From Opitutus sp. (GTDB lineage: Bacteria > Verrucomicrobiota > Verrucomicrobiia > Opitutales > Opitutaceae): DNA of 64,000 nt. Where the stretch lies: positions 620,001 through 684,000 of the forward strand of contig JANPZY010000001.1 of NCBI GenBank assembly GCA_024707325.1, read 5' to 3'. Below the pieces are notes generated by a model. That model saw only the letters and a program-made list of their open reading frames with translations. It searched no databases and was not told where the DNA came from. Shown piece by piece: positions 1 through 64,000 of the stretch (positions are counted from its first letter, which is position 1; each line of letters starts with the position of its first letter). A program made the position numbers and the translations under genes.

Positions 1-1
1 C

Positions 2-2251
2 AACGGTTCCACGTCGTGGCACACGATCGTCGGCAACACCGAGGTTACCGACGGCGCGTGGGTCGATCTCAGCACGCTCTACACCTTCGGCCTCGATGCG
101 TCCGAGCTGCGGCTCTACGTGGAAACGGCCGAGGGAACCCCGTCGTTCTACATCGACGACTTCATCCTCGACTACATCGAGCCACCCACCGTGCAGGATC
201 TGCCGCCGGTGCATGAGGTGCTCGCACCCTACTTCGATGTCGGCGCTGCGGTTTCCGTCGCCGAACTTTCGGGCGCGCACGCTGAACTGCTGCTTCGCCA
301 TTTCAACACGATCGTCGCGGGCAACGAATTCAAATGGTCCTCGCTCCAGCCGACCGAAGGCGTGTTCAACTGGGGCCCGGCCGATGCGATCGCCAACTTC
401 GCCCGCGCGCACGGTCTCAAGCTCCGCGGTCACACGCTCATCTGGCACAGCCAGGTTTCCGCATGGGTGTTTCAGGATGCGGGCGGCAATCCGCTGCAGC
501 CCGGCAATCCCGCGCACCGCCAGCTCGTGATCGATCGCATGCGCACGCACATCCACGCCGTCGTCTCGCGCTACGCCGACGTCGTCACGGATTGGGATGT
601 GGTCAACGAGGTCATCGATCCGTCCGGCCCCGGTGGTTTGCGCGACAGTCCGTGGCTGCGACTCGTCGGACCCGAGTTCATCGATCTCGCGTTCCAGTTC
701 GCCGACGAATTGCTGCAGGGCTCCGCGAGTCTCTTCATCAACGACTACAACACCAACGAGCCCGCGAAACTCGCGGCGCTGAAAAACGTCGTCGAGGGCC
801 TGCTCGCGCGCGGCGTGCGTGTCGATGGCGTCGGTCATCAAACACACATCAGCATCGTGTGGCCGCCGCTCTCGGAAATCGCGACGAGCATCGACACGTT
901 CACCGCGCTCGGGCTCGACAACCAGATCACCGAACTCGATCTGAGCGTTTACACGAACGACTCCGATACCTCGCCGCCGACGGCCGAAGCGCTGCTCCAG
1001 CAGGCGTATCGCTATCGCGATCTGTTCAATCTCTTCCGCGCGAAGAGCAGCCAGATCAGCTCCGTGGTGTTCTGGGGCACGTCGGACGACACGAGCTGGC
1101 TGAAGACCTTCCCGGTCGTGCGCGACAACAAGCCGCTGCTCTTCGACGAACGCCTGCAGGCCAAGCTCGCTTATTGGGCCGTCGTCGATCCGTCGGAGCT
1201 CCCCATCCAACCGAAATCGCTCAACGTCACGCAGTATCCGGCGACGGGAAAATTCAACAAGCTCGACGACTGGGCCGCGATCGCGCCGACGCCGCTCGAC
1301 CCGGGCTCGGATGCACCCTCGCTCGGCGAGTTCCGCGCGATGTGGAGTCTCGGCGCGGTGCACATTGCCGTGGAAGTGTTCGACCAAACCCACATGCGCG
1401 GCGGGGATTCGGTTGAGATCTTCCTGGGCAACCACGCGCCCTACACGTTCAACAAAATGGGCATGCAGCGCATCGGCGGCGCCGAAGGTCACACCACGCC
1501 CACCCCCCGTGGATACGCGACGATCATCACGATTCCGCTCTCCGGCGCGCTCGCCATCGGCCAAACGCTCGCGTTCGACGTCCGCGTGACCGATGCCGCC
1601 ACCAATCGTCGCCAGTCGTGGAGCAACACACGCCAAAATCAGGAGTCCGACACGTCCGCGCACGGCACCCTCCGACTGTTGCCGGAGAAGTTGGTCGCCG
1701 AGATCAAACGTGGCGCGCCAACGATCGACGGCATCGCCGACAAGATCTGGAAAAACGCCACCGAGATCTCGACCACGCGGTTTCCGGTCGGCAGCAACGG
1801 CGCCACCGCCAAGGTGAAGCTGCTCTGGGATTCCGGCTATCTCTACCTCTACGCCACGGTGACCGACCCGTTGCTCAGCAAGGCGAGTCCCAATCCGTGG
1901 GAAGAAGACTCGGTGGAGATCTTCGTCGACCCCAACAACGGCCAGACCACCACCTACGAAGCCGGCGACGGCCAGTTCCGCATAAACTTCGACAACGAAG
2001 TTTCCTTCGGAGGCAGCGCGATCGCAGGCAATCTCGTCAGCGCGACGCAGATCGTGCCCGGTGGCTACGTCGTCGAAGCCGCAATCCGCATCGACGCCAG
2101 CGAGACCGTGAAAGGTTCCGTGCTCGGGTTCGATTTCCAGGTCAACAACGACCCCGGCACCGGCTCGCGCACGAGTGTCGCCACTTGGAACGATCTCTCC
2201 GGTAATGCTTATCAGGATACATCGCAGTTCGGCGCCTTGATCCTGCGCTGA
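2..2251 (+). CDS. Secreted endo-1,4-beta-xylanase, GH10 with CBM modules (5' partial)
   Basis: The reading frame is open from base 2, so the gene starts before the window. The first ~60 codons look like the end of a CBM4/9-type jelly-roll domain (SFYIDDFILDYIE). A full GH10 barrel follows: the acid/base Glu lies in WDVVNEV (codon at 608-610) and the nucleophile Glu in ITELDLSVY (932-934). Two CBM9-like modules follow, roughly 1195-1640 and 1690-2240, each with a (D/N)SVEIF(L/V) signature. The enzyme should cleave xylan outside the cell or in the periplasm, with the CBM9 modules binding chain ends. A hairpin terminator follows the stop directly. No partner gene is visible upstream. Identification is secure; exact substrate is inferred from the family. 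Confidence 0.95.
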   Translation, partial: NGSTSWHTIVGNTEVTDGAWVDLSTLYTFGLDASELRLYVETAEGTPSFYIDDFILDYIEPPTVQDLPPVHEVLAPYFDVGAAVSVAELSGAHAELLLRHFNTIVAGNEFKWSSLQPTEGVFNWGPADAIANFARAHGLKLRGHTLIWHSQVSAWVFQDAGGNPLQPGNPAHRQLVIDRMRTHIHAVVSRYADVVTDWDVVNEVIDPSGPGGLRDSPWLRLVGPEFIDLAFQFADELLQGSASLFINDYNTNEPAKLAALKNVVEGLLARGVRVDGVGHQTHISIVWPPLSEIATSIDTFTALGLDNQITELDLSVYTNDSDTSPPTAEALLQQAYRYRDLFNLFRAKSSQISSVVFWGTSDDTSWLKTFPVVRDNKPLLFDERLQAKLAYWAVVDPSELPIQPKSLNVTQYPATGKFNKLDDWAAIAPTPLDPGSDAPSLGEFRAMWSLGAVHIAVEVFDQTHMRGGDSVEIFLGNHAPYTFNKMGMQRIGGAEGHTTPTPRGYATIITIPLSGALAIGQTLAFDVRVTDAATNRRQSWSNTRQNQESDTSAHGTLRLLPEKLVAEIKRGAPTIDGIADKIWKNATEISTTRFPVGSNGATAKVKLLWDSGYLYLYATVTDPLLSKASPNPWEEDSVEIFVDPNNGQTTTYEAGDGQFRINFDNEVSFGGSAIAGNLVSATQIVPGGYVVEAAIRIDASETVKGSVLGFDFQVNNDPGTGSRTSVATWNDLSGNAYQDTSQFGALILR

Positions 2252-2278
2252 TCAGCGCAACACACCTTCCTAGGTGGA

Positions 2279-2303
2279 GCCCGGCGTCCCCGCCGGGCTT
2301 TTT
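2279..2303 (+). terminator. Intrinsic terminator after the xylanase gene
   Basis: A perfect 8-bp stem GCCCGGCG / CGCCGGGC around the loop TCCC is followed by TTTTT. It is a half copy of the GGTGGAGCCC repeat family seen again at 25.7, 52.2, 53.0 and 55.4 kb. Confidence 0.8.
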
Positions 2304-2336
2304 GTTTGATCCTGCGTCAACCTCGACGCGGCCCAA

Positions 2337-4145
2337 CTACGCGGTCCGCTCCTCCGGTAGCCAAACAGTGAATACAGCGCCTTTGCCGCGGCCTTCGCTC
2401 GCCGCCTGAATCCGGCCGCCGTGCAGCTCGATCAGGCTGCGGGCGATCGCGAGTCCAAGTCCGAGCCCGCCGTAGGGCGAACCGCGGCCGGTGCCGGCGT
2501 GGTCGCCCTGCACGAAGCGCTCGAACACGCGCTCCACTTCCGCCGGCGACATGCCGATTCCGCTGTCCGCCACTTCCACCACGAGCGTGCGGTCGTGTGG
2601 CTGCATGCGGCTCGACACGGTGATGCGTCCGCTGCGCGGCGTGAACTTCACCGCGTTGCCCACGAGATTCGTGAAGATCTGATGCAGTCGCACCGAGTCG
2701 CCGCGGACGCGCGCCCCCATCGTTCCGAGATTCAGTTCGACCTGCTGCTGCTTTTCGGCCGCGCGCGGGCGCACGATTTCGATGGACTCCTGCACGATGC
2801 GGTCGAGTTCGAGCGATTCGACATGGAGGTTCAGCTTGCCCGAGCCGATGCGCGTGACGTCGAGGAGGTCGTCGATGAGCCGCGCCTCCTGCAGCACGTG
2901 TTTTTCAATCGTCTCGAACGTCTCTCGCACGTCCGCCGGCAGCGAGGGATCACGCGCCGCGTCGCTCGCGAGGAGCAGCACGGGATTGAGCGGCGTGCGC
3001 AGTTCATGAGAGAGCGCGGCGAGAAATTCGTCCTTCGCCTTCGAGGCTGCGAGCGCCGTATCGCGCGCCTGCTCGAGCGCCGCCTGCCGGGCCGCCAGTT
3101 CATGTGAGGTGTCGGCCAGCGCACGCGAAACGATATCCGCTTCGATGACACCGGTGCGGCGCGCCTCCACCCTCTCGCCGCGCGCCACGGCCTGCGTATC
3201 GCCCACCAGCGCGTCGGCGATCTTCTCGGTCGAGCGGTTAACCCACCATACGATCAAACCGACCGCGACGCCGACGAGACCGCTCACCGTCAGCGCGATC
3301 AGCAGCATCTGTTTCGCCGGATCGAAGAGCTCGGACTTGGGCACCCCCATGACCAGCACCCAACCCGTTTGCGGCGAAACGTGAAACGCCGCGAGGCTGG
3401 GCACGCCCTCGAGTGTGATCGATTCGAACACCCCCTCGCGACCTTCCGCCGAAGCACGCCGCATGGTATCGCTGCCCTTGCCGCCGACAAAGGTCTCCTG
3501 CCCGCGGCTCCGCACCACGATCGTTCGCTCGCGGTCCGCGACCGCCACGATGCCTGCGTTCGTCAGCCGGTTGCTGAGCAACGAGCGCGTGAGCGCCGCC
3601 GGCGTCACCCCGAGATAGAGGATGCCTTCGCGATCGCCGCCGATCGACACCGGATGGGCGATGTAAAAATAGTGCCGTGTTTCTCCGCGGTTGCGCTGAA
3701 GATTCGAAGCGTAGGGCACCCGCCGTTCCATAGCCGAGCGCAGTTCCGGCGTGACCTCGATCGGCGTCATTTCGCCCAAACGCACGTCGCGCGTGTGCAC
3801 CAGCTCACGACCATCGAGTTCGGTCAACACCACCCACTCGCCTGGCCGCGTCACGAGCCGCTGCGCGAGCAACCGGAATCCCGTGAGGTCGCCCGAGGAA
3901 AGTCGCGTGGACATCGCCAGACTTTGCAGCATCGACACCCGCTCGCGGAAATCCGCCTCCAGCAGCGACGAATACGCCTGCACCGTTGTCGTCAGATGCC
4001 GCTCCATCGCCCGGCGCTCGTTGCGATAGCTGAGAATGATCAACCAGCACGAGACCAGCAGTGCCGGCAAAGACACGAGCAGCACCACGAACCAAAGTCG
4101 GGCCCGAATCGACGGAGCAACGGAAGATAAAAATCGGCGATGCAT
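2337..4145 (-). CDS. Membrane sensor histidine kinase (cache-like sensor, HAMP-like linker, HisKA, HATPase)
   Basis: This is a two-component sensor kinase of about 602 residues. An N-terminal membrane segment (about residues 12-34) and a second one (about 284-306, LIALTVSGLVGVAVGLIVWW) bracket a ~240-residue periplasmic sensor domain. A short HAMP-like linker and coiled region lead to the HisKA box ALSHELRTPL with the phospho-accepting His near residue 380. The ATPase domain shows ADSGIGM and GLGLGLAIARSLIELHGG. There is no receiver domain and no adjacent response regulator, so its partner is elsewhere. I chose the start at 4145 (MHRRFLSS); an in-frame ATG at 4211 would add 22 residues with no signal-like character. 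The ligand is unknown. Confidence 0.88.
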   Translation of the reverse strand: MHRRFLSSVAPSIRARLWFVVLLVSLPALLVSCWLIILSYRNERRAMERHLTTTVQAYSSLLEADFRERVSMLQSLAMSTRLSSGDLTGFRLLAQRLVTRPGEWVVLTELDGRELVHTRDVRLGEMTPIEVTPELRSAMERRVPYASNLQRNRGETRHYFYIAHPVSIGGDREGILYLGVTPAALTRSLLSNRLTNAGIVAVADRERTIVVRSRGQETFVGGKGSDTMRRASAEGREGVFESITLEGVPSLAAFHVSPQTGWVLVMGVPKSELFDPAKQMLLIALTVSGLVGVAVGLIVWWVNRSTEKIADALVGDTQAVARGERVEARRTGVIEADIVSRALADTSHELAARQAALEQARDTALAASKAKDEFLAALSHELRTPLNPVLLLASDAARDPSLPADVRETFETIEKHVLQEARLIDDLLDVTRIGSGKLNLHVESLELDRIVQESIEIVRPRAAEKQQQVELNLGTMGARVRGDSVRLHQIFTNLVGNAVKFTPRSGRITVSSRMQPHDRTLVVEVADSGIGMSPAEVERVFERFVQGDHAGTGRGSPYGGLGLGLAIARSLIELHGGRIQAASEGRGKGAVFTVWLPEERTA

Positions 4146-4252
4146 CAGGGGCTCACCACTGTCGCGCACGCGCGCGACTGCCGCAACCTCCATAACATCA
4201 ACTTCACGCAATCGATCGCACGCTCGCCACTACACGGACTTTCGCCGTGTTT

Positions 4253-4720
4253 TTACTTTTGCTGCCGCTGGATCGGTGAACGCGGAGACGACTGCGCGAC
4301 GACTTGGACCTCCGCCGATGCGACCGGCACCGCGACCACCGCCCACGGCGAGGTCAGCACCTGCGCCACCACGCCGCCCGACGGTGTTTTCTCCCGATAA
4401 CTCACGCGCACCACAGAACCGTCCCGGTCGACGCCGAGCACCTCGATCGCGAATCCGCCCGAGCGACGTTGACCCAGAAAAATCCCCACCGCCGACTCCT
4501 CTCCACGGCCCCACGCTCGCGGCGGCTCCCGGCCGATGTCCCGCCAAAGCTGCACCCACTCCTCTTCCGAGTGGATCACGCGCGATCCCGCACCCGCGCT
4601 CCGCGCGTGCTGACCATTCCACGTTTCAAACCGCATCGCGTCCGCTCCGTTTTCGCCCGCAGGCGCGCGGCACCCGGCCAGCACACACAGAAAAATCGCC
4701 ATCCATGCTCCGCGTTTCAT
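4253..4720 (-). CDS. Lipoprotein with PrcB C-terminal domain
   Basis: The 155-residue product has a lipoprotein signal peptide ending in LAGC, so it should be anchored to a membrane. The mature part matches the PrcB_C pattern: a tryptophan-containing start (W.QLWRDI), FLGQRRSGGFAIEV, then VRVSYREKTPSGG and a VLTSPWAVVAVP strand. PrcB domains occur in a treponemal protease complex and in many small orphan lipoproteins; a specific role is not known here. It is transcribed in the same direction as the histidine kinase downstream (41 bp to the alternative kinase start), so co-transcription is possible. The C-terminus is low-complexity. Confidence 0.75.
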   Translation of the reverse strand: MKRGAWMAIFLCVLAGCRAPAGENGADAMRFETWNGQHARSAGAGSRVIHSEEEWVQLWRDIGREPPRAWGRGEESAVGIFLGQRRSGGFAIEVLGVDRDGSVVRVSYREKTPSGGVVAQVLTSPWAVVAVPVASAEVQVVAQSSPRSPIQRQQK

Positions 4721-4749
4721 GCACGCCTCACGATGTCCGCCGCGTCACC

Positions 4750-4925
4750 GCGCGCAACCGTCCGCACCGCGGCGTGACCCATGCCGCACAATGTCCCCGC
4801 CCAAGCCGCACTTGGTCGCGACCGCGTCCGCATCGTGTCCCGACGTGGTCCGCACCTTGGCTCGACCGTGTCCGCACTTTGTCCCGACTCGGTGCGGACC
4901 ATGGCGCGACCCATGCCGGCATCAG
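4750..4925 (+). repeat. 22-bp tandem repeat array A (about 8 units)
   Basis: The 325-bp gap between 4720 and 5046 is filled mainly by about eight 22-bp units. Each unit is two related 11-mers, near GTCGCGACCGT and GTCCGCACCTT. Individual copies are diverged, but the spacing is exact. The same family occurs at 10183, 20706, 25357 and 55242. Confidence 0.85.
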
Positions 4926-5045
4926 GCACGTCCCGGTCCGCGCGGCGGTAGCCCGACCGATGGCGGCCGGCGCTTTCCCAAGTATCGTTAGGTCAAGCTC
5001 GGGCACCCCGCACGAGCATCACCCAAAACCAACCAAGGATTCGTC

Positions 5046-5219
5046 ATGCTCAAGTGGGCTCTTATCTTCGCCGTCATTTCCCTCATTGCCGGCGTGCTCG
5101 GATTCGGCGGCATCGCCGGGACGGCTGCCGGCATCGCCAAGGTGCTCTTCTTCATCTTCCTCGCGATCTGCGCGATCATGCTGATCGCCGGACTTTTCGT
5201 CGGGAAGAAATTGATGTGA
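5046..5219 (+). CDS. DUF1328 / UPF0391 small membrane protein
   Basis: A 57-residue protein with two hydrophobic helices ([20 protein letters not shown] and [23 protein letters not shown]) and a C-terminal GKKLM. Length and sequence match the DUF1328 (YtjA-like) family of small inner-membrane proteins, whose function is unknown and which are often stress-induced. An AAGGA stretch at 5035-5039 sits at ribosome-binding distance from the ATG. It is a single gene with repeat DNA upstream. Confidence 0.9.
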
Positions 5220-5442
5220 CTGGAACGCCAGTCGTGAGTGCGCGAAGCGCGTCGGGTGCACCGCCCGGCGCGCTTCCCCTTTCCAGGGGTCTTTGCGTTT
5301 CGCCACGGCGAGATCGCGCTCGGCGTCCGGCGAGTTGGACCGACGCCGCGAACCGCGCTTCCCCCCATTTCGCGAGCGATGCGTTTGAGCGAGGTTGGTG
5401 CGCGGTTCACTTCGCGTTCTCCAACCTCCTTCCTCTCCTCCC

Positions 5443-5982
5443 ATGAAAACCGAACAAATTTCCCGCGGTCTCGGCTGGTTCAGCATCGGGCTCGGCGCGG
5501 CTGAGCTTTTCGCGCCGCGACAAGTGGCGCGCCTCATCGGCGTCAGCGAAAATCACGCGACACTTCTCCGCGCGATGGGCTTGCGCGAAATCGGCGCGGG
5601 CGTGGCCCTGCTCGGCCAACCGCAATACGCGCCGTGGATGTGGTCGCGCGTCGGCGGCGATGCGATCGATCTCGCTCTGCTCGGAGCGGCCGCGCGCAAA
5701 CCGGAAACCGATCGGCGTCGTTTGCTCACCGCGATGGGCATCGTGGCTGGCATCACGGTGCTCGATGCGTATGTCGCCTCGCAACTCGACCGCGCGCCGA
5801 AGGCGGATCCGCGCTGGCGCGTGAGCCACCCCGAAGGTCTTGCCGGACTCGAGCGGCCCGGTCCGGGACGCCGAGGCTACGCGGCGCCGATCGATTCCGA
5901 CGATCTCACCGAGCGCGGCGAAAACAAAACCGTGCCGTTGGAGGAAGCCGATCTGGAAACGACGGCCGAGCTGCCGCAGTGA
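5443..5982 (+). CDS. Hypothetical membrane protein (cyclase/dehydrase-associated N-terminal type)
   Basis: The 179-residue protein begins MKTEQISRGLGWFSIGLGAAELFAP, a pattern seen at the N-terminus of membrane-attached SRPBCC (cyclase/dehydrase) proteins. The SRPBCC domain itself is absent. Hydrophobic segments cover residues ~8-25, ~40-60 and ~70-110. The last ~60 residues are charged and disordered and end in an acidic tail. I chose ATG 5443 over an in-frame GTG-type start at 5395 because the family begins at this motif. No function can be assigned. It converges with the Mn catalase gene across a strong hairpin. Confidence 0.7.
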   Translation: MKTEQISRGLGWFSIGLGAAELFAPRQVARLIGVSENHATLLRAMGLREIGAGVALLGQPQYAPWMWSRVGGDAIDLALLGAAARKPETDRRRLLTAMGIVAGITVLDAYVASQLDRAPKADPRWRVSHPEGLAGLERPGPGRRGYAAPIDSDDLTERGENKTVPLEEADLETTAELPQ

Positions 5983-5997
5983 AAGAATACCTAACAA

Positions 5998-6032
5998 TCG
6001 CCCGCCCAACGCGACGCGTTGCAGGCGGGCGA
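5998..6032. terminator. Hairpin between convergent genes
   Basis: TCGCCCGCC pairs with GGCGGGCGA around an inner stem CAACGCG / CGCGTTG, and flanking CCTAA / TTAGG extends the symmetry. It lies between convergent genes ending at 5982 and 6101 and probably terminates both, although no long T-run is present. Confidence 0.6.
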
Positions 6033-6100
6033 AATTAGGAAAACGAAACGAGCGCCGCTGGCGCGCACGCGCGATGCCGTGCGCGCGTGGCCGTTCTCGA

Positions 6101-6967
6101 CTACACGCTGATCTGCGTGGAAGTCATCGCGCTCGCGCCGTTGGTCATCTGCTCGAGTTGCGCGTGACCCTCGGGGATTGGCGGGCCGAGCTTCGGCTCG
6201 CCGCCGAGCGGTGCGGCCGGTTGGAAGGAGAATTTTCCTTTTCCGTCGGGCGCGGTGCCGGTGGTCCAGCGCTGGCCGGGATCACCCTCCGGTTCCACCT
6301 GCGTGGAGACGAACGTGTAGTTGAAATCCTGATTCTCCAAATGCTGCGGGAAGGAGTTGGGGATCGGGTGCACTTGATTGAGTCCGCCGATGTCCTCGAG
6401 CACGGCGAGCCACTGGTTCTGGTGCATCGTGTCGCGCGCGATGAGGAACGACAGCATGTCCTTCATGCCAGGATCGTCGGTCATCTCGTAGAGTCGCGTA
6501 GCGAGCACGCGTCCGCTCGATTCCGCCATGACGTTGGCATACATGTCGGCGGCGAGGTTACCCGTGCCGACAACCCACGAGCCGTTGAAGGGAACGCCGT
6601 TGGCGTCGGTGGCCATCGCGGCAAGGCCGGTGGAGAGGATGTGCCGCGGATCCATGCCGCCAAGCACGGCGTTGACGATCGGGTGCAGCGCGGCGTTGGA
6701 CTTCGTTTCCGTCGGCGCGCCTTCGAGGTTCAACGCGACTGCGGTCGCGAGCATTTCGATGTGCGCCATCTCCTCGGTGCCGGTTTCGAGGAGCATGTCG
6801 CGGTATTTGGTCGGGCCGCGCGAGCCCCAGGCTTGGAAGAGATACTGCAAACACACGCGGATCTCGCCCTCGATGCCGCCGATGGCCTGCTGAAGCATCT
6901 TGGCGAAGTGCGGATTCGGACGGTCGACGCGGACCTTATATTGGAGTTTTCGATCGTGATAAAACAT
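6101..6967 (-). CDS. Manganese catalase
   Basis: The protein has about 288 residues and starts MFYHDRKLQYKV, the usual start of the non-haem manganese catalase family. The four-helix ferritin-like core shows IGGIEGEIRVCLQYLFQAW, TGTEEMAHIEMLATAV, MAESSGRVLATRLYEMTDDPGMKDMLSFLIARDTMHQNQW. These supply the Glu and His ligands (E in GEIR, EEMAHIE, E/H in SSGR...RDTMHQ) of the di-manganese site. The enzyme disproportionates hydrogen peroxide in the cytoplasm. An upstream in-frame ATG at 7012 was rejected because the family start is at 6967. It is monocistronic; the C-terminal 50 residues are low-complexity as in relatives. Confidence 0.93.
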   Translation of the reverse strand: MFYHDRKLQYKVRVDRPNPHFAKMLQQAIGGIEGEIRVCLQYLFQAWGSRGPTKYRDMLLETGTEEMAHIEMLATAVALNLEGAPTETKSNAALHPIVNAVLGGMDPRHILSTGLAAMATDANGVPFNGSWVVGTGNLAADMYANVMAESSGRVLATRLYEMTDDPGMKDMLSFLIARDTMHQNQWLAVLEDIGGLNQVHPIPNSFPQHLENQDFNYTFVSTQVEPEGDPGQRWTTGTAPDGKGKFSFQPAAPLGGEPKLGPPIPEGHAQLEQMTNGASAMTSTQISV

Positions 6968-7225
6968 GGCGATGGGAGGAACGGTGGTGGTTTCGAAGCA
7001 AAGAGTGCCCATCGTAACCCGGCCCCCGCACGCCGACTAGAAGGGCGCCGCTCCAAAGAATCGCCGGTCGTTTCTCCACCGCCGCGCGGGGCGAATGGCG
7101 GACCGGCCCGCCCCCGGGCTCGCAGCGCCAACGCACCGGGCGAGCGCCGGGCAATCGACCCGATGGCGCCGGCGGTCCGCGCCGGCTAAACTCATCTCCG
7201 CTTTGTATCTCCTTTCAGGATACGC

Positions 7226-7627
7226 ATGAACCACCCAACACCTTCGCTCCACTCGTCCCGCTCCGCCCGCCTGATGGCGCTCGCTCAAGGCTGGTTCTGG
7301 CTCGTGTCCGGCCTGTGGCCAATCGTGCACATTGGAAGTTTCATGGCGGTCACGGGACCGAAAACCGACACCTGGCTCGTGCAGACGGTGGGCGGACTGC
7401 TCGCCGTGATCGGCGCGGGACTGTTACTCGCCGCACGACGCGGCGCGGTGAGCCCCGAGGTGCGCTTCATCGCCGCCGCGAGCGCACTCGTGCTGGTCGC
7501 GATCGATGTGATCTTCGTTTGGCGGGAGGTGATCGGGCCGATCTATCTCGCCGACGCCGCCGTGGAGCTGGCGATTGCGATCGGCTGGTGGATGGTGCGG
7601 CCCAGCGTGGATTCCTCTACGCGCTGA
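7226..7627 (+). CDS. Small hypothetical membrane protein
   Basis: The 133-residue protein has four predicted membrane segments (about residues 20-40, 48-66, 75-97 and 105-123). It contains a conserved-looking GWFWLVSGLWPIVHIGSFMAVTGPKTDTWLV start. I do not recognise a named family. An in-frame ATG follows AGGAT-rich sequence at 7217-7222. It converges with the VTT-domain gene; GCGTATC / GATACGC pairs at 7628-7650 may act as a shared terminator. Confidence 0.65.
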   Translation: MNHPTPSLHSSRSARLMALAQGWFWLVSGLWPIVHIGSFMAVTGPKTDTWLVQTVGGLLAVIGAGLLLAARRGAVSPEVRFIAAASALVLVAIDVIFVWREVIGPIYLADAAVELAIAIGWWMVRPSVDSSTR

Positions 7628-7650
7628 GCGTATCCTGACAATCGATACGC
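7628..7650. terminator. Possible convergent terminator hairpin
   Basis: A 7-bp stem GCGTATC / GATACGC with a 9-nt loop lies exactly between the stop of the gene at 7627 and that at 7656. There is no T-run, so the call is tentative. Confidence 0.4.
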
Positions 7651-7655
7651 GCTCC

Positions 7656-8312
7656 TCAGCGCACGGAGCGCCGCCAACCGACGAGCGAAACCACGATCGT
7701 CGCGGCAAACGCCAGCACGAACGTCGTCAGCGAATCATCCGCCGCATACGCGTAGATCACCGCGATCGCGCAATTGGGCAGCAGCGTCGCCGCGAACACG
7801 CGGCGCAACGGCACGCCCGACGCGCCCGCGATCATCACCGAGGTTTCCGCCATCACCGGCACGCTGCGCCAGCAGGCGAGCGTGAACCACAACCGGCGCT
7901 CGAGTCCGCTCCGCAGACGCGCAAGTTCGCCATCGGGCAGAAAGCGCGGAGCGATCCGTCCCACCGCTGCGCGACCAAACCACCACGCGAACACCACGCC
8001 GCTCGAAAGCCCCACCGCGCCGCCGATCACACCCGCAATCGGTCCGGCTTTCATGGCGAGAAACAGAATCACGAGCACCGAGGGCACAGGCGCAATCGCA
8101 TCGGCCGAGAGCAGCACGATCGCGATCAGCGTCAGCCATACCGCGCGCTGCTCCTGCGATTCGAGGAGCGGCAGCACATAGCTCTCGCCGATCAGCGCAA
8201 ACGGCAGACACACCAGCGCCATCACCAGCAGCACGAACAACGTCAGCCGCACGATCGCGCGGCGCGACATCTTCTCTGGCTGCATCGTCGACGCTTCCGT
8301 TTCGGATTGCAC
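7656..8312 (-). CDS. VTT-domain (TVP38/TMEM64, DedA-like) membrane protein
   Basis: The protein has 218 residues. After a first membrane helix (LTLFVLLVMALVCLPFALIG) it shows LLSADAIAPVPSVLVILFLAMKAGPIAGVIGGAVGLSSGVVFAWWFGR, the re-entrant loop and glycine-rich helix of VTT proteins. It continues with ACWRSVPVMAETSVMIAGASGVPLRRVFAATLLPN. Members act in membrane lipid scrambling or homeostasis; a substrate cannot be deduced. The ATG at 8285 (MQPEKMSRRA) or one at 8270 is equally plausible as the start. A second VTT paralogue lies at 54419-55093. Confidence 0.75.
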   Translation of the reverse strand: MQSETEASTMQPEKMSRRAIVRLTLFVLLVMALVCLPFALIGESYVLPLLESQEQRAVWLTLIAIVLLSADAIAPVPSVLVILFLAMKAGPIAGVIGGAVGLSSGVVFAWWFGRAAVGRIAPRFLPDGELARLRSGLERRLWFTLACWRSVPVMAETSVMIAGASGVPLRRVFAATLLPNCAIAVIYAYAADDSLTTFVLAFAATIVVSLVGWRRSVR

Positions 8313-8362
8313 GTGGTGACTACACGCTCCGCACGCGCGCGGAGCAAGTCGTCATCCGACGC

Positions 8363-9721
8363 TCACGCCGGCAGCGTCGCGCCGTTGCTGCGGATCAATT
8401 CGCCATACCAGCGCGCCGAGTCCTTCAGCGTGCGTTTCTGGGTGTTGAAATCCACGTGCACGAGACCGAAGCGATAGCGGTAGCCCTCGGCCCACTCGAA
8501 GTTGTCCATCAGCGTCCACTGGAAATAGCCGCGCACATCCACGCCGTCGGCCGCGGAGCGACGCAGCTCGCGCAGATAACGCGAGAGATAATCGATGCGC
8601 GCCGGATCGTGCACGTGGCCGTCGAGCGCGACCCAGTCGTGACCCGACATGCCGTTTTCCGTGATCACGATCGGCAGACCATAACGCTCCCACTGGAATC
8701 GCGGTCCCCAATACAGCGCGGGCGGCGTCACGTTCCAGTGCATGTGCGTCTGCGGATTGCCGAGCTGACGCGGCAGCTGCTCCACGGAACCATCCGCGGC
8801 GCGGCGCACGTGGTAACCGTTGTAAATATTCAGCCCGAGAAAATCCAACGGCTGGCGGATCGTGCGCATCTCCTCCGCCGTGAACTTCGGTGCGTCGGCT
8901 CCGTAGACTTCGAGACCTTGCGCCGGATACTCGCCCTTGAAAACCGGATCGAGCCACCACGCCTGATTCCACACCGAGCCGTTGCGCACCGTGTAGTAGG
9001 CCTCGCGCGCCGCCTCGATGTCGGCCGCGGAATTCGTTTCCGGCACAGGCACGTCGCCCGTCGGCGCCCAGCCGATCACCGCCGGTTTCTTCGCGTGCTG
9101 ACGAATCGTCTGCACCGCGAGACCGTGCGCCACGAGCACGCGATGCGCCGCGAGCAACACCTGAGCCTGCGGCAACTGATCGCCCGGCGCGTGAATGCCC
9201 GTCTGGTGACCGAGCCCCACGAAGCACTGAGGCTCGTTGAGCGTCATCCAGTGCTGCACGCGATCTGACAGACGATCGACCACCACGCGCGTGTAGTCGG
9301 CGAACCACTTCGGACTGTCCTCATGCAACCAGCCGCCGCGCTGATACAGCGCCAGCGGATAATCCCAGTGAAACAACGTCACCCACGGCTGCACGCCCGC
9401 CGCCAGCAAGTCGTCCACAAGCCGGTCGTAGAAACCGAGCCCCGCCTCGCTCACCTGGCCCACGCCCTCCGGCAGGATGCGCGACCACGCGAGCGAAAAA
9501 CGATACGCCTGCAGCCCGATCTCGCGCATCAGCGCAACGTCTTCCTTCGAGCGATGGTAGTGATCACACGCGACGGCACCCGTGTCGCCGCCGTGGACCT
9601 TGCCCGGCTTTTCGCAGAACGCATCCCACACCGTCCGCCCGCGGCCGTCGGCCTCGAGCGCACCTTCGATTTGAAACGAGGACGTCGCCGCGCCCCACAC
9701 AAAGTTCTTCGAGAAAGCCAT
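8363..9721 (-). CDS. Beta-glucosidase, glycoside hydrolase family 1
   Basis: About 452 residues, the usual GH1 length. It starts MAFSKNFVWGAATSSFQIEGALEADGRG, the family's N-terminal signature. It carries the acid/base Glu in MTLNEPQCF and the nucleophile Glu in IVITENGMSGHD. No signal peptide is present, so it should hydrolyse imported cellobiose or related aryl/alkyl beta-glucosides in the cytoplasm. The upstream in-frame ATG at 9763 is rejected because the family begins at 9721. A LacI-type regulator lies ~600 bp upstream in the same orientation and is the likeliest local regulator, though no operator was identified. Confidence 0.94.
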   Translation of the reverse strand: MAFSKNFVWGAATSSFQIEGALEADGRGRTVWDAFCEKPGKVHGGDTGAVACDHYHRSKEDVALMREIGLQAYRFSLAWSRILPEGVGQVSEAGLGFYDRLVDDLLAAGVQPWVTLFHWDYPLALYQRGGWLHEDSPKWFADYTRVVVDRLSDRVQHWMTLNEPQCFVGLGHQTGIHAPGDQLPQAQVLLAAHRVLVAHGLAVQTIRQHAKKPAVIGWAPTGDVPVPETNSAADIEAAREAYYTVRNGSVWNQAWWLDPVFKGEYPAQGLEVYGADAPKFTAEEMRTIRQPLDFLGLNIYNGYHVRRAADGSVEQLPRQLGNPQTHMHWNVTPPALYWGPRFQWERYGLPIVITENGMSGHDWVALDGHVHDPARIDYLSRYLRELRRSAADGVDVRGYFQWTLMDNFEWAEGYRYRFGLVHVDFNTQKRTLKDSARWYGELIRSNGATLPA

Positions 9722-10038
9722 GGAAAAACGCGTAGTTTCCCGGCCCAGACCACCGCCCGTCAACGGCTCGCCCGCACGCTGTTGTGCTTGCTGATGAACA
9801 CGCGAGCCGCGTTTGCCGGAGTTCGCGGAAGTGGAGCAGCGCCACAGTGGCGCTTAGCAAAGGTGACGACCGGCGTCCCCGCCGGATTGAAACGCGTTGC
9901 GAGAAGTGAGCGCTTCACGAAGGAGCGTTTCGCGAGCTGAAGCGCGAGCCACTCCCGAACAATCCGCCCAAGACAGCGCCCCCTAGAACCCCACCCGCCT
10001 CGCCTCGCCTCAGCCCTCCACCCCCAAGCCAGAAAATA

Positions 10039-10124
10039 AAAGTCCGTAATACGGACTTTCTAATTTCTCGGTTTATCGAGGTAAAACTCCATTCCGCTTT
10101 ATCAAAGTCCGTATTACGGACTTT
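10039..10124. repeat. Pair of near-perfect TCCGTA(A/T)TACGGA palindromes in an AT-rich island
   Basis: Two 21-bp palindromes occur at 10039-10059 and 10104-10124. Each half-site is AAAGTCCGTA around a single central A or T. Their centres lie 65 bp apart. The sequence around them is markedly AT-rich for this window, in a 600-bp gap between the beta-glucosidase and lacI-type genes. They may be operator sites or the ends of a small inserted element. The rest of the gap (9722-10038) holds only a weak GACCGGCGTCCCCGCCGG hairpin near 9868. Confidence 0.8.
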
Positions 10125-10182
10125 GGATGGTGATGGTTGCCGGGGGCGGTGCGGATTGAGTGGCGGTGTGGTTCCCACGGGA

Positions 10183-10323
10183 GGGCGAGGATGTCCGGAC
10201 TTTCGTGCGACGCGGTCCGCACCTCGGGGCGACCGTGTTCGCACCTTGTCGCAACGTGATCCGCACTTGGTCGCGACCGTGTTCGCACCTTGTCGCAACC
10301 CGGTCCGCACTCGGTCCCGACTC
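10183..10323 (+). repeat. 22-bp tandem repeat array B (about 6.5 units)
   Basis: Units begin at 10183, 10205, 10227, 10249, 10271 and 10293, exactly 22 bp apart, with a partial copy from 10315. Alternating GTCGCGACCGT-like and GTCCGCACCTT-like 11-mers are clear. The array runs up to the stop codon (10322-10324) of the regulator gene. Confidence 0.88.
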
Positions 10324-11389
10324 AGGCCTTGCGCGAGCGCGTGGTCGCGCGGCGCGGAGATTTCGCCTCCACCCACTGGCCTTCGATGAGCGTGAGGTTG
10401 GGCCTATCCACCAGACCGCGCTGGTTGGTCTTCATCAAAATCGCGAGCTGCTCGACCGCGCGCACACCGACCGTGCGGTGATTTTGCCGCATGCCCGCCG
10501 ACGTGATGCCGTCGGGGCTGAGATCGAGCGCGGTGACGGTGATGTCGCCGGGCACGCGCCAGCCATTGCGACGGAAAATTTCGGGCATGCTGATCCAGTT
10601 GCTCACGACGGCTTCCACGTCGTTGTCGCGCGCCCATTGGTGCAGCATCGCGTCGATATCGACGCTTCCTTCGCCCGGCAGGATGCACGGCGGCACGCGG
10701 GCAAGCCCGGGCGATTGCGCGACCTCGACATAGTAGCCGGCGGTGAACGCGTTTTTCAGATAACGCTCCTCGCGCGCGCCCACAGCGAGACCGATGCGGC
10801 GAAACCCGCGCTGCGCGAGCCGCCGCACGGCTTCGCGCGTGATCATGAGTTGATGATTCGAAATCGTGTGCAGCGAGAGTCCGAGATGCTGCGACTCGAT
10901 CTGCACCGCGCTGAAATGCTCCCATGAAAGTTGGAAGTTCGGCATCGAGTCGCCGAACGCCGCGATGATGAGACCGGTGATGCCGCGCGCCCGCAGGATG
11001 CGCTCGATGCGCGGTCCCGCGAGCGCGGCCTCGGTATCATGGCCGACGTAGAACACTTCGAGCTGATAACCGATCTGGTCGGCCTGGTAGCGCGCACCCT
11101 CGAGAAACTGGAGGTGCGCGTGCGACGTCGCGAGTTCGCTGGCGTCGCGGAAGTTCAGCAGGAACGCCATCGTGATCGGCGCGCGCACCGAGTGACGCGC
11201 GGTCCGGTAAAAATTGAGCGCGGCGAGCATCGGGTCGGGCCGATAGCCGAGCTTCTTCGCGATCTTCTGGATCCGCGTGCGCGTCGCAGACGGGAGGCGC
11301 GGATCATTTCGCAACGCGAGCGAGACGGTGGTTTGATGAACGCCGGCGGCGTCGGCGACCTGCTGCATCGTGACGCGGGGCGAAGTCAT
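10322..11389 (-). CDS. LacI-family transcriptional regulator
   Basis: The 355-residue protein has an N-terminal helix-turn-helix (VTMQQVADAAGVHQTTVSLALRNDPRLPSATRTRIQKIAKKLGYRPDPML). A periplasmic-binding-protein-like effector domain follows (ITGLIIAAFGDSMPNFQLSWEHFSAVQIES ... FRRIGLAVGAREERYLKNAFTAGYY). It should bind a sugar or sugar derivative and a palindromic operator. The hinge RPDPMLAALNFYR is the form common in Verrucomicrobia. The GH1 gene is its downstream neighbour on the same strand. The last residues (RRATTRSRKA) are basic and run into the 22-bp repeat array, so the C-terminus may have been altered by the repeats. Confidence 0.9.
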   Translation of the reverse strand: MTSPRVTMQQVADAAGVHQTTVSLALRNDPRLPSATRTRIQKIAKKLGYRPDPMLAALNFYRTARHSVRAPITMAFLLNFRDASELATSHAHLQFLEGARYQADQIGYQLEVFYVGHDTEAALAGPRIERILRARGITGLIIAAFGDSMPNFQLSWEHFSAVQIESQHLGLSLHTISNHQLMITREAVRRLAQRGFRRIGLAVGAREERYLKNAFTAGYYVEVAQSPGLARVPPCILPGEGSVDIDAMLHQWARDNDVEAVVSNWISMPEIFRRNGWRVPGDITVTALDLSPDGITSAGMRQNHRTVGVRAVEQLAILMKTNQRGLVDRPNLTLIEGQWVEAKSPRRATTRSRKA

Positions 11390-11619
11390 GACGCGATCAT
11401 TTCAGACGCCGCAGTTCATTCTTTAGCAAGTGCAAAACCCGCATTGTGACGCCGCGCGCGAGGTCACACGTTGCCTCCGTCAGTTTTCCCTAACCCCGCG
11501 TGGCGGTTTCGTCGCGAACGACTGGCAATGGTCCTGACAGGACTTCGCGATGCCCCGCCCGCGGGCCTAATTGTTTCCGGACACCGCGAGGAGGGCGAAC
11601 GTGACCGGAGGGAGAAAGC

Positions 11620-12357
11620 TCAGCGGCGTGCGAGCAGCTCCCACATCAGCACGGCGCCGGCGACGGAAACGTTGAGCGATTCCACTTTGCCGCTGCCGGG
11701 AATCGTGACGCGACGCGTGCAGGCCTCGAGCACCTCGGGCGCGAGACCATGCTCCTCGTTGCCGAGCACGAGCGCGATCGGGCGATCCTTCGCCACCGGC
11801 GCATCGGGACGCCCACCACGCGTAGCGGCGCCGATCACCTCGAAACCGGCCTGCGCGAGTTCGCGCAGAAACGGCGCGAGCGCCGGCACGCGCAGAATCT
11901 CCACGTGCGCCATGCCGCCCTCGGCCACACGGTGCGCCGCATCTCCGGGGAGCGCGGCGGCCGGATCGGTCGGTATCACGATTTTAGATACGCCAAAAAA
12001 CGCCGCAGTGCGCACGAGCGCGCCGAGATTATGCGCATTCCCGATGCGATCGAGCACGAGCAGCGGCTCGCGATGCTGCGCCCACGTGCGAATTTCCGAC
12101 GCCAAGGGCGAGCGCAGCGTCGGCGCGGCCACGATCGCCACGATGCCGCCGTGATGGACCGTGCCAGCGATCTTCTCGAGCTCGGCCGGTTCGACACAGC
12201 GGTAGATCTTTTTGGCCTTCGCGAGCGCCTTGGTCATGACGCCGACGCGCTTCGCGGTCGGGTAGTCGAAGAAGAGACGCTTGATCGCGCCCGCGTCGGC
12301 CGCGAACTGCGCCCGCACGGCCGCCAGGCCACAGAGAGTGATTTCGTTGGTTTTCAA
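11620..12357 (-). CDS. TrmH/SpoU-family RNA 2'-O-methyltransferase
   Basis: 245 residues. An N-terminal substrate-binding region (CGLAAVRAQFAADAGAIKRLFF) precedes the SPOUT domain. Motif 1 is IGNAHNLGALVRTAAFFG, motif 2 is IALVLGNEEHGL and motif 3 is IPGSGKVESLNVSVAGAVLMWE. These form the deep-trefoil knot that binds S-adenosylmethionine. It should 2'-O-methylate a guanosine in rRNA or a tRNA ribose; which one cannot be told from sequence. It lies downstream of and codirectional with an RlmM-like gene (36 bp), so the two rRNA-modification genes probably form an operon. Confidence 0.9.
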   Translation of the reverse strand: MKTNEITLCGLAAVRAQFAADAGAIKRLFFDYPTAKRVGVMTKALAKAKKIYRCVEPAELEKIAGTVHHGGIVAIVAAPTLRSPLASEIRTWAQHREPLLVLDRIGNAHNLGALVRTAAFFGVSKIVIPTDPAAALPGDAAHRVAEGGMAHVEILRVPALAPFLRELAQAGFEVIGAATRGGRPDAPVAKDRPIALVLGNEEHGLAPEVLEACTRRVTIPGSGKVESLNVSVAGAVLMWELLARR

Positions 12358-12393
12358 AGGAGGAACGAAGAACGCGAACGATGTTGGAAGCTA

Positions 12394-13413
12394 TCAGTCG
12401 CTGCCCTCACCCACCACGGTGAACTCTTCGCGGTCGTGATAGAGATGACGTATGCGGACACCGCGGGCGTGACTCACGAAGGGAGACGACGATGAACGAA
12501 GCTCGCGCAGGAGCGCGACGGCGTCGACACGACCAAACTTCAGATTGATGACGAAACGGCGGCACCATCTGCGGGCGAGCCACGGGGCGACGATGTGCTG
12601 CAGCACGTGATGCGGCTCCTCGACCATGTCGCAATAAAGCCAGTCGAACGCCGCGCCGTCGGCCGGCGCGAACTTGAATGCGTCTTCGCGACGATGCTCG
12701 ATGCGCGGATGATCGAGCGCGCCGCCTTTCAGCGGACCGTTGTCGATCGCCACCACGTGCGCGCCGCGTTTCGCCGCACTGTAGCTCCAGCCACCCGGCG
12801 CCGCGCCGAGATCGCACACGGTTTCACCGGCCTGCGGTTCGCGTCCGAGCAGACCGTAGGCCTCCTCGACTTTCAGATAACTCCGCGATGGCGCGAGCGC
12901 GTCGTCGGCCATGCGCCGCTGCGCGCCGAGCACGGCCTCACGCGCCACGAACACGCGTTTGAAGTCAGCGAAAAACACCCAAAGTCCGCGCACCACGCCC
13001 TGGCGTAGGGGCGAATCGGATACAGCGAGTTTCGCGACGCGCGACATGCGTTTCTTGAGAATCTCGGCGAAGGCCGCCTCGACCGCGCCCGCCCGCCGGC
13101 CGAGGCCATCGAGCCCCGCCGCCGTATCGAACACCAGCGGCCACGGCCCTTCGAAGCGTTCGGTTTTCGCAGATGAGAGGAAGTGCTCGGCGATTCGCGC
13201 GGCGAGTTGGTTGACCGACTCACCCGAGATCTCGACGGCGTCGATCAGTGCCACCGACGCAAAGGCGAGGTCCGCCGTCTCGATGTCGCGCGCGTTCGCC
13301 GCGACGCCAGTGCGCACCCAACCTCCGCCGGACTCCTCGGTGCGGTGGCCATGCAGCTCCGCCAGCTCACGGGTGAGCAGCGGTTCGTAACCGGGCTGGC
13401 AGAGGAGAATCAT
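12394..13413 (-). CDS. rlmM: RlmM-like 23S rRNA 2'-O-ribose methyltransferase
   Basis: About 339 residues from ATG 13413 (MILLCQPGYEPLLTREL). The first half resembles a THUMP-like RNA-binding module. The second half is a Rossmann methyltransferase with the SAM motif VCDLGAAPGGWSYSAAKRG. It is followed by VVAIDNGPLKG, DWLYCDMVEEPHHVL and VINLKFGR (K-D-K-type catalytic residues in the FtsJ/RlmM group). The predicted reaction is 2'-O-methylation of a cytidine in the peptidyl-transferase region of 23S rRNA. An open upstream extension to 13578 was rejected because it is not conserved-looking. It precedes the TrmH-family gene on the same strand. Confidence 0.85.
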   Translation of the reverse strand: MILLCQPGYEPLLTRELAELHGHRTEESGGGWVRTGVAANARDIETADLAFASVALIDAVEISGESVNQLAARIAEHFLSSAKTERFEGPWPLVFDTAAGLDGLGRRAGAVEAAFAEILKKRMSRVAKLAVSDSPLRQGVVRGLWVFFADFKRVFVAREAVLGAQRRMADDALAPSRSYLKVEEAYGLLGREPQAGETVCDLGAAPGGWSYSAAKRGAHVVAIDNGPLKGGALDHPRIEHRREDAFKFAPADGAAFDWLYCDMVEEPHHVLQHIVAPWLARRWCRRFVINLKFGRVDAVALLRELRSSSSPFVSHARGVRIRHLYHDREEFTVVGEGSD

Positions 13414-13680
13414 GGCCGCGAGCGTGTCCCCGGCTCGATTCGGCGCGAGTGTTTTTGCCGGGAGGAAACTCTCCGCCGCAGACCCGCCAAGGCGCGGCTG
13501 ACCCTTTCGCTCACGGGCGCGCCGCAAAATTTCGTTTTTGCAAACTAGCGGCTCGCATCGCGCGCGCGGAGTAAACAAGGTGCTGCCGGTTCCTTGGTTC
13601 CAGCGCCTTGGGACGGGAAATTCGAACCCGGATTTCTCGCTTTCGGATGAACCCCGACAGCGCCGCTGGCGAGCGCCGCG

Positions 13681-14796
13681 ATGTCCACGAAAACGAGAAC
13701 AAGCTTACTGATTCTGGCGGGTCTGTGCCTCGTTTCAGGATGGTTTTTCTGGCCGCGCGCGCTCGGGACAGCGCGAGACGCGTCTGGTCCCACTCCAACT
13801 CCACGGGTGGCCACCCAGGCGACGCCTCGGAACGAGCAGGCCGAGCGATTCGCCACGACGCAGACGCCGGAAGCGCTCCGAAGCGAGATCGCCAATTTGG
13901 AGCGCGCGCTCGCAAAACTGCCACCTGCGGAGGCCGCAGCGGCGTTGGTGGATCTCCTCGATGCCGGCGTGGATGGAAGGACCGGGCTGGCCTTTCGTGT
14001 CGGGCCAGGCGGTGCGCTCGTCTCGGCGCCGACGTTGCGCGTTTGGATGCTTCATCGACTGGGCCAGCTCGACCGGCTCCTCGCCGCCGCATATGCAGAG
14101 GAGATTTTCGCCACCGGCAACTCGCCCGACGAGTGGTCGGTGGCGCTTCGCAATCAGTGGCGGGAAGCCGCTCCGCTGGGCGAGATGGCGGCCGTGCGCG
14201 AACGCGTATTGGAGATGATGCATCGCGACGAATGGGCCGAGTCGCCGAGCGCGGGTTTTCTGGAGGGGCTCGATCTCGCGGTCGCGAGTGTCGCGTGGGA
14301 AGCCGTGCCCCGCCTCGAAGAGTGGCTCGCCCCCGGACAGCCGACGGCGCTCCGCGCGGCGGCGTGGCTGACGCTCGATCGGATGGTGCTCGAAGCGCCG
14401 CAGGACACGCTGGCGCAATATGCCGGGCACCCCGATTGGCTGGCCTCGCAGCCCATGCTACGCGCGGGGGTGATGGCACGAGCGAATGTGGAGAATCCCA
14501 GCGAGCGCGCCGTCGTGGAAACTTATTTGCGCCGAGACATCCCGTCCGCGGAAGGTCAGCGATTTTTCGAACTTTTACCCAACGTCAGCACCGCACTGTC
14601 CCACAACCTGGCGACACCGCCCCACGTTGTCTCCGCCTGGACGGCGGCGCAACGCGATCGGGCAACGCTGGCCGTGGTGCAGGGGTGGCGCACCTCGAGC
14701 GCTTTTGCCCGTTGGGAATCTGACCTGGCCGCCGCGGAGGAGCGGCTGGCCGAATCGGTCGCATCGGCCAAACGCGGAGGATACCTGACGCCATGA
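13681..14796 (+). CDS. Hypothetical exported protein with helical repeats
   Basis: The 371-residue protein starts with a signal anchor (SLLILAGLCLVSGWFFWP), then a Pro/Thr-rich linker. An all-helical, Ala/Leu/Glu-rich body follows (ALRSEIANLERALAKLPPAEAAAALVDLLD ... AAWLTLDRMVLEAPQDTLAQYAG). It resembles HEAT/ARM-type or planctomycete-verrucomicrobial helical repeat proteins, but I do not recognise a family. Its stop overlaps the ATG of the protease gene at 14793 (ATGA), so the two are translationally coupled and may cooperate outside the cytoplasmic membrane. Confidence 0.75.
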   Translation: MSTKTRTSLLILAGLCLVSGWFFWPRALGTARDASGPTPTPRVATQATPRNEQAERFATTQTPEALRSEIANLERALAKLPPAEAAAALVDLLDAGVDGRTGLAFRVGPGGALVSAPTLRVWMLHRLGQLDRLLAAAYAEEIFATGNSPDEWSVALRNQWREAAPLGEMAAVRERVLEMMHRDEWAESPSAGFLEGLDLAVASVAWEAVPRLEEWLAPGQPTALRAAAWLTLDRMVLEAPQDTLAQYAGHPDWLASQPMLRAGVMARANVENPSERAVVETYLRRDIPSAEGQRFFELLPNVSTALSHNLATPPHVVSAWTAAQRDRATLAVVQGWRTSSAFARWESDLAAAEERLAESVASAKRGGYLTP

Positions 14797-16832
14797 AACA
14801 AAAGCGCTCCAGCCTTGAGAAAACGATCCGGTGGCGACTCACGATCGCCGCGTTGCTCGCGCCAGCCGTCATTGCGACCCATGCCGCCACCACGCCGAGC
14901 CCGATCTCCTCGGGATCGTATTCACTTTATCCCTACCAATACACTGGCCTGATCACCGTCACCACCAGTTCCACCGCCACGACAATCAACAGCCAGACCG
15001 GCAGCGGCGCGGTTGGTGCGCAATCCGCGGGTCGTCTTCTCCTGTGCGCACGTCGTCTACAAAGAGGAAAATGTCGACCCCTGGCTCTCGAAGGTGAAAT
15101 GGCATCGGGCGTGGTCTTCCGGCCAGTTTCCCGCGTCGACCACAGGCCAGACGCTGCGCAGCTACTATTACTTCGTTGGTTATAGTTCCGCGGTGAAGAA
15201 CTACGGCACCACCAGCAGCACCGCCTTCGCGAACGATTTTGTGGTTCACTACGCCTACGAGGACACGGGAAGTGGCGGCTATGCCGGCTGGTGGACCGAC
15301 GGGACCAGCCAACTGAAGTCAGGGGTCCGCCAAAAGCTGATCACGGGGTATCCCTCCGGTCTATACGGCTCCAGCCACAGTTGGAAATACCTGATGCATG
15401 AGACCGGCCCGTTCTACGACGCGTTCTCCACGGTAATGGATACGTATCTCAGGACGACCGGCGTCTCGACCGCACAAGGAAACAGCGGCGGCCCCGTTTG
15501 GGTGTGGGATTCGACCAACGGGCAATACTACTATGCGGGAGTTCTGATATCCGGATTGACCCGCAGTCTCGGTGAGAGCGACGACGTCGTCGGCGTCTAC
15601 GGGGTGGACGACACGAGCAAGACTCTCATCGAAGCCGCAATCGCTGAAGTGACGGACCTCATGCCCGTCATCACTCAACAGCCCTCGAGCCGCCGCGTGA
15701 CCGAAGGGTCCGACGCGACCTTCTCGGTTAAGGCGACAGGGGGAAAACTCTCCTACCTGTGGTATATGGACGGGCCTTTTGGTCCCCAGATGCTCCTCGC
15801 CGAGACCAAGGCCACGTTGACATTAAAGAGCGTCAAAGCCTCCGACGCCGGGACCTACTACGTCGTGGTCACCGGCGCGGACGGGACCAAGGTCACGAGC
15901 AAAAAAGCCACGCTCACCGTCGATCCGCCCAACACGGCTCCCGTCGTGAGCAAGATCAAGAACTACACGATCGACGAGGATACGCCGCTGACGATCAAGT
16001 TCACCATCCGCGACACCGAGACCTCCGCGAGCAAACTCAAGGTAACGCGCAGCAGCGGAGACACGAAGCTCTTCCCTCTCGCCAATCTGAAACTCGGCGG
16101 ATCCGGGACCAATCGCACCCTCAAGCTCACACCGGCCAAGAACCTTTCCGGCAAGGCAAAGATCAAGGTGAAGGCCAGCGACGGCTCGCTCTCTCACACC
16201 CGCAGCTTCACCGTCACCGTGCAGGCCGTAAACGATCCGCCCACGCTCGGCGCGCTGGAGGACATCACAATCAAGGAAGACACCTCGAAAACCATCACCC
16301 TCAAGATCGGCGACGCCGAGACGTCTGCCTCGAAATTGAAGGTGTCGGTCGCGACTTCGAACACCACCCTCACCCCCAAGAAAGCGCTCGTGCTGGGCGG
16401 AAGCGGTTCGAAGCGAACGCTGAAAATCACCCCGGCGAAAAACCGCTACGGCTCTGCCAACATCACCGTCACGGTCAGTGATGGCAAAGTCACGAAGAAG
16501 CGGACCTTCAAGCTGACCGTGAAGTCGGTCAACGACGCGCCGACTCTCTCGAAGATCGCCGCGCAAACGGTGAAGCGGAACAAGAGCACACCAAAGATCC
16601 TTTCACGATCGGCGACGCCGAGACCGCCGCGGGGAAACTCATTCTCATGCGCAGCAGCTCCGACACAAAGCTGCTGCCGTTGTCCGGCCTCAAGCTAGGC
16701 GGTAGCGGCGCGAATCGAACCATCGTGGTCAAGCCCGCCAAAAACAAAACGGGCCAGGCGACGGTCATGATCGCCGTAAGCGACGGGAAGAAGACGACCA
16801 CGCGGAGCTTCTCCGTGACGGTGAGTAAATAA
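14793..16832 (+). CDS. Secreted trypsin-like serine protease with Ig-like and tandem cadherin-like domains, frameshifted twice
   Basis: Three reading-frame segments make one coherent protein of about 680 residues. 14793-~15013 encodes a signal peptide (IAALLAPAVIATHAA) and the protease start. ~15013-16590 carries the catalytic His (VVFSCAHVVY), the Ser motif TAQGNSGGPVWV, an Ig-like domain (SDATFSVKATGG...SDAGTYYVVVTG) and two cadherin-like repeats (TIDEDTPLTIKF, TIKEDTSKTITLKIGDAETSASKL). 16590-16832 finishes a third repeat. One extra base near 15013 and one missing base near 16590 break the frame. Either the gene is decaying or the assembly has two indels. The product would act outside the cell; substrate unknown. 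Confidence 0.75.
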
Positions 16833-16871
16833 CCCCGCCGAGGCTCGACTCGGCGCGAGTGTTTTTGCGAA

Positions 16872-17468
16872 GTGAGCCGCATGAGATCCGCCCTGTTCGC
16901 CGCCGTTCTCGTCGTTACCGCGCTGGTCCAAACGGCTCCCGCATCGCCCCATCCGCGAGCACAGGAGCTGATCGAAACGCTCCGGATGGAATTCCTCGAG
17001 GGAGAGTCAGGCTACTTCGCATTCCTCCCTCAATCGCCACAACTCGTCACGCAGGAAGGCCGCGAACTGCCGGCGCAGAGCCGCATCTACTACCTGCTCA
17101 CGCAGGAGCTGCCGACCAATTTCCTGCACTGGCTCGCTTCGGACGACACCCACATCCTGCTCGAAGGTGGACCGGTCGACTACTTCATCTTTCACCCCGA
17201 CGGCCGCGCGGAAAAAATCACGCTCGGACGCGACCTTGCCGCGGGGCAGCAACTCGTGATCGCGGTCCCGGGAAACTGCTGGAAGGCGCTGCAGCTGCAT
17301 CCAGAAGCTGGATACGCCCTGATGGCCAACGTGCTTTCGCCCGCATGGACGCCGGATCGCGTGACGATCGGCGCCGGCGAGGACTTCGTGCGTCGCTTCA
17401 CCGGCGCGGCCGACTGGGCCACGCCGGAAACGCTGCGAGGCCTGATCGGCCCGAACTGGCAGAAGTGA
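16872..17468 (+). CDS. Exported cupin protein, DUF985 family
   Basis: 198 residues. A signal peptide (SALFAAVLVVTALVQTAPA) is followed by a DUF985 cupin. It has HPRAQELIETLRMEFLEGESGYF, RIYYLLTQELPTNFLHWLASDD, then HILLEGGPVDYFIFHPDG and LGRDLAAGQQLVIAVPGNCWKALQLHPEAGYALMANVLSPAW. Cupin members of this group include yeast YML079-like proteins without an assigned reaction. Most relatives are cytoplasmic, so the signal peptide is unusual. It converges with the ribonucleotide reductase gene 42 bp away. Confidence 0.8.
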   Translation: MSRMRSALFAAVLVVTALVQTAPASPHPRAQELIETLRMEFLEGESGYFAFLPQSPQLVTQEGRELPAQSRIYYLLTQELPTNFLHWLASDDTHILLEGGPVDYFIFHPDGRAEKITLGRDLAAGQQLVIAVPGNCWKALQLHPEAGYALMANVLSPAWTPDRVTIGAGEDFVRRFTGAADWATPETLRGLIGPNWQK

Positions 17469-17510
17469 GTTTTCCCGCCGACAGGTTCGCCCCGCCGGCG
17501 AAGGCAAACC

Positions 17511-19588
17511 TCAGGGAATTTCGCAAGCGCCTCCGGCGCAGGCGACGACCTGCTTCAGCTCGGTGATATCCTCGGTCTCTTCGAGCAGCGTGTAATCCAC
17601 GGGCTCGTGCACGAGCGAGTTCCACTTGGCGATGTCCTCGGGCGTCACCACCGCCTCGCGCGGAGCCTGCGCGTAAACCTTGTCGCCGCAGTCCTGCAGC
17701 AGCGCGATGCCCGTGAAGTGGTGCCGGTGATCCCAGACGAAATCGGCCACATCGGCCCACTCGTCGGGTCGCACGGAAATCGTGCACGAGACATTGTGGT
17801 GCAAACCGGGCGAGAACTTCTCGTGGCGGCGTCCGGCCCACACCCAGTTCTCCTGCACGAGACGGATATACTCGAGGTGCTTCACGGCCGAGAGATCGTC
17901 GCGATAGATGCCGAAGGCCGGGCCCTCGACGGGAAACGTGATCACTTCGGTGCGTCCATTGGGATCGTAGACGCTCGACTCGACCATGTGCGGGTTGCTG
18001 CGCTTGAAGTGGAGGAAGACCGGATCGTGCACGTTGGTCTGCACGCGGCGGAAATAGCGCGGCGCGTGGTGCGGGTGCAGGCCGCTGCTGGTGCCGAGGA
18101 GCAGGCTGGCGGTGCCCTCGGGTTTCACGCAGGTCGTGCGCGCGGCGGGATTGATCCCGAGCGCGCGGGCGACGATCGCGTTGACAGTCTTGATCACACC
18201 GGCGCCGGCGCGGAGCACCGCCGGATCGAGCAACAGGTCCGGACGATCGAGCACGCCGCAGAGCGACACGCCGAGCAGCGCCTCGCGCTCGGTGATCACG
18301 CGCGAAACGGGCGAGAGGTATCCAAAATCCGTATACCCGGATTGCAGCGTGCCGATCACGGCCGCGTGCGCGCAGAGCTTCAGGAAGCGCTCGCGCGAAT
18401 CGGCGGCGGCCGAGGAGATCGTGCTGAGATTGCAGAACTGCACGCCCGTGAGCGTGTCGCCTTCGCGGAGTTCGCCCGTGTAGCCGAGTTCGCGCAGACG
18501 CTTGATCGCAGCGGCATCGACCTTCAGGCGCGGATGCAGGCCGATCTCCACGCAGGGATTGGCGCCGTATTCGGTATCCTCGACGAAGTAGAAGCCCGGT
18601 TCGCCGAACTGCTTCTGCGCTTCGAACAGACGATCGAACTGCTCGCGCGTGGTGTGGTCGCGCACCAGCACGGCGGAGTTGTTGCTCGCGGTGCGCTGCG
18701 GATTCTCGGCGAACCAGTTGCCGGTCTTCGACGCGATCATCTCCTCGTCGTCGACGGAGAAGAGGCAGATCGTGGCCGAGCGGCGGACGCCGCCGGAGAG
18801 CACGGCCTTCGCGGCCCACATGAGAATGTCGTAAGCTTCGATCGGCTTGAGCTGGCGGCCCGCCGCGGCGCGCACGATGCGCTCGATGCGCGTGAGCGAG
18901 TGGAAGAGCGGCTCCGGTCCGGGCGCCTTGCCGCCCGACGTGCGCAGCGGCGCGCCCTCGGGACGGATCATCGAGTAATCGAAAACCACCTGACGGCCCG
19001 CGACAGCGGCGTGCATCAACTCGTGCAGCGCGTCGGCCCAGCCTTCGATCGTGTCGGCAATCACGTGCGTGATCGGCGCTTGATCCTCCTGCAGCGGCGC
19101 GAGCGGGGCAGCTTGGCCACGTGGTGTTTCTGCACCGAAAAGCCCACGCCGCAGCCGCACAGCAAGAGGTAGAGCGACTCGCCAAACGCCTCCATGCGAT
19201 CGATGTAGGTGAAGCAGCAATTGTAGATGCGCGCGTGCTTCGACTTCACCGCTTCGCCGCCGAACTGCAGCGAACGCATCGAGGGCAGCACCTCGCGGTG
19301 CTCGACCGCCGAAAACGCATCGCGGATCGCATCGTGCAGGTTGCCCAGCGAACCCAGCGCCGCGACTTCGGCCGACGTGACATCGCCCCGTTCGAGCGCG
19401 GTCCACGCTGCCGCATCCAGCGAGGTGTCGGCATACCGCTCGAGATGCATATCGCGCACGCGGTTGACCGCCTCGGCCCAGGTTTCACGGCGACGGCGCT
19501 CCGGCGAATAGCGGGCATAACGGGAGATCGCGATGAAATCCTGAAGTCCGTTAACGGCGTGCGTGATAGGGAGGGTCGAAGCAGGCAT
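17511..19588 (-). CDS. nrdJ: Adenosylcobalamin-dependent (class II) ribonucleoside-triphosphate reductase, one frameshift
   Basis: The gene makes deoxyribonucleotides using B12. N-terminal part (ATG 19588): LPSMRSLQFGGEAV, KHARIYNCCFTYIDRMEAF and the glycine/cysteine-rich LLLCGCGVGFSVQKHHVAKLP. The frame is then lost at a CCCC run near 19106-19109. Adding one C restores AKLPPLAPLQEDQAP and the rest: SGGVRRSATICLFS, ASNNSAVL, NPCVEIGL, the radical-site region GVQFCNLSTIS, KPEGTASLLLGTSSGLHPHHAPRYFRR, and the C-terminal redox pair CAGGACEIP. The single homopolymer indel looks more like a sequence error than decay because both halves are well conserved. A pair of NrdR boxes sits upstream. Confidence 0.88.
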
Positions 19589-19674
19589 GGCAGAGCTAGG
19601 CGAGGAAGGAGTGGTTTTCGTGAACGCGGGAGAGGGTTTTGCTGGGGGTTCGGTCAGCAAGAAGCCGCGGACCG

Positions 19675-19722
19675 CCACTAGCTATTGTGGAGACGCACTC
19701 GTCAATACACTACCTGTAGTGG
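19675..19722 (-). promoter_or_regulatory. Tandem NrdR boxes upstream of nrdJ
   Basis: CACTAGCTATTGTG (19676-19689) and CACTACCTGTAGTG (19708-19721) match the NrdR palindrome pattern (CACTAnnTATnGTG-like). They lie 32 bp apart start to start, about three helical turns, which is the standard NrdR-box spacing. They sit ~90-135 bp upstream of the nrdJ ATG. Known role: NrdR represses ribonucleotide reductase genes when dATP/ATP is sufficient. A further inverted repeat GAGGTAT...ATACCTC follows at ~19731-19755. The rest of the 300-bp gap to the DUF1653 gene shows nothing else. Confidence 0.75.
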
Positions 19723-19886
19723 TCGATGAGGTATTACGTCAGTTGATACCTCACTTTGGAGCCCACCCCGATTTTATGATCGGTGCTCCTCTGAAACGAC
19801 CTTATGAGCCACGCTTTCCGGCTCCGAAAACGACAAAAAATGACGCGCGCCGAACCCTTTCTCGTTGAGTCGCCAGCGGCGAAAAA

Positions 19887-20135
19887 TTGATTGGCGCGGT
19901 GTCGCTTCCTCCTCTGCCCGCCCAGCCCACGCCCGGCCGCTACCGGCACTACAAAGGCCAGGAGTATCGCGTGATCGGGCTCGCCCGCCACTCGGAGACG
20001 CTCGAGCCGCTCGTCGTTTACCAAGCGCTCTACGGCGAACGCGGGCTCTGGGTGCGCCCCGCGGCGATGTTTGTGGAAACGGTGCAGCTCGCGGACGGCC
20101 CTGTGCCGCGCTTCGCCCGGATCGCAGACGAGTAA
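19887..20135 (+). CDS. DUF1653 domain protein
   Basis: A short protein (about 78-82 residues) whose core PGRYRHYKGQEYRVIGLARHSETLEPLVVYQALYGERGLWVRPAAMFVETV is the complete DUF1653 domain, a small beta-rich module of unknown function. The start is TTG at 19887 or GTG at 19899; the latter is nearer the conserved core. It lies 48 bp before the glycerate kinase gene on the same strand, so co-transcription is likely. Confidence 0.8.
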   Translation: MIGAVSLPPLPAQPTPGRYRHYKGQEYRVIGLARHSETLEPLVVYQALYGERGLWVRPAAMFVETVQLADGPVPRFARIADE

Positions 20136-20183
20136 AACTTTTCTCGTCGCTCCGCTTCACCGAGCTTCCCGTTTTTTCCGTTC

Positions 20184-21344
20184 ATGCGCGTCCTGATTGC
20201 CTTCGACAAATTCAAGGACGCACTCGCCGCCGACGAAGCGTGCACGCTCGCGGCGCGCGTGCTCGGCGAACTCCACCGCGACTGGCAGATCGAGAGCTGC
20301 CCGCTCACCGACGGTGGCGAAGGCTTTTGCGCAATCCTCACCCGCGCTCTCCGCGGACAACTCGAGTCGCATGTCGTCACCGGCCCGCGCGGCGAACCTG
20401 TTTCCGCGCCGCTCGGCTGGGTGCGCTGGCGCGACGTGCCGCCGACCGCGCGCGAGCTGCTCGCGCTGCCCCGCCCACTCGCGCCCGACGACAACATCGC
20501 GCTCGTCGAAATGGCGTCCGCCAGCGGACTCGCGCTGCTCTCACCGGCGCAACGCGACCCGTGGCAAACGACTTCGCGCGGCACGGGCGACCTGTTGCAG
20601 ATCGCTCTCAGCGCCGGCGCCCGCGCGATCCTTGTCGGTGTGGGCGGCAGCGCGACCAATGACTTGGGGCTCGGCGCACTCGAGCCCTTCGGGGTGCGGC
20701 TCGTGGCGCGAGACGGTGCGGACCTTGGCTCGACCGTGCCCGCACATTGGCGCGACGTGGTGCGCATCGTGTCCCGACCCGGTCCGCACCCGGTCCCGAT
20801 CCGGATCGCGTGTGACGTCACCAATCCCCTGCTCGGTCCGCCTGGCTGCACCGCGGTTTACGGTCCACAGAAAGGTCTCGCTCCCGGCGAGGTCGCGGAA
20901 ATGGAAGCGCAAGCGGCGCGGATCGCGCAGTTGTTGTGCGCAGCCACCGAGACTCCTGCAGCCGCGCAATCGGTTCCTGGCGCCGGGGCGGCGGGTGGGA
21001 TCGCGTTCGGCCTCGGTGCGGTGCTGGGCGCGCGCTTGCTCGGCGGTTTTGCCCTCGTCGACGCGTGGCTCGGACTGGAAGAAAAACTGCGCGCGGCCGA
21101 TCTCGTGATCACCGGCGAGGGCGCATTCGACGCTACTTCGCTCACCGGCAAAGGCTGCGGCGCGCTGGCGCTTCGCGCCGCGACGCTCGGCAAGCGCGTG
21201 CACGTTTTCGCCGGCCGCGTCGCGGTGAAGGAAGCAAGCGGCTTACAGATGCACGCGATCACGCCGGCTTCGATGCCGCTTGCCGAAGCGTTGCCGCGCG
21301 CTTCTGTTTTTCTTTCTCACGCTCTGAAAGCTGCCTTCGCCTGA
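20184..21344 (+). CDS. Glycerate kinase (GlxK/GarK type) carrying an in-frame 22-bp repeat array
   Basis: 386 residues, close to the family's usual length. It begins MRVLIAFDKFKDALAADEAC, the glycerate kinase type 1 start. It shows CPLTDGGEGFCAILT, LVGVGGSATNDLGLGALEPFG, RIACDVTNPLLGPPGCTAVYGPQKGL, GAGAAGGIAFGLGAVLGARLLGG and LVITGEGAFDATSLTGKGCGALA. It phosphorylates D-glycerate (2-phosphoglycerate-forming in GarK/GlxK relatives). Residues ~175-207 (ARDGADLGSTVPAHWRDVVR onward) are encoded by four exact-period 22-bp repeat units. Overall length is normal, so the repeat appears to have replaced rather than lengthened this surface segment. Activity is probably retained since the motifs around it are intact. 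Confidence 0.9.
   Translation: MRVLIAFDKFKDALAADEACTLAARVLGELHRDWQIESCPLTDGGEGFCAILTRALRGQLESHVVTGPRGEPVSAPLGWVRWRDVPPTARELLALPRPLAPDDNIALVEMASASGLALLSPAQRDPWQTTSRGTGDLLQIALSAGARAILVGVGGSATNDLGLGALEPFGVRLVARDGADLGSTVPAHWRDVVRIVSRPGPHPVPIRIACDVTNPLLGPPGCTAVYGPQKGLAPGEVAEMEAQAARIAQLLCAATETPAAAQSVPGAGAAGGIAFGLGAVLGARLLGGFALVDAWLGLEEKLRAADLVITGEGAFDATSLTGKGCGALALRAATLGKRVHVFAGRVAVKEASGLQMHAITPASMPLAEALPRASVFLSHALKAAFA
20706..20804 (+). repeat. 22-bp repeat array C inside the glycerate kinase coding sequence
   Basis: Units start at 20706, 20728, 20750 and 20772, with a partial unit at 20794. Each has GCTCGACCGTG-like and (C)CCGCACATTG-like halves. Because 22 is not a multiple of three, each unit is read in a different frame, yet no stop codon arises. 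Confidence 0.85.
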
Positions 21345-21355
21345 AACCGCCCCGG

Positions 21356-22084
21356 ATGTCGCACGACGAACACCACCAAGAAAAACTCGCCCGCCACGAA
21401 CGGCGGCGTTGGGCCAAGAAGCTGCTGCGTTTCATGCCGCGGCGGGCGCAATTTCACAAATATCCCATCGTGGGACGCTTCGCTCACTTCGCGCGAAAGC
21501 GTGCGTATCTCTGGTCGTTCAAGACCGCGCACATGCGCCCGGCGTTCTACGCGGGCTCGATCATTTCGCTGCTGCCGCTGATGGGCGTGCAGTTGCCGGT
21601 CACATTCGCCATCTGCCTCGTGCTGCGGGCCAACTTCATGGTCGCGGGCGGGCTGCAGTTCATCACCAACCCCGCCACCGCCGTGCCCGTTTACTACGCG
21701 ACACACCGGCTGGGCGCCGAGATCATCCATTTCACGGGCTTCGGCCACGCGCTCGAAGTCGTGGACGACGATGCTTCGCTCGCAGGCGAAGAGGTCACGC
21801 CTCACCTCGACCAGACGCAGGCGGGACTCGAAACGTCCCCGCGCTGGCTCAAGTGGACGCGCAAACTCGGCGCGGGCCTCAACGCGCTCGTGATCGGCGG
21901 CATCGTGTCGGGCGCGGCACTCGGTCTCGTGCTCGACGTGATCTGGCGCTTCACCGGTGGCAAACGCCAGCAGCGCGCGCATGGAAAACATCACCATCGG
22001 CCGCCGCATAATCATCATCACCACAAGCATCGCTCGCGTTCGAATCGTTCCCGCTCGACGGGCGGAGACCACCCGCCAACCTAA
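21356..22084 (+). CDS. DUF2062 membrane protein with His-rich tail
   Basis: 242 residues. The DUF2062 core has two membrane segments: AGSIISLLPLMGVQLPVTFAICLVLRANFMVAGGLQFITNPATAVPVYYATHRLGAEI, and LNALVIGGIVSGAALGLVLDVIW. The last 40 residues are extremely His/Arg-rich, with four consecutive His residues flanked by His-Asn and His-Lys (near 22000-22030), which could bind metal. DUF2062 proteins are small inner-membrane proteins of unknown function. The start 21356 follows the glycerate kinase stop by 11 bp, and the next gene starts 7 bp after its stop, giving a tight three-gene run. Confidence 0.8.
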   Translation: MSHDEHHQEKLARHERRRWAKKLLRFMPRRAQFHKYPIVGRFAHFARKRAYLWSFKTAHMRPAFYAGSIISLLPLMGVQLPVTFAICLVLRANFMVAGGLQFITNPATAVPVYYATHRLGAEIIHFTGFGHALEVVDDDASLAGEEVTPHLDQTQAGLETSPRWLKWTRKLGAGLNALVIGGIVSGAALGLVLDVIWRFTGGKRQQRAHGKHHHRPPHNHHHHKHRSRSNRSRSTGGDHPPT

Positions 22085-22091
22085 GCCCGCG

Positions 22092-23462
22092 ATGCCCGGC
22101 TTTCTTCGTTTCCTGACGCCGTCGAGACTCCTCTCGTGCGTGCTTGCTCCGCTCACGCTGCTGGGCTGCAGCTGCAGTTCCAGCAGCAGCAGCCGAACCG
22201 GTCCTGTGGCGTCCGATAAAGCGGTTGTATCCACTCCGGCCCGACCGGCGACCGCGCGTCCCGCGCAGGACTTTGTTTATCCGGTGATGCTCGGCATCGA
22301 CGTGCTCACGCTCCAGGGCTTCGCACCCGTGAAGGGCAAGCGCCTCGGCTTGCTCACGCATCCGGCGGGCGTGAATCGTCTCGGCGAGAAAACGATCGAC
22401 GTCCTTCGTCGCGCGCCGGGCGTGAATCTTGTCGCGCTCTACGGACCTGAGCACGGCATCTACGGTGACACGCCGGCCGAGGTCATCATCAACGACACGA
22501 AAGACCCCCGCACCGGCCTGCCTGTTTTCTCGCTCTACGGAAAATTCCGCAAACCCGTCGCCGCGCAGCTCAAGGGCATCGATGCGATGGTGATCGACCT
22601 GCAGGATGTGGGCTCGCGCTCCTACACGTTCATCAGTGCGATGAAGCTCACGATGGAAGCATGCTTCGAGCACAACATCGAGGTCATCGTGCTCGATCGT
22701 CCGAATCCCCTCGGCGGCCTCAAGGTCGACGGCCCGCTGCTCGATGCGAAGTGGCGCAGCTACGTCGGCGAATTCCGCGTGCCCTACGTGCACGGTCTCA
22801 CGATCGCCGAGCTCGCGAAGATGGCGAAGGAAGCTCCCGGCGTGCTCAACATCCCTGACGACGTGCGCGCTCGCGGCCGGCTCACGATCATCCCGATGCG
22901 GGGTTGGAAACGCTCCATGCGCTGGCCCGAGACCGGCCTCACGTGGATCCCGACGTCGCCCTTCGTGCCCGATTTCGCCGCCGTGCAGGGTTACGCGATG
23001 ACCGGCCTCGGCACTTACCTCGGCGGCTTCTATCACGGCGTCGGCAAACAGTATCCTTTCCGCGGTATCGGCCACCGCACGGTGAAGATCGACGAAGTCG
23101 AAAAAGAGCTGAAGGCGCTGAAAATCCCCGGCCTCCAGTTTCGCCGGGTGAGCGGCGTCAACCGCGCCGGCAAACCCGCCGTCGGCCTCTACGTGGAAAT
23201 TTCCGACTACGACGAGTGGCGTCCGACCGAGCTGAGTTTTTATCTCATGAAGCTCGCGTGCAAACTCGAGGGCTCCAATCCCTTCAACGCCGCCACGGTC
23301 GCGCAGCAAAACGGCTTCATCCGCCACATGGGCTCCGAAGAGTTCATGCGCGTGCTGCAACGCGACGGTGCCCGCACCGACATTTCCCTCTGGGTCGAGG
23401 AGTGGCACAAGCGCGCTCTCGTCTACCAGATGCAGAGCCGCCGCTACTGGCTGTATCAGTAA
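22092..23462 (+). CDS. DUF1343 lipoprotein, NamZ-type exo-beta-N-acetylmuramidase
   Basis: 456 residues with a lipobox (LTLLGCS) followed by a serine-rich linker. The DUF1343 body shows MLGIDVL, KGKRLGLLTHPAGVNRLGE, LVALYGPEHGIYGDTPA, MVIDLQDVGSRSYTFISAM, VIVLDRPNPLGG, PTSPFVPDFAAVQGYAMTG and YEWR-like YDEWRPTELSFYLMKL. Characterised members (NamZ) remove terminal MurNAc from peptidoglycan fragments outside the cytoplasm, in wall recycling. ATG 22092 gives a proper signal peptide; an open extension upstream overlaps the DUF2062 gene and is rejected. Confidence 0.88.
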   Translation: MPGFLRFLTPSRLLSCVLAPLTLLGCSCSSSSSSRTGPVASDKAVVSTPARPATARPAQDFVYPVMLGIDVLTLQGFAPVKGKRLGLLTHPAGVNRLGEKTIDVLRRAPGVNLVALYGPEHGIYGDTPAEVIINDTKDPRTGLPVFSLYGKFRKPVAAQLKGIDAMVIDLQDVGSRSYTFISAMKLTMEACFEHNIEVIVLDRPNPLGGLKVDGPLLDAKWRSYVGEFRVPYVHGLTIAELAKMAKEAPGVLNIPDDVRARGRLTIIPMRGWKRSMRWPETGLTWIPTSPFVPDFAAVQGYAMTGLGTYLGGFYHGVGKQYPFRGIGHRTVKIDEVEKELKALKIPGLQFRRVSGVNRAGKPAVGLYVEISDYDEWRPTELSFYLMKLACKLEGSNPFNAATVAQQNGFIRHMGSEEFMRVLQRDGARTDISLWVEEWHKRALVYQMQSRRYWLYQ

Positions 23463-23520
23463 GCGCGCGGTCGCGCAGAAGAAGCCCGCGATCACAACCA
23501 ACGAGCCCCCCCCCGATCGA

Positions 23521-23643
23521 TTCGTTCTCGTTCTCGTAATCGTTCTCGTTCTCTCGGGTCTTTTTCTTTGCAGCGGTCCCGTGCGCTCGCGTGGTTTTTG
23601 AGAACGAGAACGAGAACGATTACGAGAACGAGTAAGAGAACGA
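23521..23643. repeat. Hexamer-arm hairpin element H1
   Basis: The 5' arm is built of TTCTCG/TAATCG hexamers (23521-23553), and the 3' arm is its reverse complement over at least 27 bp (23600-23643). The core contains GTGCGCTCGCGTGGTTTTTG. It occupies much of the 301-bp gap between the NamZ and 23765 genes. The same element type recurs at 25222, 25757, 30451, 55462 and 58940. Confidence 0.85.
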
Positions 23644-23764
23644 TGAATTAAGACGGCGCTCCCGCTTTGCTTTCCGGAGGCGTTTCTGCGAATTTTTTTC
23701 GAAGGGCCGCACGCTGCCGCGGTGTTACACCGGTCGGCCATTCGTCCGTCCCTTTCTCCGCGTC

Positions 23765-24100
23765 ATGAACTCCTCTCCCGATCCCCTCGATCCGCTGCTC
23801 GATCGTTGGGCCGATGTGCCCGATCCGTCTCCCCGTCTCACGTCGGAGGTCTGGCGTCGCATCGCAGAGGCCGAGGCGACCGCCCACCGCCGCACCGGAC
23901 TCCGGGCCGGCATCGAGGCGTGGTTCTCGCGGCCGTCGCTCGCCGCGATGTTTGTCGCGTGCTGCGCGTTGCTCGGACTGTTCCTCGCCGAGTGGCGCGT
24001 CAATCAAGTCCAGCGCGAGCGCAGTGCGCAGATCGCCCGCAGCTACCTGCTGCTCATCGATCCGCTGCTCAAGGCCAACACCGTCGCCCACAACCCATGA
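23765..24100 (+). CDS. Small single-pass membrane protein, probable anti-sigma-type partner
   Basis: 111 residues: a soluble N-terminal part (DPLLDRWADVPDPSPRLTSEVWRRIAEAE) and one membrane segment (SLAAMFVACCALLGLFLAEW), then a short periplasmic tail with a coiled stretch. The layout is that of short membrane anti-sigma factors found beside ECF sigma genes in Verrucomicrobia, but no zinc-binding HxxxCxxC motif is visible. Its stop overlaps the start of the next gene (ATGA at 24097). Function is inferred from context only. Confidence 0.6.
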   Translation: MNSSPDPLDPLLDRWADVPDPSPRLTSEVWRRIAEAEATAHRRTGLRAGIEAWFSRPSLAAMFVACCALLGLFLAEWRVNQVQRERSAQIARSYLLLIDPLLKANTVAHNP

Positions 24101-24549
24101 AACGCACGCTCTCCGTTCTCCTCCTCGGATTGGGCGTGGGCCTCGCCACGCACCTCGCGTATTTTCACTACAACGAGCCCGCCGCCGGCGACTCTCTCGA
24201 CGGCCACCTCGCGTGGATGAAGCGCGAACTCAATCTCTCCGACGCGCAATACGCCCGCATCCGCGATCTTCACCAGGAATCCAGCCCGCGTCTGCGCGAG
24301 CTCGCCAGCGAAGTCGCCCAACTGCAGGCCGAGTTTGCGGCGTTCGAAAACACCCGCCGCACGACCGACAAAGTCGATTTCATCGAGTTCGCCGCCTTCG
24401 TGGAGCTCCGCCGCGCGATCAACGAACGCTGCATCGCCTCCACTCGCCAGCTCGTGCTCGCCTCGGCTGACGTGATGACGCCCGAGCAGCGCGCCCATTA
24501 TCTCGGCCTGGTCGCTCCCTCCGAATCGCTCCACTCCTCGCATAACTAA
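24097..24549 (+). CDS. Periplasmic CpxP/Spy-like protein
   Basis: 150 residues: a signal/anchor (TLSVLLLGLGVGLATHLAYF), then a helical domain: LAWMKRELNLSDAQYARIRDLHQESSPRLRELASEVAQLQAEF. It ends with VMTPEQRAHYLGLV. LSxxQ and MTPEQR are the paired LTxxQ-type motifs of the Spy/CpxP (heavy-metal-resistance periplasmic) family, which sense or chaperone envelope stress. It overlaps the upstream gene by 4 bp and precedes the sigma factor gene by 26 bp, so the three probably form an envelope-stress module. Confidence 0.75.
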   Translation: MKRTLSVLLLGLGVGLATHLAYFHYNEPAAGDSLDGHLAWMKRELNLSDAQYARIRDLHQESSPRLRELASEVAQLQAEFAAFENTRRTTDKVDFIEFAAFVELRRAINERCIASTRQLVLASADVMTPEQRAHYLGLVAPSESLHSSHN

Positions 24550-24575
24550 ACCGAGAGCGCCCGCCCCAGCGCGCC

Positions 24576-25181
24576 GTGTCTTCCGACCCCGAAATCGATC
24601 GCGCCAGTCTCGCCGCCCTCCAGCGCGGCGACACCTCGGCCCTCAACCGACTCATCGCCCGCTGGCAGCGGCCGTTGATCGCGTTTGCGTATCGCTACGT
24701 GCAAAACTCCGCCGATGCGCACGACCTCGTGGCCGAAGTGTTCGTGAAATTTTATCAGCAACGCGACCGCCTGCGCGCCGACACCAACGTCTCCGCCTGG
24801 CTCTTCACCGCGCTCACCAACCGCTGCCACAACCACCACCGCTGGAAGCGCCGCCACCCCACCGTGACGATGGACGCCCCTGTCGACGACGGCCGCAGCG
24901 AAAGCCCCGCCGGCTTTTCCGAATTTCCTTCCGATCAACCCGCGCCGCACGCCTCGCTCGTGCACGACGAATCGGAGGCCGCCGTGCGCACGGCGATCGA
25001 CCAACTCCCCCACGACCTGAAAACCGCCGTGCTCCTTCACCACTACGAGCACCTCTCGTATCGCGAGATCGGCGAGATCGTCGGCTGCTCCGAACGCGGC
25101 GTCGAAACCCGGCTCTACCGCGCGCGCCAGCAGCTCAAGGCCGCGCTCGCCCACTACATCGGCGAAGCCAGCGCCTGCTGA
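24576..25181 (+). CDS. ECF-type RNA polymerase sigma factor
   Basis: 201 residues starting at GTG. Region 2 reads RLIARWQRPLIAFAYRYVQNSADAHDLVAEVFVKFYQQRDRL...VSAWLFTALTNRCHNHHRWKRR. Region 4 is AIDQLPHDLKTAVLLHHYEHLSYREIGEIVGCSERGVETRLYRARQQLKAAL. A long Ser/Pro/Asp-rich linker separates them. It directs RNA polymerase to a specific promoter set, probably its own operon. Unusually, it is the last gene of the three-gene run, after the putative anti-sigma and Spy-like genes, whereas sigma genes are normally first. Confidence 0.9.
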   Translation: MSSDPEIDRASLAALQRGDTSALNRLIARWQRPLIAFAYRYVQNSADAHDLVAEVFVKFYQQRDRLRADTNVSAWLFTALTNRCHNHHRWKRRHPTVTMDAPVDDGRSESPAGFSEFPSDQPAPHASLVHDESEAAVRTAIDQLPHDLKTAVLLHHYEHLSYREIGEIVGCSERGVETRLYRARQQLKAALAHYIGEASAC

Positions 25182-25221
25182 GCTCGCGAACGAAAAGCGT
25201 TCTCACCGTCTCGCCGACGCT

Positions 25222-25356
25222 TCATTCGCGAGAAATCCCGGCTCGATTCGTTCGCGTAATCGTAATCGTTCTCGTTCTCGCGGGCTTTTTTTTCGCAGCC
25301 GTGTCGTGCGCTCGCGCGGTTTGGAGAAAGAGAACGAGAAAGAGAAAGAGAACGAA
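25222..25356. repeat. Hexamer-arm hairpin element H2
   Basis: It begins TTCATTCGCGAGAAATCCCG, then a TCGTTC/TAATCG arm, a GCGGGC plus T-run core with GTGCGCTCGCGCGGTTT, and an AGAAAGAGAACGAG-type 3' arm. The first 40 bp are nearly identical to H3, 530 bp away. Confidence 0.85.
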
Positions 25357-25525
25357 CACGGTCGCGACGAGGTGCGGCTTCGGTCGAGCGGAGGTCCGGA
25401 CACGGTCGAGCAAACGTCCGGACATGCTCGAGCGCAGGTGCGCACACGGTCGACCGAAGGTGCGGACTGCGTCGCGACACCGTGCGGACATCGTCGAGAC
25501 CACGTGCACACATCGTCGCGACCAC
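25357..25525 (-). repeat. 22-bp tandem repeat array D (about 7.5 units, inverted orientation)
   Basis: Units such as GGTCGAGCGGAGGTCCGGAC and GCTCGAGCGCAGGTGCGCAC recur every 22 bp. They are in the opposite orientation to arrays A-C and directly abut hairpin H2. Confidence 0.88.
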
Positions 25526-25542
25526 CTGCCTCGCCCCCTGCC

Positions 25543-25659
25543 TGTCATTCTGAGCGTAGCGAAGAATCCAGGGGGCGTTTCGACCCGCTTTGCGGCTGGG
25601 AAACTCCCAGTGGATGTCAGGTTAGCCTTCAGCTGAACTTCGCTGCGCTCAGCATGACA
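25543..25659. repeat. TGTCATTCTGAGCG inverted-repeat element
   Basis: TGTCATTCTGAGCGTAGCGA (from 25543) is inverted at 25638-25659, ending CTGCGCTCAGCATGACA, with 20 of 22 positions matching. Near-identical palindromes occur in unrelated bacterial phyla (recalled, not searched), so this is probably a widely transferred repetitive element. Confidence 0.75.
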
Positions 25660-25666
25660 ACGATCG

Positions 25667-25744
25667 GGTGGAGCCCGCCGTCCCCGGCGGGCTTTGTTTG
25701 GCGATCGCCGCGTTCATAACCCGCCGAGGACGGCGGGTTCCACC
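25667..25744. repeat. GGTGGAGCCCGCCG inverted pair, G1
   Basis: GGTGGAGCCCGCCGTCCCCG and a reversed copy ending CGGCGGGTTCCACC flank a short spacer. Each half can itself form a CCCGCCG / CGGCGGG hairpin. Related pairs lie at 53018 and 55375 and single halves at 2274 and 52150. Confidence 0.8.
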
Positions 25745-25756
25745 CTGTCCAAAGCA

Positions 25757-25886
25757 TTTCATTCGCGAGAAATCCCGGCTCGATTCGTTCTCGTTCTCGC
25801 GGGCTTTTTTGCAGCCGTCTCGTGCGCTCGCGCGGGTTCGAGAACGATTACGATTACGAGAACGAGTAAGAGAACGAGAACGAGTA
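25757..25886. repeat. Hexamer-arm hairpin element H3
   Basis: The same layout as H2: a TTCATTCGCGAGAAATCCCG start, TTCTCG hexamers, a CGTGCGCTCGCGCGGG core, then an arm of GAACGA/TTACGA hexamers. H2, array D, the TGTCATTC element, G1 and H3 fill the entire 778-bp gap 25182-25959. Confidence 0.85.
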
Positions 25887-25888
25887 AA

Positions 25889-25926
25889 GAAGCCGGACCG
25901 CACTTTGGCGATCCGGCTTCTTCTTA
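25889..25926 (-). terminator. Terminator hairpin after the TonB-like gene
   Basis: GAAGCCGGA / TCCGGCTTC forms a 9-bp stem with a 14-nt loop, 34 bp past the stop of the minus-strand gene. T-rich sequence flanks both sides. Confidence 0.5.
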
Positions 25927-25959
25927 CACACACACCAGCTTTCGATACGGGTCTGCGCT

Positions 25960-26682
25960 TCAAGGCTTGGCCTCGAAATTGAAATCCTGGCGGGCCTGCA
26001 CGAGCACGGGGCGACCACGCGAAACGGGCGGCTCGAATTCCCACTGGCTCACGGCGTTGAGCGCGAGGGTGGCAAGGGCATCGTGAGCGCGGCTCGTCGC
26101 GACGCTTACAGCGGGCAAACGCACGCGGCCTTGTTCATCGATGTAGAACTCGATCGAGATCGTGGTCGCTTTGCGGGGAGCGAGCTCGGGCGGGTAATCC
26201 GGTTTTACGATCTTGCGCGGAGTCGGGATGCGATCGAGGTCGCGCATGCTGCACGCACTGTAGCGGAAGGAATCGGGGCCGAGTTGGTAGCGGCGCTGTT
26301 CGATGAAGACCGAAGCGGAGAGTTCGACGAGCACGATGCCTTCGCTGCGAAACTCAAAGGTGAGCTCGGCGATCGCGCCCCGGCGCTGGCCGTTGAGGAT
26401 CGCGGGCTCGTAGCGCCAGCGTTTGACGGCATCGGCCGCGCGTTCACCGAAGAACGGATGATCGTATTGCACCACGAGGCTGTCAGTGAGCGTGCCATCG
26501 TCATCGATCTGCACCGCGACGATGGCGGTGCCGGAAGTGATGCCGAGATCGAGCGCGCGCCGCGGAAAAATCACCTTGTCGGTCTGGATCACGCGCATCG
26601 GCTGATAATCGGACGCGCCCACCTGAGCGGAGACCGGCGCCGCAAGCAGAGTGGCGAGGAGGAGGAGGGCGAAGGTTTTCAT
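25960..26682 (-). CDS. Periplasmic protein with two TonB C-terminal-like domains
   Basis: 240 residues from ATG 26682. A signal peptide ([17 protein letters not shown]) is followed by two TonB_C-like modules. The first reads [35 protein letters not shown]...[11 protein letters not shown]; the second [35 protein letters not shown]...[19 protein letters not shown]. The membrane anchor and proline-rich spacer of true TonB are missing, so it is a periplasmic TonB_C-repeat protein rather than an energy transducer. Its job is unknown. It is divergent from the sugar isomerase gene at 26829. Confidence 0.8.
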
Positions 26683-26828
26683 AGGCGTTTGAAGTTGCCC
26701 GGAATAACACCAGTGATTTGCCGCGCCCTTCATTTTGCGCCGCGGAAAATCGAGTTTCGTGTTGCGACTCTCGTCGACGCAGCGCGAATCTGGAGCTCGT
26801 TCTCCGTCAGTCTTAACCCCCATAACGT

Positions 26829-27873
26829 ATGTCGAGACCTGTTACGCTTTTCACCGGCCAGTGGGCCGATCTTCCCCCTCGAAAAACTCGCCCCGTTGGT
26901 CAAACAAATGGGCTACGATGGCGTCGAGCTCGCCTGTTGGGGCGACCACTTCGATGTGGAGGCCGCCGCGAGTTCGAAGAAATACGTCGCCGAAAAATGG
27001 GAGCTCCTCATGGACAACGGGCTCACGTGCTTCGCGGTGTCGAACCACCTCGTGGGCCAGGCGGTGTGCGATCTGATCGACGAGCGCCACAAGGCCATCC
27101 TGCCGCCCGATGTGTGGGGCGACGGCGATCCTGAAGGCGTGCGCCGTCGCGCGGCGAAGCGTCTCGCGCTCACGGCGAAGGCCGCGCGTGCGTTTCTCGA
27201 TGCGAAGCCGGGCCGCGAGGGCAAGGACGAGTTTCCTGCCGTCGTGAACGGTTTCACCGGCTCCTCGATCTGGCACTCGATCTACGCGTTTCCGCCGACG
27301 ACGCAGGCGTATTGGGACAAGGGCTTCGCCGACTTCGGCAAGCGCTTCGGCCCGATCCTCGAGCAGTTCGAAAAATACAACGTCAACTTCGCCCTCGAAG
27401 TGCACCCGACGGAAATCGCGTTCGACATCGCGAGCGCGCAGCGGGCTCTCGCCGCGGTGAAGAACCACAAGCGTTTCGGTTTCAACTACGACCCGTCGCA
27501 CCTCGGTTATCAGGGCGTCGATTACGTGAAGTTCATCCGCACGCTGGGCAACCGCATCTACCACGCGCACATGAAGGACGTGTGGTGGGGCCACGGCACG
27601 GGCGACGCCGGCGTCTTCGGCGGGCACACCAACTTCGGCGATCCGCGCCGCTACTGGGACTTCCGCTCGCTCGGCCACGGCGACATCAACTTCGAGGAGA
27701 TCATCGTCGCCCTCAACGATGTCGGCTACAAGGGCCCGCTCTCCGTCGAGTGGGAAGACGTCCGCATGGATCGCGTGCATGGCGGCACCGAAGCGGCGGC
27801 GTTTGTGCGCAAGATCGACTTCGCCCCGAGCACGGTCGCGTTCGACGCGGCTTTCGACAAAGAAAACCAGTAA
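26829..27873 (+). CDS. Sugar phosphate isomerase/epimerase (AP endonuclease family 2 fold), one frameshift
   Basis: The protein starts [16 protein letters not shown] and then loses frame at a CCCCC run (26873-26880). Removing one C continues [27 protein letters not shown] and the rest. The xylose-isomerase-like TIM barrel shows [42 protein letters not shown] and [17 protein letters not shown], with the metal-binding Glu/His/Asp set. Relatives act as sugar or inositol isomerases or epimerases in carbohydrate catabolism. It precedes two Gfo/Idh/MocA dehydrogenase genes on the same strand, forming a sugar-conversion cluster. The indel is probably a sequence error. Confidence 0.85.
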
Positions 27874-28009
27874 GCGCAGCTCGCTGGTCATCGGACGCGC
27901 GCGAGCATCTTCGGACGCTCTCGCGCGTCTTTTTCTGCGCGGTCATCACTTTCATCCCAAGCTCCTAGCCAACAGCCCACAGCTCGAAGCTCTCAGCTCC
28001 CCAAAAAAC

Positions 28010-29092
28010 ATGAGCATCAAAATCGGAATCATCGGCGCCGGCGGCATGGTCAATTATCACGCGACGGGCTTTCGTGCCGCGGGCGCGGAGATCGTCGCTC
28101 TCGCCGACGTGAACAAGGCCGCCGCGGAAAAAACCGCGCAGCGTCACGGCATCGAGCGCGTCTTCGGCGACGTCGCCGAGATGCTCCGCAGCGTGCCCGA
28201 ACTCGACGCCGTCTCGGTGATCGTGCCCAACAAGTTTCACGCGCCGCTCGCCCTTCAGGCGCTCAAGGCCGGCAAGCACGTGTTCTGCGAAAAGCCACCC
28301 GCGCTCAACGCGCGCGAGATGGTCCAGATGCAGGCCGCCGCGCAGAAGGCGAAGCGCACGTTGATGTTCAATTTCAACAACCGCGCGCGTCCCGAAAGCT
28401 ACGCGATCATGGACTACATCGCCGCGGGCCAGGTCGGCACGATCAACTCGTGTCAGACGAAGTGGATTCGCCGCGCCGGCATTCCCGGCTTCGGCGGTTG
28501 GTTCACCACCAAGGCGCTCTCCGGCGGCGGTCCCATGATCGACCTGCTGCACATGATCGATCTCGGACTGTATTTCATGGGTTATCCCGAGCCGGCGCAC
28601 GTGCTCGCGAAAACCTTCGACGACTTCATCACCGACAAAAACTTCAAGGGCCCGTGGGGCATTCCCGATGTCGCCAAGGGCGCAACCGATGTCGAAGCGG
28701 CGGGCCACGGTTTCGTGTCGTTCAAGAGCGGCCAGTCGATGTCGTTCCAGGTTTCGTGGGCCGAGATGAACAAACGCGAGGAAGTCTCCGTCGTGTTCCA
28801 AGGCACGAAGGCCGGCGGCATGGTGCAGCGCCTCTTCGGCGTCGACGGCATCGACTCCACCGCGATCGACACGAGCGAACTCTACACCGTCGAGCACGGT
28901 CGTCAGGTGAACCGCAGCATCGTCATCTCGCCTGACGAGACGATGGGCCGCGTGCGCTCCGCGATGAATTTCGTGCGCACGCTCGAAGGCACCGAGAAAC
29001 CGCTCAACACGCCCGACCAAGCCGTGAAACTGATGAAGATCATCGACGCGGCCTACAAATCCGCCGCGACCGGCAAACCCGTCGCGCTGTGA
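28010..29092 (+). CDS. Gfo/Idh/MocA family oxidoreductase
   Basis: 360 residues. The Rossmann motif is IKIGIIGAGGMVNYHATGF, followed by LDAVSVIVPNKFHAPLALQALKAGKHVFCEKPPAL, with the conserved EKP of the family. The C-terminal alpha/beta domain contains GGGPMIDLLHMIDLGLYFMG, with the catalytic-type D..H pair. It is an NAD(P)-dependent sugar or inositol dehydrogenase; the exact substrate is unknown. It lies 136 bp after the isomerase gene and 180 bp before a second family member. Confidence 0.9.
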   Translation: MSIKIGIIGAGGMVNYHATGFRAAGAEIVALADVNKAAAEKTAQRHGIERVFGDVAEMLRSVPELDAVSVIVPNKFHAPLALQALKAGKHVFCEKPPALNAREMVQMQAAAQKAKRTLMFNFNNRARPESYAIMDYIAAGQVGTINSCQTKWIRRAGIPGFGGWFTTKALSGGGPMIDLLHMIDLGLYFMGYPEPAHVLAKTFDDFITDKNFKGPWGIPDVAKGATDVEAAGHGFVSFKSGQSMSFQVSWAEMNKREEVSVVFQGTKAGGMVQRLFGVDGIDSTAIDTSELYTVEHGRQVNRSIVISPDETMGRVRSAMNFVRTLEGTEKPLNTPDQAVKLMKIIDAAYKSAATGKPVAL

Positions 29093-29109
29093 TGCGGGCC
29101 TCGCGGCCC

Positions 29110-29265
29110 GAGTTGAGAGTTGAAAGCTGAGAGTTGAGAGATCGATCCCTCGATCCTGTCGTTCATCCCGCTGTCCAGCTCTCAACCCTCAACTCTCATC
29201 TCTCACCTTCTCCGTCCCCCCGCTGACCAGCTCTCAACTCTCAACCCTCATCTCTCAACTTTTCG
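29110..29265. repeat. Inverted heptamer repeats (GAGAGTT / AACTCTC)
   Basis: GTTGAGAGTTGAAAGCTGAG near 29111 is inverted as two blocks of CAGCTCTCAACCCTCAACTC and similar near 29175 and 29230. The inverted blocks make a long potential hairpin between the two oxidoreductase genes. Short pieces of the same heptamer precede the genes at 28010 and 36165. Confidence 0.65.
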
Positions 29266-29271
29266 TCCCCC

Positions 29272-30441
29272 ATGAAACTCAACCGTAAACTCCGCATGGG
29301 CATGGTCGGCGGCGGCCGTGGTGCCTTCATTGGCGCCGTCCACCGCATGGCCGCCCGCCTCGACGGCGAGATCGAACTCGTCGCTGGCTGCTTCTCCTCC
29401 GATCCGAAAAAATCGAAACTCTCCGGCGAGGATTTCTTCCTCGATCCGTCGCGCGTTTACGCGTCCTACGAAGAAATGGCCAAGGCCGAGGCCGCGCTTC
29501 CGGCCGATCAGCGCATCGACTTCGTCTCGATCGTTACGCGCAACAACACGCACTTCGCCGTCGCGAAGACGTTTCTCGAAGCCGGCTTCCACGTCGTGTG
29601 CGACAAGCCCCTGTGCTTCACGCGCAAGGAAGGCCTCAAGCTCCGCGAAATCGTGCGCAAAACCGGAAAAGTTTTCGCGCTCACGCACAACTACACCGGC
29701 TACCCGATGGTGAAGGAAGCCCGCGAGTGGGTGCGTAGCGGCAAGCTCGGCAAGATCCTCAAAATCGTCGCCGAGTATCCGCAGGGCTACGCCATCACCG
29801 CGCTCGAGTCCGCCAAGGACGGTTCGATCTCCAACTGGCGCATGGACCCGAGCGTCTCCGGTGTCTCCAACTGCATGGGCGACATCGGCACGCACGCGCA
29901 CAACCTCGCCCGCTACATCACCGGCCTCGAGATCGACGAAATCTGCGCCGAGCTCTCGACCTTCATTCCCGGCCGCCCGCTCGACGACGACGGCAACTGC
30001 CTCATCCGTTTCGAAGGCGGCGCCAAGGGCATCCTCTACGCCTCGCAGATCTCCAACGGCGACGAGAACAACCTCAACATCCGCGTCTACGGCACCAAGG
30101 GCGGACTCGAGTGGTATCAGGAGAACCCCAACGAGCTCGTCTTCAAACGCGCCGACGCTCCGCCCGTCGTTTATCGCCGCGGCAACAGTTACCTCTCCGA
30201 CGCCGCGAAGAACGCCACGCGCACGCCCTTCGCCCACCCCGAGGGTTTCATCGAGGCGTTCGCGAACGTGTATCGCTCCGCCGCCACCGCGATCGCGGAC
30301 CAGATCGCCGGCCGCAAGTCTCCAAAAACTGGATACGACTTTCCGACGGTGGACGACGGCATCGCCGGCATGGCCTTCATCGAAAGTGTGGTGAAGAGCA
30401 GCAAAGCCGGCGCGAAGTGGGTGAAATTCCCCCGCGCCTGA
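29272..30441 (+). CDS. Gfo/Idh/MocA family oxidoreductase
   Basis: 389 residues. The nucleotide-binding motif is RMGMVGGGRGAFIGAVHRMAARL, followed by IDFVSIVTRNNTHFAVAKTFLEAGFHVVCDKPLCF, with the variant DKP in place of EKP. Then ALTHNYTGYPMVKEAREWV, and the catalytic region GVSNCMGDIGTHAHNLARYITGLEID. It is a sugar dehydrogenase-type enzyme of unknown substrate. Context with the isomerase at 26829 and the related enzyme at 28010 suggests stepwise oxidation and isomerisation of a sugar. A hexamer hairpin and a clear terminator follow. Confidence 0.9.
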   Translation: MKLNRKLRMGMVGGGRGAFIGAVHRMAARLDGEIELVAGCFSSDPKKSKLSGEDFFLDPSRVYASYEEMAKAEAALPADQRIDFVSIVTRNNTHFAVAKTFLEAGFHVVCDKPLCFTRKEGLKLREIVRKTGKVFALTHNYTGYPMVKEAREWVRSGKLGKILKIVAEYPQGYAITALESAKDGSISNWRMDPSVSGVSNCMGDIGTHAHNLARYITGLEIDEICAELSTFIPGRPLDDDGNCLIRFEGGAKGILYASQISNGDENNLNIRVYGTKGGLEWYQENPNELVFKRADAPPVVYRRGNSYLSDAAKNATRTPFAHPEGFIEAFANVYRSAATAIADQIAGRKSPKTGYDFPTVDDGIAGMAFIESVVKSSKAGAKWVKFPRA

Positions 30442-30450
30442 GCAGGCCCT

Positions 30451-30538
30451 GATCGTTCTCGTTCTTCGTTCTCGTTCTCGCCCGACCGCGACGTGAGGCG
30501 GTTCGCGAACGAGAACGAGTAAGAGAACGAGAACGAAA
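30451..30538. repeat. Hexamer-arm hairpin element H4
   Basis: An ATCGTTCTCGTTCTTCGTTC arm is inverted as GAACGAGAACGAGTAAGAGA with a shorter, divergent core (CCGCGACGTGAGGCGG). It is the shortest member of the family. Confidence 0.75.
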
Positions 30539-30573
30539 CGAAGCCCCCGGCCCAATACACCGCTTCCCTCTCC

Positions 30574-30605
30574 GCGCTCTGCACCTCGCGTGCAGAGCGC
30601 TTTTT
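30574..30605 (+). terminator. Intrinsic terminator
   Basis: A perfect 11-bp stem GCGCTCTGCAC / GTGCAGAGCGC with loop CTCGC is followed by TTTTT. It ends transcription from the oxidoreductase cluster before the CRISPR-Cas locus. Between here and cas3 (30606-30978) lies an A/G-rich GAAAGA tract at 30619-30650. I could not place a clear cas3 promoter there. Confidence 0.85.
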
Positions 30606-30978
30606 CTGCGCCCGCCTGACGAAAGAGAAAGAGGAAGAGAAAGAAGAAAGAGCCCTTACAAAGACAGGCTCAGCGTGCGGCCCGATCTCCCATCTCCGAA
30701 CTCGGATCTCCCTCGCGTAGCGAGAGCCACTGCAGACGCGCCAAAGCAAGCGAACCTTGATTACGTCACGACGTATCTACCCACACCGTCGGAATAACTT
30801 GTGAACAAAATCGGGACATTTTCCTGAGGCCGGAGGCTTGCACATCCCTTGCGGTAAAAGCTTACTTCAGGCTTCCCCCGATGGTCGAAAGCTCTCCAGC
30901 CCTTTCGCCAACTCGGACGTCGCTTCGCGTCCGCCTACGCAGCCCGTCTTGGGATGTGCAATCGCTGCTCCGCTACTG

Positions 30979-33315
30979 ATGGAATACTACGCGCATACGG
31001 CCACGTTGGCCGACGGCTCGCCCAACCCTGATCCATCGAGCTGGCAACCGCTCTACACCGGCGATCCACAACACCCCGGTCACCTCGACGGCGTCGCGCG
31101 GCTCGCTGCGGAGTTCGCCTCTGCCTTCGACGCCGCGGACTGGGCCCGCCTCGCCGGCCTCTGGCACGACCTCGGAAAATATTCCGAAGCGTTTCGGCGT
31201 TACCTCGTGTCGGCCTCGGATCCAGATGCCGATGGAGAATCGCCGGGGCGTGGCCCAGACCACTCGACAGCCGGCGCTCAACACGCCGCAAAATACTTTG
31301 CACCACTCGGTCCGCTGCTGGGTTATTTGATCGCCGGGCATCACAGCGGGTTGCCCAACGGTCGCGATTCCTCCGCCACTTGCCTCGAAGCCCGCTTGGC
31401 CAAGGCCATCGAGAGCTACAGCGCTGCGCCCGCTGAAGTCACACGAGGCCTACAGCCGCCGCCCCGCCCTCCGGGGTATGCATTTACTTCCGGCTATGCG
31501 CTCGGTTTCTTCCTTCGCTTCGCTTTCTCCGCGCTCGTCGACGCCGATCGACGCGACACCGAGAGTTTCATGTCGCCCGAGCGGGCCGCCCAACGCGACG
31601 GCAGAAATCTCCCGACGATGCGCGCGCTGCGTGCTTGTCTGGACGCCTATCTCGCGCGCTTCGGCACGTCAACGACAGCAGTGCAGCGTGCCCGCGCCGA
31701 AGTGCTCGCTGCCTGCCTAGCCCGTGCGGGCGACGCGCCAGGATTGTTTTCCCTCACCGTGCCGACGGGTGGAGGCAAAACCCTGTCGTCTCTCGCCTTC
31801 GCTCTCGAGCATGCCATCGCCCACGATTTCGAACGGGTCATTTATGTGCTGCCGTTCACGAGCATCATCGAGCAAAACGCGGCCGTTTTCCGCGAGGTCT
31901 TTGCCGCATTCGGCAACGATGTCGTCATCGAGCATCACTCCAATCTCGACCCTGACGCTTCTCATCAATCTCCGACTGCACGCCTCGCCACCGAGGACTG
32001 GAATGCTCCGGTGATCGTCACGACGAGCGTGCAGTTTTTCGAATCGCTCCACGCCGCAAAGCCTTCCCGCTGCCGCAAACTCCACCGTCTCACACGCAGC
32101 GTCATCATCCTCGACGAGGCCCAAACACTGCCGGTCACGTTGCTACGTCCGTGCCTCGAAGCACTCCGCCAGCTTTCGGGGCGGAACGACCGCGGCAAAT
32201 CAAACTACCAGAGTTCCATCGTGCTGTGCACCGCCACGCAGCCCGCGATCGAATATCGCGACGATTTCAAATCAGGCCTGCGCGATGTGCGCGAAATCGT
32301 GCCCGATCGCAGATCACTCTTCGATGCGCTGCGGCGCGTGCGCGTAACATCGCTCGGCTCCGAGCCGCTGGCCGATTCCGAACTCGCGACTAAACTCGCG
32401 GCACACCCTCAGGTGCTCTGCATCGTCAACACCCGGCGTCACGCCGCTGAACTGTTTCAACGTCTCCCCACCGACAGCGCCAATCGCCACCTGAGCGCGC
32501 TCATGTGTCCGGCGCATCGCAGCGAAATCCTCGGCGACCCACGCGAGCCTGCGCCGGGCACGATTCGTCACGCGCTGCTCAACGGGCTGCCCTGTCGGGT
32601 CGTGACCACCCAGCTCATCGAGGCGGGGGTCGACGTGGATTTCCCGGTCGTCTATCGCGCACTCGCAGGCCTCGATTCGATCGCCCAAGCCGCGGGGCGC
32701 TGCAATCGCGAAGGACGACTCGTCGACGAAGCGGGTCGCTCACGTTTGGGAGATGTTTTCGTCTTCGCGCCCGAACAACCCATTCCCGCCGGATTCCTTC
32801 GCCGCACGGCGGAATCCGCAGCCGAAATCCTTCCGCGGCACATCGGCGATCCTCTCGCTCCGGCTGCCATCGAGGATTATTTCCGTCTGCACTACTGGCG
32901 ACACGAAGATCAGATCGACGCGAAGCGTATCCTCGAGTGTTTCCCTCGGGACAGCCCAGCACGATGGACGCCCGAGCATTTTTTCCTGCTGCAGTTCAAA
33001 GACTGCGCAGAACGTTTCCAATTCATCGAGTCCGCGTATGAGCCGGTGATCGTCCCATATGGCGATCGAGGACGTGAATTGGTAGATGCGCTCCGTGCGG
33101 CCTTCGATCCGGCCCAACAACGCACCTTAGCACGCCGGCTTCAACGCTACGTGGTGCAGATACCAGAGCCGGTAGCACACGCGTTTCTCGGTCGAGGCCT
33201 CGTGCGCCTCCACGACCGCTTCCTCGTGCTGGAGGACGACGCCGCGTATTCGCCGACCCTCGGCCTGCAGCTCGTTCATGACCGCCTCTACGATCCCGAA
33301 AAACTCACTGCTTAA
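30979..33315 (+). CDS. cas3: CRISPR-associated nuclease/helicase Cas3 (type I-C)
   Basis: 778 residues. An N-terminal HD nuclease domain: HPGHLDGVARLAAEF (His ~35), WHDLGKYSEAF (HD ~63-64), DHSTAGAQHA and GHHSG. The SF2 helicase follows with Walker A VPTGGGKTLS (~262), DEAQ at ~379, CTATQP and the C-terminal helicase motif TTQLIEAGVDVDFPVVYRAL...QAAGRCNREG. It is recruited by target-bound Cascade and degrades DNA 3'-5'. I chose ATG 30979; an open frame to 30838 has no conserved sequence. The 5' order cas3-cas5-cas8c-cas7 is standard for I-C. A separate RNA gene reads towards its 3' end, its terminator overlapping the cas3 stop codon. Confidence 0.95.
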   Translation: MEYYAHTATLADGSPNPDPSSWQPLYTGDPQHPGHLDGVARLAAEFASAFDAADWARLAGLWHDLGKYSEAFRRYLVSASDPDADGESPGRGPDHSTAGAQHAAKYFAPLGPLLGYLIAGHHSGLPNGRDSSATCLEARLAKAIESYSAAPAEVTRGLQPPPRPPGYAFTSGYALGFFLRFAFSALVDADRRDTESFMSPERAAQRDGRNLPTMRALRACLDAYLARFGTSTTAVQRARAEVLAACLARAGDAPGLFSLTVPTGGGKTLSSLAFALEHAIAHDFERVIYVLPFTSIIEQNAAVFREVFAAFGNDVVIEHHSNLDPDASHQSPTARLATEDWNAPVIVTTSVQFFESLHAAKPSRCRKLHRLTRSVIILDEAQTLPVTLLRPCLEALRQLSGRNDRGKSNYQSSIVLCTATQPAIEYRDDFKSGLRDVREIVPDRRSLFDALRRVRVTSLGSEPLADSELATKLAAHPQVLCIVNTRRHAAELFQRLPTDSANRHLSALMCPAHRSEILGDPREPAPGTIRHALLNGLPCRVVTTQLIEAGVDVDFPVVYRALAGLDSIAQAAGRCNREGRLVDEAGRSRLGDVFVFAPEQPIPAGFLRRTAESAAEILPRHIGDPLAPAAIEDYFRLHYWRHEDQIDAKRILECFPRDSPARWTPEHFFLLQFKDCAERFQFIESAYEPVIVPYGDRGRELVDALRAAFDPAQQRTLARRLQRYVVQIPEPVAHAFLGRGLVRLHDRFLVLEDDAAYSPTLGLQLVHDRLYDPEKLTA

Positions 33316-33343
33316 AAAAATCGGCGCGGCAAAGCCGCGCCGA
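33314..33343 (-). terminator. Intrinsic terminator of the crRNA-like RNA gene
   Basis: On the minus strand a 10-bp stem TCGGCGCGGC / GCCGCGCCGA with loop TTT is followed by seven T residues. The orientation of the T-run shows it serves the minus-strand RNA rather than cas3, although the hairpin also lies just after the cas3 stop. Confidence 0.88.
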
Positions 33344-33419
33344 AGTTGTTCATCATTAGAACAATGAATTCACATGTTTCAATCCGCACTGGCCTCCCAG
33401 CGACATTTTACTTGAATCC
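33314..33419 (-). ncRNA. Candidate Cas-regulating crRNA-like RNA (CreR-type): degenerate repeat plus 32-nt guide
   Basis: Read on the minus strand, 33404-33376 is a 29-nt degenerate CRISPR repeat: GT, then stem CGCTGG / CCAGTG with loop GAGG, then the tail CGGATTGAAAC. The array repeat is GT, stem CGCGCCC / GGGCGCG with loop CACGC, and the same 11-nt tail. So hairpin and 5' handle are kept while the stem sequence is replaced. A 32-nt AT-rich guide (33375-33344, starting ATGTGAATTC) follows, the length of an array spacer, then a terminator instead of a second repeat. A promoter lies at the right distance upstream. Cas5 should cut it into a Cascade guide. Its family match is to Cas-regulating RNAs; expression is inferred. 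Confidence 0.8.
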
Positions 33420-33425
33420 AGCCAC

Positions 33426-33454
33426 ATTATCTTTCATGTGTATTCTGTGTTCAA
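33426..33454 (-). promoter_or_regulatory. Promoter of the crRNA-like RNA
   Basis: On the minus strand TTGAAC (33454-33449) and GATAAT (33431-33426) are separated by exactly 17 bp. The predicted start near 33419 lies about 15 nt before the degenerate repeat. Confidence 0.7.
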
Positions 33455-33467
33455 GCAAAACCATCTT
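33433..33467 (+). promoter_or_regulatory. Predicted Cascade target site of the crRNA-like RNA (TTC PAM and partial protospacer)
   Basis: TTC at 33433-33435 is followed by ATGTGTATTCTGTGTTCAA. The guide starts ATGTGAATTCATTGTTCTA. Fifteen of 19 positions agree; mismatches are at 6, 11, 12 and 18, and there is no match beyond 19 above chance. The site covers the -10/-35 spacer and -35 of the RNA's own promoter and lies 108-142 bp upstream of cas5. Partial, PAM-proximal pairing would allow binding without efficient cleavage. Confidence 0.72.
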
Positions 33468-33501
33468 CCAACAACTGGCCCACCAAATTCACCGAGAACG
33501 C

Positions 33502-33532
33502 GGGGCGCATGAGTAGGAAAACCATGCGTCCC
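33502..33532 (+). promoter_or_regulatory. Hairpin upstream of cas5
   Basis: GGGGCGCATG pairs with CATGCGTCCC (10 bp, one G-U in RNA) around an 11-nt loop, 43 bp before the cas5 start. It could act in the cas mRNA leader or as a protein-binding site. No T-run follows. Confidence 0.45.
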
Positions 33533-33574
33533 GACTAACCCCACCTTCCCCTGATCTCCATTCGAAACTTAATC

Positions 33575-34291
33575 ATGCCTTACGGAATCCGCCTCCACAT
33601 CATTGGCGACTACGCGCTTTTCACCCGGCCCGAGATGAAAGCAGAGCGCGTCTCCTACGATGTCATCACCCCCTCCGCCGCGCGCGGCGTTCTCGAAGCC
33701 ATTTATTGGAAGCCGCAGATCCGCTGGGTCATCGACCGCATCCACGTGCTTCGACCGATCCAGTTTACCTCCGTCCGTCGCAACGAGGTCGCATCCAAGA
33801 TCCCGCTCGCACCGGCGCGGGCGGCAATGAAGGCCGGAGCTGGATCGCTCGGTCTCGCGATCGAGGATGATCGGCAACAGCGCGCCGCACTCCTGCTTCG
33901 CGACGTCGCCTACGTGATTGAAGCTCATTTCGACGTGCTCGATTTCCGTTTCGATCGCGGTGGTCCGGAGCTGCCGGCCAAGGATTGCGAAGGGAAACAC
34001 TTGGACATGTTCACCCGCCGCGCACGGGCCGGACAGTGTTTCCAACAACCCTACTTCGGCTGTCGCGAGTTCCCGGTGCGATTCAGCCTCTTGGAGCCGG
34101 GTGATCCACTGCCCGAGAGCACCCTCCCGGCCGCCGATCGCCAGCGTAATCTCGGTTGGATGCTTCACGATCTCGTCTTCGATCAAGACGCCAAGACTAA
34201 AGCAGTCCGTTCCGCTACTCCGCGTTTCTTCGCGGCTCAACTCCAAGACGGCGTCCTGCACGTGCCGCCCTTCTCTCAAACCCGCGCCTGA
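33575..34291 (+). CDS. cas5c: Cas5 (Cas5d/Cas5c) pre-crRNA endoribonuclease of type I-C Cascade
   Basis: 238 residues. The RAMP fold starts [48 protein letters not shown], the type I-C Cas5 signature. It continues with [15 protein letters not shown] and, near the C-terminus, [12 protein letters not shown] and [11 protein letters not shown]. In I-C, which lacks Cas6, Cas5 cuts the repeat hairpin at its 3' base, leaving the 11-nt 5' handle. Here that handle would be CGGATTGAAAC, conserved in both the array repeat and the lone degenerate repeat upstream. It is the first gene of the effector operon; cas8c starts 8 bp after its stop. Confidence 0.95.
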
Positions 34292-34298
34292 TTCGTCC

Positions 34299-36107
34299 AT
34301 GTCCACTTCATCCGAATCGTCTCCGCTTCGCGCGCTGGAACAGCTCTACGATCGCCTCGCTCGCGACGAGCGCTACGGCCTCGCTCTGCCCGGTTACAGC
34401 GCGCAGAAAATCTCCTTCTGTCTCGTTCTGAATCCCGACGGCTCGCTGGTCGGCGCTCCGCAGGACGAACGGGATTCATCCGGTAAGAAACTCCTTCCCC
34501 GCCAGCTTTCCGTCCCGGGACAATCGAAACCCCCCGGCCAAGGCCTCAACCCCTGCTTTCTCTGGGACAACAGCGCCTACCTCCTCGGCTACAAGGCCGA
34601 GGACGAAAAACCCGACCGCACGGTTAAAGCCTTCGCCGCTTTTCGCCAACGCCACCTCGACCTCGCAGCCAGTGAACCTGCGCTCGCTGCGGATGACGGC
34701 TTCGCTGCCGTCTGTGCGTTTCTGCGCGAGTGGAGACCCGAGCGGGCCCTTGAGTTCAAGGCTCAGCTCGATGATTTCGCCGCAACGGGATTCGGTGTAT
34801 TTCGGCTCGCAGGAGATCGTGGCTACATTCACGAGCGCCCGGCGATCCGCGCTTACTGGGATCGCATGCAGAATGCCGCCGACCCCGAGGCTCCGCGCGG
34901 ACAGTGCCTGATTAGCGGCGAGCCCGATCAGCCGCTCGCGCTCCTAGTCGAACCCGCAATCAAAGGAGTGAGCGGCGCCCAATCCAGCGGCGCGAAGATC
35001 GTCTCTTTCAACTGCGATGCCTTCACCTCCTATGGCAAGGACCAGGGGCTCAACTCGCCCATCTCGGTCTCCGCGGCCTTTCGCCACGCCACCGCGCTCA
35101 ACGCCTTGCTCGCCGGACCGCGTTCGCATCTTCACCGCCTGCAGATCGGAGATGCCACGACCATCTTCTGGACGGGAGAACCGACCACCACAGAGGGTTT
35201 TCTCGCCCAATTCCTGGACGGCCACACTCCCAACGACGAAGCGATCGCGCAGGACGAACCGCTGCGCGCGCGACTTCAGACATTTTTCGAGATTCTGAGC
35301 GACGGCGGCGGCCGATCGATCGAGGCGCTCGGTGATCGAGCAGACACGCCGTTCTACGTGCTCGGGCTTTCGCCCAATGCCGCGCGCCTCTCGGTCCGCT
35401 TCTGGTCAGTCGATACACTCGCCGGATTCGTTGCCCATCTCCGGGATCATTTTACTGCGCTCCGACTCGTGCGCCGCTTTCCGGATCAGGAGCCGGAATT
35501 TCCTGCACTCTGGCTGCTCCTTCGCCAGACCGCACGCGAATCGAAGGACATCCCCCCGCTCCTTGCAGGACCGCTGCTCCGTGCGGTCCTCACGGGAGCT
35601 CCTTATCCGGCAACACTCGCCTCTGCCGTCCTCAACCGCATCCGCGCCGACCACGACATCGGCTACCTGCGCTGCGCCCTCCTGAAAGCCTTTCTCAACC
35701 GCAACCACCGACTCGATCTGCCCATGAGCCTTGATCCTGCCCGACCTGAACCTGCCTACCGCCTCGGCCGGCTTTTCGCCGCCCTCGAAAAAACCCAGGA
35801 AGATGCGCTGCCCGGAATTAACGCCACGATTCGCGATCGCTTCTACAGTGCTGCGTCTGCCACGCCGCGAGCAGTTTTCCCGCGCTTGCTGCGCACTTAC
35901 CAACATCACCTGTCGAAAGCCGCCGCCGAGCGCGGCACAGGATTGAAGGTAAATCGCGAACGCCTCGTGCAGGAAATCTTCTCCGCCCTCGGCGACATGC
36001 CCGCCCACCTCGATTTGTCCGGACAAAGCCTCTTCGCGCTTGGCTACTATCACCAACGCCAGGCCTTCTACACCAAAGCGGAAGCCGAAGCGCTCCCTGC
36101 CGCCTAG
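34299..36107 (+). CDS. cas8c: Cas8c (Csd1) large subunit of type I-C Cascade
   Basis: 602 residues from ATG 34299 (MSTSSESSPLRALEQLYDRLARDERYGLALPGYS). Csd1 features: KISFCLVLNPDGSLVG, LLPRQLSVPGQSKPPGQGLNPCFLWDNSAYLLGY, CLISGEPDQPLALLVEPAIKGVSGAQSSGAKIVSFNCDAFTSYGKDQGLNSPIS, and FYVLGLSPNAARLSVRFW. It recognises the PAM (TTC in this subtype) and starts target unwinding; the I-C gene also yields a Cas11-like small subunit from an internal start. The C-terminal helical part from ~35700 could encode this. The open frame upstream of 34299 overlaps cas5 and is spurious. Confidence 0.93.
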   Translation: MSTSSESSPLRALEQLYDRLARDERYGLALPGYSAQKISFCLVLNPDGSLVGAPQDERDSSGKKLLPRQLSVPGQSKPPGQGLNPCFLWDNSAYLLGYKAEDEKPDRTVKAFAAFRQRHLDLAASEPALAADDGFAAVCAFLREWRPERALEFKAQLDDFAATGFGVFRLAGDRGYIHERPAIRAYWDRMQNAADPEAPRGQCLISGEPDQPLALLVEPAIKGVSGAQSSGAKIVSFNCDAFTSYGKDQGLNSPISVSAAFRHATALNALLAGPRSHLHRLQIGDATTIFWTGEPTTTEGFLAQFLDGHTPNDEAIAQDEPLRARLQTFFEILSDGGGRSIEALGDRADTPFYVLGLSPNAARLSVRFWSVDTLAGFVAHLRDHFTALRLVRRFPDQEPEFPALWLLLRQTARESKDIPPLLAGPLLRAVLTGAPYPATLASAVLNRIRADHDIGYLRCALLKAFLNRNHRLDLPMSLDPARPEPAYRLGRLFAALEKTQEDALPGINATIRDRFYSAASATPRAVFPRLLRTYQHHLSKAAAERGTGLKVNRERLVQEIFSALGDMPAHLDLSGQSLFALGYYHQRQAFYTKAEAEALPAA

Positions 36108-36164
36108 GCCTTTGCTCATCCCTTTTCTCAACATCCAACCCTCCGCTCTCAACTCCTCGCTCTC

Positions 36165-37019
36165 ATGAATAACCGCTACGACTTCGTCTTCCTCTTCGAC
36201 ACCCAGAACGGCAATCCGAACGGTGATCCCGACGCGGGCAATCTCCCGCGTGTTGATCCCGAAACCGGCCATGGCATCGTCACCGATGTCTGCCTGAAGC
36301 GCAAAATCCGCAACTTCGTCCAACTCACCAAGGCGGACGCCGCCGGTTACGACATCTACGTGCGCGAAAAAGCGATCCTCAATGATCAGCATCAGCGCGC
36401 CTACACCGCGAAAAACCTCGATCCGAAGAAAGCCAAGGCTCCCGACGTCGAAGCGGTTCGCGCTTGGATGTGCGAAAACTTCTTCGACATCCGCACGTTC
36501 GGAGCAGTCATGAGCACCGAGGTGAATTGTGGCCAGGTCCGCGGCCCCGTGCAGCTCACCTTCGCGCGCAGTGTTTCACCTGTCGTTTCGCTGGAGCATG
36601 CTGTCACCCGGTGTGCCGTCACCACCACACGCGAAGCGGAGAAGCAGGACGGCGACAACCGCACCATGGGACGCAAGTTCACGATCCCCTACGGGCTCTA
36701 TCTCGCGCATGGTTTCATCAATCCGTTCCTCGCCAAACAAACCGGCTTCTCCGAGGACGACCTCGCTACACTGAAGAGTGCCTTCGGTCAGATGTTCGAA
36801 CTTGATCGGTCGGCTGCCCGCGGACTCATGGGGGCCAAGCGACTCATCGCCTTCAAGCATGCCACTGCTCTCGGCAATGCGCCCGCGCACAAGCTCTTCG
36901 AAGCGGTCAAGGTCACCAAGAACGACGGCGTCGACGCCCCCCGGTCCTACTCCGATTACACGATCACGATCGACTCCGCCGCGATCCCGGACGGCGTCAC
37001 GGTTGAAGAGTGGGTTTGA
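36165..37019 (+). CDS. cas7c: Cas7 (Csd2) backbone subunit of type I-C Cascade
   Basis: 284 residues. It starts [52 protein letters not shown], the typical Csd2 start. It shows [30 protein letters not shown] and [33 protein letters not shown]. Several copies polymerise along the crRNA guide and hold the flipped-out base at every sixth position. It sits 57 bp after cas8c; a short CTCTCAA-type tract precedes its ATG. Confidence 0.95.
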
Positions 37020-37080
37020 GGCACAGTCCGCTCCCGGCCGCCCAACGGAACGTCTCGTCTCGTGGGCGGCCCAACCGCTC

Positions 37081-37314
37081 ATGCCCACCACCCTCACCAT
37101 CGGCGAATTCAGGTCCCGCATCTCCGAGGCGCTCGCACTCGTGCAGAAAGGTGAGTCCGTCATCGTCACCAACGGCCGAAACAAACGCCCTGTCGCGATT
37201 TTCGCACCACCACTTGTGCGTCGCCCACGTAAGCTCGGTCGTCTCGCCGGCAAGGCGCACGTCACCATCGAACCTAACTGGGAAATGACCGACGAGGAAC
37301 TCTGCGGCTCGTAA
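37081..37314 (+). CDS. Orphan Phd/YefM-type antitoxin within the cas operon
   Basis: 77 residues: TLTIGEFRSRISEALALVQKGESVIVTNGRNKRPVAIFAPPLVRR matches the Phd/YefM fold (DNA-binding N-terminal domain with the VT..G.PVAI strand). A short C-terminal tail follows (PNWEMTDEELCGS), which in true antitoxins binds the toxin. It lies 61 bp after cas7 and 61 bp before cas4, same strand. No toxin ORF is adjacent. It may be a transcriptional autoregulator of the operon, a trans-acting antitoxin, or a remnant. Such a gene is not a standard I-C component. Confidence 0.8.
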   Translation: MPTTLTIGEFRSRISEALALVQKGESVIVTNGRNKRPVAIFAPPLVRRPRKLGRLAGKAHVTIEPNWEMTDEELCGS

Positions 37315-37375
37315 GCGAGCCGAGCGTATTCGCTGCCTGCGATTCACTGGTAGAGCCGAAGCAACTCCTGTCCCC

Positions 37376-38005
37376 ATGCGCGCCGAACTCGATTCTCTTC
37401 CGATTTCGGCGCTCCAGCATTTCGCCTTCTGCCCGCGCCAGTGCGCGCTCATCCACATCGAGCGCGCCTGGGAGGAAAATCACCTCACCGCTCAAGGTCG
37501 CGTGCTCCACGAACGCGCCCACGATGGTTCGTCCGAGTCGCGGCGCGATCTGCGCATCGCTCGCTCGCTTCCGCTGCAATCCGTTGCTCTCGGCCTCCAC
37601 GGCGTCGCCGATATCGTCGAATTTCACCGTCAGCCCGACGGCTCGTGGCAACCGTTCCCCGTCGAATACAAGCGCGGCCGTCCCAAGGCCGAGCCCATCG
37701 ACGAAATCCAGCTCTGCGCGCAGGCCATCTGCCTCGAAGAAATGCTCCATACGACGATCCCGGCGGGCGCGATTTTCTACGGCGCCTCGCACCGACGCCA
37801 CGACGTGATTTTCGACGATTCACTTCGCGCCGACACTCACCGCGTCGCCCTCGCCACTCGCGCGATGATCGACGCCGGTCGCACGCCACCTCCGGAATTC
37901 AGTCCCAAATGCGCGTCGTGTTCGCTCCACGCGCTCTGCCAGCCCCAAGCCGCCACGCGCGGCGCGGCTGCCCATCTCGCCCGCATCCTCGCCGCCAGCG
38001 ACTGA
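37376..38005 (+). CDS. cas4: Cas4 adaptation nuclease
   Basis: 209 residues. The N-terminal Cys pair lies in FAFCPRQCALIHIERAW; the RecB-like nuclease core has LGLHGVADIVEF and PVEYKRGRPKAEPIDEIQLCAQAICLEE (D, E-x-K, Q). The C-terminal cluster is SPKCASCSLHALCQP. The four cysteines should hold a 4Fe-4S cluster. Cas4 trims prespacers and selects PAM orientation with Cas1-Cas2. Its stop is 5 bp before cas1. Confidence 0.93.
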   Translation: MRAELDSLPISALQHFAFCPRQCALIHIERAWEENHLTAQGRVLHERAHDGSSESRRDLRIARSLPLQSVALGLHGVADIVEFHRQPDGSWQPFPVEYKRGRPKAEPIDEIQLCAQAICLEEMLHTTIPAGAIFYGASHRRHDVIFDDSLRADTHRVALATRAMIDAGRTPPPEFSPKCASCSLHALCQPQAATRGAAAHLARILAASD

Positions 38006-38010
38006 ACCTC

Positions 38011-39045
38011 ATGCGACGCCTCCTCAATACTCTCTACGTGACCACGCAAGGATCGTATCTGCGCCGTGAAGGCGAAACCGTGGTCGTCGAAGTCGAGAAG
38101 CAAATCCGACTGCGCCTCCCTCTTCTGAACCTCGGCGGGATCGTCTGTTTCGGCAACGTGCTCTGCAGTCCGTTTCTGCTCGGAGCCTGCTCCGAGGCCG
38201 GTGTCGCCGTTTCTTTTCTGACGGAAAACGGTCGGCACCTCGCCGATGTCACTGGGCAACTCTCCGGCAACGTGCTCCTTCGTCGCGAGCAATACCGACG
38301 CGCTGACGATCCCCCCGCCAGCGCCGCGCTCGCCCGCGCTTTTATCGCCGGCAAACTCGCCAACACTCGCCACGTTCTCCGCCGCGCAGCCCGCGAACTT
38401 CCGCCTGGCGACAATGCTGCCGGAGCAATCGATCAGGCGGCCGACGCGCTTGCCCACCGTCTGCGCAGCCTCGCCTCCGCCGACACTGTTGATACGATTC
38501 GTGGCATCGAGGGCGAAGCCGCCGCGCTGTATTTCGAAGTGTTTCCTCAGCTCGTGACCGCGCAGCGCGAACATTTCCCGTTTGGGGAACGAAACCGGCG
38601 CCCACCGCGCGATCCGCTCAACTGCCTCCTCTCGTATCTCTACACATTGCTACGTTTCGACGCCGCCGGCGCCCTGCAAAGTCACGGCCTCGATCCCGCG
38701 GTCGGCTTCCTGCATCGCGATCGTCCCGGACGGCCAAGCCTGGCGCTCGATTTGATCGAGGAGTTTCGCGTGCCTCTCGCCGATCGTCTCGCCCTCACGC
38801 TCATCAACCGACAGCAAATCCAGCCGCAGCATTTTCAAACGACAGAATCGGGAGCGGTCCTTCTGACTGAAGCAGGACGCAAGGAAGTGCTCACTGCCTG
38901 GCAAAAACGAAAGCAGGACGAAATCGCGCACCCATTTCTCGATGAAAAACTCCCGATCGGTCTACTCCTCCATGCGCAGTCCTTGCTGCTTGCGCGCCAC
39001 CTTCGCGGCGACCTCGACGCCTATCCGCCCTTCGAGTGGCGCTGA
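38011..39045 (+). CDS. cas1: Cas1 integrase (type I-C)
   Basis: 344 residues. The N-terminal beta domain is [47 protein letters not shown]. The catalytic domain shows [16 protein letters not shown] (Glu), [53 protein letters not shown] (His and the D/E metal ligands) and LINRQQI. It integrates new spacers at the leader-repeat junction, here 500 bp downstream. The start is ATG 38011, with a 5-bp gap from cas4. Confidence 0.95.
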
Positions 39046-39068
39046 TACTTGGAAGACTATCTCGCGCC

Positions 39069-39359
39069 ATGATGATTCTCGTCAGCTATGACGTCGCCAC
39101 GTCGACACCCGCTGGGCAACGACGCCTGCGACGCGTTGCCCGAGCATGTCTGAACCACGGCCAACGCGTGCAGAACTCCGTGTTTGAGTGTCTGCTCGCC
39201 AACGATCAGTGGATCGCATTTCGTGCCGAGTTGTTGAAGATCGCAGACCTCGAGCAAGACAGCCTGCGGTTCTACTTCCTCGGCAACGAATGGCAGCGAC
39301 GCGTCGAGCACCACGGCGCCAAACCCAGCGTCGATCCTGAAGGTCCCCTCGTAATCTAG
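39069..39359 (+). CDS. cas2: Cas2 (type I-C)
   Basis: 96 residues from ATG 39069 ([43 protein letters not shown]). The ferredoxin-like fold has the SYDV strand with Asp ~8. ESL-like [10 protein letters not shown] closes the core. It forms the Cas1-Cas2 integration complex. An in-frame ATG at 39036 would overlap cas1 and is less likely. It ends directly at the leader. Confidence 0.94.
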
Positions 39360-39541
39360 CGTGCGCGGACCCGCGCCGAACAGAGTGACAGGAGCAGGTC
39401 CGCGAACTTCGTATCTTGCTCTTAGTGACAGAGCAAGACGCCGCATCGGCGTGGCGCACGCACAGGCATGGGACGAGAACTCATCCGTTCGCGATTTGTG
39501 TTCTTTGACATACGATCCATCACTCACTTGGAGTATGCGGA
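39360..39541 (+). promoter_or_regulatory. CRISPR leader
   Basis: The 182 bp between cas2 and the first repeat. It holds two hairpins, CGCGGACC / GGTCCGCG (39364-39371, 39397-39404) and CTTGCTC / GAGCAAG (39415-39437). AGTGACAG occurs twice at exactly 40-bp distance (39384 and 39424). A consensus -35-like TTGACA is at 39505-39510, although no convincing -10 follows at standard spacing. The leader side is confirmed by repeat degeneration at the far end of the array. Confidence 0.8.
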
Positions 39542-42500
39542 GTCGCGCCCCACGCGGGCGCGCGGATTGAAACCGGCGGAGATGCTCACCGTATCACTGG
39601 TGCGCGTCGCGCCCCACGCGGGCGCGCGGATTGAAACCTTTTATTTCTCTTCTCCACCTATTTTCTCTTGTCGCGCCCCACGCGGGCGCGCGGATTGAAA
39701 CCTCATCAAAACCTGACCACCATGCCCATCTACCAGTGTCGCGCCCCACGCGGGCGCGCGGATTGAAACTGGCGCGCACACGCACTCCGTCACCATTGGA
39801 GCGGGTCGCGCCCCACGCGGGCGCGCGGATTGAAACCGACCGATTTCGTCGCAGGCTCGATAAATCGACTGTCGCGCCCCACGCGGGCGCGCGGATTGAA
39901 ACCATCCTGATAGAGGTAAAACGTCGTCGGAACCTTGTCGCGCCCCACGCGGGCGCGCGGATTGAAACACGATTACGGAACCGATACTTGGGGCAACGCG
40001 CGTCGCGCCCCACGCGGGCGCGCGGATTGAAACTCGAGCCGCGACACCCACTCGCGCGTGACGCCCAGGTCGCGCCCCACGCGGGCGCGCGGATTGAAAC
40101 ACGAGCGTCTTCGAGATGGTCACTCTCGACAGCGAGGGTCGCGCCCCACGCGGGCGCGCGGATTGAAACCTGATCGAGCCCGCGATGAGCTTCGAGATGA
40201 AGTGTCGCGCCCCACGCGGGCGCGCGGATTGAAACGCCAGGCGATCGCGCAGCGGGACAAGGAACGTGGTCGCGCCCCACGCGGGCGCGCGGATTGAAAC
40301 TCGGTGCCGCTGGCCGATCTCGAGGAATTCGCCGCGTCGCGCCCCACGCGGGCGCGCGGATTGAAACCTCGTCCTCGCCGCTCTCGCGGTCGCGGGCCTG
40401 TGTCGCGCCCCACGCGGGCGCGCGGATTGAAACGACGGTAAGAAAAGCCATGTAGTTCTTTACGCTGTCGCGCCCCACGCGGGCGCGCGGATTGAAACGG
40501 GAAAGAGTATGTGACGATCACCGCCAGCGGTGGTCGCGCCCCACGCGGGCGCGCGGATTGAAACACGGTCGACGTGGGCGTCGGCGCCGGCGGCTACACG
40601 GTCGCGCCCCACGCGGGGCGCGCGGATTGAAACAAATGACGCCGAGCCCAAAAAGTCCAGCCGGTGTCGCGCCCCACGCGGGCGCGCGGATTGAAACTCC
40701 AGAGCGCGCGTCGCTCGATCGCCGAGGAGCGTCGCGCCCCACGCGGGCGCGCGGATTGAAACCAGTTTTTGTGCGTCACGCTCGCCGTCACGACGGGTCG
40801 CGCCCCACGCGGGCGCGCGGATTGAAACTCCGGCGGCAGATTCAGCGAGCGGTTGGTCTCGGTCGCGCCCCACGCGGGCGCGCGGATTGAAACTTCGCGT
40901 CCCACAGCCGGCGAATCTGCTCCATGGTCGCGCCCCACGCGGGCGCGCGGATTGAAACGTCGACGAGCGCGGCACGCTTGCCGGGCGTCGGTCGCGCCCC
41001 ACGCGGGCGCGCGGATTGAAACTCCTCGAGCGCGGAGCGCAGCCAGTCGGCCCGGTCGCGCCCCACGCGGGCGCGCGGATTGAAACGCTCGCGTCGGCGC
41101 TCTCGGCGAGCGCGATGATGGTCGCGCCCCACGCGGGCGCGCGGATTGAAACGCGAGCCCGGCGGAGAACGCGGCGTCGTCTTCGGTCGCGCCCCACGCG
41201 GGCGCGCGGATTGAAACGTCGGAGCGGATGCCGACGAAACAGGCGCACAACTGTCGCGCCCCACGCGGGCGCGCGGATTGAAACACTCATCGCGTTTACG
41301 GCATGTTTTCCGCGTGCGTCGCGCCCCACGCGGGCGCGCGGATTGAAACGTGGAATTGCCCGTGACGGAAGCGCCGCCAACGCGTCGCGCCCCACGCGGG
41401 CGCGCGGATTGAAACATGGTGGGCGCCGCGGTGCGGCGCAGTTGAGAGGTCGCGCCCCACGCGGGGCGCGCGGATTGAAACGTCGACGAGCGCGGCACGC
41501 TTGCCGGGCGTCGGTCGCGCCCCACGCGGGCGCGCGGATTGAAACTCCTCGAGCGCGGAGCGCAGCCAGTCGGCCCGGTCGCGCCCCACGCGGGCGCGCG
41601 GATTGAAACGCTCGCGTCGGCGCTCTCGGCGAGCGCGATGATGGTCGCGCCCCACGCGGGCGCGCGGATTGAAACGCGAGCCCGGCGGAGAACGCGGCGT
41701 CGTCTTCGGTCGCGCCCCACGCGGGCGCGCGGATTGAAACGTCGGAGCGGATGCCGACGAAACAGGCGCACAACTGTCGCGCCCCACGCGGGCGCGCGGA
41801 TTGAAACACTCATCGCGTTTACGGCATGTTTTCCGCGTGCGTCGCGCCCCACGCGGGCGCGCGGATTGAAACGTGGAATTGCCCGTGACGGAAGCGCCGC
41901 CAACGCGTCGCGCCCCACGCGGGCGCGCGGATTGAAACCTGCTTCAGCCAATACATGATCTCGCCGCCCTCGGTCGCGCCCCACGCGGGCGCGCGGATTG
42001 AAACACGTCGCCGTAGAACAGCGTCACGAGAAGCGGCGTCGCGCCCCACGCGGGCGCGCGGATTGAAACTAAAAAGCCCCGCCGCCGGAGCGGCGGAGCT
42101 GTGGTCGCGCCCCACGCGGGCGCGCGGATTGAAACCGCGGCCCTGCAAGCCACCAGCTCGGGGATTGCGTCGCGCCCCACGCGGGCGCGCGGATTGAAAC
42201 ACCGCCCAGGGCAACCACGCCGCGGCAGAACGCGGTCGCGCCCCACGCGGGCGCGCGGATTGAAACTTCGATGCCTTTGTCGATTGCGTGAGGTATCCGG
42301 TCGCGCCCCACGCGGGCGCGCGGATTGAAACATGTCCATCAGCGTCCCCCGCCACGCTCGGTTCAGCGTCGCGCCCCACGCGGGCGCGCGGATTGAAACT
42401 ACAGAAATGCCGTGACGACGAAGCCGAAGAGGAGGTCGCGCCCCACGCGGGCGCGCGGATTGAAACATCAGGCCCGCTCTGGATTGGAGTCGCCTCCACA

Positions 42501-45500
42501 GTCGCGCCCCACGCGGGCGCGCGGATTGAAACCGCCGCGGCGTGCACAAGGTGATCCTGCCCGATCAGTCGCGCCCCACGCGGGCGCGCGGATTGAAACG
42601 ATGAGATGGTAGAGCCAAAGTCCCTTGCGCTGATGTCGCGCCCCACGCGGGCGCGCGGATTGAAACGCCCGCGACCTCGTAGCGGCCGGTCCAGCCGGGC
42701 GTCGCGCCCCACGCGGGCGCGCGGATTGAAACCCCCACTCGGCGAAATATTTGGCCTGTTGCGCAGGGTCGCGCCCCACGCGGGCGCGCGGATTGAAACC
42801 CATTTCCCTCACTCGACTTTCCCGGTCGCGTGGTCGCGCCCCACGCGGGCGCGCGGATTGAAACTTTCATGACAGTTGACGGCTGGAGGCCGCGTTCAGT
42901 CGCGCCCCACGCGGCGCGCGCGGATTGAAACACGGCGGCAACGCTCGCCGCTGACACGGAGGAACCGTCGCGCCCCACGCGGGCGCGCGGATTGAAACCA
43001 TAAAAAACGGACACTTCGGCCGGCGACATGCCGTCGCGCCCCACGCGGGCGCGCGGATTGAAACACTTTCAGGGTGAAATCATGTTTCACGCCGCCGAGT
43101 CGCGCCCCACGCGGGCGCGCGGATTGAAACCCGACCTGCAATCCGCCGGTAACAAAATCGTTGCCGTCGCGCCCCACGCGGGCGCGCGGATTGAAACTTC
43201 GCTTTCCGCGACCCATGCGAACCGGTCGCCGGTCGCGCCCCACGCGGGCGCGCGGATTGAAACACGATGAAAGAAATTGGGCCGAGGCCGTGAAAGGTCG
43301 CGCCCCACGCGGGCGCGCGGATTGAAACGGCCACTGTGGTTTGGACATCTCGCCGAAGCACGGTCGCGCCCCACGCGGGCGCGCGGATTGAAACTCAGCT
43401 ACGACCTGATCGCCTCGTGCGAGTATCGCCGTCGCGCCCCACGCGGGCGCGCGGATTGAAACGCGTTTCGGCCGTAGGTGGCGTGCCACTGGGCAAGCGT
43501 CGCGCCCCACGCGGGCGCGCGGATTGAAACGCGTAGCGTTGCTGGATCGCGACGATCTCGGCGTCGGTCGCGCCCCACGCGGGCGCGCGGATTGAAACCT
43601 TCATGTTCTCTTTGATGTCGCGCTCCGACATGTCGCGCCCCACGCGGGCGCGCGGATTGAAACAGGCGCATTTGACGAGGCAGCGTGAGACGGTCCCGCG
43701 TCGCGCCCCACGCGGGCGCGCGGATTGAAACTGCATCTCGACGATGCGGCGCGTGTAGGCCACGTGTCGCGCCCCACGCGGGCGCGCGGATTGAAACCGC
43801 GAGTAGAGCTTCTGCGCGTTCTCGATGATGGTCGCGCCCCACGCGGGCGCGCGGATTGAAACGTTGAACGCCACGCGGCCCGCCTGCTCGGCGAGGTCGC
43901 GCCCCACGCGGGCGCGCGGATTGAAACATTGACGGAGCGCCCAAAAGAGAAGCCGAATGACGGTCGCGCCCCACGCGGGCGCGCGGATTGAAACCTCGTC
44001 TGTGCATTCCTTCAAATCGACGCCGAGCTGTCGCGCCCCACGCGGGCGCGCGGATTGAAACCGCAGGCGTCAACGGCTCCGGCGGCTCAAACGTGTCGCG
44101 CCCCACGCGGGCGCGCGGATTGAAACGTCCGGTGCTGAGTCCACGTTCACGTGGGCCAAGGTCGCGCCCCACGCGGGCGCGCGGATTGAAACCCGGGCGT
44201 GTGCGCGTGGATAAAAGCCGGCATCGGTCGCGCCCCACGCGGGCGCGCGGATTGAAACACGATCTACGGCAAAAAAGGGGGCGGCAAAAGCGTCGCGCCC
44301 CACGCGGGCGCGCGGATTGAAACCTCCGCGCGACCCGGCCCCTTGAAGCCGACGCCTGGTCGCGCCCCACGCGGGCGCGCGGATTGAAACGTGGCGCACC
44401 TTGAAGTTCGCGAACCAGTCGTCGATGTCGCGCCCCACGCGGGCGCGCGGATTGAAACATCAGCAGCTTGCCCCGTAGTTTTTTGGCGTTCGTCGCGCCC
44501 CACGCGGGCGCGCGGATTGAAACAGGGCCAGCGCCACAGGGCAGAATCCGATGGTGGTCGCGCCCCACGCGGGCGCGCGGATTGAAACCCTTATTATCAC
44601 AGCCGATAGCCCCGCCGCCGACATGTCGCGCCCCACGCGGGCGCGCGGATTGAAACCCATGCGGCACGCTCAGCGGTTTCAATGGTATGGTCGCGCCCCA
44701 CGCGGGCGCGCGGATTGAAACGTCCGCCATGTCCGGTTTTCGACGTCCTTAAGTCCGTCGCGCCCCACGCGGGCGCGCGGATTGAAACAATCCGCTACTA
44801 TGGGGGCGGTCCGGCTGACTCGTCGCGCCCCACGCGGGCGCGCGGATTGAAACAACCGGTATGCCATTAGTTCCCCTTATATTCCGTCGCGCCCCACGCG
44901 GGCGCGCGGATTGAAACTGGGTCATGTCAGTAGGTGGGTTTGGGGATCGAGGTCGCGCCCCACGCGGGCGCGCGGATTGAAACGTCTCGTTCACCACATT
45001 TACAGAGCCATCATTCGCGTCGCGCCCCACGCGGGCGCGCGGATTGAAACGCCAAGAACGCCGACAACTCCGGCAGCTTAAGCGCGTCGCGCCCCACGCG
45101 GGCGCGCGGATTGAAACACCTTATGAAATTCACGGCTAAACATATCAACGTCGCGCCCCACGCGGGCGCGCGGATTGAAACCCCTTATATTCCGTTAAAA
45201 ATGCGATTTCCCGAAAGTCGCGCCCCACGCGGGCGCGCGGATTGAAACATAGCGAAAAAGCTTGACTTTTCCCTCTATCTCGTCGCGCCCCACGCGGGCG
45301 CGCGGATTGAAACTGGTTTGGCTTTCGGCACAGGCTTTTCCCATGCAGTCGCGCCCCACGCGGGCGCGCGGATTGAAACCACGTCCGCGAACTCGAACCA
45401 CTGCGCGAAAGCCGTCGCGCCCCACGCGGGCGCGCGGATTGAAACGCGACCCCAACGGCCATCCCTGCGGCCTCTTTGCGTCGCGCCCCACGCGGGCGCG

Positions 45501-48500
45501 CGGATTGAAACGACGCCCGACCTGCGCCCGCGACGTGCGCGGGGCGTCGCGCCCCACGCGGGCGCGCGGATTGAAACAACCTCAGCTCAACTCCTGAAAC
45601 CATGAAACCCGCGTCGCGCCCCACGCGGGCGCGCGGATTGAAACCAATGCCCGCGTCCTCCTGCTTGAACCGTTGGGTCGCGCCCCCACGCGGGCGCGCG
45701 GATTGAAACTCGGCGTAGCGACACCGCACCGGCTGCGGCACGCGTGTCGCGCCCCACGCGGGCGCGCGGATTGAAACGTCATCAAGCTCTGCGAAGCCCG
45801 CCCCCTTTAACGTCGCGCCCCACGCGGGCGCGCGGATTGAAACTGTTTCGCCGTGATCTTCTGACCGAGGGGGCGAAGTGTCGCGCCCCACGCGGGCGCG
45901 CGGATTGAAACGAGACTTCGCGGAAGTGCGCAAAAACCCAGTAGTGTCGCGCCCCACGCGGGCGCGCGGATTGAAACCGCGCCAAAATCCGAGAGCGCAT
46001 CGCCGAACGAAGTCGCGCCCCACGCGGGCGCGCGGATTGAAACCTCGCGTAGAAGCGCGATAAACGCCAAACCAGTCGGTCGCGCCCCACGCGGGCGCGC
46101 GGATTGAAACCGCAGTCTTCATAGCGGGGTGGCAGGCGTTTTACGTCGCGCCCCACGCGGGCGCGCGGATTGAAACCGGAAGGTCGAACCAGTCGCCCGT
46201 GCCAACGCTCGGTCGCGCCCCACGCGGGCGCGCGGATTGAAACAGGTGTGAGGAGTTCCATGGTCAGATGAAGTCGGGTCGCGCCCCACGCGGGCGCGCG
46301 GATTGAAACATGAAGACGGCGCATGGGAAGTCTCGAACTTCGAGTCGCGCCCCACGCGGGCGCGCGGATTGAAACGTTCAACTGGAGCTCGCACAACTGC
46401 GCGTTTGTCGGTCGCGCCCCACGCGGGCGCGCGGATTGAAACCACGATGTGCGGAAACTCGTGGTCAGGTATCTCTGTCGCGCCCCACGCGGGCGCGCGG
46501 ATTGAAACGGATGCACCATCGAGCAGGCCAAGCGTCACCTCGGTCGCGCCCCACGCGGGCGCGCGGATTGAAACGTTTTCATGCTTTGACGAAGCGTATT
46601 GTTAACGGTCGCGCCCCACGCGGGCGCGCGGATTGAAACGCCGAAATCCGCGGCACGATCGAAGCCGTGCGCGTCGCGCCCCACGCGGGCGCGCGGATTG
46701 AAACAAGCGCCGCTGCTTCTGATCCATGCCCGCAATCTGTCGCGCCCCACGCGGGCGCGCGGATTGAAACATCCTCGAGGACGATCCGGTCGCGATCCAT
46801 CTCGTCGCGCCCCACGCGGGCGCGCGGATTGAAACTGCTTCGGCGGCTCCGATGGCTCGCCGGCGCCCGTCGCGCCCCACGCGGGCGCGCGGATTGAAAC
46901 TCTCCCTTGAGCAACTTCTCGAGCTCGCTCGCCGGTCGCGCCCCACGCGGGCGCGCGGATTGAAACGTCGGCGTCGTGCCGGTCCCGACGGCCGCGTGCG
47001 AAGTCGCGCCCCACGCGGGCGCGCGGATTGAAACAACAGGCCGCCCCAAATGCTGGAGCTTTGTTGCTGTCGCGCCCCACGCGGGCGCGCGGATTGAAAC
47101 TGAATCGCGAGAATATCGGTCACGAGTTCTTCGCGTCGCGCCCCACGCGGGCGCGCGGATTGAAACAGGTAGATGCGTTGAATCGGCAAATCCACCGGAA
47201 GGTCGCGCCCCACGCGGGCGCGCGGATTGAAACGTCATAGCTGGGAAATTGTGGCGGCGCGGGGCGTCGCGCCCCACGCGGGCGCGCGGATTGAAACCCA
47301 GACATGAATCACCCAGGCGATGAGGTGCCTTACGGTCGCGCCCCACGCGGGCGCGCGGATTGAAACGCTTTAACCTCTGAATCACCATGGAAGAAACCAA
47401 CGTCGCGCCCCACGCGGGCGCGCGGATTGAAACTTCCAGCATGGGCACAAGAGGGCCGCGCATCTTGTCGCGCCCCACGCGGGCGCGCGGATTGAAACCT
47501 CGTTAACAAAGCTCAGGATTTTGACCGCATGGCGTCGCGCCCCACGCGGGCGCGCGGATTGAAACCTCACGCCAAACGCCGGACGCGTCGCGCCGCATCT
47601 GTCGCGCCCCACGCGGGCGCGCGGATTGAAACCAAAACCGTTGACTGGAACAATCCCCCCGACATTGTCGCGCCCCACGCGGGCGCGCGGATTGAAACAA
47701 CGGCAACCCAAACGCTTGTTGCTGGAAGCCGTCGCGCCCCACGCGGGCGCGCGGATTGAAACACGGACACCAAATCAGCGACGTGACCGGACTCGCGGTC
47801 GCGCCCCACGCGGGCGCGCGGATTGAAACTAGACGATTTGGATGCACTCGCGCCGGAAGAGCGTCGCGCCCCACGCGGGCGCGCGGATTGAAACCGAGGC
47901 GACATCGGTTTCTCGTCACCGACCTGCGGTCGCGCCCCACGCGGGCGCGCGGATTGAAACCTCCATCGCCGCTTTGGAGTGTCGCCGGTTCGACGTCGCG
48001 CCCCACGCGGGCGCGCGGATTGAAACCATGTGCCGCATGAATACGCCGACAAGCACAAGCGTCGCGCCCCACGCGGGCGCGCGGATTGAAACGGTTCGGT
48101 AGGCGACATCACCAATCTTCCGGTGGGTCGCGCCCCACGCGGGCGCGCGGATTGAAACGCCGACATGACGAAAGTCGGCAAGGCCGTGAACGTCGCGCCC
48201 CACGCGGGCGCGCGGATTGAAACACGTCGGCGCGCTCACGCTCGCGGGCGAAGAACCGTCGCGCCCCACGCGGGCGCGCGGATTGAAACAGGCCATCGCT
48301 GACGGCAACAACCCCGCCGACGGTCGCGCCCCACGCGGGCGCGCGGATTGAAACGAGCACGATCACCTCAATGGGAGGTGTGTTGTCGTCGCGCCCCACG
48401 CGGGCGCGCGGATTGAAACTCACGGTAGGATTGAACATCGAGACAGAGGCGCGTCGCGCCCCACGCGGGCGCGCGGATTGAAACCGCGATGGGTGCCAGC

Positions 48501-50274
48501 GCGGAATCAACCTGATGGTCGCGCCCCACGCGGGCGCGCGGATTGAAACCTCAGACACGCAGGCGCATTGCGGACGCCCACCGCGTCGCGCCCCACGCGG
48601 GCGCGCGGATTGAAACACGGTCATGCAGAGCCCTGCGTATTGGTCGTCGATCGTCGCGCCCCACGCGGGCGCGCGGATTGAAACATCGAGAAGCCTCCCG
48701 ATATGCCGCCTCACTGGCGTCGCGCCCCACGCGGGCGCGCGGATTGAAACGTGCCCATGTCGATCAGCTCCTCTGTCGTGCGCGTCGCGCCCCACGCGGG
48801 CGCGCGGATTGAAACCGTCACCCCAATCATTGATGACAGCGGCGATGCGGTCGCGCCCCACGCGGGCGCGCGGATTGAAACCACGCAGCGAAGGCACCGC
48901 CGCCGCCGCAGAGCGCGTCGCGCCCCACGCGGGCGCGCGGATTGAAACATCACCACCGGGCTGACGGCGGCTGAGATCGTCGGTCGCGCCCCACGCGGGC
49001 GCGCGGATTGAAACGCTTCCGACGAGCTCTGGATCAGCACGACCACCGTCGCGCCCCACGCGGGCGCGCGGATTGAAACACGGCCATAGGGCGGATTCAT
49101 CCAGACGCGCCCGGTCGCGCCCCACGCGGGCGCGCGGATTGAAACAGCGATCATCCGGCCGCGCAAAAAAAAGCGCTCCTGTCGCGCCCCACGCGGGCGC
49201 GCGGATTGAAACAGGTCGCGGGATCACCGCCGTGATCGCGCGCCACACGTCGCGCCCCACGCGGGCGCGCGGATTGAAACTTTTTCCCCGGCGCGGTGCA
49301 GCTCCTCTTTCGCGTCGCGCCCCACGCGGGCGCGCGGATTGAAACACCTTGAGGGTAAAATCATGCTTCACGCCGCCGAAGTCGCGCCCCACGCGGGCGC
49401 GCGGATTGAAACGCCACGCGGAGATGAACGAATTCTCCGCGCCATGGTCGCGCCCCACGCGGGCGCGCGGATTGAAACCTATCGTCCGGCAGTTTTGTGT
49501 CTAGAGTCAATGTCGCGCCCCACGCGGGCGCGCGGATTGAAACGGGCGTGGAGATTTCGGACGTGGAGATTTCGTTGCGTCGCGCCCCACGCGGGCGCGC
49601 GGATTGAAACCTCGCGGGCAGACTAAGGGGCGCGACTTTGCGCGGTCGCGCCCCACGCGGGCGCGCGGATTGAAACTATGTTATCCGAACAAAACCAACT
49701 CAATATCGTCGTCGCGCCCCACGCGGGCGCGCGGATTGAAACAACGGGTTGATGCCACACGAAAACGTATCCATTATCGTCGCGCCCCACGCGGGCGCGC
49801 GGATTGAAACGTTGATCAAGTGAAGGAGGGTGTCGCTTACGACGGTCGCGCCCCACGCGGGCGCGCGGATTGAAACTGCTCGTGCGCGGTGATCTCTTCT
49901 TCGCCGTGGATGTCGCGCCCCACGCGGGCGCGCGGATTGAAACATGAACCGTTTCGCTCCGCTGTTGCCGACGGACGGAGGTCGCGCCCCACGCGGGCGC
50001 GCGGATTGAAACTTGAAGGTGAACCGGCGGGCGACGCGAACGCCGGTCGCGCCCCACGCGGGCGCGCGGATTGAAACATCGCGTTTGCCTGCCTGCGCCG
50101 CGGCGTTGCTGGTCGCGCCCCACGCGGGCGCGCGGATTGAAACATCGCGTTTGCCTGCCTGCGCCGCGGCGTTGCTGGTCGCGCCCCACGCGGGCGCGTG
50201 GATTGAAACGGGATCTCAACGACGACCGTCCGCCCTTCGGGCGTCACGCCCCACGCGGGCGCGCGGATTGAAAC
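39542..50274 (+). CRISPR. Type I-C CRISPR array, about 163 repeats and 162 spacers
   Basis: The 32-bp repeat begins GTCGCGCCCCACGCGG and ends GCGCGGATTGAAAC; the RNA forms stem CGCGCCC / GGGCGCG with loop CACGC and an 11-nt 3' tail. My hand count is 163 repeats; mean period is 66 bp, so spacers are mostly 33-36 bp. Nearly all repeats are identical. Variants: extra G at 40617 and 41464, extra C near 45680, a 1-bp-shorter GG-loss form at 42899, G-to-T near 50203 and G-to-A at 50247. Seven consecutive spacers are duplicated (40959-41391 and 41482-41929), and the penultimate spacer is duplicated at the distal end. Confidence 0.99.
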
Positions 50275-50538
50275 AGGTGGTGGCACACGCAGTCACGTGA
50301 CACGCGGGGCGCCCCCCAAGCAGTCCGTGCGCTCCCGGCGGTGCTTAGCTCCCTTGCGAGCACGACATCGCCGCTGCGTGGATAAACCTGAAAAAATCCG
50401 GGATATTTTCCCGGTTTCGCGCATTTACATACTACGCGACTGAAATTGCCTAGGTGCACTCGTTAGCGACTGACGCTACGATGGTCCTCGCGCCGTCCAG
50501 CTTTCCCGCTTCCGCGTTTGCCGTCCTTAGTTGCCCTC
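50275..50538. other. Post-array intergenic region
   Basis: 264 bp without a gene. A weak hairpin CCGGGA / TCCCGG lies near 50397-50413. The base composition becomes AT-richer towards 50440. I see no further repeat and no clear promoter. Confidence 0.5.
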
Positions 50539-51225
50539 ATGAAACTCCGTTCTCTTCTCGCGTTTCCGATTGTTTGTGTTGTTGGACTCGCGACTCCCGC
50601 CTGTCCTGAAGAATCCGAGACAGTCCCGCTGCGTCATGAAAGTCTGAAACTGCGGGATGGTCGGACGCTGAAGAACGTGGAGTTCAAAACCTACGATCCC
50701 GCGAAAGATCGCTTCTATCTTCTCGCCGATCGTCACGCGATGATCGTGCCGGCCAAACTCGTTCCACAGCCGATCGTCGATGAGCTTCGCAGCTCCACTC
50801 CGCGGCGGATTGACGATGAGACAAACGTCGTGCCGGAGCCGCGCCCGAAGTCTCCAAAGCAATCGTCCCAGACCGTGCGGCGTGAAACTGCTTCGCCCTC
50901 GTCCGCCAGCACAAGCGCGAAGCGAAATCGCTGGGCCGAGGCCCATTTCGGGGCCGCGCAAAAACGCGCGACCCGCTACTATCGCTACGAGCATATCGCC
51001 GGCTCGAACAACATCGCCGTGATCGCGCTCGATTTCGATTGGACGCCTCCGCTTGAGGTGCCCGGTTGGGAAAATCGCTATCGAACCACGGGCACGGCAT
51101 TTCTCCAAATCATGGATAGCCGCAACCGGCAATTCCAACGCACCACGAGCGAGTTCGAGATCACGACCCAATACAATCCGCAGAAGCGGATGATCGAAGT
51201 CGTCGATTTTACACGGAAGAGTTGA
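50539..51225 (+). CDS. Hypothetical exported protein
   Basis: About 228 residues from ATG 50539 with a signal peptide (LRSLLAFPIVCVVGLATPACP). A short domain LKLRDGRTLKNVEFKTYDPAKDRFYLLADRHAMIVPAKLVPQPI resembles small SH3-like modules of verrucomicrobial exported proteins. A Ser/Pro/Lys linker and a C-terminal ~90-residue beta-rich region (YYRYEHIAGSNNIAVIALDFDWTPPLEVPGWENRYRTTGTAFLQI) follow. I do not recognise a family. It is single, right after the CRISPR array. Confidence 0.7.
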   Translation: MKLRSLLAFPIVCVVGLATPACPEESETVPLRHESLKLRDGRTLKNVEFKTYDPAKDRFYLLADRHAMIVPAKLVPQPIVDELRSSTPRRIDDETNVVPEPRPKSPKQSSQTVRRETASPSSASTSAKRNRWAEAHFGAAQKRATRYYRYEHIAGSNNIAVIALDFDWTPPLEVPGWENRYRTTGTAFLQIMDSRNRQFQRTTSEFEITTQYNPQKRMIEVVDFTRKS

Positions 51226-51252
51226 ACGGCAAAGCGGCGCGCCCTTTCGCCC

Positions 51253-51741
51253 TCACTCGCCGCGTCGTGCGGCTTCGATTGTCGCGATGTCGATTTTGCC
51301 CATCTCCATCATCGCCGAGAAGGCGCGCTTGGCTTCCTCGCCGCCGGCCGCGAGGGCGTCGGTCAACACACGGGGTGTGATCTGCCACGAGACACCCCAG
51401 CGGTCTTTGCACCAGCCGCACGCGCTTTCCTGGCCGCCGTTGTTCACGATCGCGTTCCAGTAGCGGTCGGTTTCCTCCTGCGTGTCGGTGGCGATCTGAA
51501 AGGAAAACGCCTCCGTCTGCTCAAATGCCGGGCCGCCGTTGAGACCGATGCAGGGAATGCCGCACACGGTGAACTCGACCGTGAGCACATCGCCCGCTTT
51601 GCCCGAAGGGAAATCGGTGGGCGCATAAAAAATGTTCGTCACTTCACTGTCGGGAAACGTCGCCGCGTAGAATCGCGCGGCTTCCAGCGCGTCTTTGTCG
51701 AACCAGAGGCAAATCGTGTTTTTCGGGGTCAGTTTTTTCAT
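51253..51741 (-). CDS. VOC-family protein (PhnB-like / 3-demethylubiquinone methyltransferase-type domain)
   Basis: 162 residues: NTICLWFDKDALEAARFYAATFPDSEVTNIFYAP...LTVEFTVCGIPCIGLNGGPAFEQTEAFSFQIATDTQEETDRYWNAIVNNGGQESACGWCKDRWGVSWQITPRVL. This is the PhnB-like vicinal-oxygen-chelate fold, full length. Despite the old domain name, such proteins are not ubiquinone methyltransferases, and their reaction is mostly unknown. It is cytoplasmic and monocistronic. Confidence 0.88.
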   Translation of the reverse strand: MKKLTPKNTICLWFDKDALEAARFYAATFPDSEVTNIFYAPTDFPSGKAGDVLTVEFTVCGIPCIGLNGGPAFEQTEAFSFQIATDTQEETDRYWNAIVNNGGQESACGWCKDRWGVSWQITPRVLTDALAAGGEEAKRAFSAMMEMGKIDIATIEAARRGE

Positions 51742-51874
51742 GGGCGTGGAGGTTGAGGAATCGGATTCGAGAAATGAGAGGATGTTTCATTTCCTCCACG
51801 AATGACCCTCTCGCAAACGGACAACGCATCGCGCGTTTGACGGTGACGCCGAGCGGTGCAACGCGTGTGAGGTT

Positions 51875-52111
51875 GTGCCGTCTCCCACTCCACGAACCCG
51901 CAAGCTGCTCAAGACTCTCGCCTCACGTCCACCCGACATGTGGGACGACGAGCTGCTCAAACTCATCAATGACGAACTGCGGCAGCTGCCCATCGAGGAG
52001 ATCACCTACATTCGCGATCGCGTGCGTTACTCCTGTCCGCCGGATACGATGGTGCAAAACGTCGTGCTGATGATGAACGGGCTCATCGAGCTGAAGACGC
52101 TGCAGCTGTAA
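51875..52111 (+). CDS. Small hypothetical protein
   Basis: 78 residues from GTG 51875. It is helical and acidic: MWDDELLKLINDELRQLPIEEITYIRDRVRYSCPPDTMVQNVVLMMNGLIELKTLQL. It has the hydrophobic pattern and codon use of a real gene, but no family is recognised. The start is uncertain. Confidence 0.5.
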   Translation: MPSPTPRTRKLLKTLASRPPDMWDDELLKLINDELRQLPIEEITYIRDRVRYSCPPDTMVQNVVLMMNGLIELKTLQL

Positions 52112-52149
52112 CAACGCTCTCCACGCGGAGCTCGCGGCGCTCGTGAAAT

Positions 52150-52174
52150 AAAAAGCCCGGCGATGACGCCGGGC
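52150..52174 (-). terminator. Intrinsic terminator after msrB
   Basis: On the minus strand GCCCGGCG / CGCCGGGC (8 bp, loop TCAT) is followed by TTTTTAT. It is a single half of the GGTGGAGCCC family. Confidence 0.8.
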
Positions 52175-52215
52175 TCCACCTGAGAGATGCAACTAAACGA
52201 TGCGCGCGAGGTCGC

Positions 52216-52839
52216 TCACTTCGCTGCCACGCTCGCGCCTTGGTTTTTCGCGACCCAGGCTTCGTAGTCCTTGCGGGGCATGAAGCGGAGAGAGGCGCTG
52301 TTGATGCAGTAGCGCAGACCGCCCTTGCTGCGGGGGCCATCGTTGAACACGTGGCCGAGATGCGCGCCGTCGACAGCGCAGTGCACTTCGATGCGAATCA
52401 TGCCGTAGCTCGTGTCGCGCGTCTCGCCGACAAACGCCGGCTCGATCGGCTTCGTGAAGCTCGGCCAACCCGTGCCGCTTTCGAACTTGTCGCGGCTGTC
52501 GAAGAGCGGTGTTTCGCTGCACACGGAGAAATACACTCCGTCTTCGTGGTGATCCCAGTATTCGTTCGCAAACGGCCGCTCGGTGCCCTGCTGGCGCGCG
52601 ACGCGATACTGCATCGGCGTAAGCAGCGCTTTCCACTCGGCGTCAGTGCGCTGCACCTTCGTCTTGCTCATGTCGATGACGACTTTGGACGGCAGTCCGC
52701 ACGCGGACTTTTCGCTATCCACGGCGCAGGCCGCCGGATCGTTGTTGGGCACGGAGTTCGGATTCGTGTTTTTCATAGGGGTCTCGCCCACGGCGGTCGC
52801 CGCGAGCACGCAGAAAGGGATGAGGGCGCGGAAGCTCAT
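52216..52839 (-). CDS. msrB: Exported peptide-methionine (R)-S-oxide reductase MsrB
   Basis: 207 residues with a signal peptide (RALIPFCVLAATAVGE). MsrB core: EWKALLTPMQYRVARQQGTERPFANEYWDHHEDGVYFSVCSETPLFDSRDKFESGTGWPSFTKPI, HLGHVFNDGP and the catalytic Cys in LRYCINSASLRF. The two CxxC zinc sites usual in MsrB are absent (VCSE and VHCAVDGAHLGHV have one Cys each), so this is the zinc-free type. It repairs oxidised methionine in exported proteins. Intergenic 52840-53132 holds only a GGTGGAACCC repeat pair. Confidence 0.92.
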   Translation of the reverse strand: MSFRALIPFCVLAATAVGETPMKNTNPNSVPNNDPAACAVDSEKSACGLPSKVVIDMSKTKVQRTDAEWKALLTPMQYRVARQQGTERPFANEYWDHHEDGVYFSVCSETPLFDSRDKFESGTGWPSFTKPIEPAFVGETRDTSYGMIRIEVHCAVDGAHLGHVFNDGPRSKGGLRYCINSASLRFMPRKDYEAWVAKNQGASVAAK

Positions 52840-53017
52840 GGAGTGATTTGGGAAATGGATTCGAACCGCGAATGAACGCCAAGGAACGGAAATCGAAGCC
52901 GGATCTCTCGATCGCTGTTTCTTCGCGTAGATTTGCGCTATTCGCGGGTGGTCACTTTTGAGAGTAACACAGTCGCGCAAATATTCCACCTGTGTCCGGG
53001 CCCACGACGGTTTGGAA

Positions 53018-53112
53018 GGTGGAACCCGCCGTCCCCGGCGGGTTGAGCGAGATTCGAAGGCGAATGCGCGCGCGAAAGACGAACAAACCCGGCGGGGACG
53101 CCGGGTTCCACC
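53018..53112. repeat. GGTGGAACCCGCCG inverted pair, G2
   Basis: GGTGGAACCCGCCGTCCCCG and a reversed copy ending GACGCCGGGTTCCACC flank a 40-bp spacer. It lies just past the xseA stop and may help terminate it. Confidence 0.78.
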
Positions 53113-53132
53113 CAAAGCGCCCCCCTGCTCAC

Positions 53133-54422
53133 TTACTCCGCCCGCAACGGGAGCGTGCCGTCGCCGAACTCCGCCGAAAGTTTCTGGCCGGCCGCGACAT
53201 CCTTCCTTCGCGGCAATGGTTTTCCGTTTTCGTCGCGCAGAATCACGAAACCGCGATTGAGCACCGATTTCGGACTCGCTGCTTGCAACCGTTTCCAAAG
53301 CGCGAGCAAGCGATGCGATTCGATCTGCACGCGTTTTTCCGGCGAACGCTGCATCAACATCGACCGCGCTTCCGCGAGCGCCTGCCGCCGGTCGTGCACG
53401 TTGTGACGCAGCGCCGCGGCGAGTCGGTTCGTGAGATCGTCGAGACGCAGATAACCGCGCTCCACGATCGCGCCGGGCGAGAGCAACCGAAGTCGCGAGC
53501 GCGCGTGATCGAGCTCGGCCGTGGCGCGACTGAGCGCCGCGTCCACGAGCACCGTCATCGCCTCGCCGGCTTGCGCCACACGATCCGCGCACGACACGAA
53601 ACTACTTGAGATCAACTCCGCCGCCGCGCTCGGTGTTTCGGCGCGCACGTCGGCCGCGAAATCGCAGAGCGAGAAATCGATTTCGTGTCCCACAGCCGAC
53701 ACGATCGGCACGCGACACGCCGCGACGGCGCGCACGAGCGGCTCTTCGTTAAATGCCCACAAATCCTCGAGACTCCCGCCGCCGCGACCGATCACGAGCA
53801 GGTCAAAAATCTCCAGCGATTGTGCGAGTTCGAGCATGGCAACCATCTCCGCGGCCGCGCCTTCGCCCTGCACTTTTGCGGGCAGCACAACGACACGTCC
53901 ACGCCAGCCGCGACGTTTCAAAATGCGCAGAAAATCCTGCACCGCCGCGCCCGTGGGCGACGTGATAAACCCGACCGTGGCGGGCATCGACGGGATCGCG
54001 CGTTTCTTATTCGCGTCGAACAACCCCTCCTCGCTGAGACGGCGCTTGAGCGCCTCGAACTCGCGCTGGAGCCGGCCTTCGCCGTCGTCGACCACCGCGC
54101 GGACGATGAGCTGATACTGGCCGCGTGCTTCGTAGAGGCTGACCTCGCCGTAAACGACAACCTGCAGTCCATCGCGCAGCTTCACATTCTGCCGCATGGC
54201 GTCGCCGCGAAAAAGCACCGCGCTGAGCTGCGCGCCCGCGTCCTTCAGCGAAAAATACACGTGGCCGCTCGCCTGTATCCTGAGGTTGGATACTTCGCCA
54301 CGCACCCAGCCGGGACGAATCCCCGTTTCGAGCAGCGTCTTCACGCGCCGCGTGAAATCCGTGACCGATTCCACGCGATCGCTCGCGTCCTCATCGAAAA
54401 GCGCCGAGCCGCGCGTTCTCAT
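53133..54422 (-). CDS. xseA: Exodeoxyribonuclease VII large subunit
   Basis: 429 residues. The N-terminal OB fold is VTDFTRRVKTLLETGIRPGWVRGEVSNLRIQASGHVYFSLKDAGAQLSAVLFRG. The catalytic domain has PATVGFITSPTGAAVQDFLRILKRR, LLVIGRGGGSLEDLWAFNEEPLVRAVAACRVPIVSAVGHEIDFSLCDFAADVRAETPSAAAELIS. A coiled coil and C-terminal GDGTLPLR follow. With XseB it degrades single-stranded DNA; xseB is not in the window. Its ATG overlaps the stop of the upstream VTT gene by 4 bp. Confidence 0.95.
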   Translation of the reverse strand: MRTRGSALFDEDASDRVESVTDFTRRVKTLLETGIRPGWVRGEVSNLRIQASGHVYFSLKDAGAQLSAVLFRGDAMRQNVKLRDGLQVVVYGEVSLYEARGQYQLIVRAVVDDGEGRLQREFEALKRRLSEEGLFDANKKRAIPSMPATVGFITSPTGAAVQDFLRILKRRGWRGRVVVLPAKVQGEGAAAEMVAMLELAQSLEIFDLLVIGRGGGSLEDLWAFNEEPLVRAVAACRVPIVSAVGHEIDFSLCDFAADVRAETPSAAAELISSSFVSCADRVAQAGEAMTVLVDAALSRATAELDHARSRLRLLSPGAIVERGYLRLDDLTNRLAAALRHNVHDRRQALAEARSMLMQRSPEKRVQIESHRLLALWKRLQAASPKSVLNRGFVILRDENGKPLPRRKDVAAGQKLSAEFGDGTLPLRAE

Positions 54423-55093
54423 GCGACATTTCCTTTCCTGCGATAACGCCGGCGCAGCAGCTGCGTCGCCGCGGCGGCTGCAACCAGCAGGCTCGCCGCG
54501 AGCAGCACGACCTTGGCCTTGCCCTGCAGCAGCGCGTCGCCGAACAGCACGAAACCCGTCTGGTAAGCAAACGACACCGCGAGCGAGATCCAGAGGTAGC
54601 GCGCAAATCCGACGCCCGAGAGACCGAGCAGATAATTTTGCACGGGAAACGGCACGCCGGGCGTCACGCGCACAATCACGATGAGGCCCGTTTCGTCACC
54701 CGGATCCACTTGCGGCAACCGATAGCCCAGTCGCGCAAACACGCGCACGAGCAGCGGACGGAAAGCGCCGCGCGCCAGGAAAAACGTGAACACGATGTTG
54801 ACCGCCACCGCCGCGAGCGAGAGGGCGAGCACGAGCGGCAACCCAAGTTGTTCACCGAACACCGGCCCCGCCGTGAGCGCAAAGGTGAGAATCGGCACAC
54901 CGAGCGCGGGCAGAATCGCCATCGCGAGAAAGAAAACCACCGGCCCAGCGGAGCGAATCACATCGAGCAACTGTTCGACGACTTCGCGCACGTTGAGCCC
55001 CCGCAACAGCAGCACCGCGAGTCCGAGACCCGCCACAGCCAGCACGGCGAGTTTCACCCAGGGAAACGGTTTCGTGCCGGTCGGAGAAGACAT
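54419..55093 (-). CDS. VTT-domain (TVP38/TMEM64-like) membrane protein
   Basis: About 224 residues from ATG 55093 (MSSPTGTKPFPWVKLAV). It has five to six membrane segments: AVLAVAGLGLAVLLLRG, VVFFLAMAILPALGVPILTFALTAGPVFG, and LSLAAVAVNIVFTFFLARGAFRPLLVRVFARLG. The VTT motif VRVTPGVPFPVQNYLLGLSGVGFARYLWISL is clear. The family moves or organises membrane lipids. It overlaps xseA by 4 bp, an unusual pairing. It is paralogous in domain type to the gene at 7656. Confidence 0.8.
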   Translation of the reverse strand: MSSPTGTKPFPWVKLAVLAVAGLGLAVLLLRGLNVREVVEQLLDVIRSAGPVVFFLAMAILPALGVPILTFALTAGPVFGEQLGLPLVLALSLAAVAVNIVFTFFLARGAFRPLLVRVFARLGYRLPQVDPGDETGLIVIVRVTPGVPFPVQNYLLGLSGVGFARYLWISLAVSFAYQTGFVLFGDALLQGKAKVVLLAASLLVAAAAATQLLRRRYRRKGNVA

Positions 55094-55241
55094 CGCAGCA
55101 CGGTGGCGAGCGGCCCCGGAGCCCGTCAAGTCCGCCGCCACTCCCTCCAGCGCCACTCCCCCGGGCGGCAGCACAAAACCACATGTCTACTAATAGTTGA
55201 CATTGTGTTTCTCCTCATCGGTCGGGGCGAGGCGGCGTGAG

Positions 55242-55356
55242 TGAGGACGGAGTGCGGACCGGGTCGAGCCAGGGTCCGTCCACGGTCGGGACACGGTGCG
55301 CACCACGTCGCGACAAGGGGCGTGCGGGTCGAACGAAGGTGCGCACATGGTCACCC
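55242..55356 (-). repeat. 22-bp tandem repeat array E (about 5 units, inverted orientation)
   Basis: GGTCGAGCCAGGGTCCGTCC, GGTCGGGACACGGTGCGCAC and related units recur every 22 bp, in the orientation of array D. Arrays E, G3 and H5 together fill most of the 541-bp gap 55094-55634. Confidence 0.82.
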
Positions 55357-55374
55357 CGCCCACGTGCGCCAGAA

Positions 55375-55450
55375 GGTGGAGCCCGCCGTCCTCGGCGGGC
55401 TTTTCGGCACTCGTTGCGTGTTCAACCCGCCCGGGACGGCGGGTTCCACC
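55375..55450. repeat. GGTGGAGCCCGCCG inverted pair, G3
   Basis: GGTGGAGCCCGCCGTCCTCG and a reversed copy ending ACGGCGGGTTCCACC. It has the same arrangement and adjacency to a 22-bp array and a hexamer hairpin as at 25.4-25.9 kb. Confidence 0.8.
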
Positions 55451-55461
55451 TAGACTCAACG

Positions 55462-55560
55462 TTTCATTCGCGCGAAACGCACTCGATTCGTTCTCGTTCT
55501 CGTAATCGTTCTCTCGCAACTCTTCCGTGCGCTCGCACGGCTTCGAGCAAGAGAAAGATC
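55462..55560. repeat. Hexamer-arm hairpin element H5
   Basis: A TTTCATTCGCGCGAAACGC start, a TTCTCG/TAATCG arm, the core CGTGCGCTCGCACGG and a degraded 3' arm (AGCAAGAGAAAG). The 3' arm has largely decayed. Confidence 0.75.
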
Positions 55561-55634
55561 GCGAAGACGGACGCGCCTCGGTTCCACCCGGTCAACGGCT
55601 CGGCGGGAACGCCTCGCCCTACCTGTCGAACCGA

Positions 55635-57218
55635 TCAGCGGCGGGCGCCGCGGTGGAGACGACTGACGGGTTTCGGAGCGGCGGCTTCGGCGAGAGCTTT
55701 TTCGTCGAAGAGCGCGGAGTAGATGTAAGGGAAGTCGTCCACCTTCTTGCGCTCAACCGTCACGCCCATGTAACGCTCGATCGAGCGGGCGTCGCGAACG
55801 TCGTCCTCGGTCACCAGAGTGAATGCATCGCCGGTGGTTTGGGCGCGGCCCGTGCGGCCGATGCGGTGCACGTAGTCCTCGGGATTTTCCGGCACGTCGT
55901 AATTGATCACGTGCGAGACGCCGGCGATATCGAGGCCACGAGCCGCGATATCCGTGGCGACGAGCACCTCGAATTTACCCGACTTGAAACCCTCGAGCGC
56001 CTCAACGCGTTCGCGCTGGCTGCGGTCGGAATGGAGCACACCGACGGTGTGGCCCTTGGTCTTCAACTTGTGCGCGATGCGGTCGGCGCCCATGCGGGTG
56101 CGCGAAAAGATGATCACGCTCTTGAACTCGGTGCGGTCGAGCAGGAGCTGGAGAAGTTCGAACTTCTGCGAAGCGACGACCGGATAAAACGCGTGGGCAA
56201 CGGTCTCAGCGGGCGAACGCTGGCGGCCGATTTCGACCTTCACGGGATCGCGGAGAGCCCAGCTCGCGAGCTGCTCGATCTCCGGCGGAAGCGTGGCGGT
56301 GAAGAAGAGCGTCTGACGGTTCTTCGCGCACTTTTGGACGATGCGGCGGACGTCGGGCAGGAAGCCCATGTCGAGCATGCGGTCGACTTCGTCGAGCACG
56401 AGGATGTCGATTTTATCGAGCGAGCAGTTGCCCTGTTCGAGGTGATCCAGCAAGCGGCCCGGCGTGGCGGCGAGGATGTCGACGCCACGGCGGAGATCGT
56501 CGGTCTGTTTGCCGTATCCAACACCTCCATACACGATGGTGACGCGAAGATCGGTGAACTTGGCGTATTTGTGAAACGCTTCCTCGACCTGCAGCGCGAG
56601 TTCGCGCGTGGGCTCGAGAATGAGGCAGCGGAGTTCGCCGTGTCCGCCGAGACGCTGGATGATCGGAAGCGCGAAGGCCGCGGTTTTACCGGTGCCGGTC
56701 TGCGCGGAGCCGATCACATCGCCACCGCGAAGGACGACCGGGATGGCCTGCTTCTGAATCGGCGTAGGCTCCTGATAACCCATTTCCTGCACGGCGTAAG
56801 CGAGCGCATCGGAAAGACCGAGCGCGCTGAAAGCCGTCTCCATTTTCGGAATATTGACCGGCTCGGTGGGCTTGACCGTGGTCTGGTGAGGATGCTCGTA
56901 AGTGTCATCCTTGCGCGGGCGCTCGTTGCGCGGGCCGAACTTGCGATCGCGGCGACCGCCGCCACCGCCGGAGCGCTGACCGCCGCGCGACTCGTGGCCG
57001 CCGCGTTCGTCGCGACGTCCACCCTGGCGTTCGCCGCGCGGATGATCCGAGCGCTTGCCGCCTTCGTGGCGCTTGCCACCGTCGGAACGTTTACCCGCAT
57101 GCGGTTGGCCGCGTTGCGGCTTGGAAGAGGAAGCGGATTTGCCGGCCGGGCCGGAAGCGGACTTTTCGCGCGAAGGCGCGATGGTTTCGCGGAGTTTCGC
57201 GAAGATTTTCTTAAGCAT
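55635..57218 (-). CDS. DEAD-box ATP-dependent RNA helicase
   Basis: 527 residues from ATG 57218 (MLKKIFAKLRETIAPSREK). A ~120-residue Arg/Gly/Lys-rich disordered N-terminus precedes the helicase core. The Q motif is FSALGLSDALAYAVQEMGYQEPTPIQKQAIP; then AQTGTGKT, PTRELALQ, GG, TPGRLLDH, a variant DEVD box (VLDEVDRMLDMGF), FTAT, and in domain 2 IIFSRTR, ARGLDIAGVSHVINYD and HRIGRTGR. It unwinds or remodels RNA, possibly in ribosome assembly or cold adaptation. RGG tails usually lie at the C-terminus; here the basic tail is N-terminal. It is divergent from the Rrf2-type gene. Confidence 0.93.
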   Translation of the reverse strand: MLKKIFAKLRETIAPSREKSASGPAGKSASSSKPQRGQPHAGKRSDGGKRHEGGKRSDHPRGERQGGRRDERGGHESRGGQRSGGGGGRRDRKFGPRNERPRKDDTYEHPHQTTVKPTEPVNIPKMETAFSALGLSDALAYAVQEMGYQEPTPIQKQAIPVVLRGGDVIGSAQTGTGKTAAFALPIIQRLGGHGELRCLILEPTRELALQVEEAFHKYAKFTDLRVTIVYGGVGYGKQTDDLRRGVDILAATPGRLLDHLEQGNCSLDKIDILVLDEVDRMLDMGFLPDVRRIVQKCAKNRQTLFFTATLPPEIEQLASWALRDPVKVEIGRQRSPAETVAHAFYPVVASQKFELLQLLLDRTEFKSVIIFSRTRMGADRIAHKLKTKGHTVGVLHSDRSQRERVEALEGFKSGKFEVLVATDIAARGLDIAGVSHVINYDVPENPEDYVHRIGRTGRAQTTGDAFTLVTEDDVRDARSIERYMGVTVERKKVDDFPYIYSALFDEKALAEAAAPKPVSRLHRGARR

Positions 57219-57334
57219 GAGAACGTGTTGACCCGCTACGCTCGCCGAAAGGGTCGGGTTTGCAATCCTCGATATCGTGGCGGGTGGGCTGCTTGACAGC
57301 CGCGGCGCTGTCACGTTCGTGGTGCCCGCCCAGC

Positions 57335-57769
57335 ATGACCGCCAATTCCCGCTTCGCCGTCAGTCTGCACGTGCTCGCCTACCTCGCCTTCCGGCGCGAC
57401 GAGGCCGTGTCGTCGGCGGAAATCGCGGCGAGCGTCGACACTCACGCGGTGGTGATCCGGCGGCTGCTGTCCGCGTTGACCAAAGCCAAACTGGTCAAAG
57501 CCACCAAGGGCGCCGCGGGCGGATTCTCGCTGGCGATCGATCCGTGCGAGGTGACGCTCCTCGCCGTCTATCGTGCGATGAATCCCCAACCGGATCGCGG
57601 CCTGCGGCACTTCGCGCCGAACCAGGAGTGCCCGATCGGCGCCGAAATCGAGTCGGTGCTGGACGCGGTTTTCCGCCGCGCGCGGGCGAAGATGGAAGCC
57701 GAGCTTTCGCAGATCAGCCTCGCCGACCTGCACGCGCAGCTCGCGGCGATGTGCAGCGGCAAAAAATAA
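57335..57769 (+). CDS. Rrf2-family transcriptional regulator
   Basis: 144 residues: MTANSRFAVSLHVLAYLAFRRDEAVSSAEIAASVDTHAVVIRRLLSALTKAKLVKATKGAAGGFSLAIDPCEVTLLAVYRAMN is the Rrf2 winged helix. The C-terminal part has only scattered cysteines (ECPIG and others) rather than the three-Cys cluster of IscR. It is therefore probably a non-FeS, YwnA-like redox or stress regulator. The target may be the divergent helicase gene or itself. ATG 57335 gives the conserved start. Confidence 0.87.
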   Translation: MTANSRFAVSLHVLAYLAFRRDEAVSSAEIAASVDTHAVVIRRLLSALTKAKLVKATKGAAGGFSLAIDPCEVTLLAVYRAMNPQPDRGLRHFAPNQECPIGAEIESVLDAVFRRARAKMEAELSQISLADLHAQLAAMCSGKK

Positions 57770-57850
57770 ACGCGCCGCCCGGCAGGAGCGGCGCGCGAGA
57801 GCAAACGGCGACCGTAGACTGTATCCGGAAACCGGCTACACCGTCGCGGC

Positions 57851-58255
57851 TCAGGAGTTTTCCCGGATCTTGTCGAGGATGCGTCGCGAAAGCTCCTCGT
57901 CGCCGAAGATGCCGATCCGGATACGGATTTTGGTGAGATCCTGGCCGAGATTCTCGAGGCGGATTTCGATCTTCTTATCGGCGGCATTGCGCGCCACAAA
58001 CGTGGCGAGGAGCGCGTCCTTCTTCTCGCTGACCTTGGCGAAACCGAGCTGCTCGATGGCGCGCTGCGTGCCACGCACCGTGCGTTCGAAATCGCGCGTC
58101 TGCGTGGTCTCGAGTTGGCCGCGCACGTAAGCCACGGCACCCGCGCCAGCGCCCGCTGCAACGACGGCCACACAACCGGACGAAAAGCCGGCGACACTCA
58201 ACGCAACCGCTACCGTTAGAACCTTGCACCACTGGAGGTTGGTTTTCGTTTTCAT
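57851..58255 (-). CDS. DUF3568 lipoprotein
   Basis: 134 residues. A signal peptide with lipobox region VAGFSSGCVAVVAAGAGAGAVAYVRGQLE is followed by TRDFERTVRGTQRAIEQLGFAKVSEKKDALLATFVARNAADKKIEIRLENLGQDLTKIRIRIGIFGDEELSRRILDKI. The length and the -IGIFGDE-S--IL--I- ending match the DUF3568 family. It is membrane-anchored, function unknown. Confidence 0.85.
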   Translation of the reverse strand: MKTKTNLQWCKVLTVAVALSVAGFSSGCVAVVAAGAGAGAVAYVRGQLETTQTRDFERTVRGTQRAIEQLGFAKVSEKKDALLATFVARNAADKKIEIRLENLGQDLTKIRIRIGIFGDEELSRRILDKIRENS

Positions 58256-58416
58256 ATGTTTGTGCGGTGGACCCTTACGCAGCGGTCAGGTTTCACTTAC
58301 TTCTCCGTCGGCGACGGCGAAAAAATTGGCACCAAACCGGCACAGCGCCCGTGCTTACGCGCCGTTGCAGCGTGAGGCGTGCTTGACTTCAACTCGTGCA
58401 CGAAAGCGATAGCGCG

Positions 58417-58890
58417 ATGAGTTTTTCGATCCGTGCTGCCACGCCCGAAGATGTCCCGCTGATCCTCGAGTTCATCCGTGGACTCGCCGACTACGAGAAG
58501 TTGTCGGACGAAGTGACCGCCACGGAGGAGCAATTGCGCACCACGCTGTTTGGTCCGGGCCGCGCGGCGGAATGCGCGCTGGCATTTGCGGACGAAGGAC
58601 CCGCCGGCTTCGCGATTTTTTTCACCAACTACTCCACGTTTCTCGCGAAGCCGGGGCTGTATCTCGAGGATCTGTTTGTAAAACTGGAATTCCGCGGTCG
58701 CGGCATCGGCAAAGGACTCATCCTGCACCTCGCCAAACTTGCCAACGCGCGCGGCTGCGGTCGCATGGAGTGGACCGTGCTCGATTGGAACCAGCCGGCG
58801 ATCGACTTCTACGAATCGCTCGGCGCTCGCCGCATGAAACAATGGCAGGTTTGTCGCCTCACCGGCGAGGCGCTCGCCCGCTACGCATAA
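58417..58890 (+). CDS. GNAT-family N-acetyltransferase
   Basis: 157 residues: FSIRAATPEDVPLILEFIRGLADYEKL, then YLEDLFVKLEFRGRGIGKGLILHLAKLANARGCGRMEWTVLDWNQPAIDFYESLGA. The acetyl-CoA pyrophosphate loop is RGRGIGKG. It resembles the diamine/thialysine acetyltransferase subgroup (LADYEKL, W.VLDWN..AI.FY..LGA). Cytoplasmic. ATG 58417 is preferred over an upstream GTG at 58396. Confidence 0.9.
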   Translation: MSFSIRAATPEDVPLILEFIRGLADYEKLSDEVTATEEQLRTTLFGPGRAAECALAFADEGPAGFAIFFTNYSTFLAKPGLYLEDLFVKLEFRGRGIGKGLILHLAKLANARGCGRMEWTVLDWNQPAIDFYESLGARRMKQWQVCRLTGEALARYA

Positions 58891-58939
58891 CGTGTGAGAT
58901 GAAAGGTGGAGCCTAATGCTCCACTCGCAAAAACTCCGG

Positions 58940-59036
58940 CTCGATCGTTCTCGTAATCGCTCTCGTTCTGTGGACGGCTCTCTCGTCGCTCGCGCGGTTT
59001 CGAGACGAGAATGACAAAGAAACGAGAACGATTGCG
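58940..59036. repeat. Hexamer-arm hairpin element H6
   Basis: An ATCGTTCTCGTAATCGCTCT arm, the core CGTCGCTCGCGCGGTTTCG and the inverted arm AACGAGAACGATTGCGGA. A short GACGGCTCTC / GAGAGCCGTC pair lies within and after it (58972-59055). Confidence 0.75.
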
Positions 59037-59062
59037 GACGGCATGGAGAGCCGTCCACCGCC

Positions 59063-59617
59063 TCAGCGGCGGGCGAGATCGCGGATGAAGCCGCGGAGGG
59101 CGCGGTAGTCTTCGGGAAGAAAAATATCCCGCGCGTCGGCGAAAGCGATGGGGCCCGGTTGCCAGGCTTGTTCGAGGAGCGCGGCGTGTTCCTCGGGTGA
59201 CGAATCAGTCCAGTGCGGGCAATCGACGCAGTGCGCACCGCTGATGCGTTCGCGACCTTTCTCCAGCGTCTGACGTTTGCAGCGTCCGCGTTTATCCGTC
59301 TCGCAATAGGATTCGCAGCAGTCGTCGCGGTCCGAATAAAAACAGGCTTTGGCGATCTGGCGCACGGGGTGTTCCCAGCGCTCATCGAGCGGGCCCGCCG
59401 CGGTCACTTCGCGGAGAATCGCATCGAGCACAAAGTCGTCGAGCTCGCCGCTGGCACCGGGCGGAGGCAGGCCCATGCCGCGGATCGCGTTCTGCAATCC
59501 GACGATCGCCGGCCGCAGCGTGGCAGGATCGATCTCGCTCCAATCGTTTTGGCGGGCGTAGCGGAGCAGCACAGCGGTCGCGAGCTCGCCGAAGCGGACG
59601 GCGTCAGAGTCGGTCAT
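59063..59617 (-). CDS. Hypothetical Cys-rich protein
   Basis: 184 residues. A helical N-terminal half (FGELATAVLLRYARQNDWSEIDPATLRPAIVGLQNAI) leads to a cysteine cluster, CFYSDRDDCCESYCETDKRGRCKRQ...HCVDCPHW. This could hold zinc or an Fe-S centre. The C-terminal part (IFLPEDYRALRGFIRDLAR) is helical. I do not recognise a family. It is monocistronic and divergent from the MocR-type gene. Confidence 0.7.
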   Translation of the reverse strand: MTDSDAVRFGELATAVLLRYARQNDWSEIDPATLRPAIVGLQNAIRGMGLPPPGASGELDDFVLDAILREVTAAGPLDERWEHPVRQIAKACFYSDRDDCCESYCETDKRGRCKRQTLEKGRERISGAHCVDCPHWTDSSPEEHAALLEQAWQPGPIAFADARDIFLPEDYRALRGFIRDLARR

Positions 59618-59792
59618 GCGAGCAGGCGATGCGTTCGACGCGGAGAGTCAATCACGCGGAGACCGCTTGTAAATTGTCACCATCACAAATGCGCTCTATC
59701 GAAACTGTGCTGGTGCCAAAATCCCGCCGCTACACCTGCCTGTGACGAAACGAAAAAGATAAATTGACCGGAATTTCATCCTTCGTGCCGCC

Positions 59793-61241
59793 ATGATCCA
59801 AACCGTCACCACCCCCGAACACGCTCCGCTGTATCTGGAGCTCGCGCGCGAGATTCAGGAGCTCATCGAACAAGGCACGCTGCGGCCGGGACACCGGTTG
59901 CCCTCGGTGCGGCGCATGGCGATGCAGCGCGACGTGAGCATCTCGACGGTGATCCAAGCCTACACGGTTTTGGAAAACCGCAGTCTGCTCGAGGCACGGC
60001 CGCAGTCGGGTTTCTATGTGCGTCCGCGGCTGGCGGAGCTCGCACTTGAGCCGCGGATGGCGCGGCCGATGGCGAAGCCGAGCTATGTGGGCGTGAACGA
60101 TCTCACCGCGGAGATGCTGGCGCTCGCGATGGAGCCGGACTTCGTGCCGTTTGGTGCGGCGTGCCCGGACGCGTCGCTGTTTCCCAACAAAAAGTTGGCG
60201 CGGCTGATCGGCTCGGTGGCGCGCAACGATCCCGTGATGCTCGGCCGCTACGCGATGAACTGGGCCTACGATCCGCTGACGCGCGAGATCGCACGGCGTT
60301 ATCTACAGAGCGGAGCGCCGCTGGCGCACGACGAACTCGTGATCACGGTCGGCTGCGCCGAGGCGATCAATCTCTCGCTGCGCGCGGTGACGAAGCCAGG
60401 GGACACGGTGGCGATCGAGACGCCCGCGTATTTCGGTTTTCTGGAAACGATCCAGAGCTTGAACCTGCGCGCGCTCGAGATTCCGACCGATCCGCGCACG
60501 GGCCTGTGTCTCGATGCGATGCGCGACGCGCTCGCGAACAACACCGTGAAGGCACTGATCGTGATGCCGAGTTATCAGAACCCGCTCGGCTCGTGCATGC
60601 CGGACGAGAAGAAGGCGAAGCTCTACGATCTTCTCGCCGAATACGACGTGCCTGCGATCGAAGACGACATCTACGGCGATCTGCACTTCGGCGAAAAGCG
60701 CCCGAAGCCCCTGAAGGCGTGGGACACCGATGGACGCGTGCTGTTGTGCTCGTCGTTCGGCAAGACGCTCGCGCCCTCGCTGCGCGTGGGATGGTGCGCG
60801 CCCGGCCGCTATCTGGAGCGCGTGCGGCGTCTCAAGTTTACGAATACACTCGGCACGCCGGTGATCCTGCAGAAGACCGTGTCGGACTTTCTCCGCAACG
60901 GCGGTTACGACCATCACCTGCGCTCGATCCGCCGCGCGTATTTCAACCAGCTGCACCTTTTCTCTCAGGCGATCCTGAAGCACTTCCCCGAGGGCACGCG
61001 TTTGAGCCGGCCGCAGGGCGGCTTCATCCTCTGGGTCGAGTGTCCTGCTGGAGTGGATACGATCGAACTCTTCCGCAAAGCGGTGAAGCAGCGGATCAGT
61101 CTCGCGCCCGGCGCGCTGTTCTCAGTGAAGGACCGTTATCGCAGTTGCCTGCGGGTGAACTGCGGCATGCCGTGGAGCGAACGCGTGGCCAACGCGCTCG
61201 AAACCGTCGGCACGCTCGCGAAGCAGCAACTCGATAAATGA
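59793..61241 (+). CDS. MocR-type GntR/aminotransferase fusion regulator
   Basis: 482 residues. The N-terminal GntR winged helix is LYLELAREIQELIEQGTLRPGHRLPSVRRMAMQRDVSISTVIQAYTVLENRSLLEARPQSGFYVRP. It is fused to a fold-type I aminotransferase domain: VITVGCAEAINLSLRAV, VAIETPAYFGFLE, IVMPSYQNPLGSCM, AIEDDIYGDLHFG, and the PLP lysine in SSFGKTLAPSLRVGW. Such proteins are PLP-sensing regulators of amine, amino acid or vitamin B6 metabolism. The EamA transporter gene starts within its stop (ATGA, 61238), so it probably regulates the exporter. Confidence 0.93.
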   Translation: MIQTVTTPEHAPLYLELAREIQELIEQGTLRPGHRLPSVRRMAMQRDVSISTVIQAYTVLENRSLLEARPQSGFYVRPRLAELALEPRMARPMAKPSYVGVNDLTAEMLALAMEPDFVPFGAACPDASLFPNKKLARLIGSVARNDPVMLGRYAMNWAYDPLTREIARRYLQSGAPLAHDELVITVGCAEAINLSLRAVTKPGDTVAIETPAYFGFLETIQSLNLRALEIPTDPRTGLCLDAMRDALANNTVKALIVMPSYQNPLGSCMPDEKKAKLYDLLAEYDVPAIEDDIYGDLHFGEKRPKPLKAWDTDGRVLLCSSFGKTLAPSLRVGWCAPGRYLERVRRLKFTNTLGTPVILQKTVSDFLRNGGYDHHLRSIRRAYFNQLHLFSQAILKHFPEGTRLSRPQGGFILWVECPAGVDTIELFRKAVKQRISLAPGALFSVKDRYRSCLRVNCGMPWSERVANALETVGTLAKQQLDK

Positions 61242-62197
61242 GCGACGCGAAAGACGGATCTTCCGCAGAGCCGATCGTCGCGGAGGCGGCGCGTCCCTCC
61301 ACCCTCGCGTTCGTGCTCGCGTTTGCCGCGATCTACGTGATCTGGGGCAGCACGTATCTCGGCATCCGCGTCGCAGTGGAGACGATGCCGCCGTTTGCGA
61401 TGGCCGCGGTGCGCTTCGCGATCGCGGGCGCAGTGTTGCTGGCGTATTTGAAATCGCGCGGCGCCGCGTGGCCGACCGCACGACAGTGGGGTGTGAACGC
61501 GGTTGTCGGTTCGTTTCTCCTGCTCGGCGGCAACGGCCTCGTCGCGTGGGCGGAGCAGCGCATCCCGTCGGGCATCACCGCGCTGTTGATCGGCATTCAG
61601 CCGCTCTTGTTTGTGCTCACGGAATGGGCGTGGCCTGGCGGCGTGCGGCCGACGAAAATCACGCTCGGTGCGATGCTGCTCGGTTTTGGCGGCATGGCGT
61701 GGCTCGCAGCGCCGTGGGAAAACAGCAGCAACGGCGGACTCGATCCGGTGGGCGTCACGGCCGTGTTGGCGGCGTGCGTCTTCTGGGCGTTTGGCTCGAT
61801 CTACTCGCGGCATTCGCAGCGCGGCACGGATCCGTTCATGGCGTCGGCGTTGCAGATGCTGACCGGCAGCGTGGCGCTGGCGCTCGCGGCGCTCGCGCAC
61901 GGCGATTGGACGGCGTGGGAAACGGCGGCGATCTCGGGCCGTTCGTGGACGGCGTTCTGGTATCTGGTGACCTTTGGATCGCTGGTAGGATTTTCGACCT
62001 TCGTGTGGCTGATGAAGCACAGCACGCCGGCGCGCGTGTCGACGTATGCCTTTGTGAATCCGATTGTAGCGGTGTTTCTCGGCTGGCTGTTGCTCGATGA
62101 GCCGCTCGGTCCTCGCACCATCGCGGCGGCGACGGTCATCGTGATCGCGGTCGCGATCGTCACGATCGCGAAAAACCGACCGACCAAAGCGCGCTGA
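61238..62197 (+). CDS. EamA-family (drug/metabolite transporter) exporter
   Basis: 319 residues with ten predicted membrane helices in two EamA repeats. It contains FAAIYVIWGSTYLGIRVAVETMPPFAMAAVRFAIAGAVLL, NGLVAWAEQRIPSGITALLIGIQPLLFVLTEW, and STPARVSTYAFVNPIVAVFLGWLLLDEPLGPRTIAAATVIVIAV. It is YedA/RhaT-like and likely exports an amino acid or related metabolite. It overlaps the MocR gene by 4 bp. Confidence 0.9.
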   Translation: MSDAKDGSSAEPIVAEAARPSTLAFVLAFAAIYVIWGSTYLGIRVAVETMPPFAMAAVRFAIAGAVLLAYLKSRGAAWPTARQWGVNAVVGSFLLLGGNGLVAWAEQRIPSGITALLIGIQPLLFVLTEWAWPGGVRPTKITLGAMLLGFGGMAWLAAPWENSSNGGLDPVGVTAVLAACVFWAFGSIYSRHSQRGTDPFMASALQMLTGSVALALAALAHGDWTAWETAAISGRSWTAFWYLVTFGSLVGFSTFVWLMKHSTPARVSTYAFVNPIVAVFLGWLLLDEPLGPRTIAAATVIVIAVAIVTIAKNRPTKAR

Positions 62198-62309
62198 CGC
62201 CTCGCGGGCCGGTTCTGCCTCGACGCTGCTGCACCTAGGTGTTTCACACCAGATGCAACAAGCCAGTCCGCCTCCGACGGACGAGCCGGTCCTTTTTTCC
62301 GCTTCAACC

Positions 62310-64000
62310 ATGCAACTTCTCCAGTCGCGCTCTACGGGGCGACGGTCCCGTCACCTCAAGATTGTCGTCGCAGCACTCGTAGTTGTGGTCACTGCCGGCG
62401 TGTGGTTCGCGCGCGATCCCGCGCTCGCGCGCTATCGCGTATGGAAACAGAAACGCGCTCTGGAGCAGGCGAAGGGGTTTATTGAAAAACGCGATCCGCT
62501 GAACGCGCAGCTCGCGCTCGACGTAGCGCTGCGCACCGGTCCTGGAAATCCGGATACAATCCGCGCCGCCGCCGACATGCTCGAGCAAGTGGGCGCGCCG
62601 CAGGCGATGCGATTGCGTCGAGCGCTGGTGCAACTGAATCCGGACTCGGCAGAAGACACCGCGCGCCTCGTGCTCTGCGGCCTGCGCTTCCGGGATTTCA
62701 ACGCCGCGAAGGACGCGCTCAGCGGCGCATCGCCGGAGATTTCAGTGCAGCAACCGATGGTGCAGGCCGCACTCGCCTACGCGCTCGCGACAGGCAACGC
62801 GCCCGTGGCCGACGCGCTGCTGGCGGATCTGAAGACGCGCGCGCCCAACGATCCCGATCTCCAGCACGCGCACGCGTTGCTCAAGCTCCAGCATCCCAAC
62901 GCCGCCGCGCGCACCGCCGCCGTGGAGGAACTCGAGTCGCTGGCGAAAAGCCATCCCCGGCTCGAACCGCAGATCGCCCGCCAGCTCGCGGGCTACACCT
63001 TGCAACACGGGGAATTCGCCGACGCGAAGCGCCGCCTCGTGGAGTTGACGCAACGCAGCGACGCGACGCTCGATGACCACCTGCAGCTCGCGAACGTGCA
63101 ACTCGTGCACGAGGGCGCTGCGTTTGAACCGATTTTCAAGGAGATCGCGCCGATCGCCGCGAAGAGCGAATTCGCCGCCGCGCAACTCACCCAATGGCTC
63201 CTCGTGCAAAATCGCGCCGAAGAAGCCGACCGCTGGCTCGGCCAACTGTCCGACTCGATGCGCACCACGCCCCCGCTCCTCGCCGTGCAGGCAGATGTGG
63301 TGGCGCAACTGAAGGACTGGGAGCGCCTCGCGTTCCTGCTCCGCGCCGGCGCGTGGGGTTCCGTGCCGAAGGAGCCGATCCAGATCGCGTTTGCGGCCCA
63401 GACGGTCGACAACCCGACGCGGCCTTCGCTGCGACGCGAGACGTGGGACATGGCGCTCACCACCGCCGGAGGAAATCTGGTGACGCTGCGCGTGCTGCAC
63501 CGGCTGGCTTCGCTCTGGCAATGGCGCGACGAAACCGAGCGCACGTTGTGGTCGATCGCCCGCAGTTTCCCCGACCAAACCTGGGCACACCAGGCATTGT
63601 TCAATCTCTACCGCGAAAAGAAGGACACCGCGGCGATGCGCGACGTCGTGAGCACGCTGCGCGAGTCCGACGGCAGCGTGCGCCGTTACCAGCATGATTG
63701 GGCCTTGCTGACGCTGCTCACACAGCCGACCTCGAACTGGAATCCCGCGAAGGACACGATGCGCCAACTGCACTCGCTCGATCCGTCGGACCCGAGCTTT
63801 GCGACCGGTTATGCCTTCGCGCTGGCTCAGCACGGCAAAGCCGACGAGGCGCTCGCGGTGATCGAAAAGCTGTCACCGGAACACCGGGACTACCCGCCCC
63901 GCCAGCCGTATCTCGCGTATATTTACGGGGTCGCTCGCAAGGCTCAGGAATTTGAGCGCACCACGACGCTCACGACCGGCGCGAACTACCTGCCGGAGGA
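62310..64000 (+). CDS. TPR-like exported or membrane-anchored protein (3' partial)
   Basis: The frame is open from ATG 62310 (or in-frame ATG 62253) to the window end, at least 563 residues. One membrane segment (LKIVVAALVVVVTAGVWFA) is followed by helical repeats: ALEQAKGFIEKRDPLNAQLALDVALRTGPGNPDTIRAAADML, AALAYALATGNAPVADALLADLKTRAPNDPDLQHAHALLKL, and ALAQHGKADEALAVIEKLSPEHRDY. The A.G....A....... pattern is that of tetratricopeptide repeats, implying a protein-interaction scaffold. Function is unknown and the end is cut off. Confidence 0.8.
   Translation, partial: MQLLQSRSTGRRSRHLKIVVAALVVVVTAGVWFARDPALARYRVWKQKRALEQAKGFIEKRDPLNAQLALDVALRTGPGNPDTIRAAADMLEQVGAPQAMRLRRALVQLNPDSAEDTARLVLCGLRFRDFNAAKDALSGASPEISVQQPMVQAALAYALATGNAPVADALLADLKTRAPNDPDLQHAHALLKLQHPNAAARTAAVEELESLAKSHPRLEPQIARQLAGYTLQHGEFADAKRRLVELTQRSDATLDDHLQLANVQLVHEGAAFEPIFKEIAPIAAKSEFAAAQLTQWLLVQNRAEEADRWLGQLSDSMRTTPPLLAVQADVVAQLKDWERLAFLLRAGAWGSVPKEPIQIAFAAQTVDNPTRPSLRRETWDMALTTAGGNLVTLRVLHRLASLWQWRDETERTLWSIARSFPDQTWAHQALFNLYREKKDTAAMRDVVSTLRESDGSVRRYQHDWALLTLLTQPTSNWNPAKDTMRQLHSLDPSDPSFATGYAFALAQHGKADEALAVIEKLSPEHRDYPPRQPYLAYIYGVARKAQEFERTTTLTTGANYLPE

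What the first reader, a model, noticed from the sequence alone, without database searches (positions are those of the whole stretch)
33433..33467. The guide partly matches a TTC-flanked site in its own promoter, with mismatches on the six-nucleotide flip register
Seen: TTC at 33433 followed by ATGTGTATTCTGTGTTCAA, against guide ATGTGAATTCATTGTTCTA: 15 of 19 match, mismatches at 6, 11, 12, 18, and no pairing beyond. Positions 6, 12 and 18 are those flipped out in type I R-loops. The match covers the -35 and spacer of the RNA's own promoter and lies just upstream of the cas5 operon. Known: CreR guides use a PAM plus limited PAM-proximal pairing, so Cascade binds without cutting. Inferred: a feedback loop in which spare Cascade represses the cas operon and the RNA, released when array crRNAs or anti-CRISPRs consume Cascade.
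Basis: partly seen in the sequence, partly recalled or inferred. Interest (0 to 1): 0.95.

Follow-up and report, generated by a model that had tools for sequence, protein, structure and literature searches.

The report
Guide RNA aimed at own promoter
Beside its CRISPR genes this bacterium carries a predicted small guide RNA that matches a site in the guide's own predicted promoter, so the CRISPR complex likely uses it to hold down that RNA, and perhaps the neighbouring defence genes, without cutting; guide-and-site pairs with other sequences sit in 23 other loci of this CRISPR type.

Summary
In a complete type I-C CRISPR locus, a one-repeat mini-CRISPR lies on the minus strand between cas3 and cas5c. 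Its guide matches a TTC-flanked site at 33433-33454: 15 of 19, mismatches at 6, 11, 12 and 18. The PAM-plus-seed word occurs once in the 4.04-Mb assembly. The decisive evidence is comparative. Of 122 distinct loci with a Cas5c relative, 41 carry a solo repeat end and 24 (window included) pair it with a TTC site significantly, with different sequences each time. Over these 24, guide and target match at 1-5, 7-11 and mostly 13-17, but in only 17 of 72 cells at 6/12/18 and near chance beyond 18. TTC beats every other trinucleotide, 21 loci against at most 7. The site covers the -35 and spacer of the guide RNA's own predicted promoter; the same scan finds no promoter for cas5c in the gap. Best reading: CreR-like, Cascade-guided repression of the RNA's own promoter, possibly also of cas5c-cas8c-cas7. 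Relatives show cas-promoter and toxin-like-gene versions. Binding, repression and titration are untested. New variant of a known kind.

The parts
33426..33454 (-). predicted promoter of the solo guide RNA: -35 TTGAAC (33454-33449), 17-nt spacer, -10 GATAAT (33431-33426)
   Evidence: the only promoter-like site in 33200-33700 (9 of 12; listed twice with shifted -35), 0.2 expected
33433..33454 (+). PAM TTC (33433-33435) and partial protospacer (33436-33454), paired mainly over guide nt 1-17; overlaps spacer and -35 of the minus-strand promoter
   Evidence: seed word unique in the assembly; chance expectation 9e-7 in the gap
33376..33404 (-). solo degenerate CRISPR repeat GTCGCTGGGAGGCCAGTGCGGATTGAAAC; keeps the last 11 nt of the array repeat (CGGATTGAAAC) and a different but intact hairpin (CGCUGG/CCAGUG)
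   Evidence: 33320-33420 folds with z = -4.7, 0 of 200 shuffles as stable
33344..33375 (-). guide segment, 32 nt: ATGTGAATTCATTGTTCTAATGATGAACAACT
33314..33343 (-). intrinsic terminator (10-bp stem, 3-nt loop, 7 U) in the place of a second repeat; the U tract overlaps the cas3 stop codon
30979..33315 (+). cas3 (open frame from 30838; Met at 30979)
   Evidence: HD domain above cut-off, helicase core below cut-off
33575..34291 (+). cas5c, first gene downstream of the site
   Evidence: TIGR01876, 188.5 bits
34299..36107 (+). cas8c
   Evidence: TIGR01863, 495.5 bits
36165..37019 (+). cas7 (Csd2)
   Evidence: TIGR02589, 389 bits
37376..38005 (+). cas4
   Evidence: TIGR00372
38011..39045 (+). cas1c
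   Evidence: TIGR03640, 499.8 bits
39072..39359 (+). cas2
   Evidence: TIGR01573
39542..50274 (+). CRISPR array, 32-nt repeat GTCGCGCCCCACGCGGGCGCGCGGATTGAAAC; source of competing crRNAs in the titration model
   Evidence: 162 repeat ends, 160 spacers read, 152 distinct

Best explanation
The window holds a solo repeat-guide unit whose guide matches a TTC-flanked site in its own predicted promoter at 15 of 19 positions, and type I-C Cascade carrying this predicted RNA likely binds that site and would repress the RNA's own transcription, and possibly the adjacent cas5c-cas8c-cas7 genes, without cutting. Shown by sequence: promoter-like hexamers, repeat with the intact 11-nt end, guide, terminator-like hairpin, TTC, the pairing pattern, and the same pattern in 23 other loci. 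Inferred: the RNA is transcribed from the predicted promoter; Cas5c trims it at the repeat hairpin; the terminator hairpin stands in for the second repeat; Cascade opens about 17 nt at the site, too little for Cas3 to act; the bound complex occludes the -35 and spacer. Inferred with less confidence: it also lowers cas5c-cas8c-cas7 transcription, as a block to read-through from cas3 or by covering a weak unrecognised promoter, and the loop relaxes when array crRNAs or inhibitors occupy Cascade.
For: Guide and site match uniquely and beyond chance. 24 of 122 distinct loci have a solo-repeat guide with a significant TTC site (25 of 42 solo handles at p <= 0.01, 300 guide shuffles each; about 0.4 expected). 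Position profile over the 24: nt 1-5 118/120, nt 6 5/24, nt 7-11 115/120, nt 12 7/24, nt 13-17 95/120, nt 18 5/24, nt 19-26 53/192; 6/12/18 against the neighbours 5, 7, 11, 13, 17: 17/72 versus 110/120. PAM control, in a joint search with its own thresholds: TTC 21 loci, best other trinucleotide 7, mean of 63 others 1.4. PAM-blind: the best 18-nt match of 16 guides, picked before targets were scored, is TTC-flanked in 12. The module fills a gap: 21 of 22 measured loci with a significant pair have 134 nt or more between cas3 and cas5 (the exception, L014, has its module upstream of cas3), versus 40 nt or less in 58 of 93 without. Promoter overlap; stable RNA fold. I-C interference in Xanthomonas needs at least 27 bp of match (PMC8406640, passages), and I-C Cascade over a -10 represses in Neisseria (PMC10865793, passages).
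Against: No expression or binding data. No + strand promoter was recognised in the gap, so the link to cas5c is by position only. No near relative with this very guide was found; the closest Cas5c relative in genome contigs, L008 (80%), has cas3 and cas5 about 22 nt apart and no solo repeat end in the stretch scanned. The window's site is mismatched at 11, which matches in 22 of 24 pairs, and has T, not the usual A, at 6. In the predicted fold of the untrimmed RNA the leader pairs with guide nt 4-11. 17 of 42 solo handles had no significant TTC site; some look like coding chance matches, others like real mini-CRISPRs without a found target (L055, L087, L111) or with a weak one (L002, p 0.14; L061, p 0.04). 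A second set of 60 more distant loci gave 17 handles and none significant. In 13 of the 24 loci the gene under the site is toxin-like, so the window could be a relic of such a module.
Confidence: 0.72

Rival explanations
1. A full CreR: the main purpose is repression of the cas5c-cas8c-cas7 operon, with self-repression a by-product of shared DNA.
For: Site 142 nt upstream of cas5c, before the first effector gene; in L014 the site covers the -10 of the cas3 promoter (TTGACA-16-TATTAT) and in L110 the -35 of the cas5 promoter (TTGCTA-17-TATACT).
Against: No + strand promoter recognised around the site in the window; cas3 lies upstream of the site and is not covered by it.
Confidence: 0.45
2. A self-limiting guide RNA only: the loop keeps this RNA low and does not touch cas expression.
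For: Only the RNA's own promoter is recognised under the site. L045, L050 and L059 also have the site some 24-34 nt upstream of the repeat with nothing in between.
Against: A guide RNA whose sole target is its own promoter has no obvious benefit; other loci aim at cas or toxin-like genes.
Confidence: 0.25
3. A toxin-antitoxin (CreTA or CrePA-like) module or its remnant: the guide keeps a toxin silent while Cascade is intact.
For: Related modules carry a small hydrophobic peptide ORF between site and repeat (L092, L099, L022, L035, L038, L074, L083, L085; also L002) or an RHH antitoxin plus PIN toxin pair (L003, L009, L010, L013, L089). The window has a 9-codon ORF in a strong hairpin between site and cas5c (33501-33538) and an orphan Phd-like gene in the cas operon.
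Against: Only some 28 nt separate site and repeat in the window, and no ORF over 26 codons starts between site and cas5c on the + strand; the 33456-33574 stretch is single copy in the genome.
Confidence: 0.15
4. A decayed self-derived spacer or chance match without function.
For: Mini-CRISPRs may arise from spacers (inference); the pairing is partial.
Against: Chance 9e-7 in the gap; differences pile up at the register positions that do not pair, in 24 loci; hairpin, 11-nt end and terminator are intact.
Confidence: 0.04
5. A DNA inverted repeat used as a protein operator (in the window guide and site lie on opposite strands).
For: Opposite orientation in the window.
Against: In 13 of the 24 loci guide and site are on the same strand, which a palindromic operator does not explain; TTC and repeat end are tied to the match.
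Confidence: 0.03

Closest known systems
CreR (cas-regulating RNAs; autorepression in types I-B, I-E and V-A according to PMC13131331, passage; called widespread in type I and V-A in PMC12737573, passages)
   Same: crRNA-like RNA from a mini-CRISPR beside cas genes; PAM; partial match to a promoter in the cas locus; predicted repression by the cognate effector
   Different: type I-C; one repeat followed by a terminator; the recognised promoter under the site is the RNA's own; cas repression not shown
CreTA and CrePA (CRISPR-regulated toxin modules; PMC12737573 section 3.3 read; PMC8501985 and PMC9458426 seen as search listings and term searches that found none of my terms)
   Same: solo-repeat guide with partial match to a promoter inside the cas locus; relatives of the window's unit have toxin-like genes under the site
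   Different: no toxin gene found under the site in the window; CreP is described there as a KilA-N protein, the relatives here have PIN or small hydrophobic candidates
Standalone-repeat regulatory RNAs surveyed by Shmakov et al. 2023, NAR gkad495 (not held; seen only as a reference; content recalled)
   Same: as recalled, a survey of mini-arrays with partial matches to cas or cargo promoters, mostly type I
   Different: I could not check whether these I-C loci are among them
Racr RNA anti-CRISPRs (PMC10651486, passages)
   Same: solitary repeat units, a type I-C example exists
   Different: viral, act by repeat mimicry; here the unit is inside a bacterial cas locus and has a guide with a target

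Membership tests
CreR | crRNA-like unit with a CRISPR-type repeat within the cas locus | tested here: met
   repeat 33376-33404 between cas3 and cas5c
CreR | guide with limited, PAM-anchored match to a promoter in the cas locus | tested here: met
   TTC plus 15 of 19 on the RNA's own predicted promoter
CreR | the promoter under the site drives cas genes | tested here: inconclusive
   no + strand promoter recognised; position only. Predicted promoters of that kind lie under the sites of L014 and L110
CreR | cas autorepression relieved by competing crRNAs or anti-CRISPRs | not testable with these tools
   needs expression data
CreTA / CrePA | toxin gene whose promoter is the guide's target | tested here: not met
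   no ORF over 26 codons starts between site and cas5c on the + strand and only some 28 nt lie between site and repeat; a very short toxic RNA such as 33501-33538 is not excluded
Racr | viral solitary repeat without a regulatory target | tested here: not met
   cas locus of a bacterial genome and a unique target
Type I-C CRISPR-Cas locus | cas3, cas5c, cas8c, cas7, cas4, cas1c, cas2 and array | tested here: met
   the Cas3 helicase-core hit is below its curated cut-off, the HD hit above

The most novel reading that the evidence does not exclude
Type I-C Cascade is widely used as an RNA-programmed repressor, and its natural regulatory sites obey a rule beyond PAM plus seed: TTC, three paired blocks of five (1-5, 7-11, 13-17), then nothing, with an A on the displaced strand at the unpaired sixth base that is read from the DNA and not by the guide. 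The window is a stripped-down member, a guide RNA that governs its own promoter.
Probability: 0.4. Interest if true: 0.78.

Novelty: new variant of a known kind. Interest (0 to 1): 0.62.

Why it matters
If true it extends guide-RNA control inside CRISPR loci to type I-C. The 24 natural guide-site pairs record in evolution which positions of a type I guide must pair, and give a clean register of five paired, one free, ending near 17. The conserved A at the free sixth position suggests that Cascade or its displaced strand reads a DNA base there, which is directly testable. The relatives also show one architecture aimed at cas promoters, at the guide's own promoter, and at toxin-like genes.

Tried and rejected
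A cas5c promoter in the gap was sought twice on the + strand and none was recognised. A CreT-like toxin RNA in the gap: only a 9-codon ORF in a hairpin, in a single-copy stretch, left open. Rfam over 30800-40000: no family hit for the solo unit; the 7 hits up to E = 1 are array repeats below the gathering score. tRNA search of the window and of L088: none. Wider replication with 60 more distant loci: 17 handles, 0 significant, so neither the profile nor the A at position 6 could be retested there. In 21 plasmid and viral loci: 3 handles, 2 significant (L207, L213), both with A at position 6. A handle-free search of the loci without a significant pair gave, with TTC, four loci (L008, L039, L069, L107): coding or array-like sequence in three, L107 not resolved; with other PAMs in nine chosen loci it gave one convincing case, L076 with TTT, and a duplicated stretch in L063 not tied to a repeat end. 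DNA palindrome as protein operator: rejected because guide and site are on the same strand in 13 of 24 loci. The A at position 6 as a general spacer property: not so for this array, A at position 6 in 12% of 152 distinct spacers. Paper searches for I-C CreR, I-C CreTA or the sixth-position base in I-C listed no paper whose title or abstract start names them; most subscription papers are not held, and I did not open most of the listed ones.

Full report
What is there. The window lies in a 4.04-Mb assembly (window = G000:C3:620001-684000). A genome marked 'same order' (G056) has the same cas5 region as a record titled Opitutales bacterium (L024 = L003), so the host is likely in the order Opitutales. 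The window holds a complete type I-C locus: cas3, cas5c, cas8c, cas7, a small Phd-like gene, cas4, cas1c, cas2 and an array of 162 repeat ends. Between cas3 (stop at 33315) and cas5c (ATG at 33575) are 259 nt. On the minus strand of this gap stand, in order, a sigma-70-like promoter (33454-33426), one degenerate repeat (33404-33376), a 32-nt guide (33375-33344) and a strong terminator-like hairpin with U tract (33343-33314). The solo repeat keeps the last 11 nt of the array repeat letter for letter and has a different sequence in the stem that still pairs (CGCUGG with CCAGUG). The stretch 33320-33420 folds far better than its shuffles (z = -4.7). That Cas5c cuts so as to leave an 11-nt 5' handle in type I-C is recalled.

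The observation. TTC at 33433 and the next 19 bases match the guide at 15 of 19 positions, with mismatches at 6, 11, 12 and 18. The site overlaps the spacer and the -35 of the guide's own predicted promoter. The word TTC-ATGTG-N-ATTC occurs once in the assembly. Markov-resampled gaps never reached the observed score in 100,000 trials.

Comparative test. Cas5c relatives were collected from genome contigs (best 80 of at least 577) and from whole genomes: 7 of 57 relatives, 62 of 384 of the class (30 loci taken), 86 of 387 of the phylum (30 loci taken). That gave 145 loci, 122 distinct. A repeat end outside arrays occurs 42 times in 41 loci. For each, every TTC site from about 2550 nt upstream to 300 nt downstream of the cas5 start was scored against the guide on positions 1-18 without 6, 12, 18, and against 300 shuffles of the guide. 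25 of 42 reach p <= 0.01, in 24 loci. The guides differ from locus to locus and the sites differ with them. This is covariation of guide and site. Three controls agree. In a joint search (handle GAAA[CT], at least 13 of 17, first 4 matched) the other 63 trinucleotides give at most 7 loci, against 21 for TTC (two of the 21, L039 and L062, look like coding chance). Without any PAM, 12 of 16 guides have a TTC-flanked best match in their locus. In 60 distant loci with 17 handle words none is significant.

Register. Over the 24 pairs the matches per position are: 1-5 118/120; 6 5/24; 7-11 115/120; 12 7/24; 13-17 95/120; 18 5/24; 19-26 53/192. Positions 6, 12, 18 and those beyond 18 were not used in scoring, so their values are free of selection; the others are somewhat raised by it. 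In L009 the only differences in the first 21 are at 6, 12 and 18. This is the register of flipped bases known for Class 1 effectors, with seed 1-5 and 7-8 (PMC11127173, passages). The pairing stops near 17. I-C interference in Xanthomonas needed at least 27 bp (PMC8406640, passages), and in a type I-B system matches of 26 nt or less repress without cutting (PMC10551041, passages). Binding without cutting is therefore the expected outcome, but it is inferred.

An unexplained base. The sixth base of the site, on the strand that carries TTC, is A in 22 of 24 pairs (background A 0.316, P about 1e-9) and in both later pairs, while guide base 6 is close to even. After thinning to sites less than 50% alike it is 11 of 12. 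Spacers of the window's array have A there in 12%. The window's own site has T. Related modules share ancestry, so the P value is too small, but the pattern crosses dissimilar sequences.

What the sites control. Of the 24, read from ORFs and promoter scans: (a) on predicted cas promoters: L014, over the -10 of the cas3 promoter; L110, over the -35 of the cas5 promoter; (b) right upstream of the solo repeat with nothing between: the window, L045, L050, L059 (24-34 nt by the script's measure); (c) upstream of a small hydrophobic peptide ORF: L092, L099, L022, L035, L038 (the least hydrophobic), L074, L083, L085, and, outside the 24, L002, whose site is not significant (10 of 15, p 0.14); (d) between an RHH-like and a PIN-like gene: L003, L009, L010, L013, L089 (Pfam PIN in the three tested, FitA-like RHH in the one tested). 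L071 has a small gene of unknown kind under the site, as does L061, whose site is marginal (p 0.04). L025, L034, L088 and L096 I did not resolve. The modules sit in a gap that most loci without a pair lack.

Mechanism. Most likely Cascade carrying this RNA covers its own promoter and so sets its own level. Whether the cas5c operon is also held down is open: the promoter scans recognised none there, but a bound Cascade 142 nt upstream could block read-through from cas3.

Known or new. The principle is known as CreR, CreTA and CrePA, and a 2025 review calls CreR widespread in type I. A survey by Shmakov et al. 2023 exists (reference seen, text not held); as I recall it, it covers many type I loci. 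New here as far as my searches reach: the type I-C set with its pairing register, the one-repeat-plus-terminator form aimed at its own promoter, and the A at the unpaired sixth base. I file it as a new variant of a known kind. It is CreR-like, and CreR membership is not established because the cas-promoter feature is inconclusive in the window.

Noticed in passing
24 loci; L207, L213: The unpaired sixth base of the regulatory site is A in 24 of 26 pairs while the guide base is close to even; unexplained.
   Followed up: partly
L002, L092, L099 (minus strand, between site and solo repeat): A 62-70 aa hydrophobic peptide ORF, alignable across the three (32% and 25% identity to that of L002), sits between the site and the mini-CRISPR; in L092 and L099 its frame runs into the repeat. 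Candidate CRISPR-controlled toxin.
   Followed up: partly
L022, L035, L038, L074, L083, L085 (+ strand, between site and solo repeat): Short hydrophobic peptide ORFs in the same position, in loci of Desulfobulbaceae and Pseudomonadota, including Azotobacter vinelandii CA.
   Followed up: partly
L003, L009, L010, L013, L089, about 10-830 nt upstream of cas5: RHH-like and PIN-like gene pair with the guide's site between the two genes, upstream of the PIN gene: a possible CRISPR-controlled protein toxin module of type I-C.
   Followed up: partly
L014 at -2310; L110 at -121 (relative to cas5): Mini-CRISPRs whose sites lie on the -10 of the predicted cas3 promoter and the -35 of the predicted cas5 promoter: the clearest CreR candidates in this type I-C set.
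   Followed up: partly
37081-37314 +: Orphan Phd/YefM-like gene between cas7 and cas4 (Pfam E 6e-4, below cut-off; no NCBIfam hit).
   Followed up: partly
33501-33538 +: Hairpin with 11-bp arms holding a 9-codon ORF in the cas5c upstream region; the stretch is single copy in the genome.
   Followed up: partly
L088, between site and solo repeat: A stretch with a long closing stem and a tRNA T-arm-like motif, seen by eye; ARAGORN finds no tRNA.
   Followed up: partly
40941-41240 and 41464-41763: Exact 300-nt repeat 523 nt apart inside the CRISPR array: a block of spacers is duplicated.
   Followed up: no
39542-50274: Spacer base composition has a three-base rhythm (A low at positions 3, 6 and 9), as if protospacers keep codon phase relative to the PAM.
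   Followed up: no
L076, about -163 relative to cas5: Inquilinus limosus solo repeat with end GATCGAAAC and a 15 of 15 site flanked by TTT instead of TTC.
   Followed up: no
L207: A contig of a viral collection carries a Cas5c relative with a mini-CRISPR and a TTC site.
   Followed up: no
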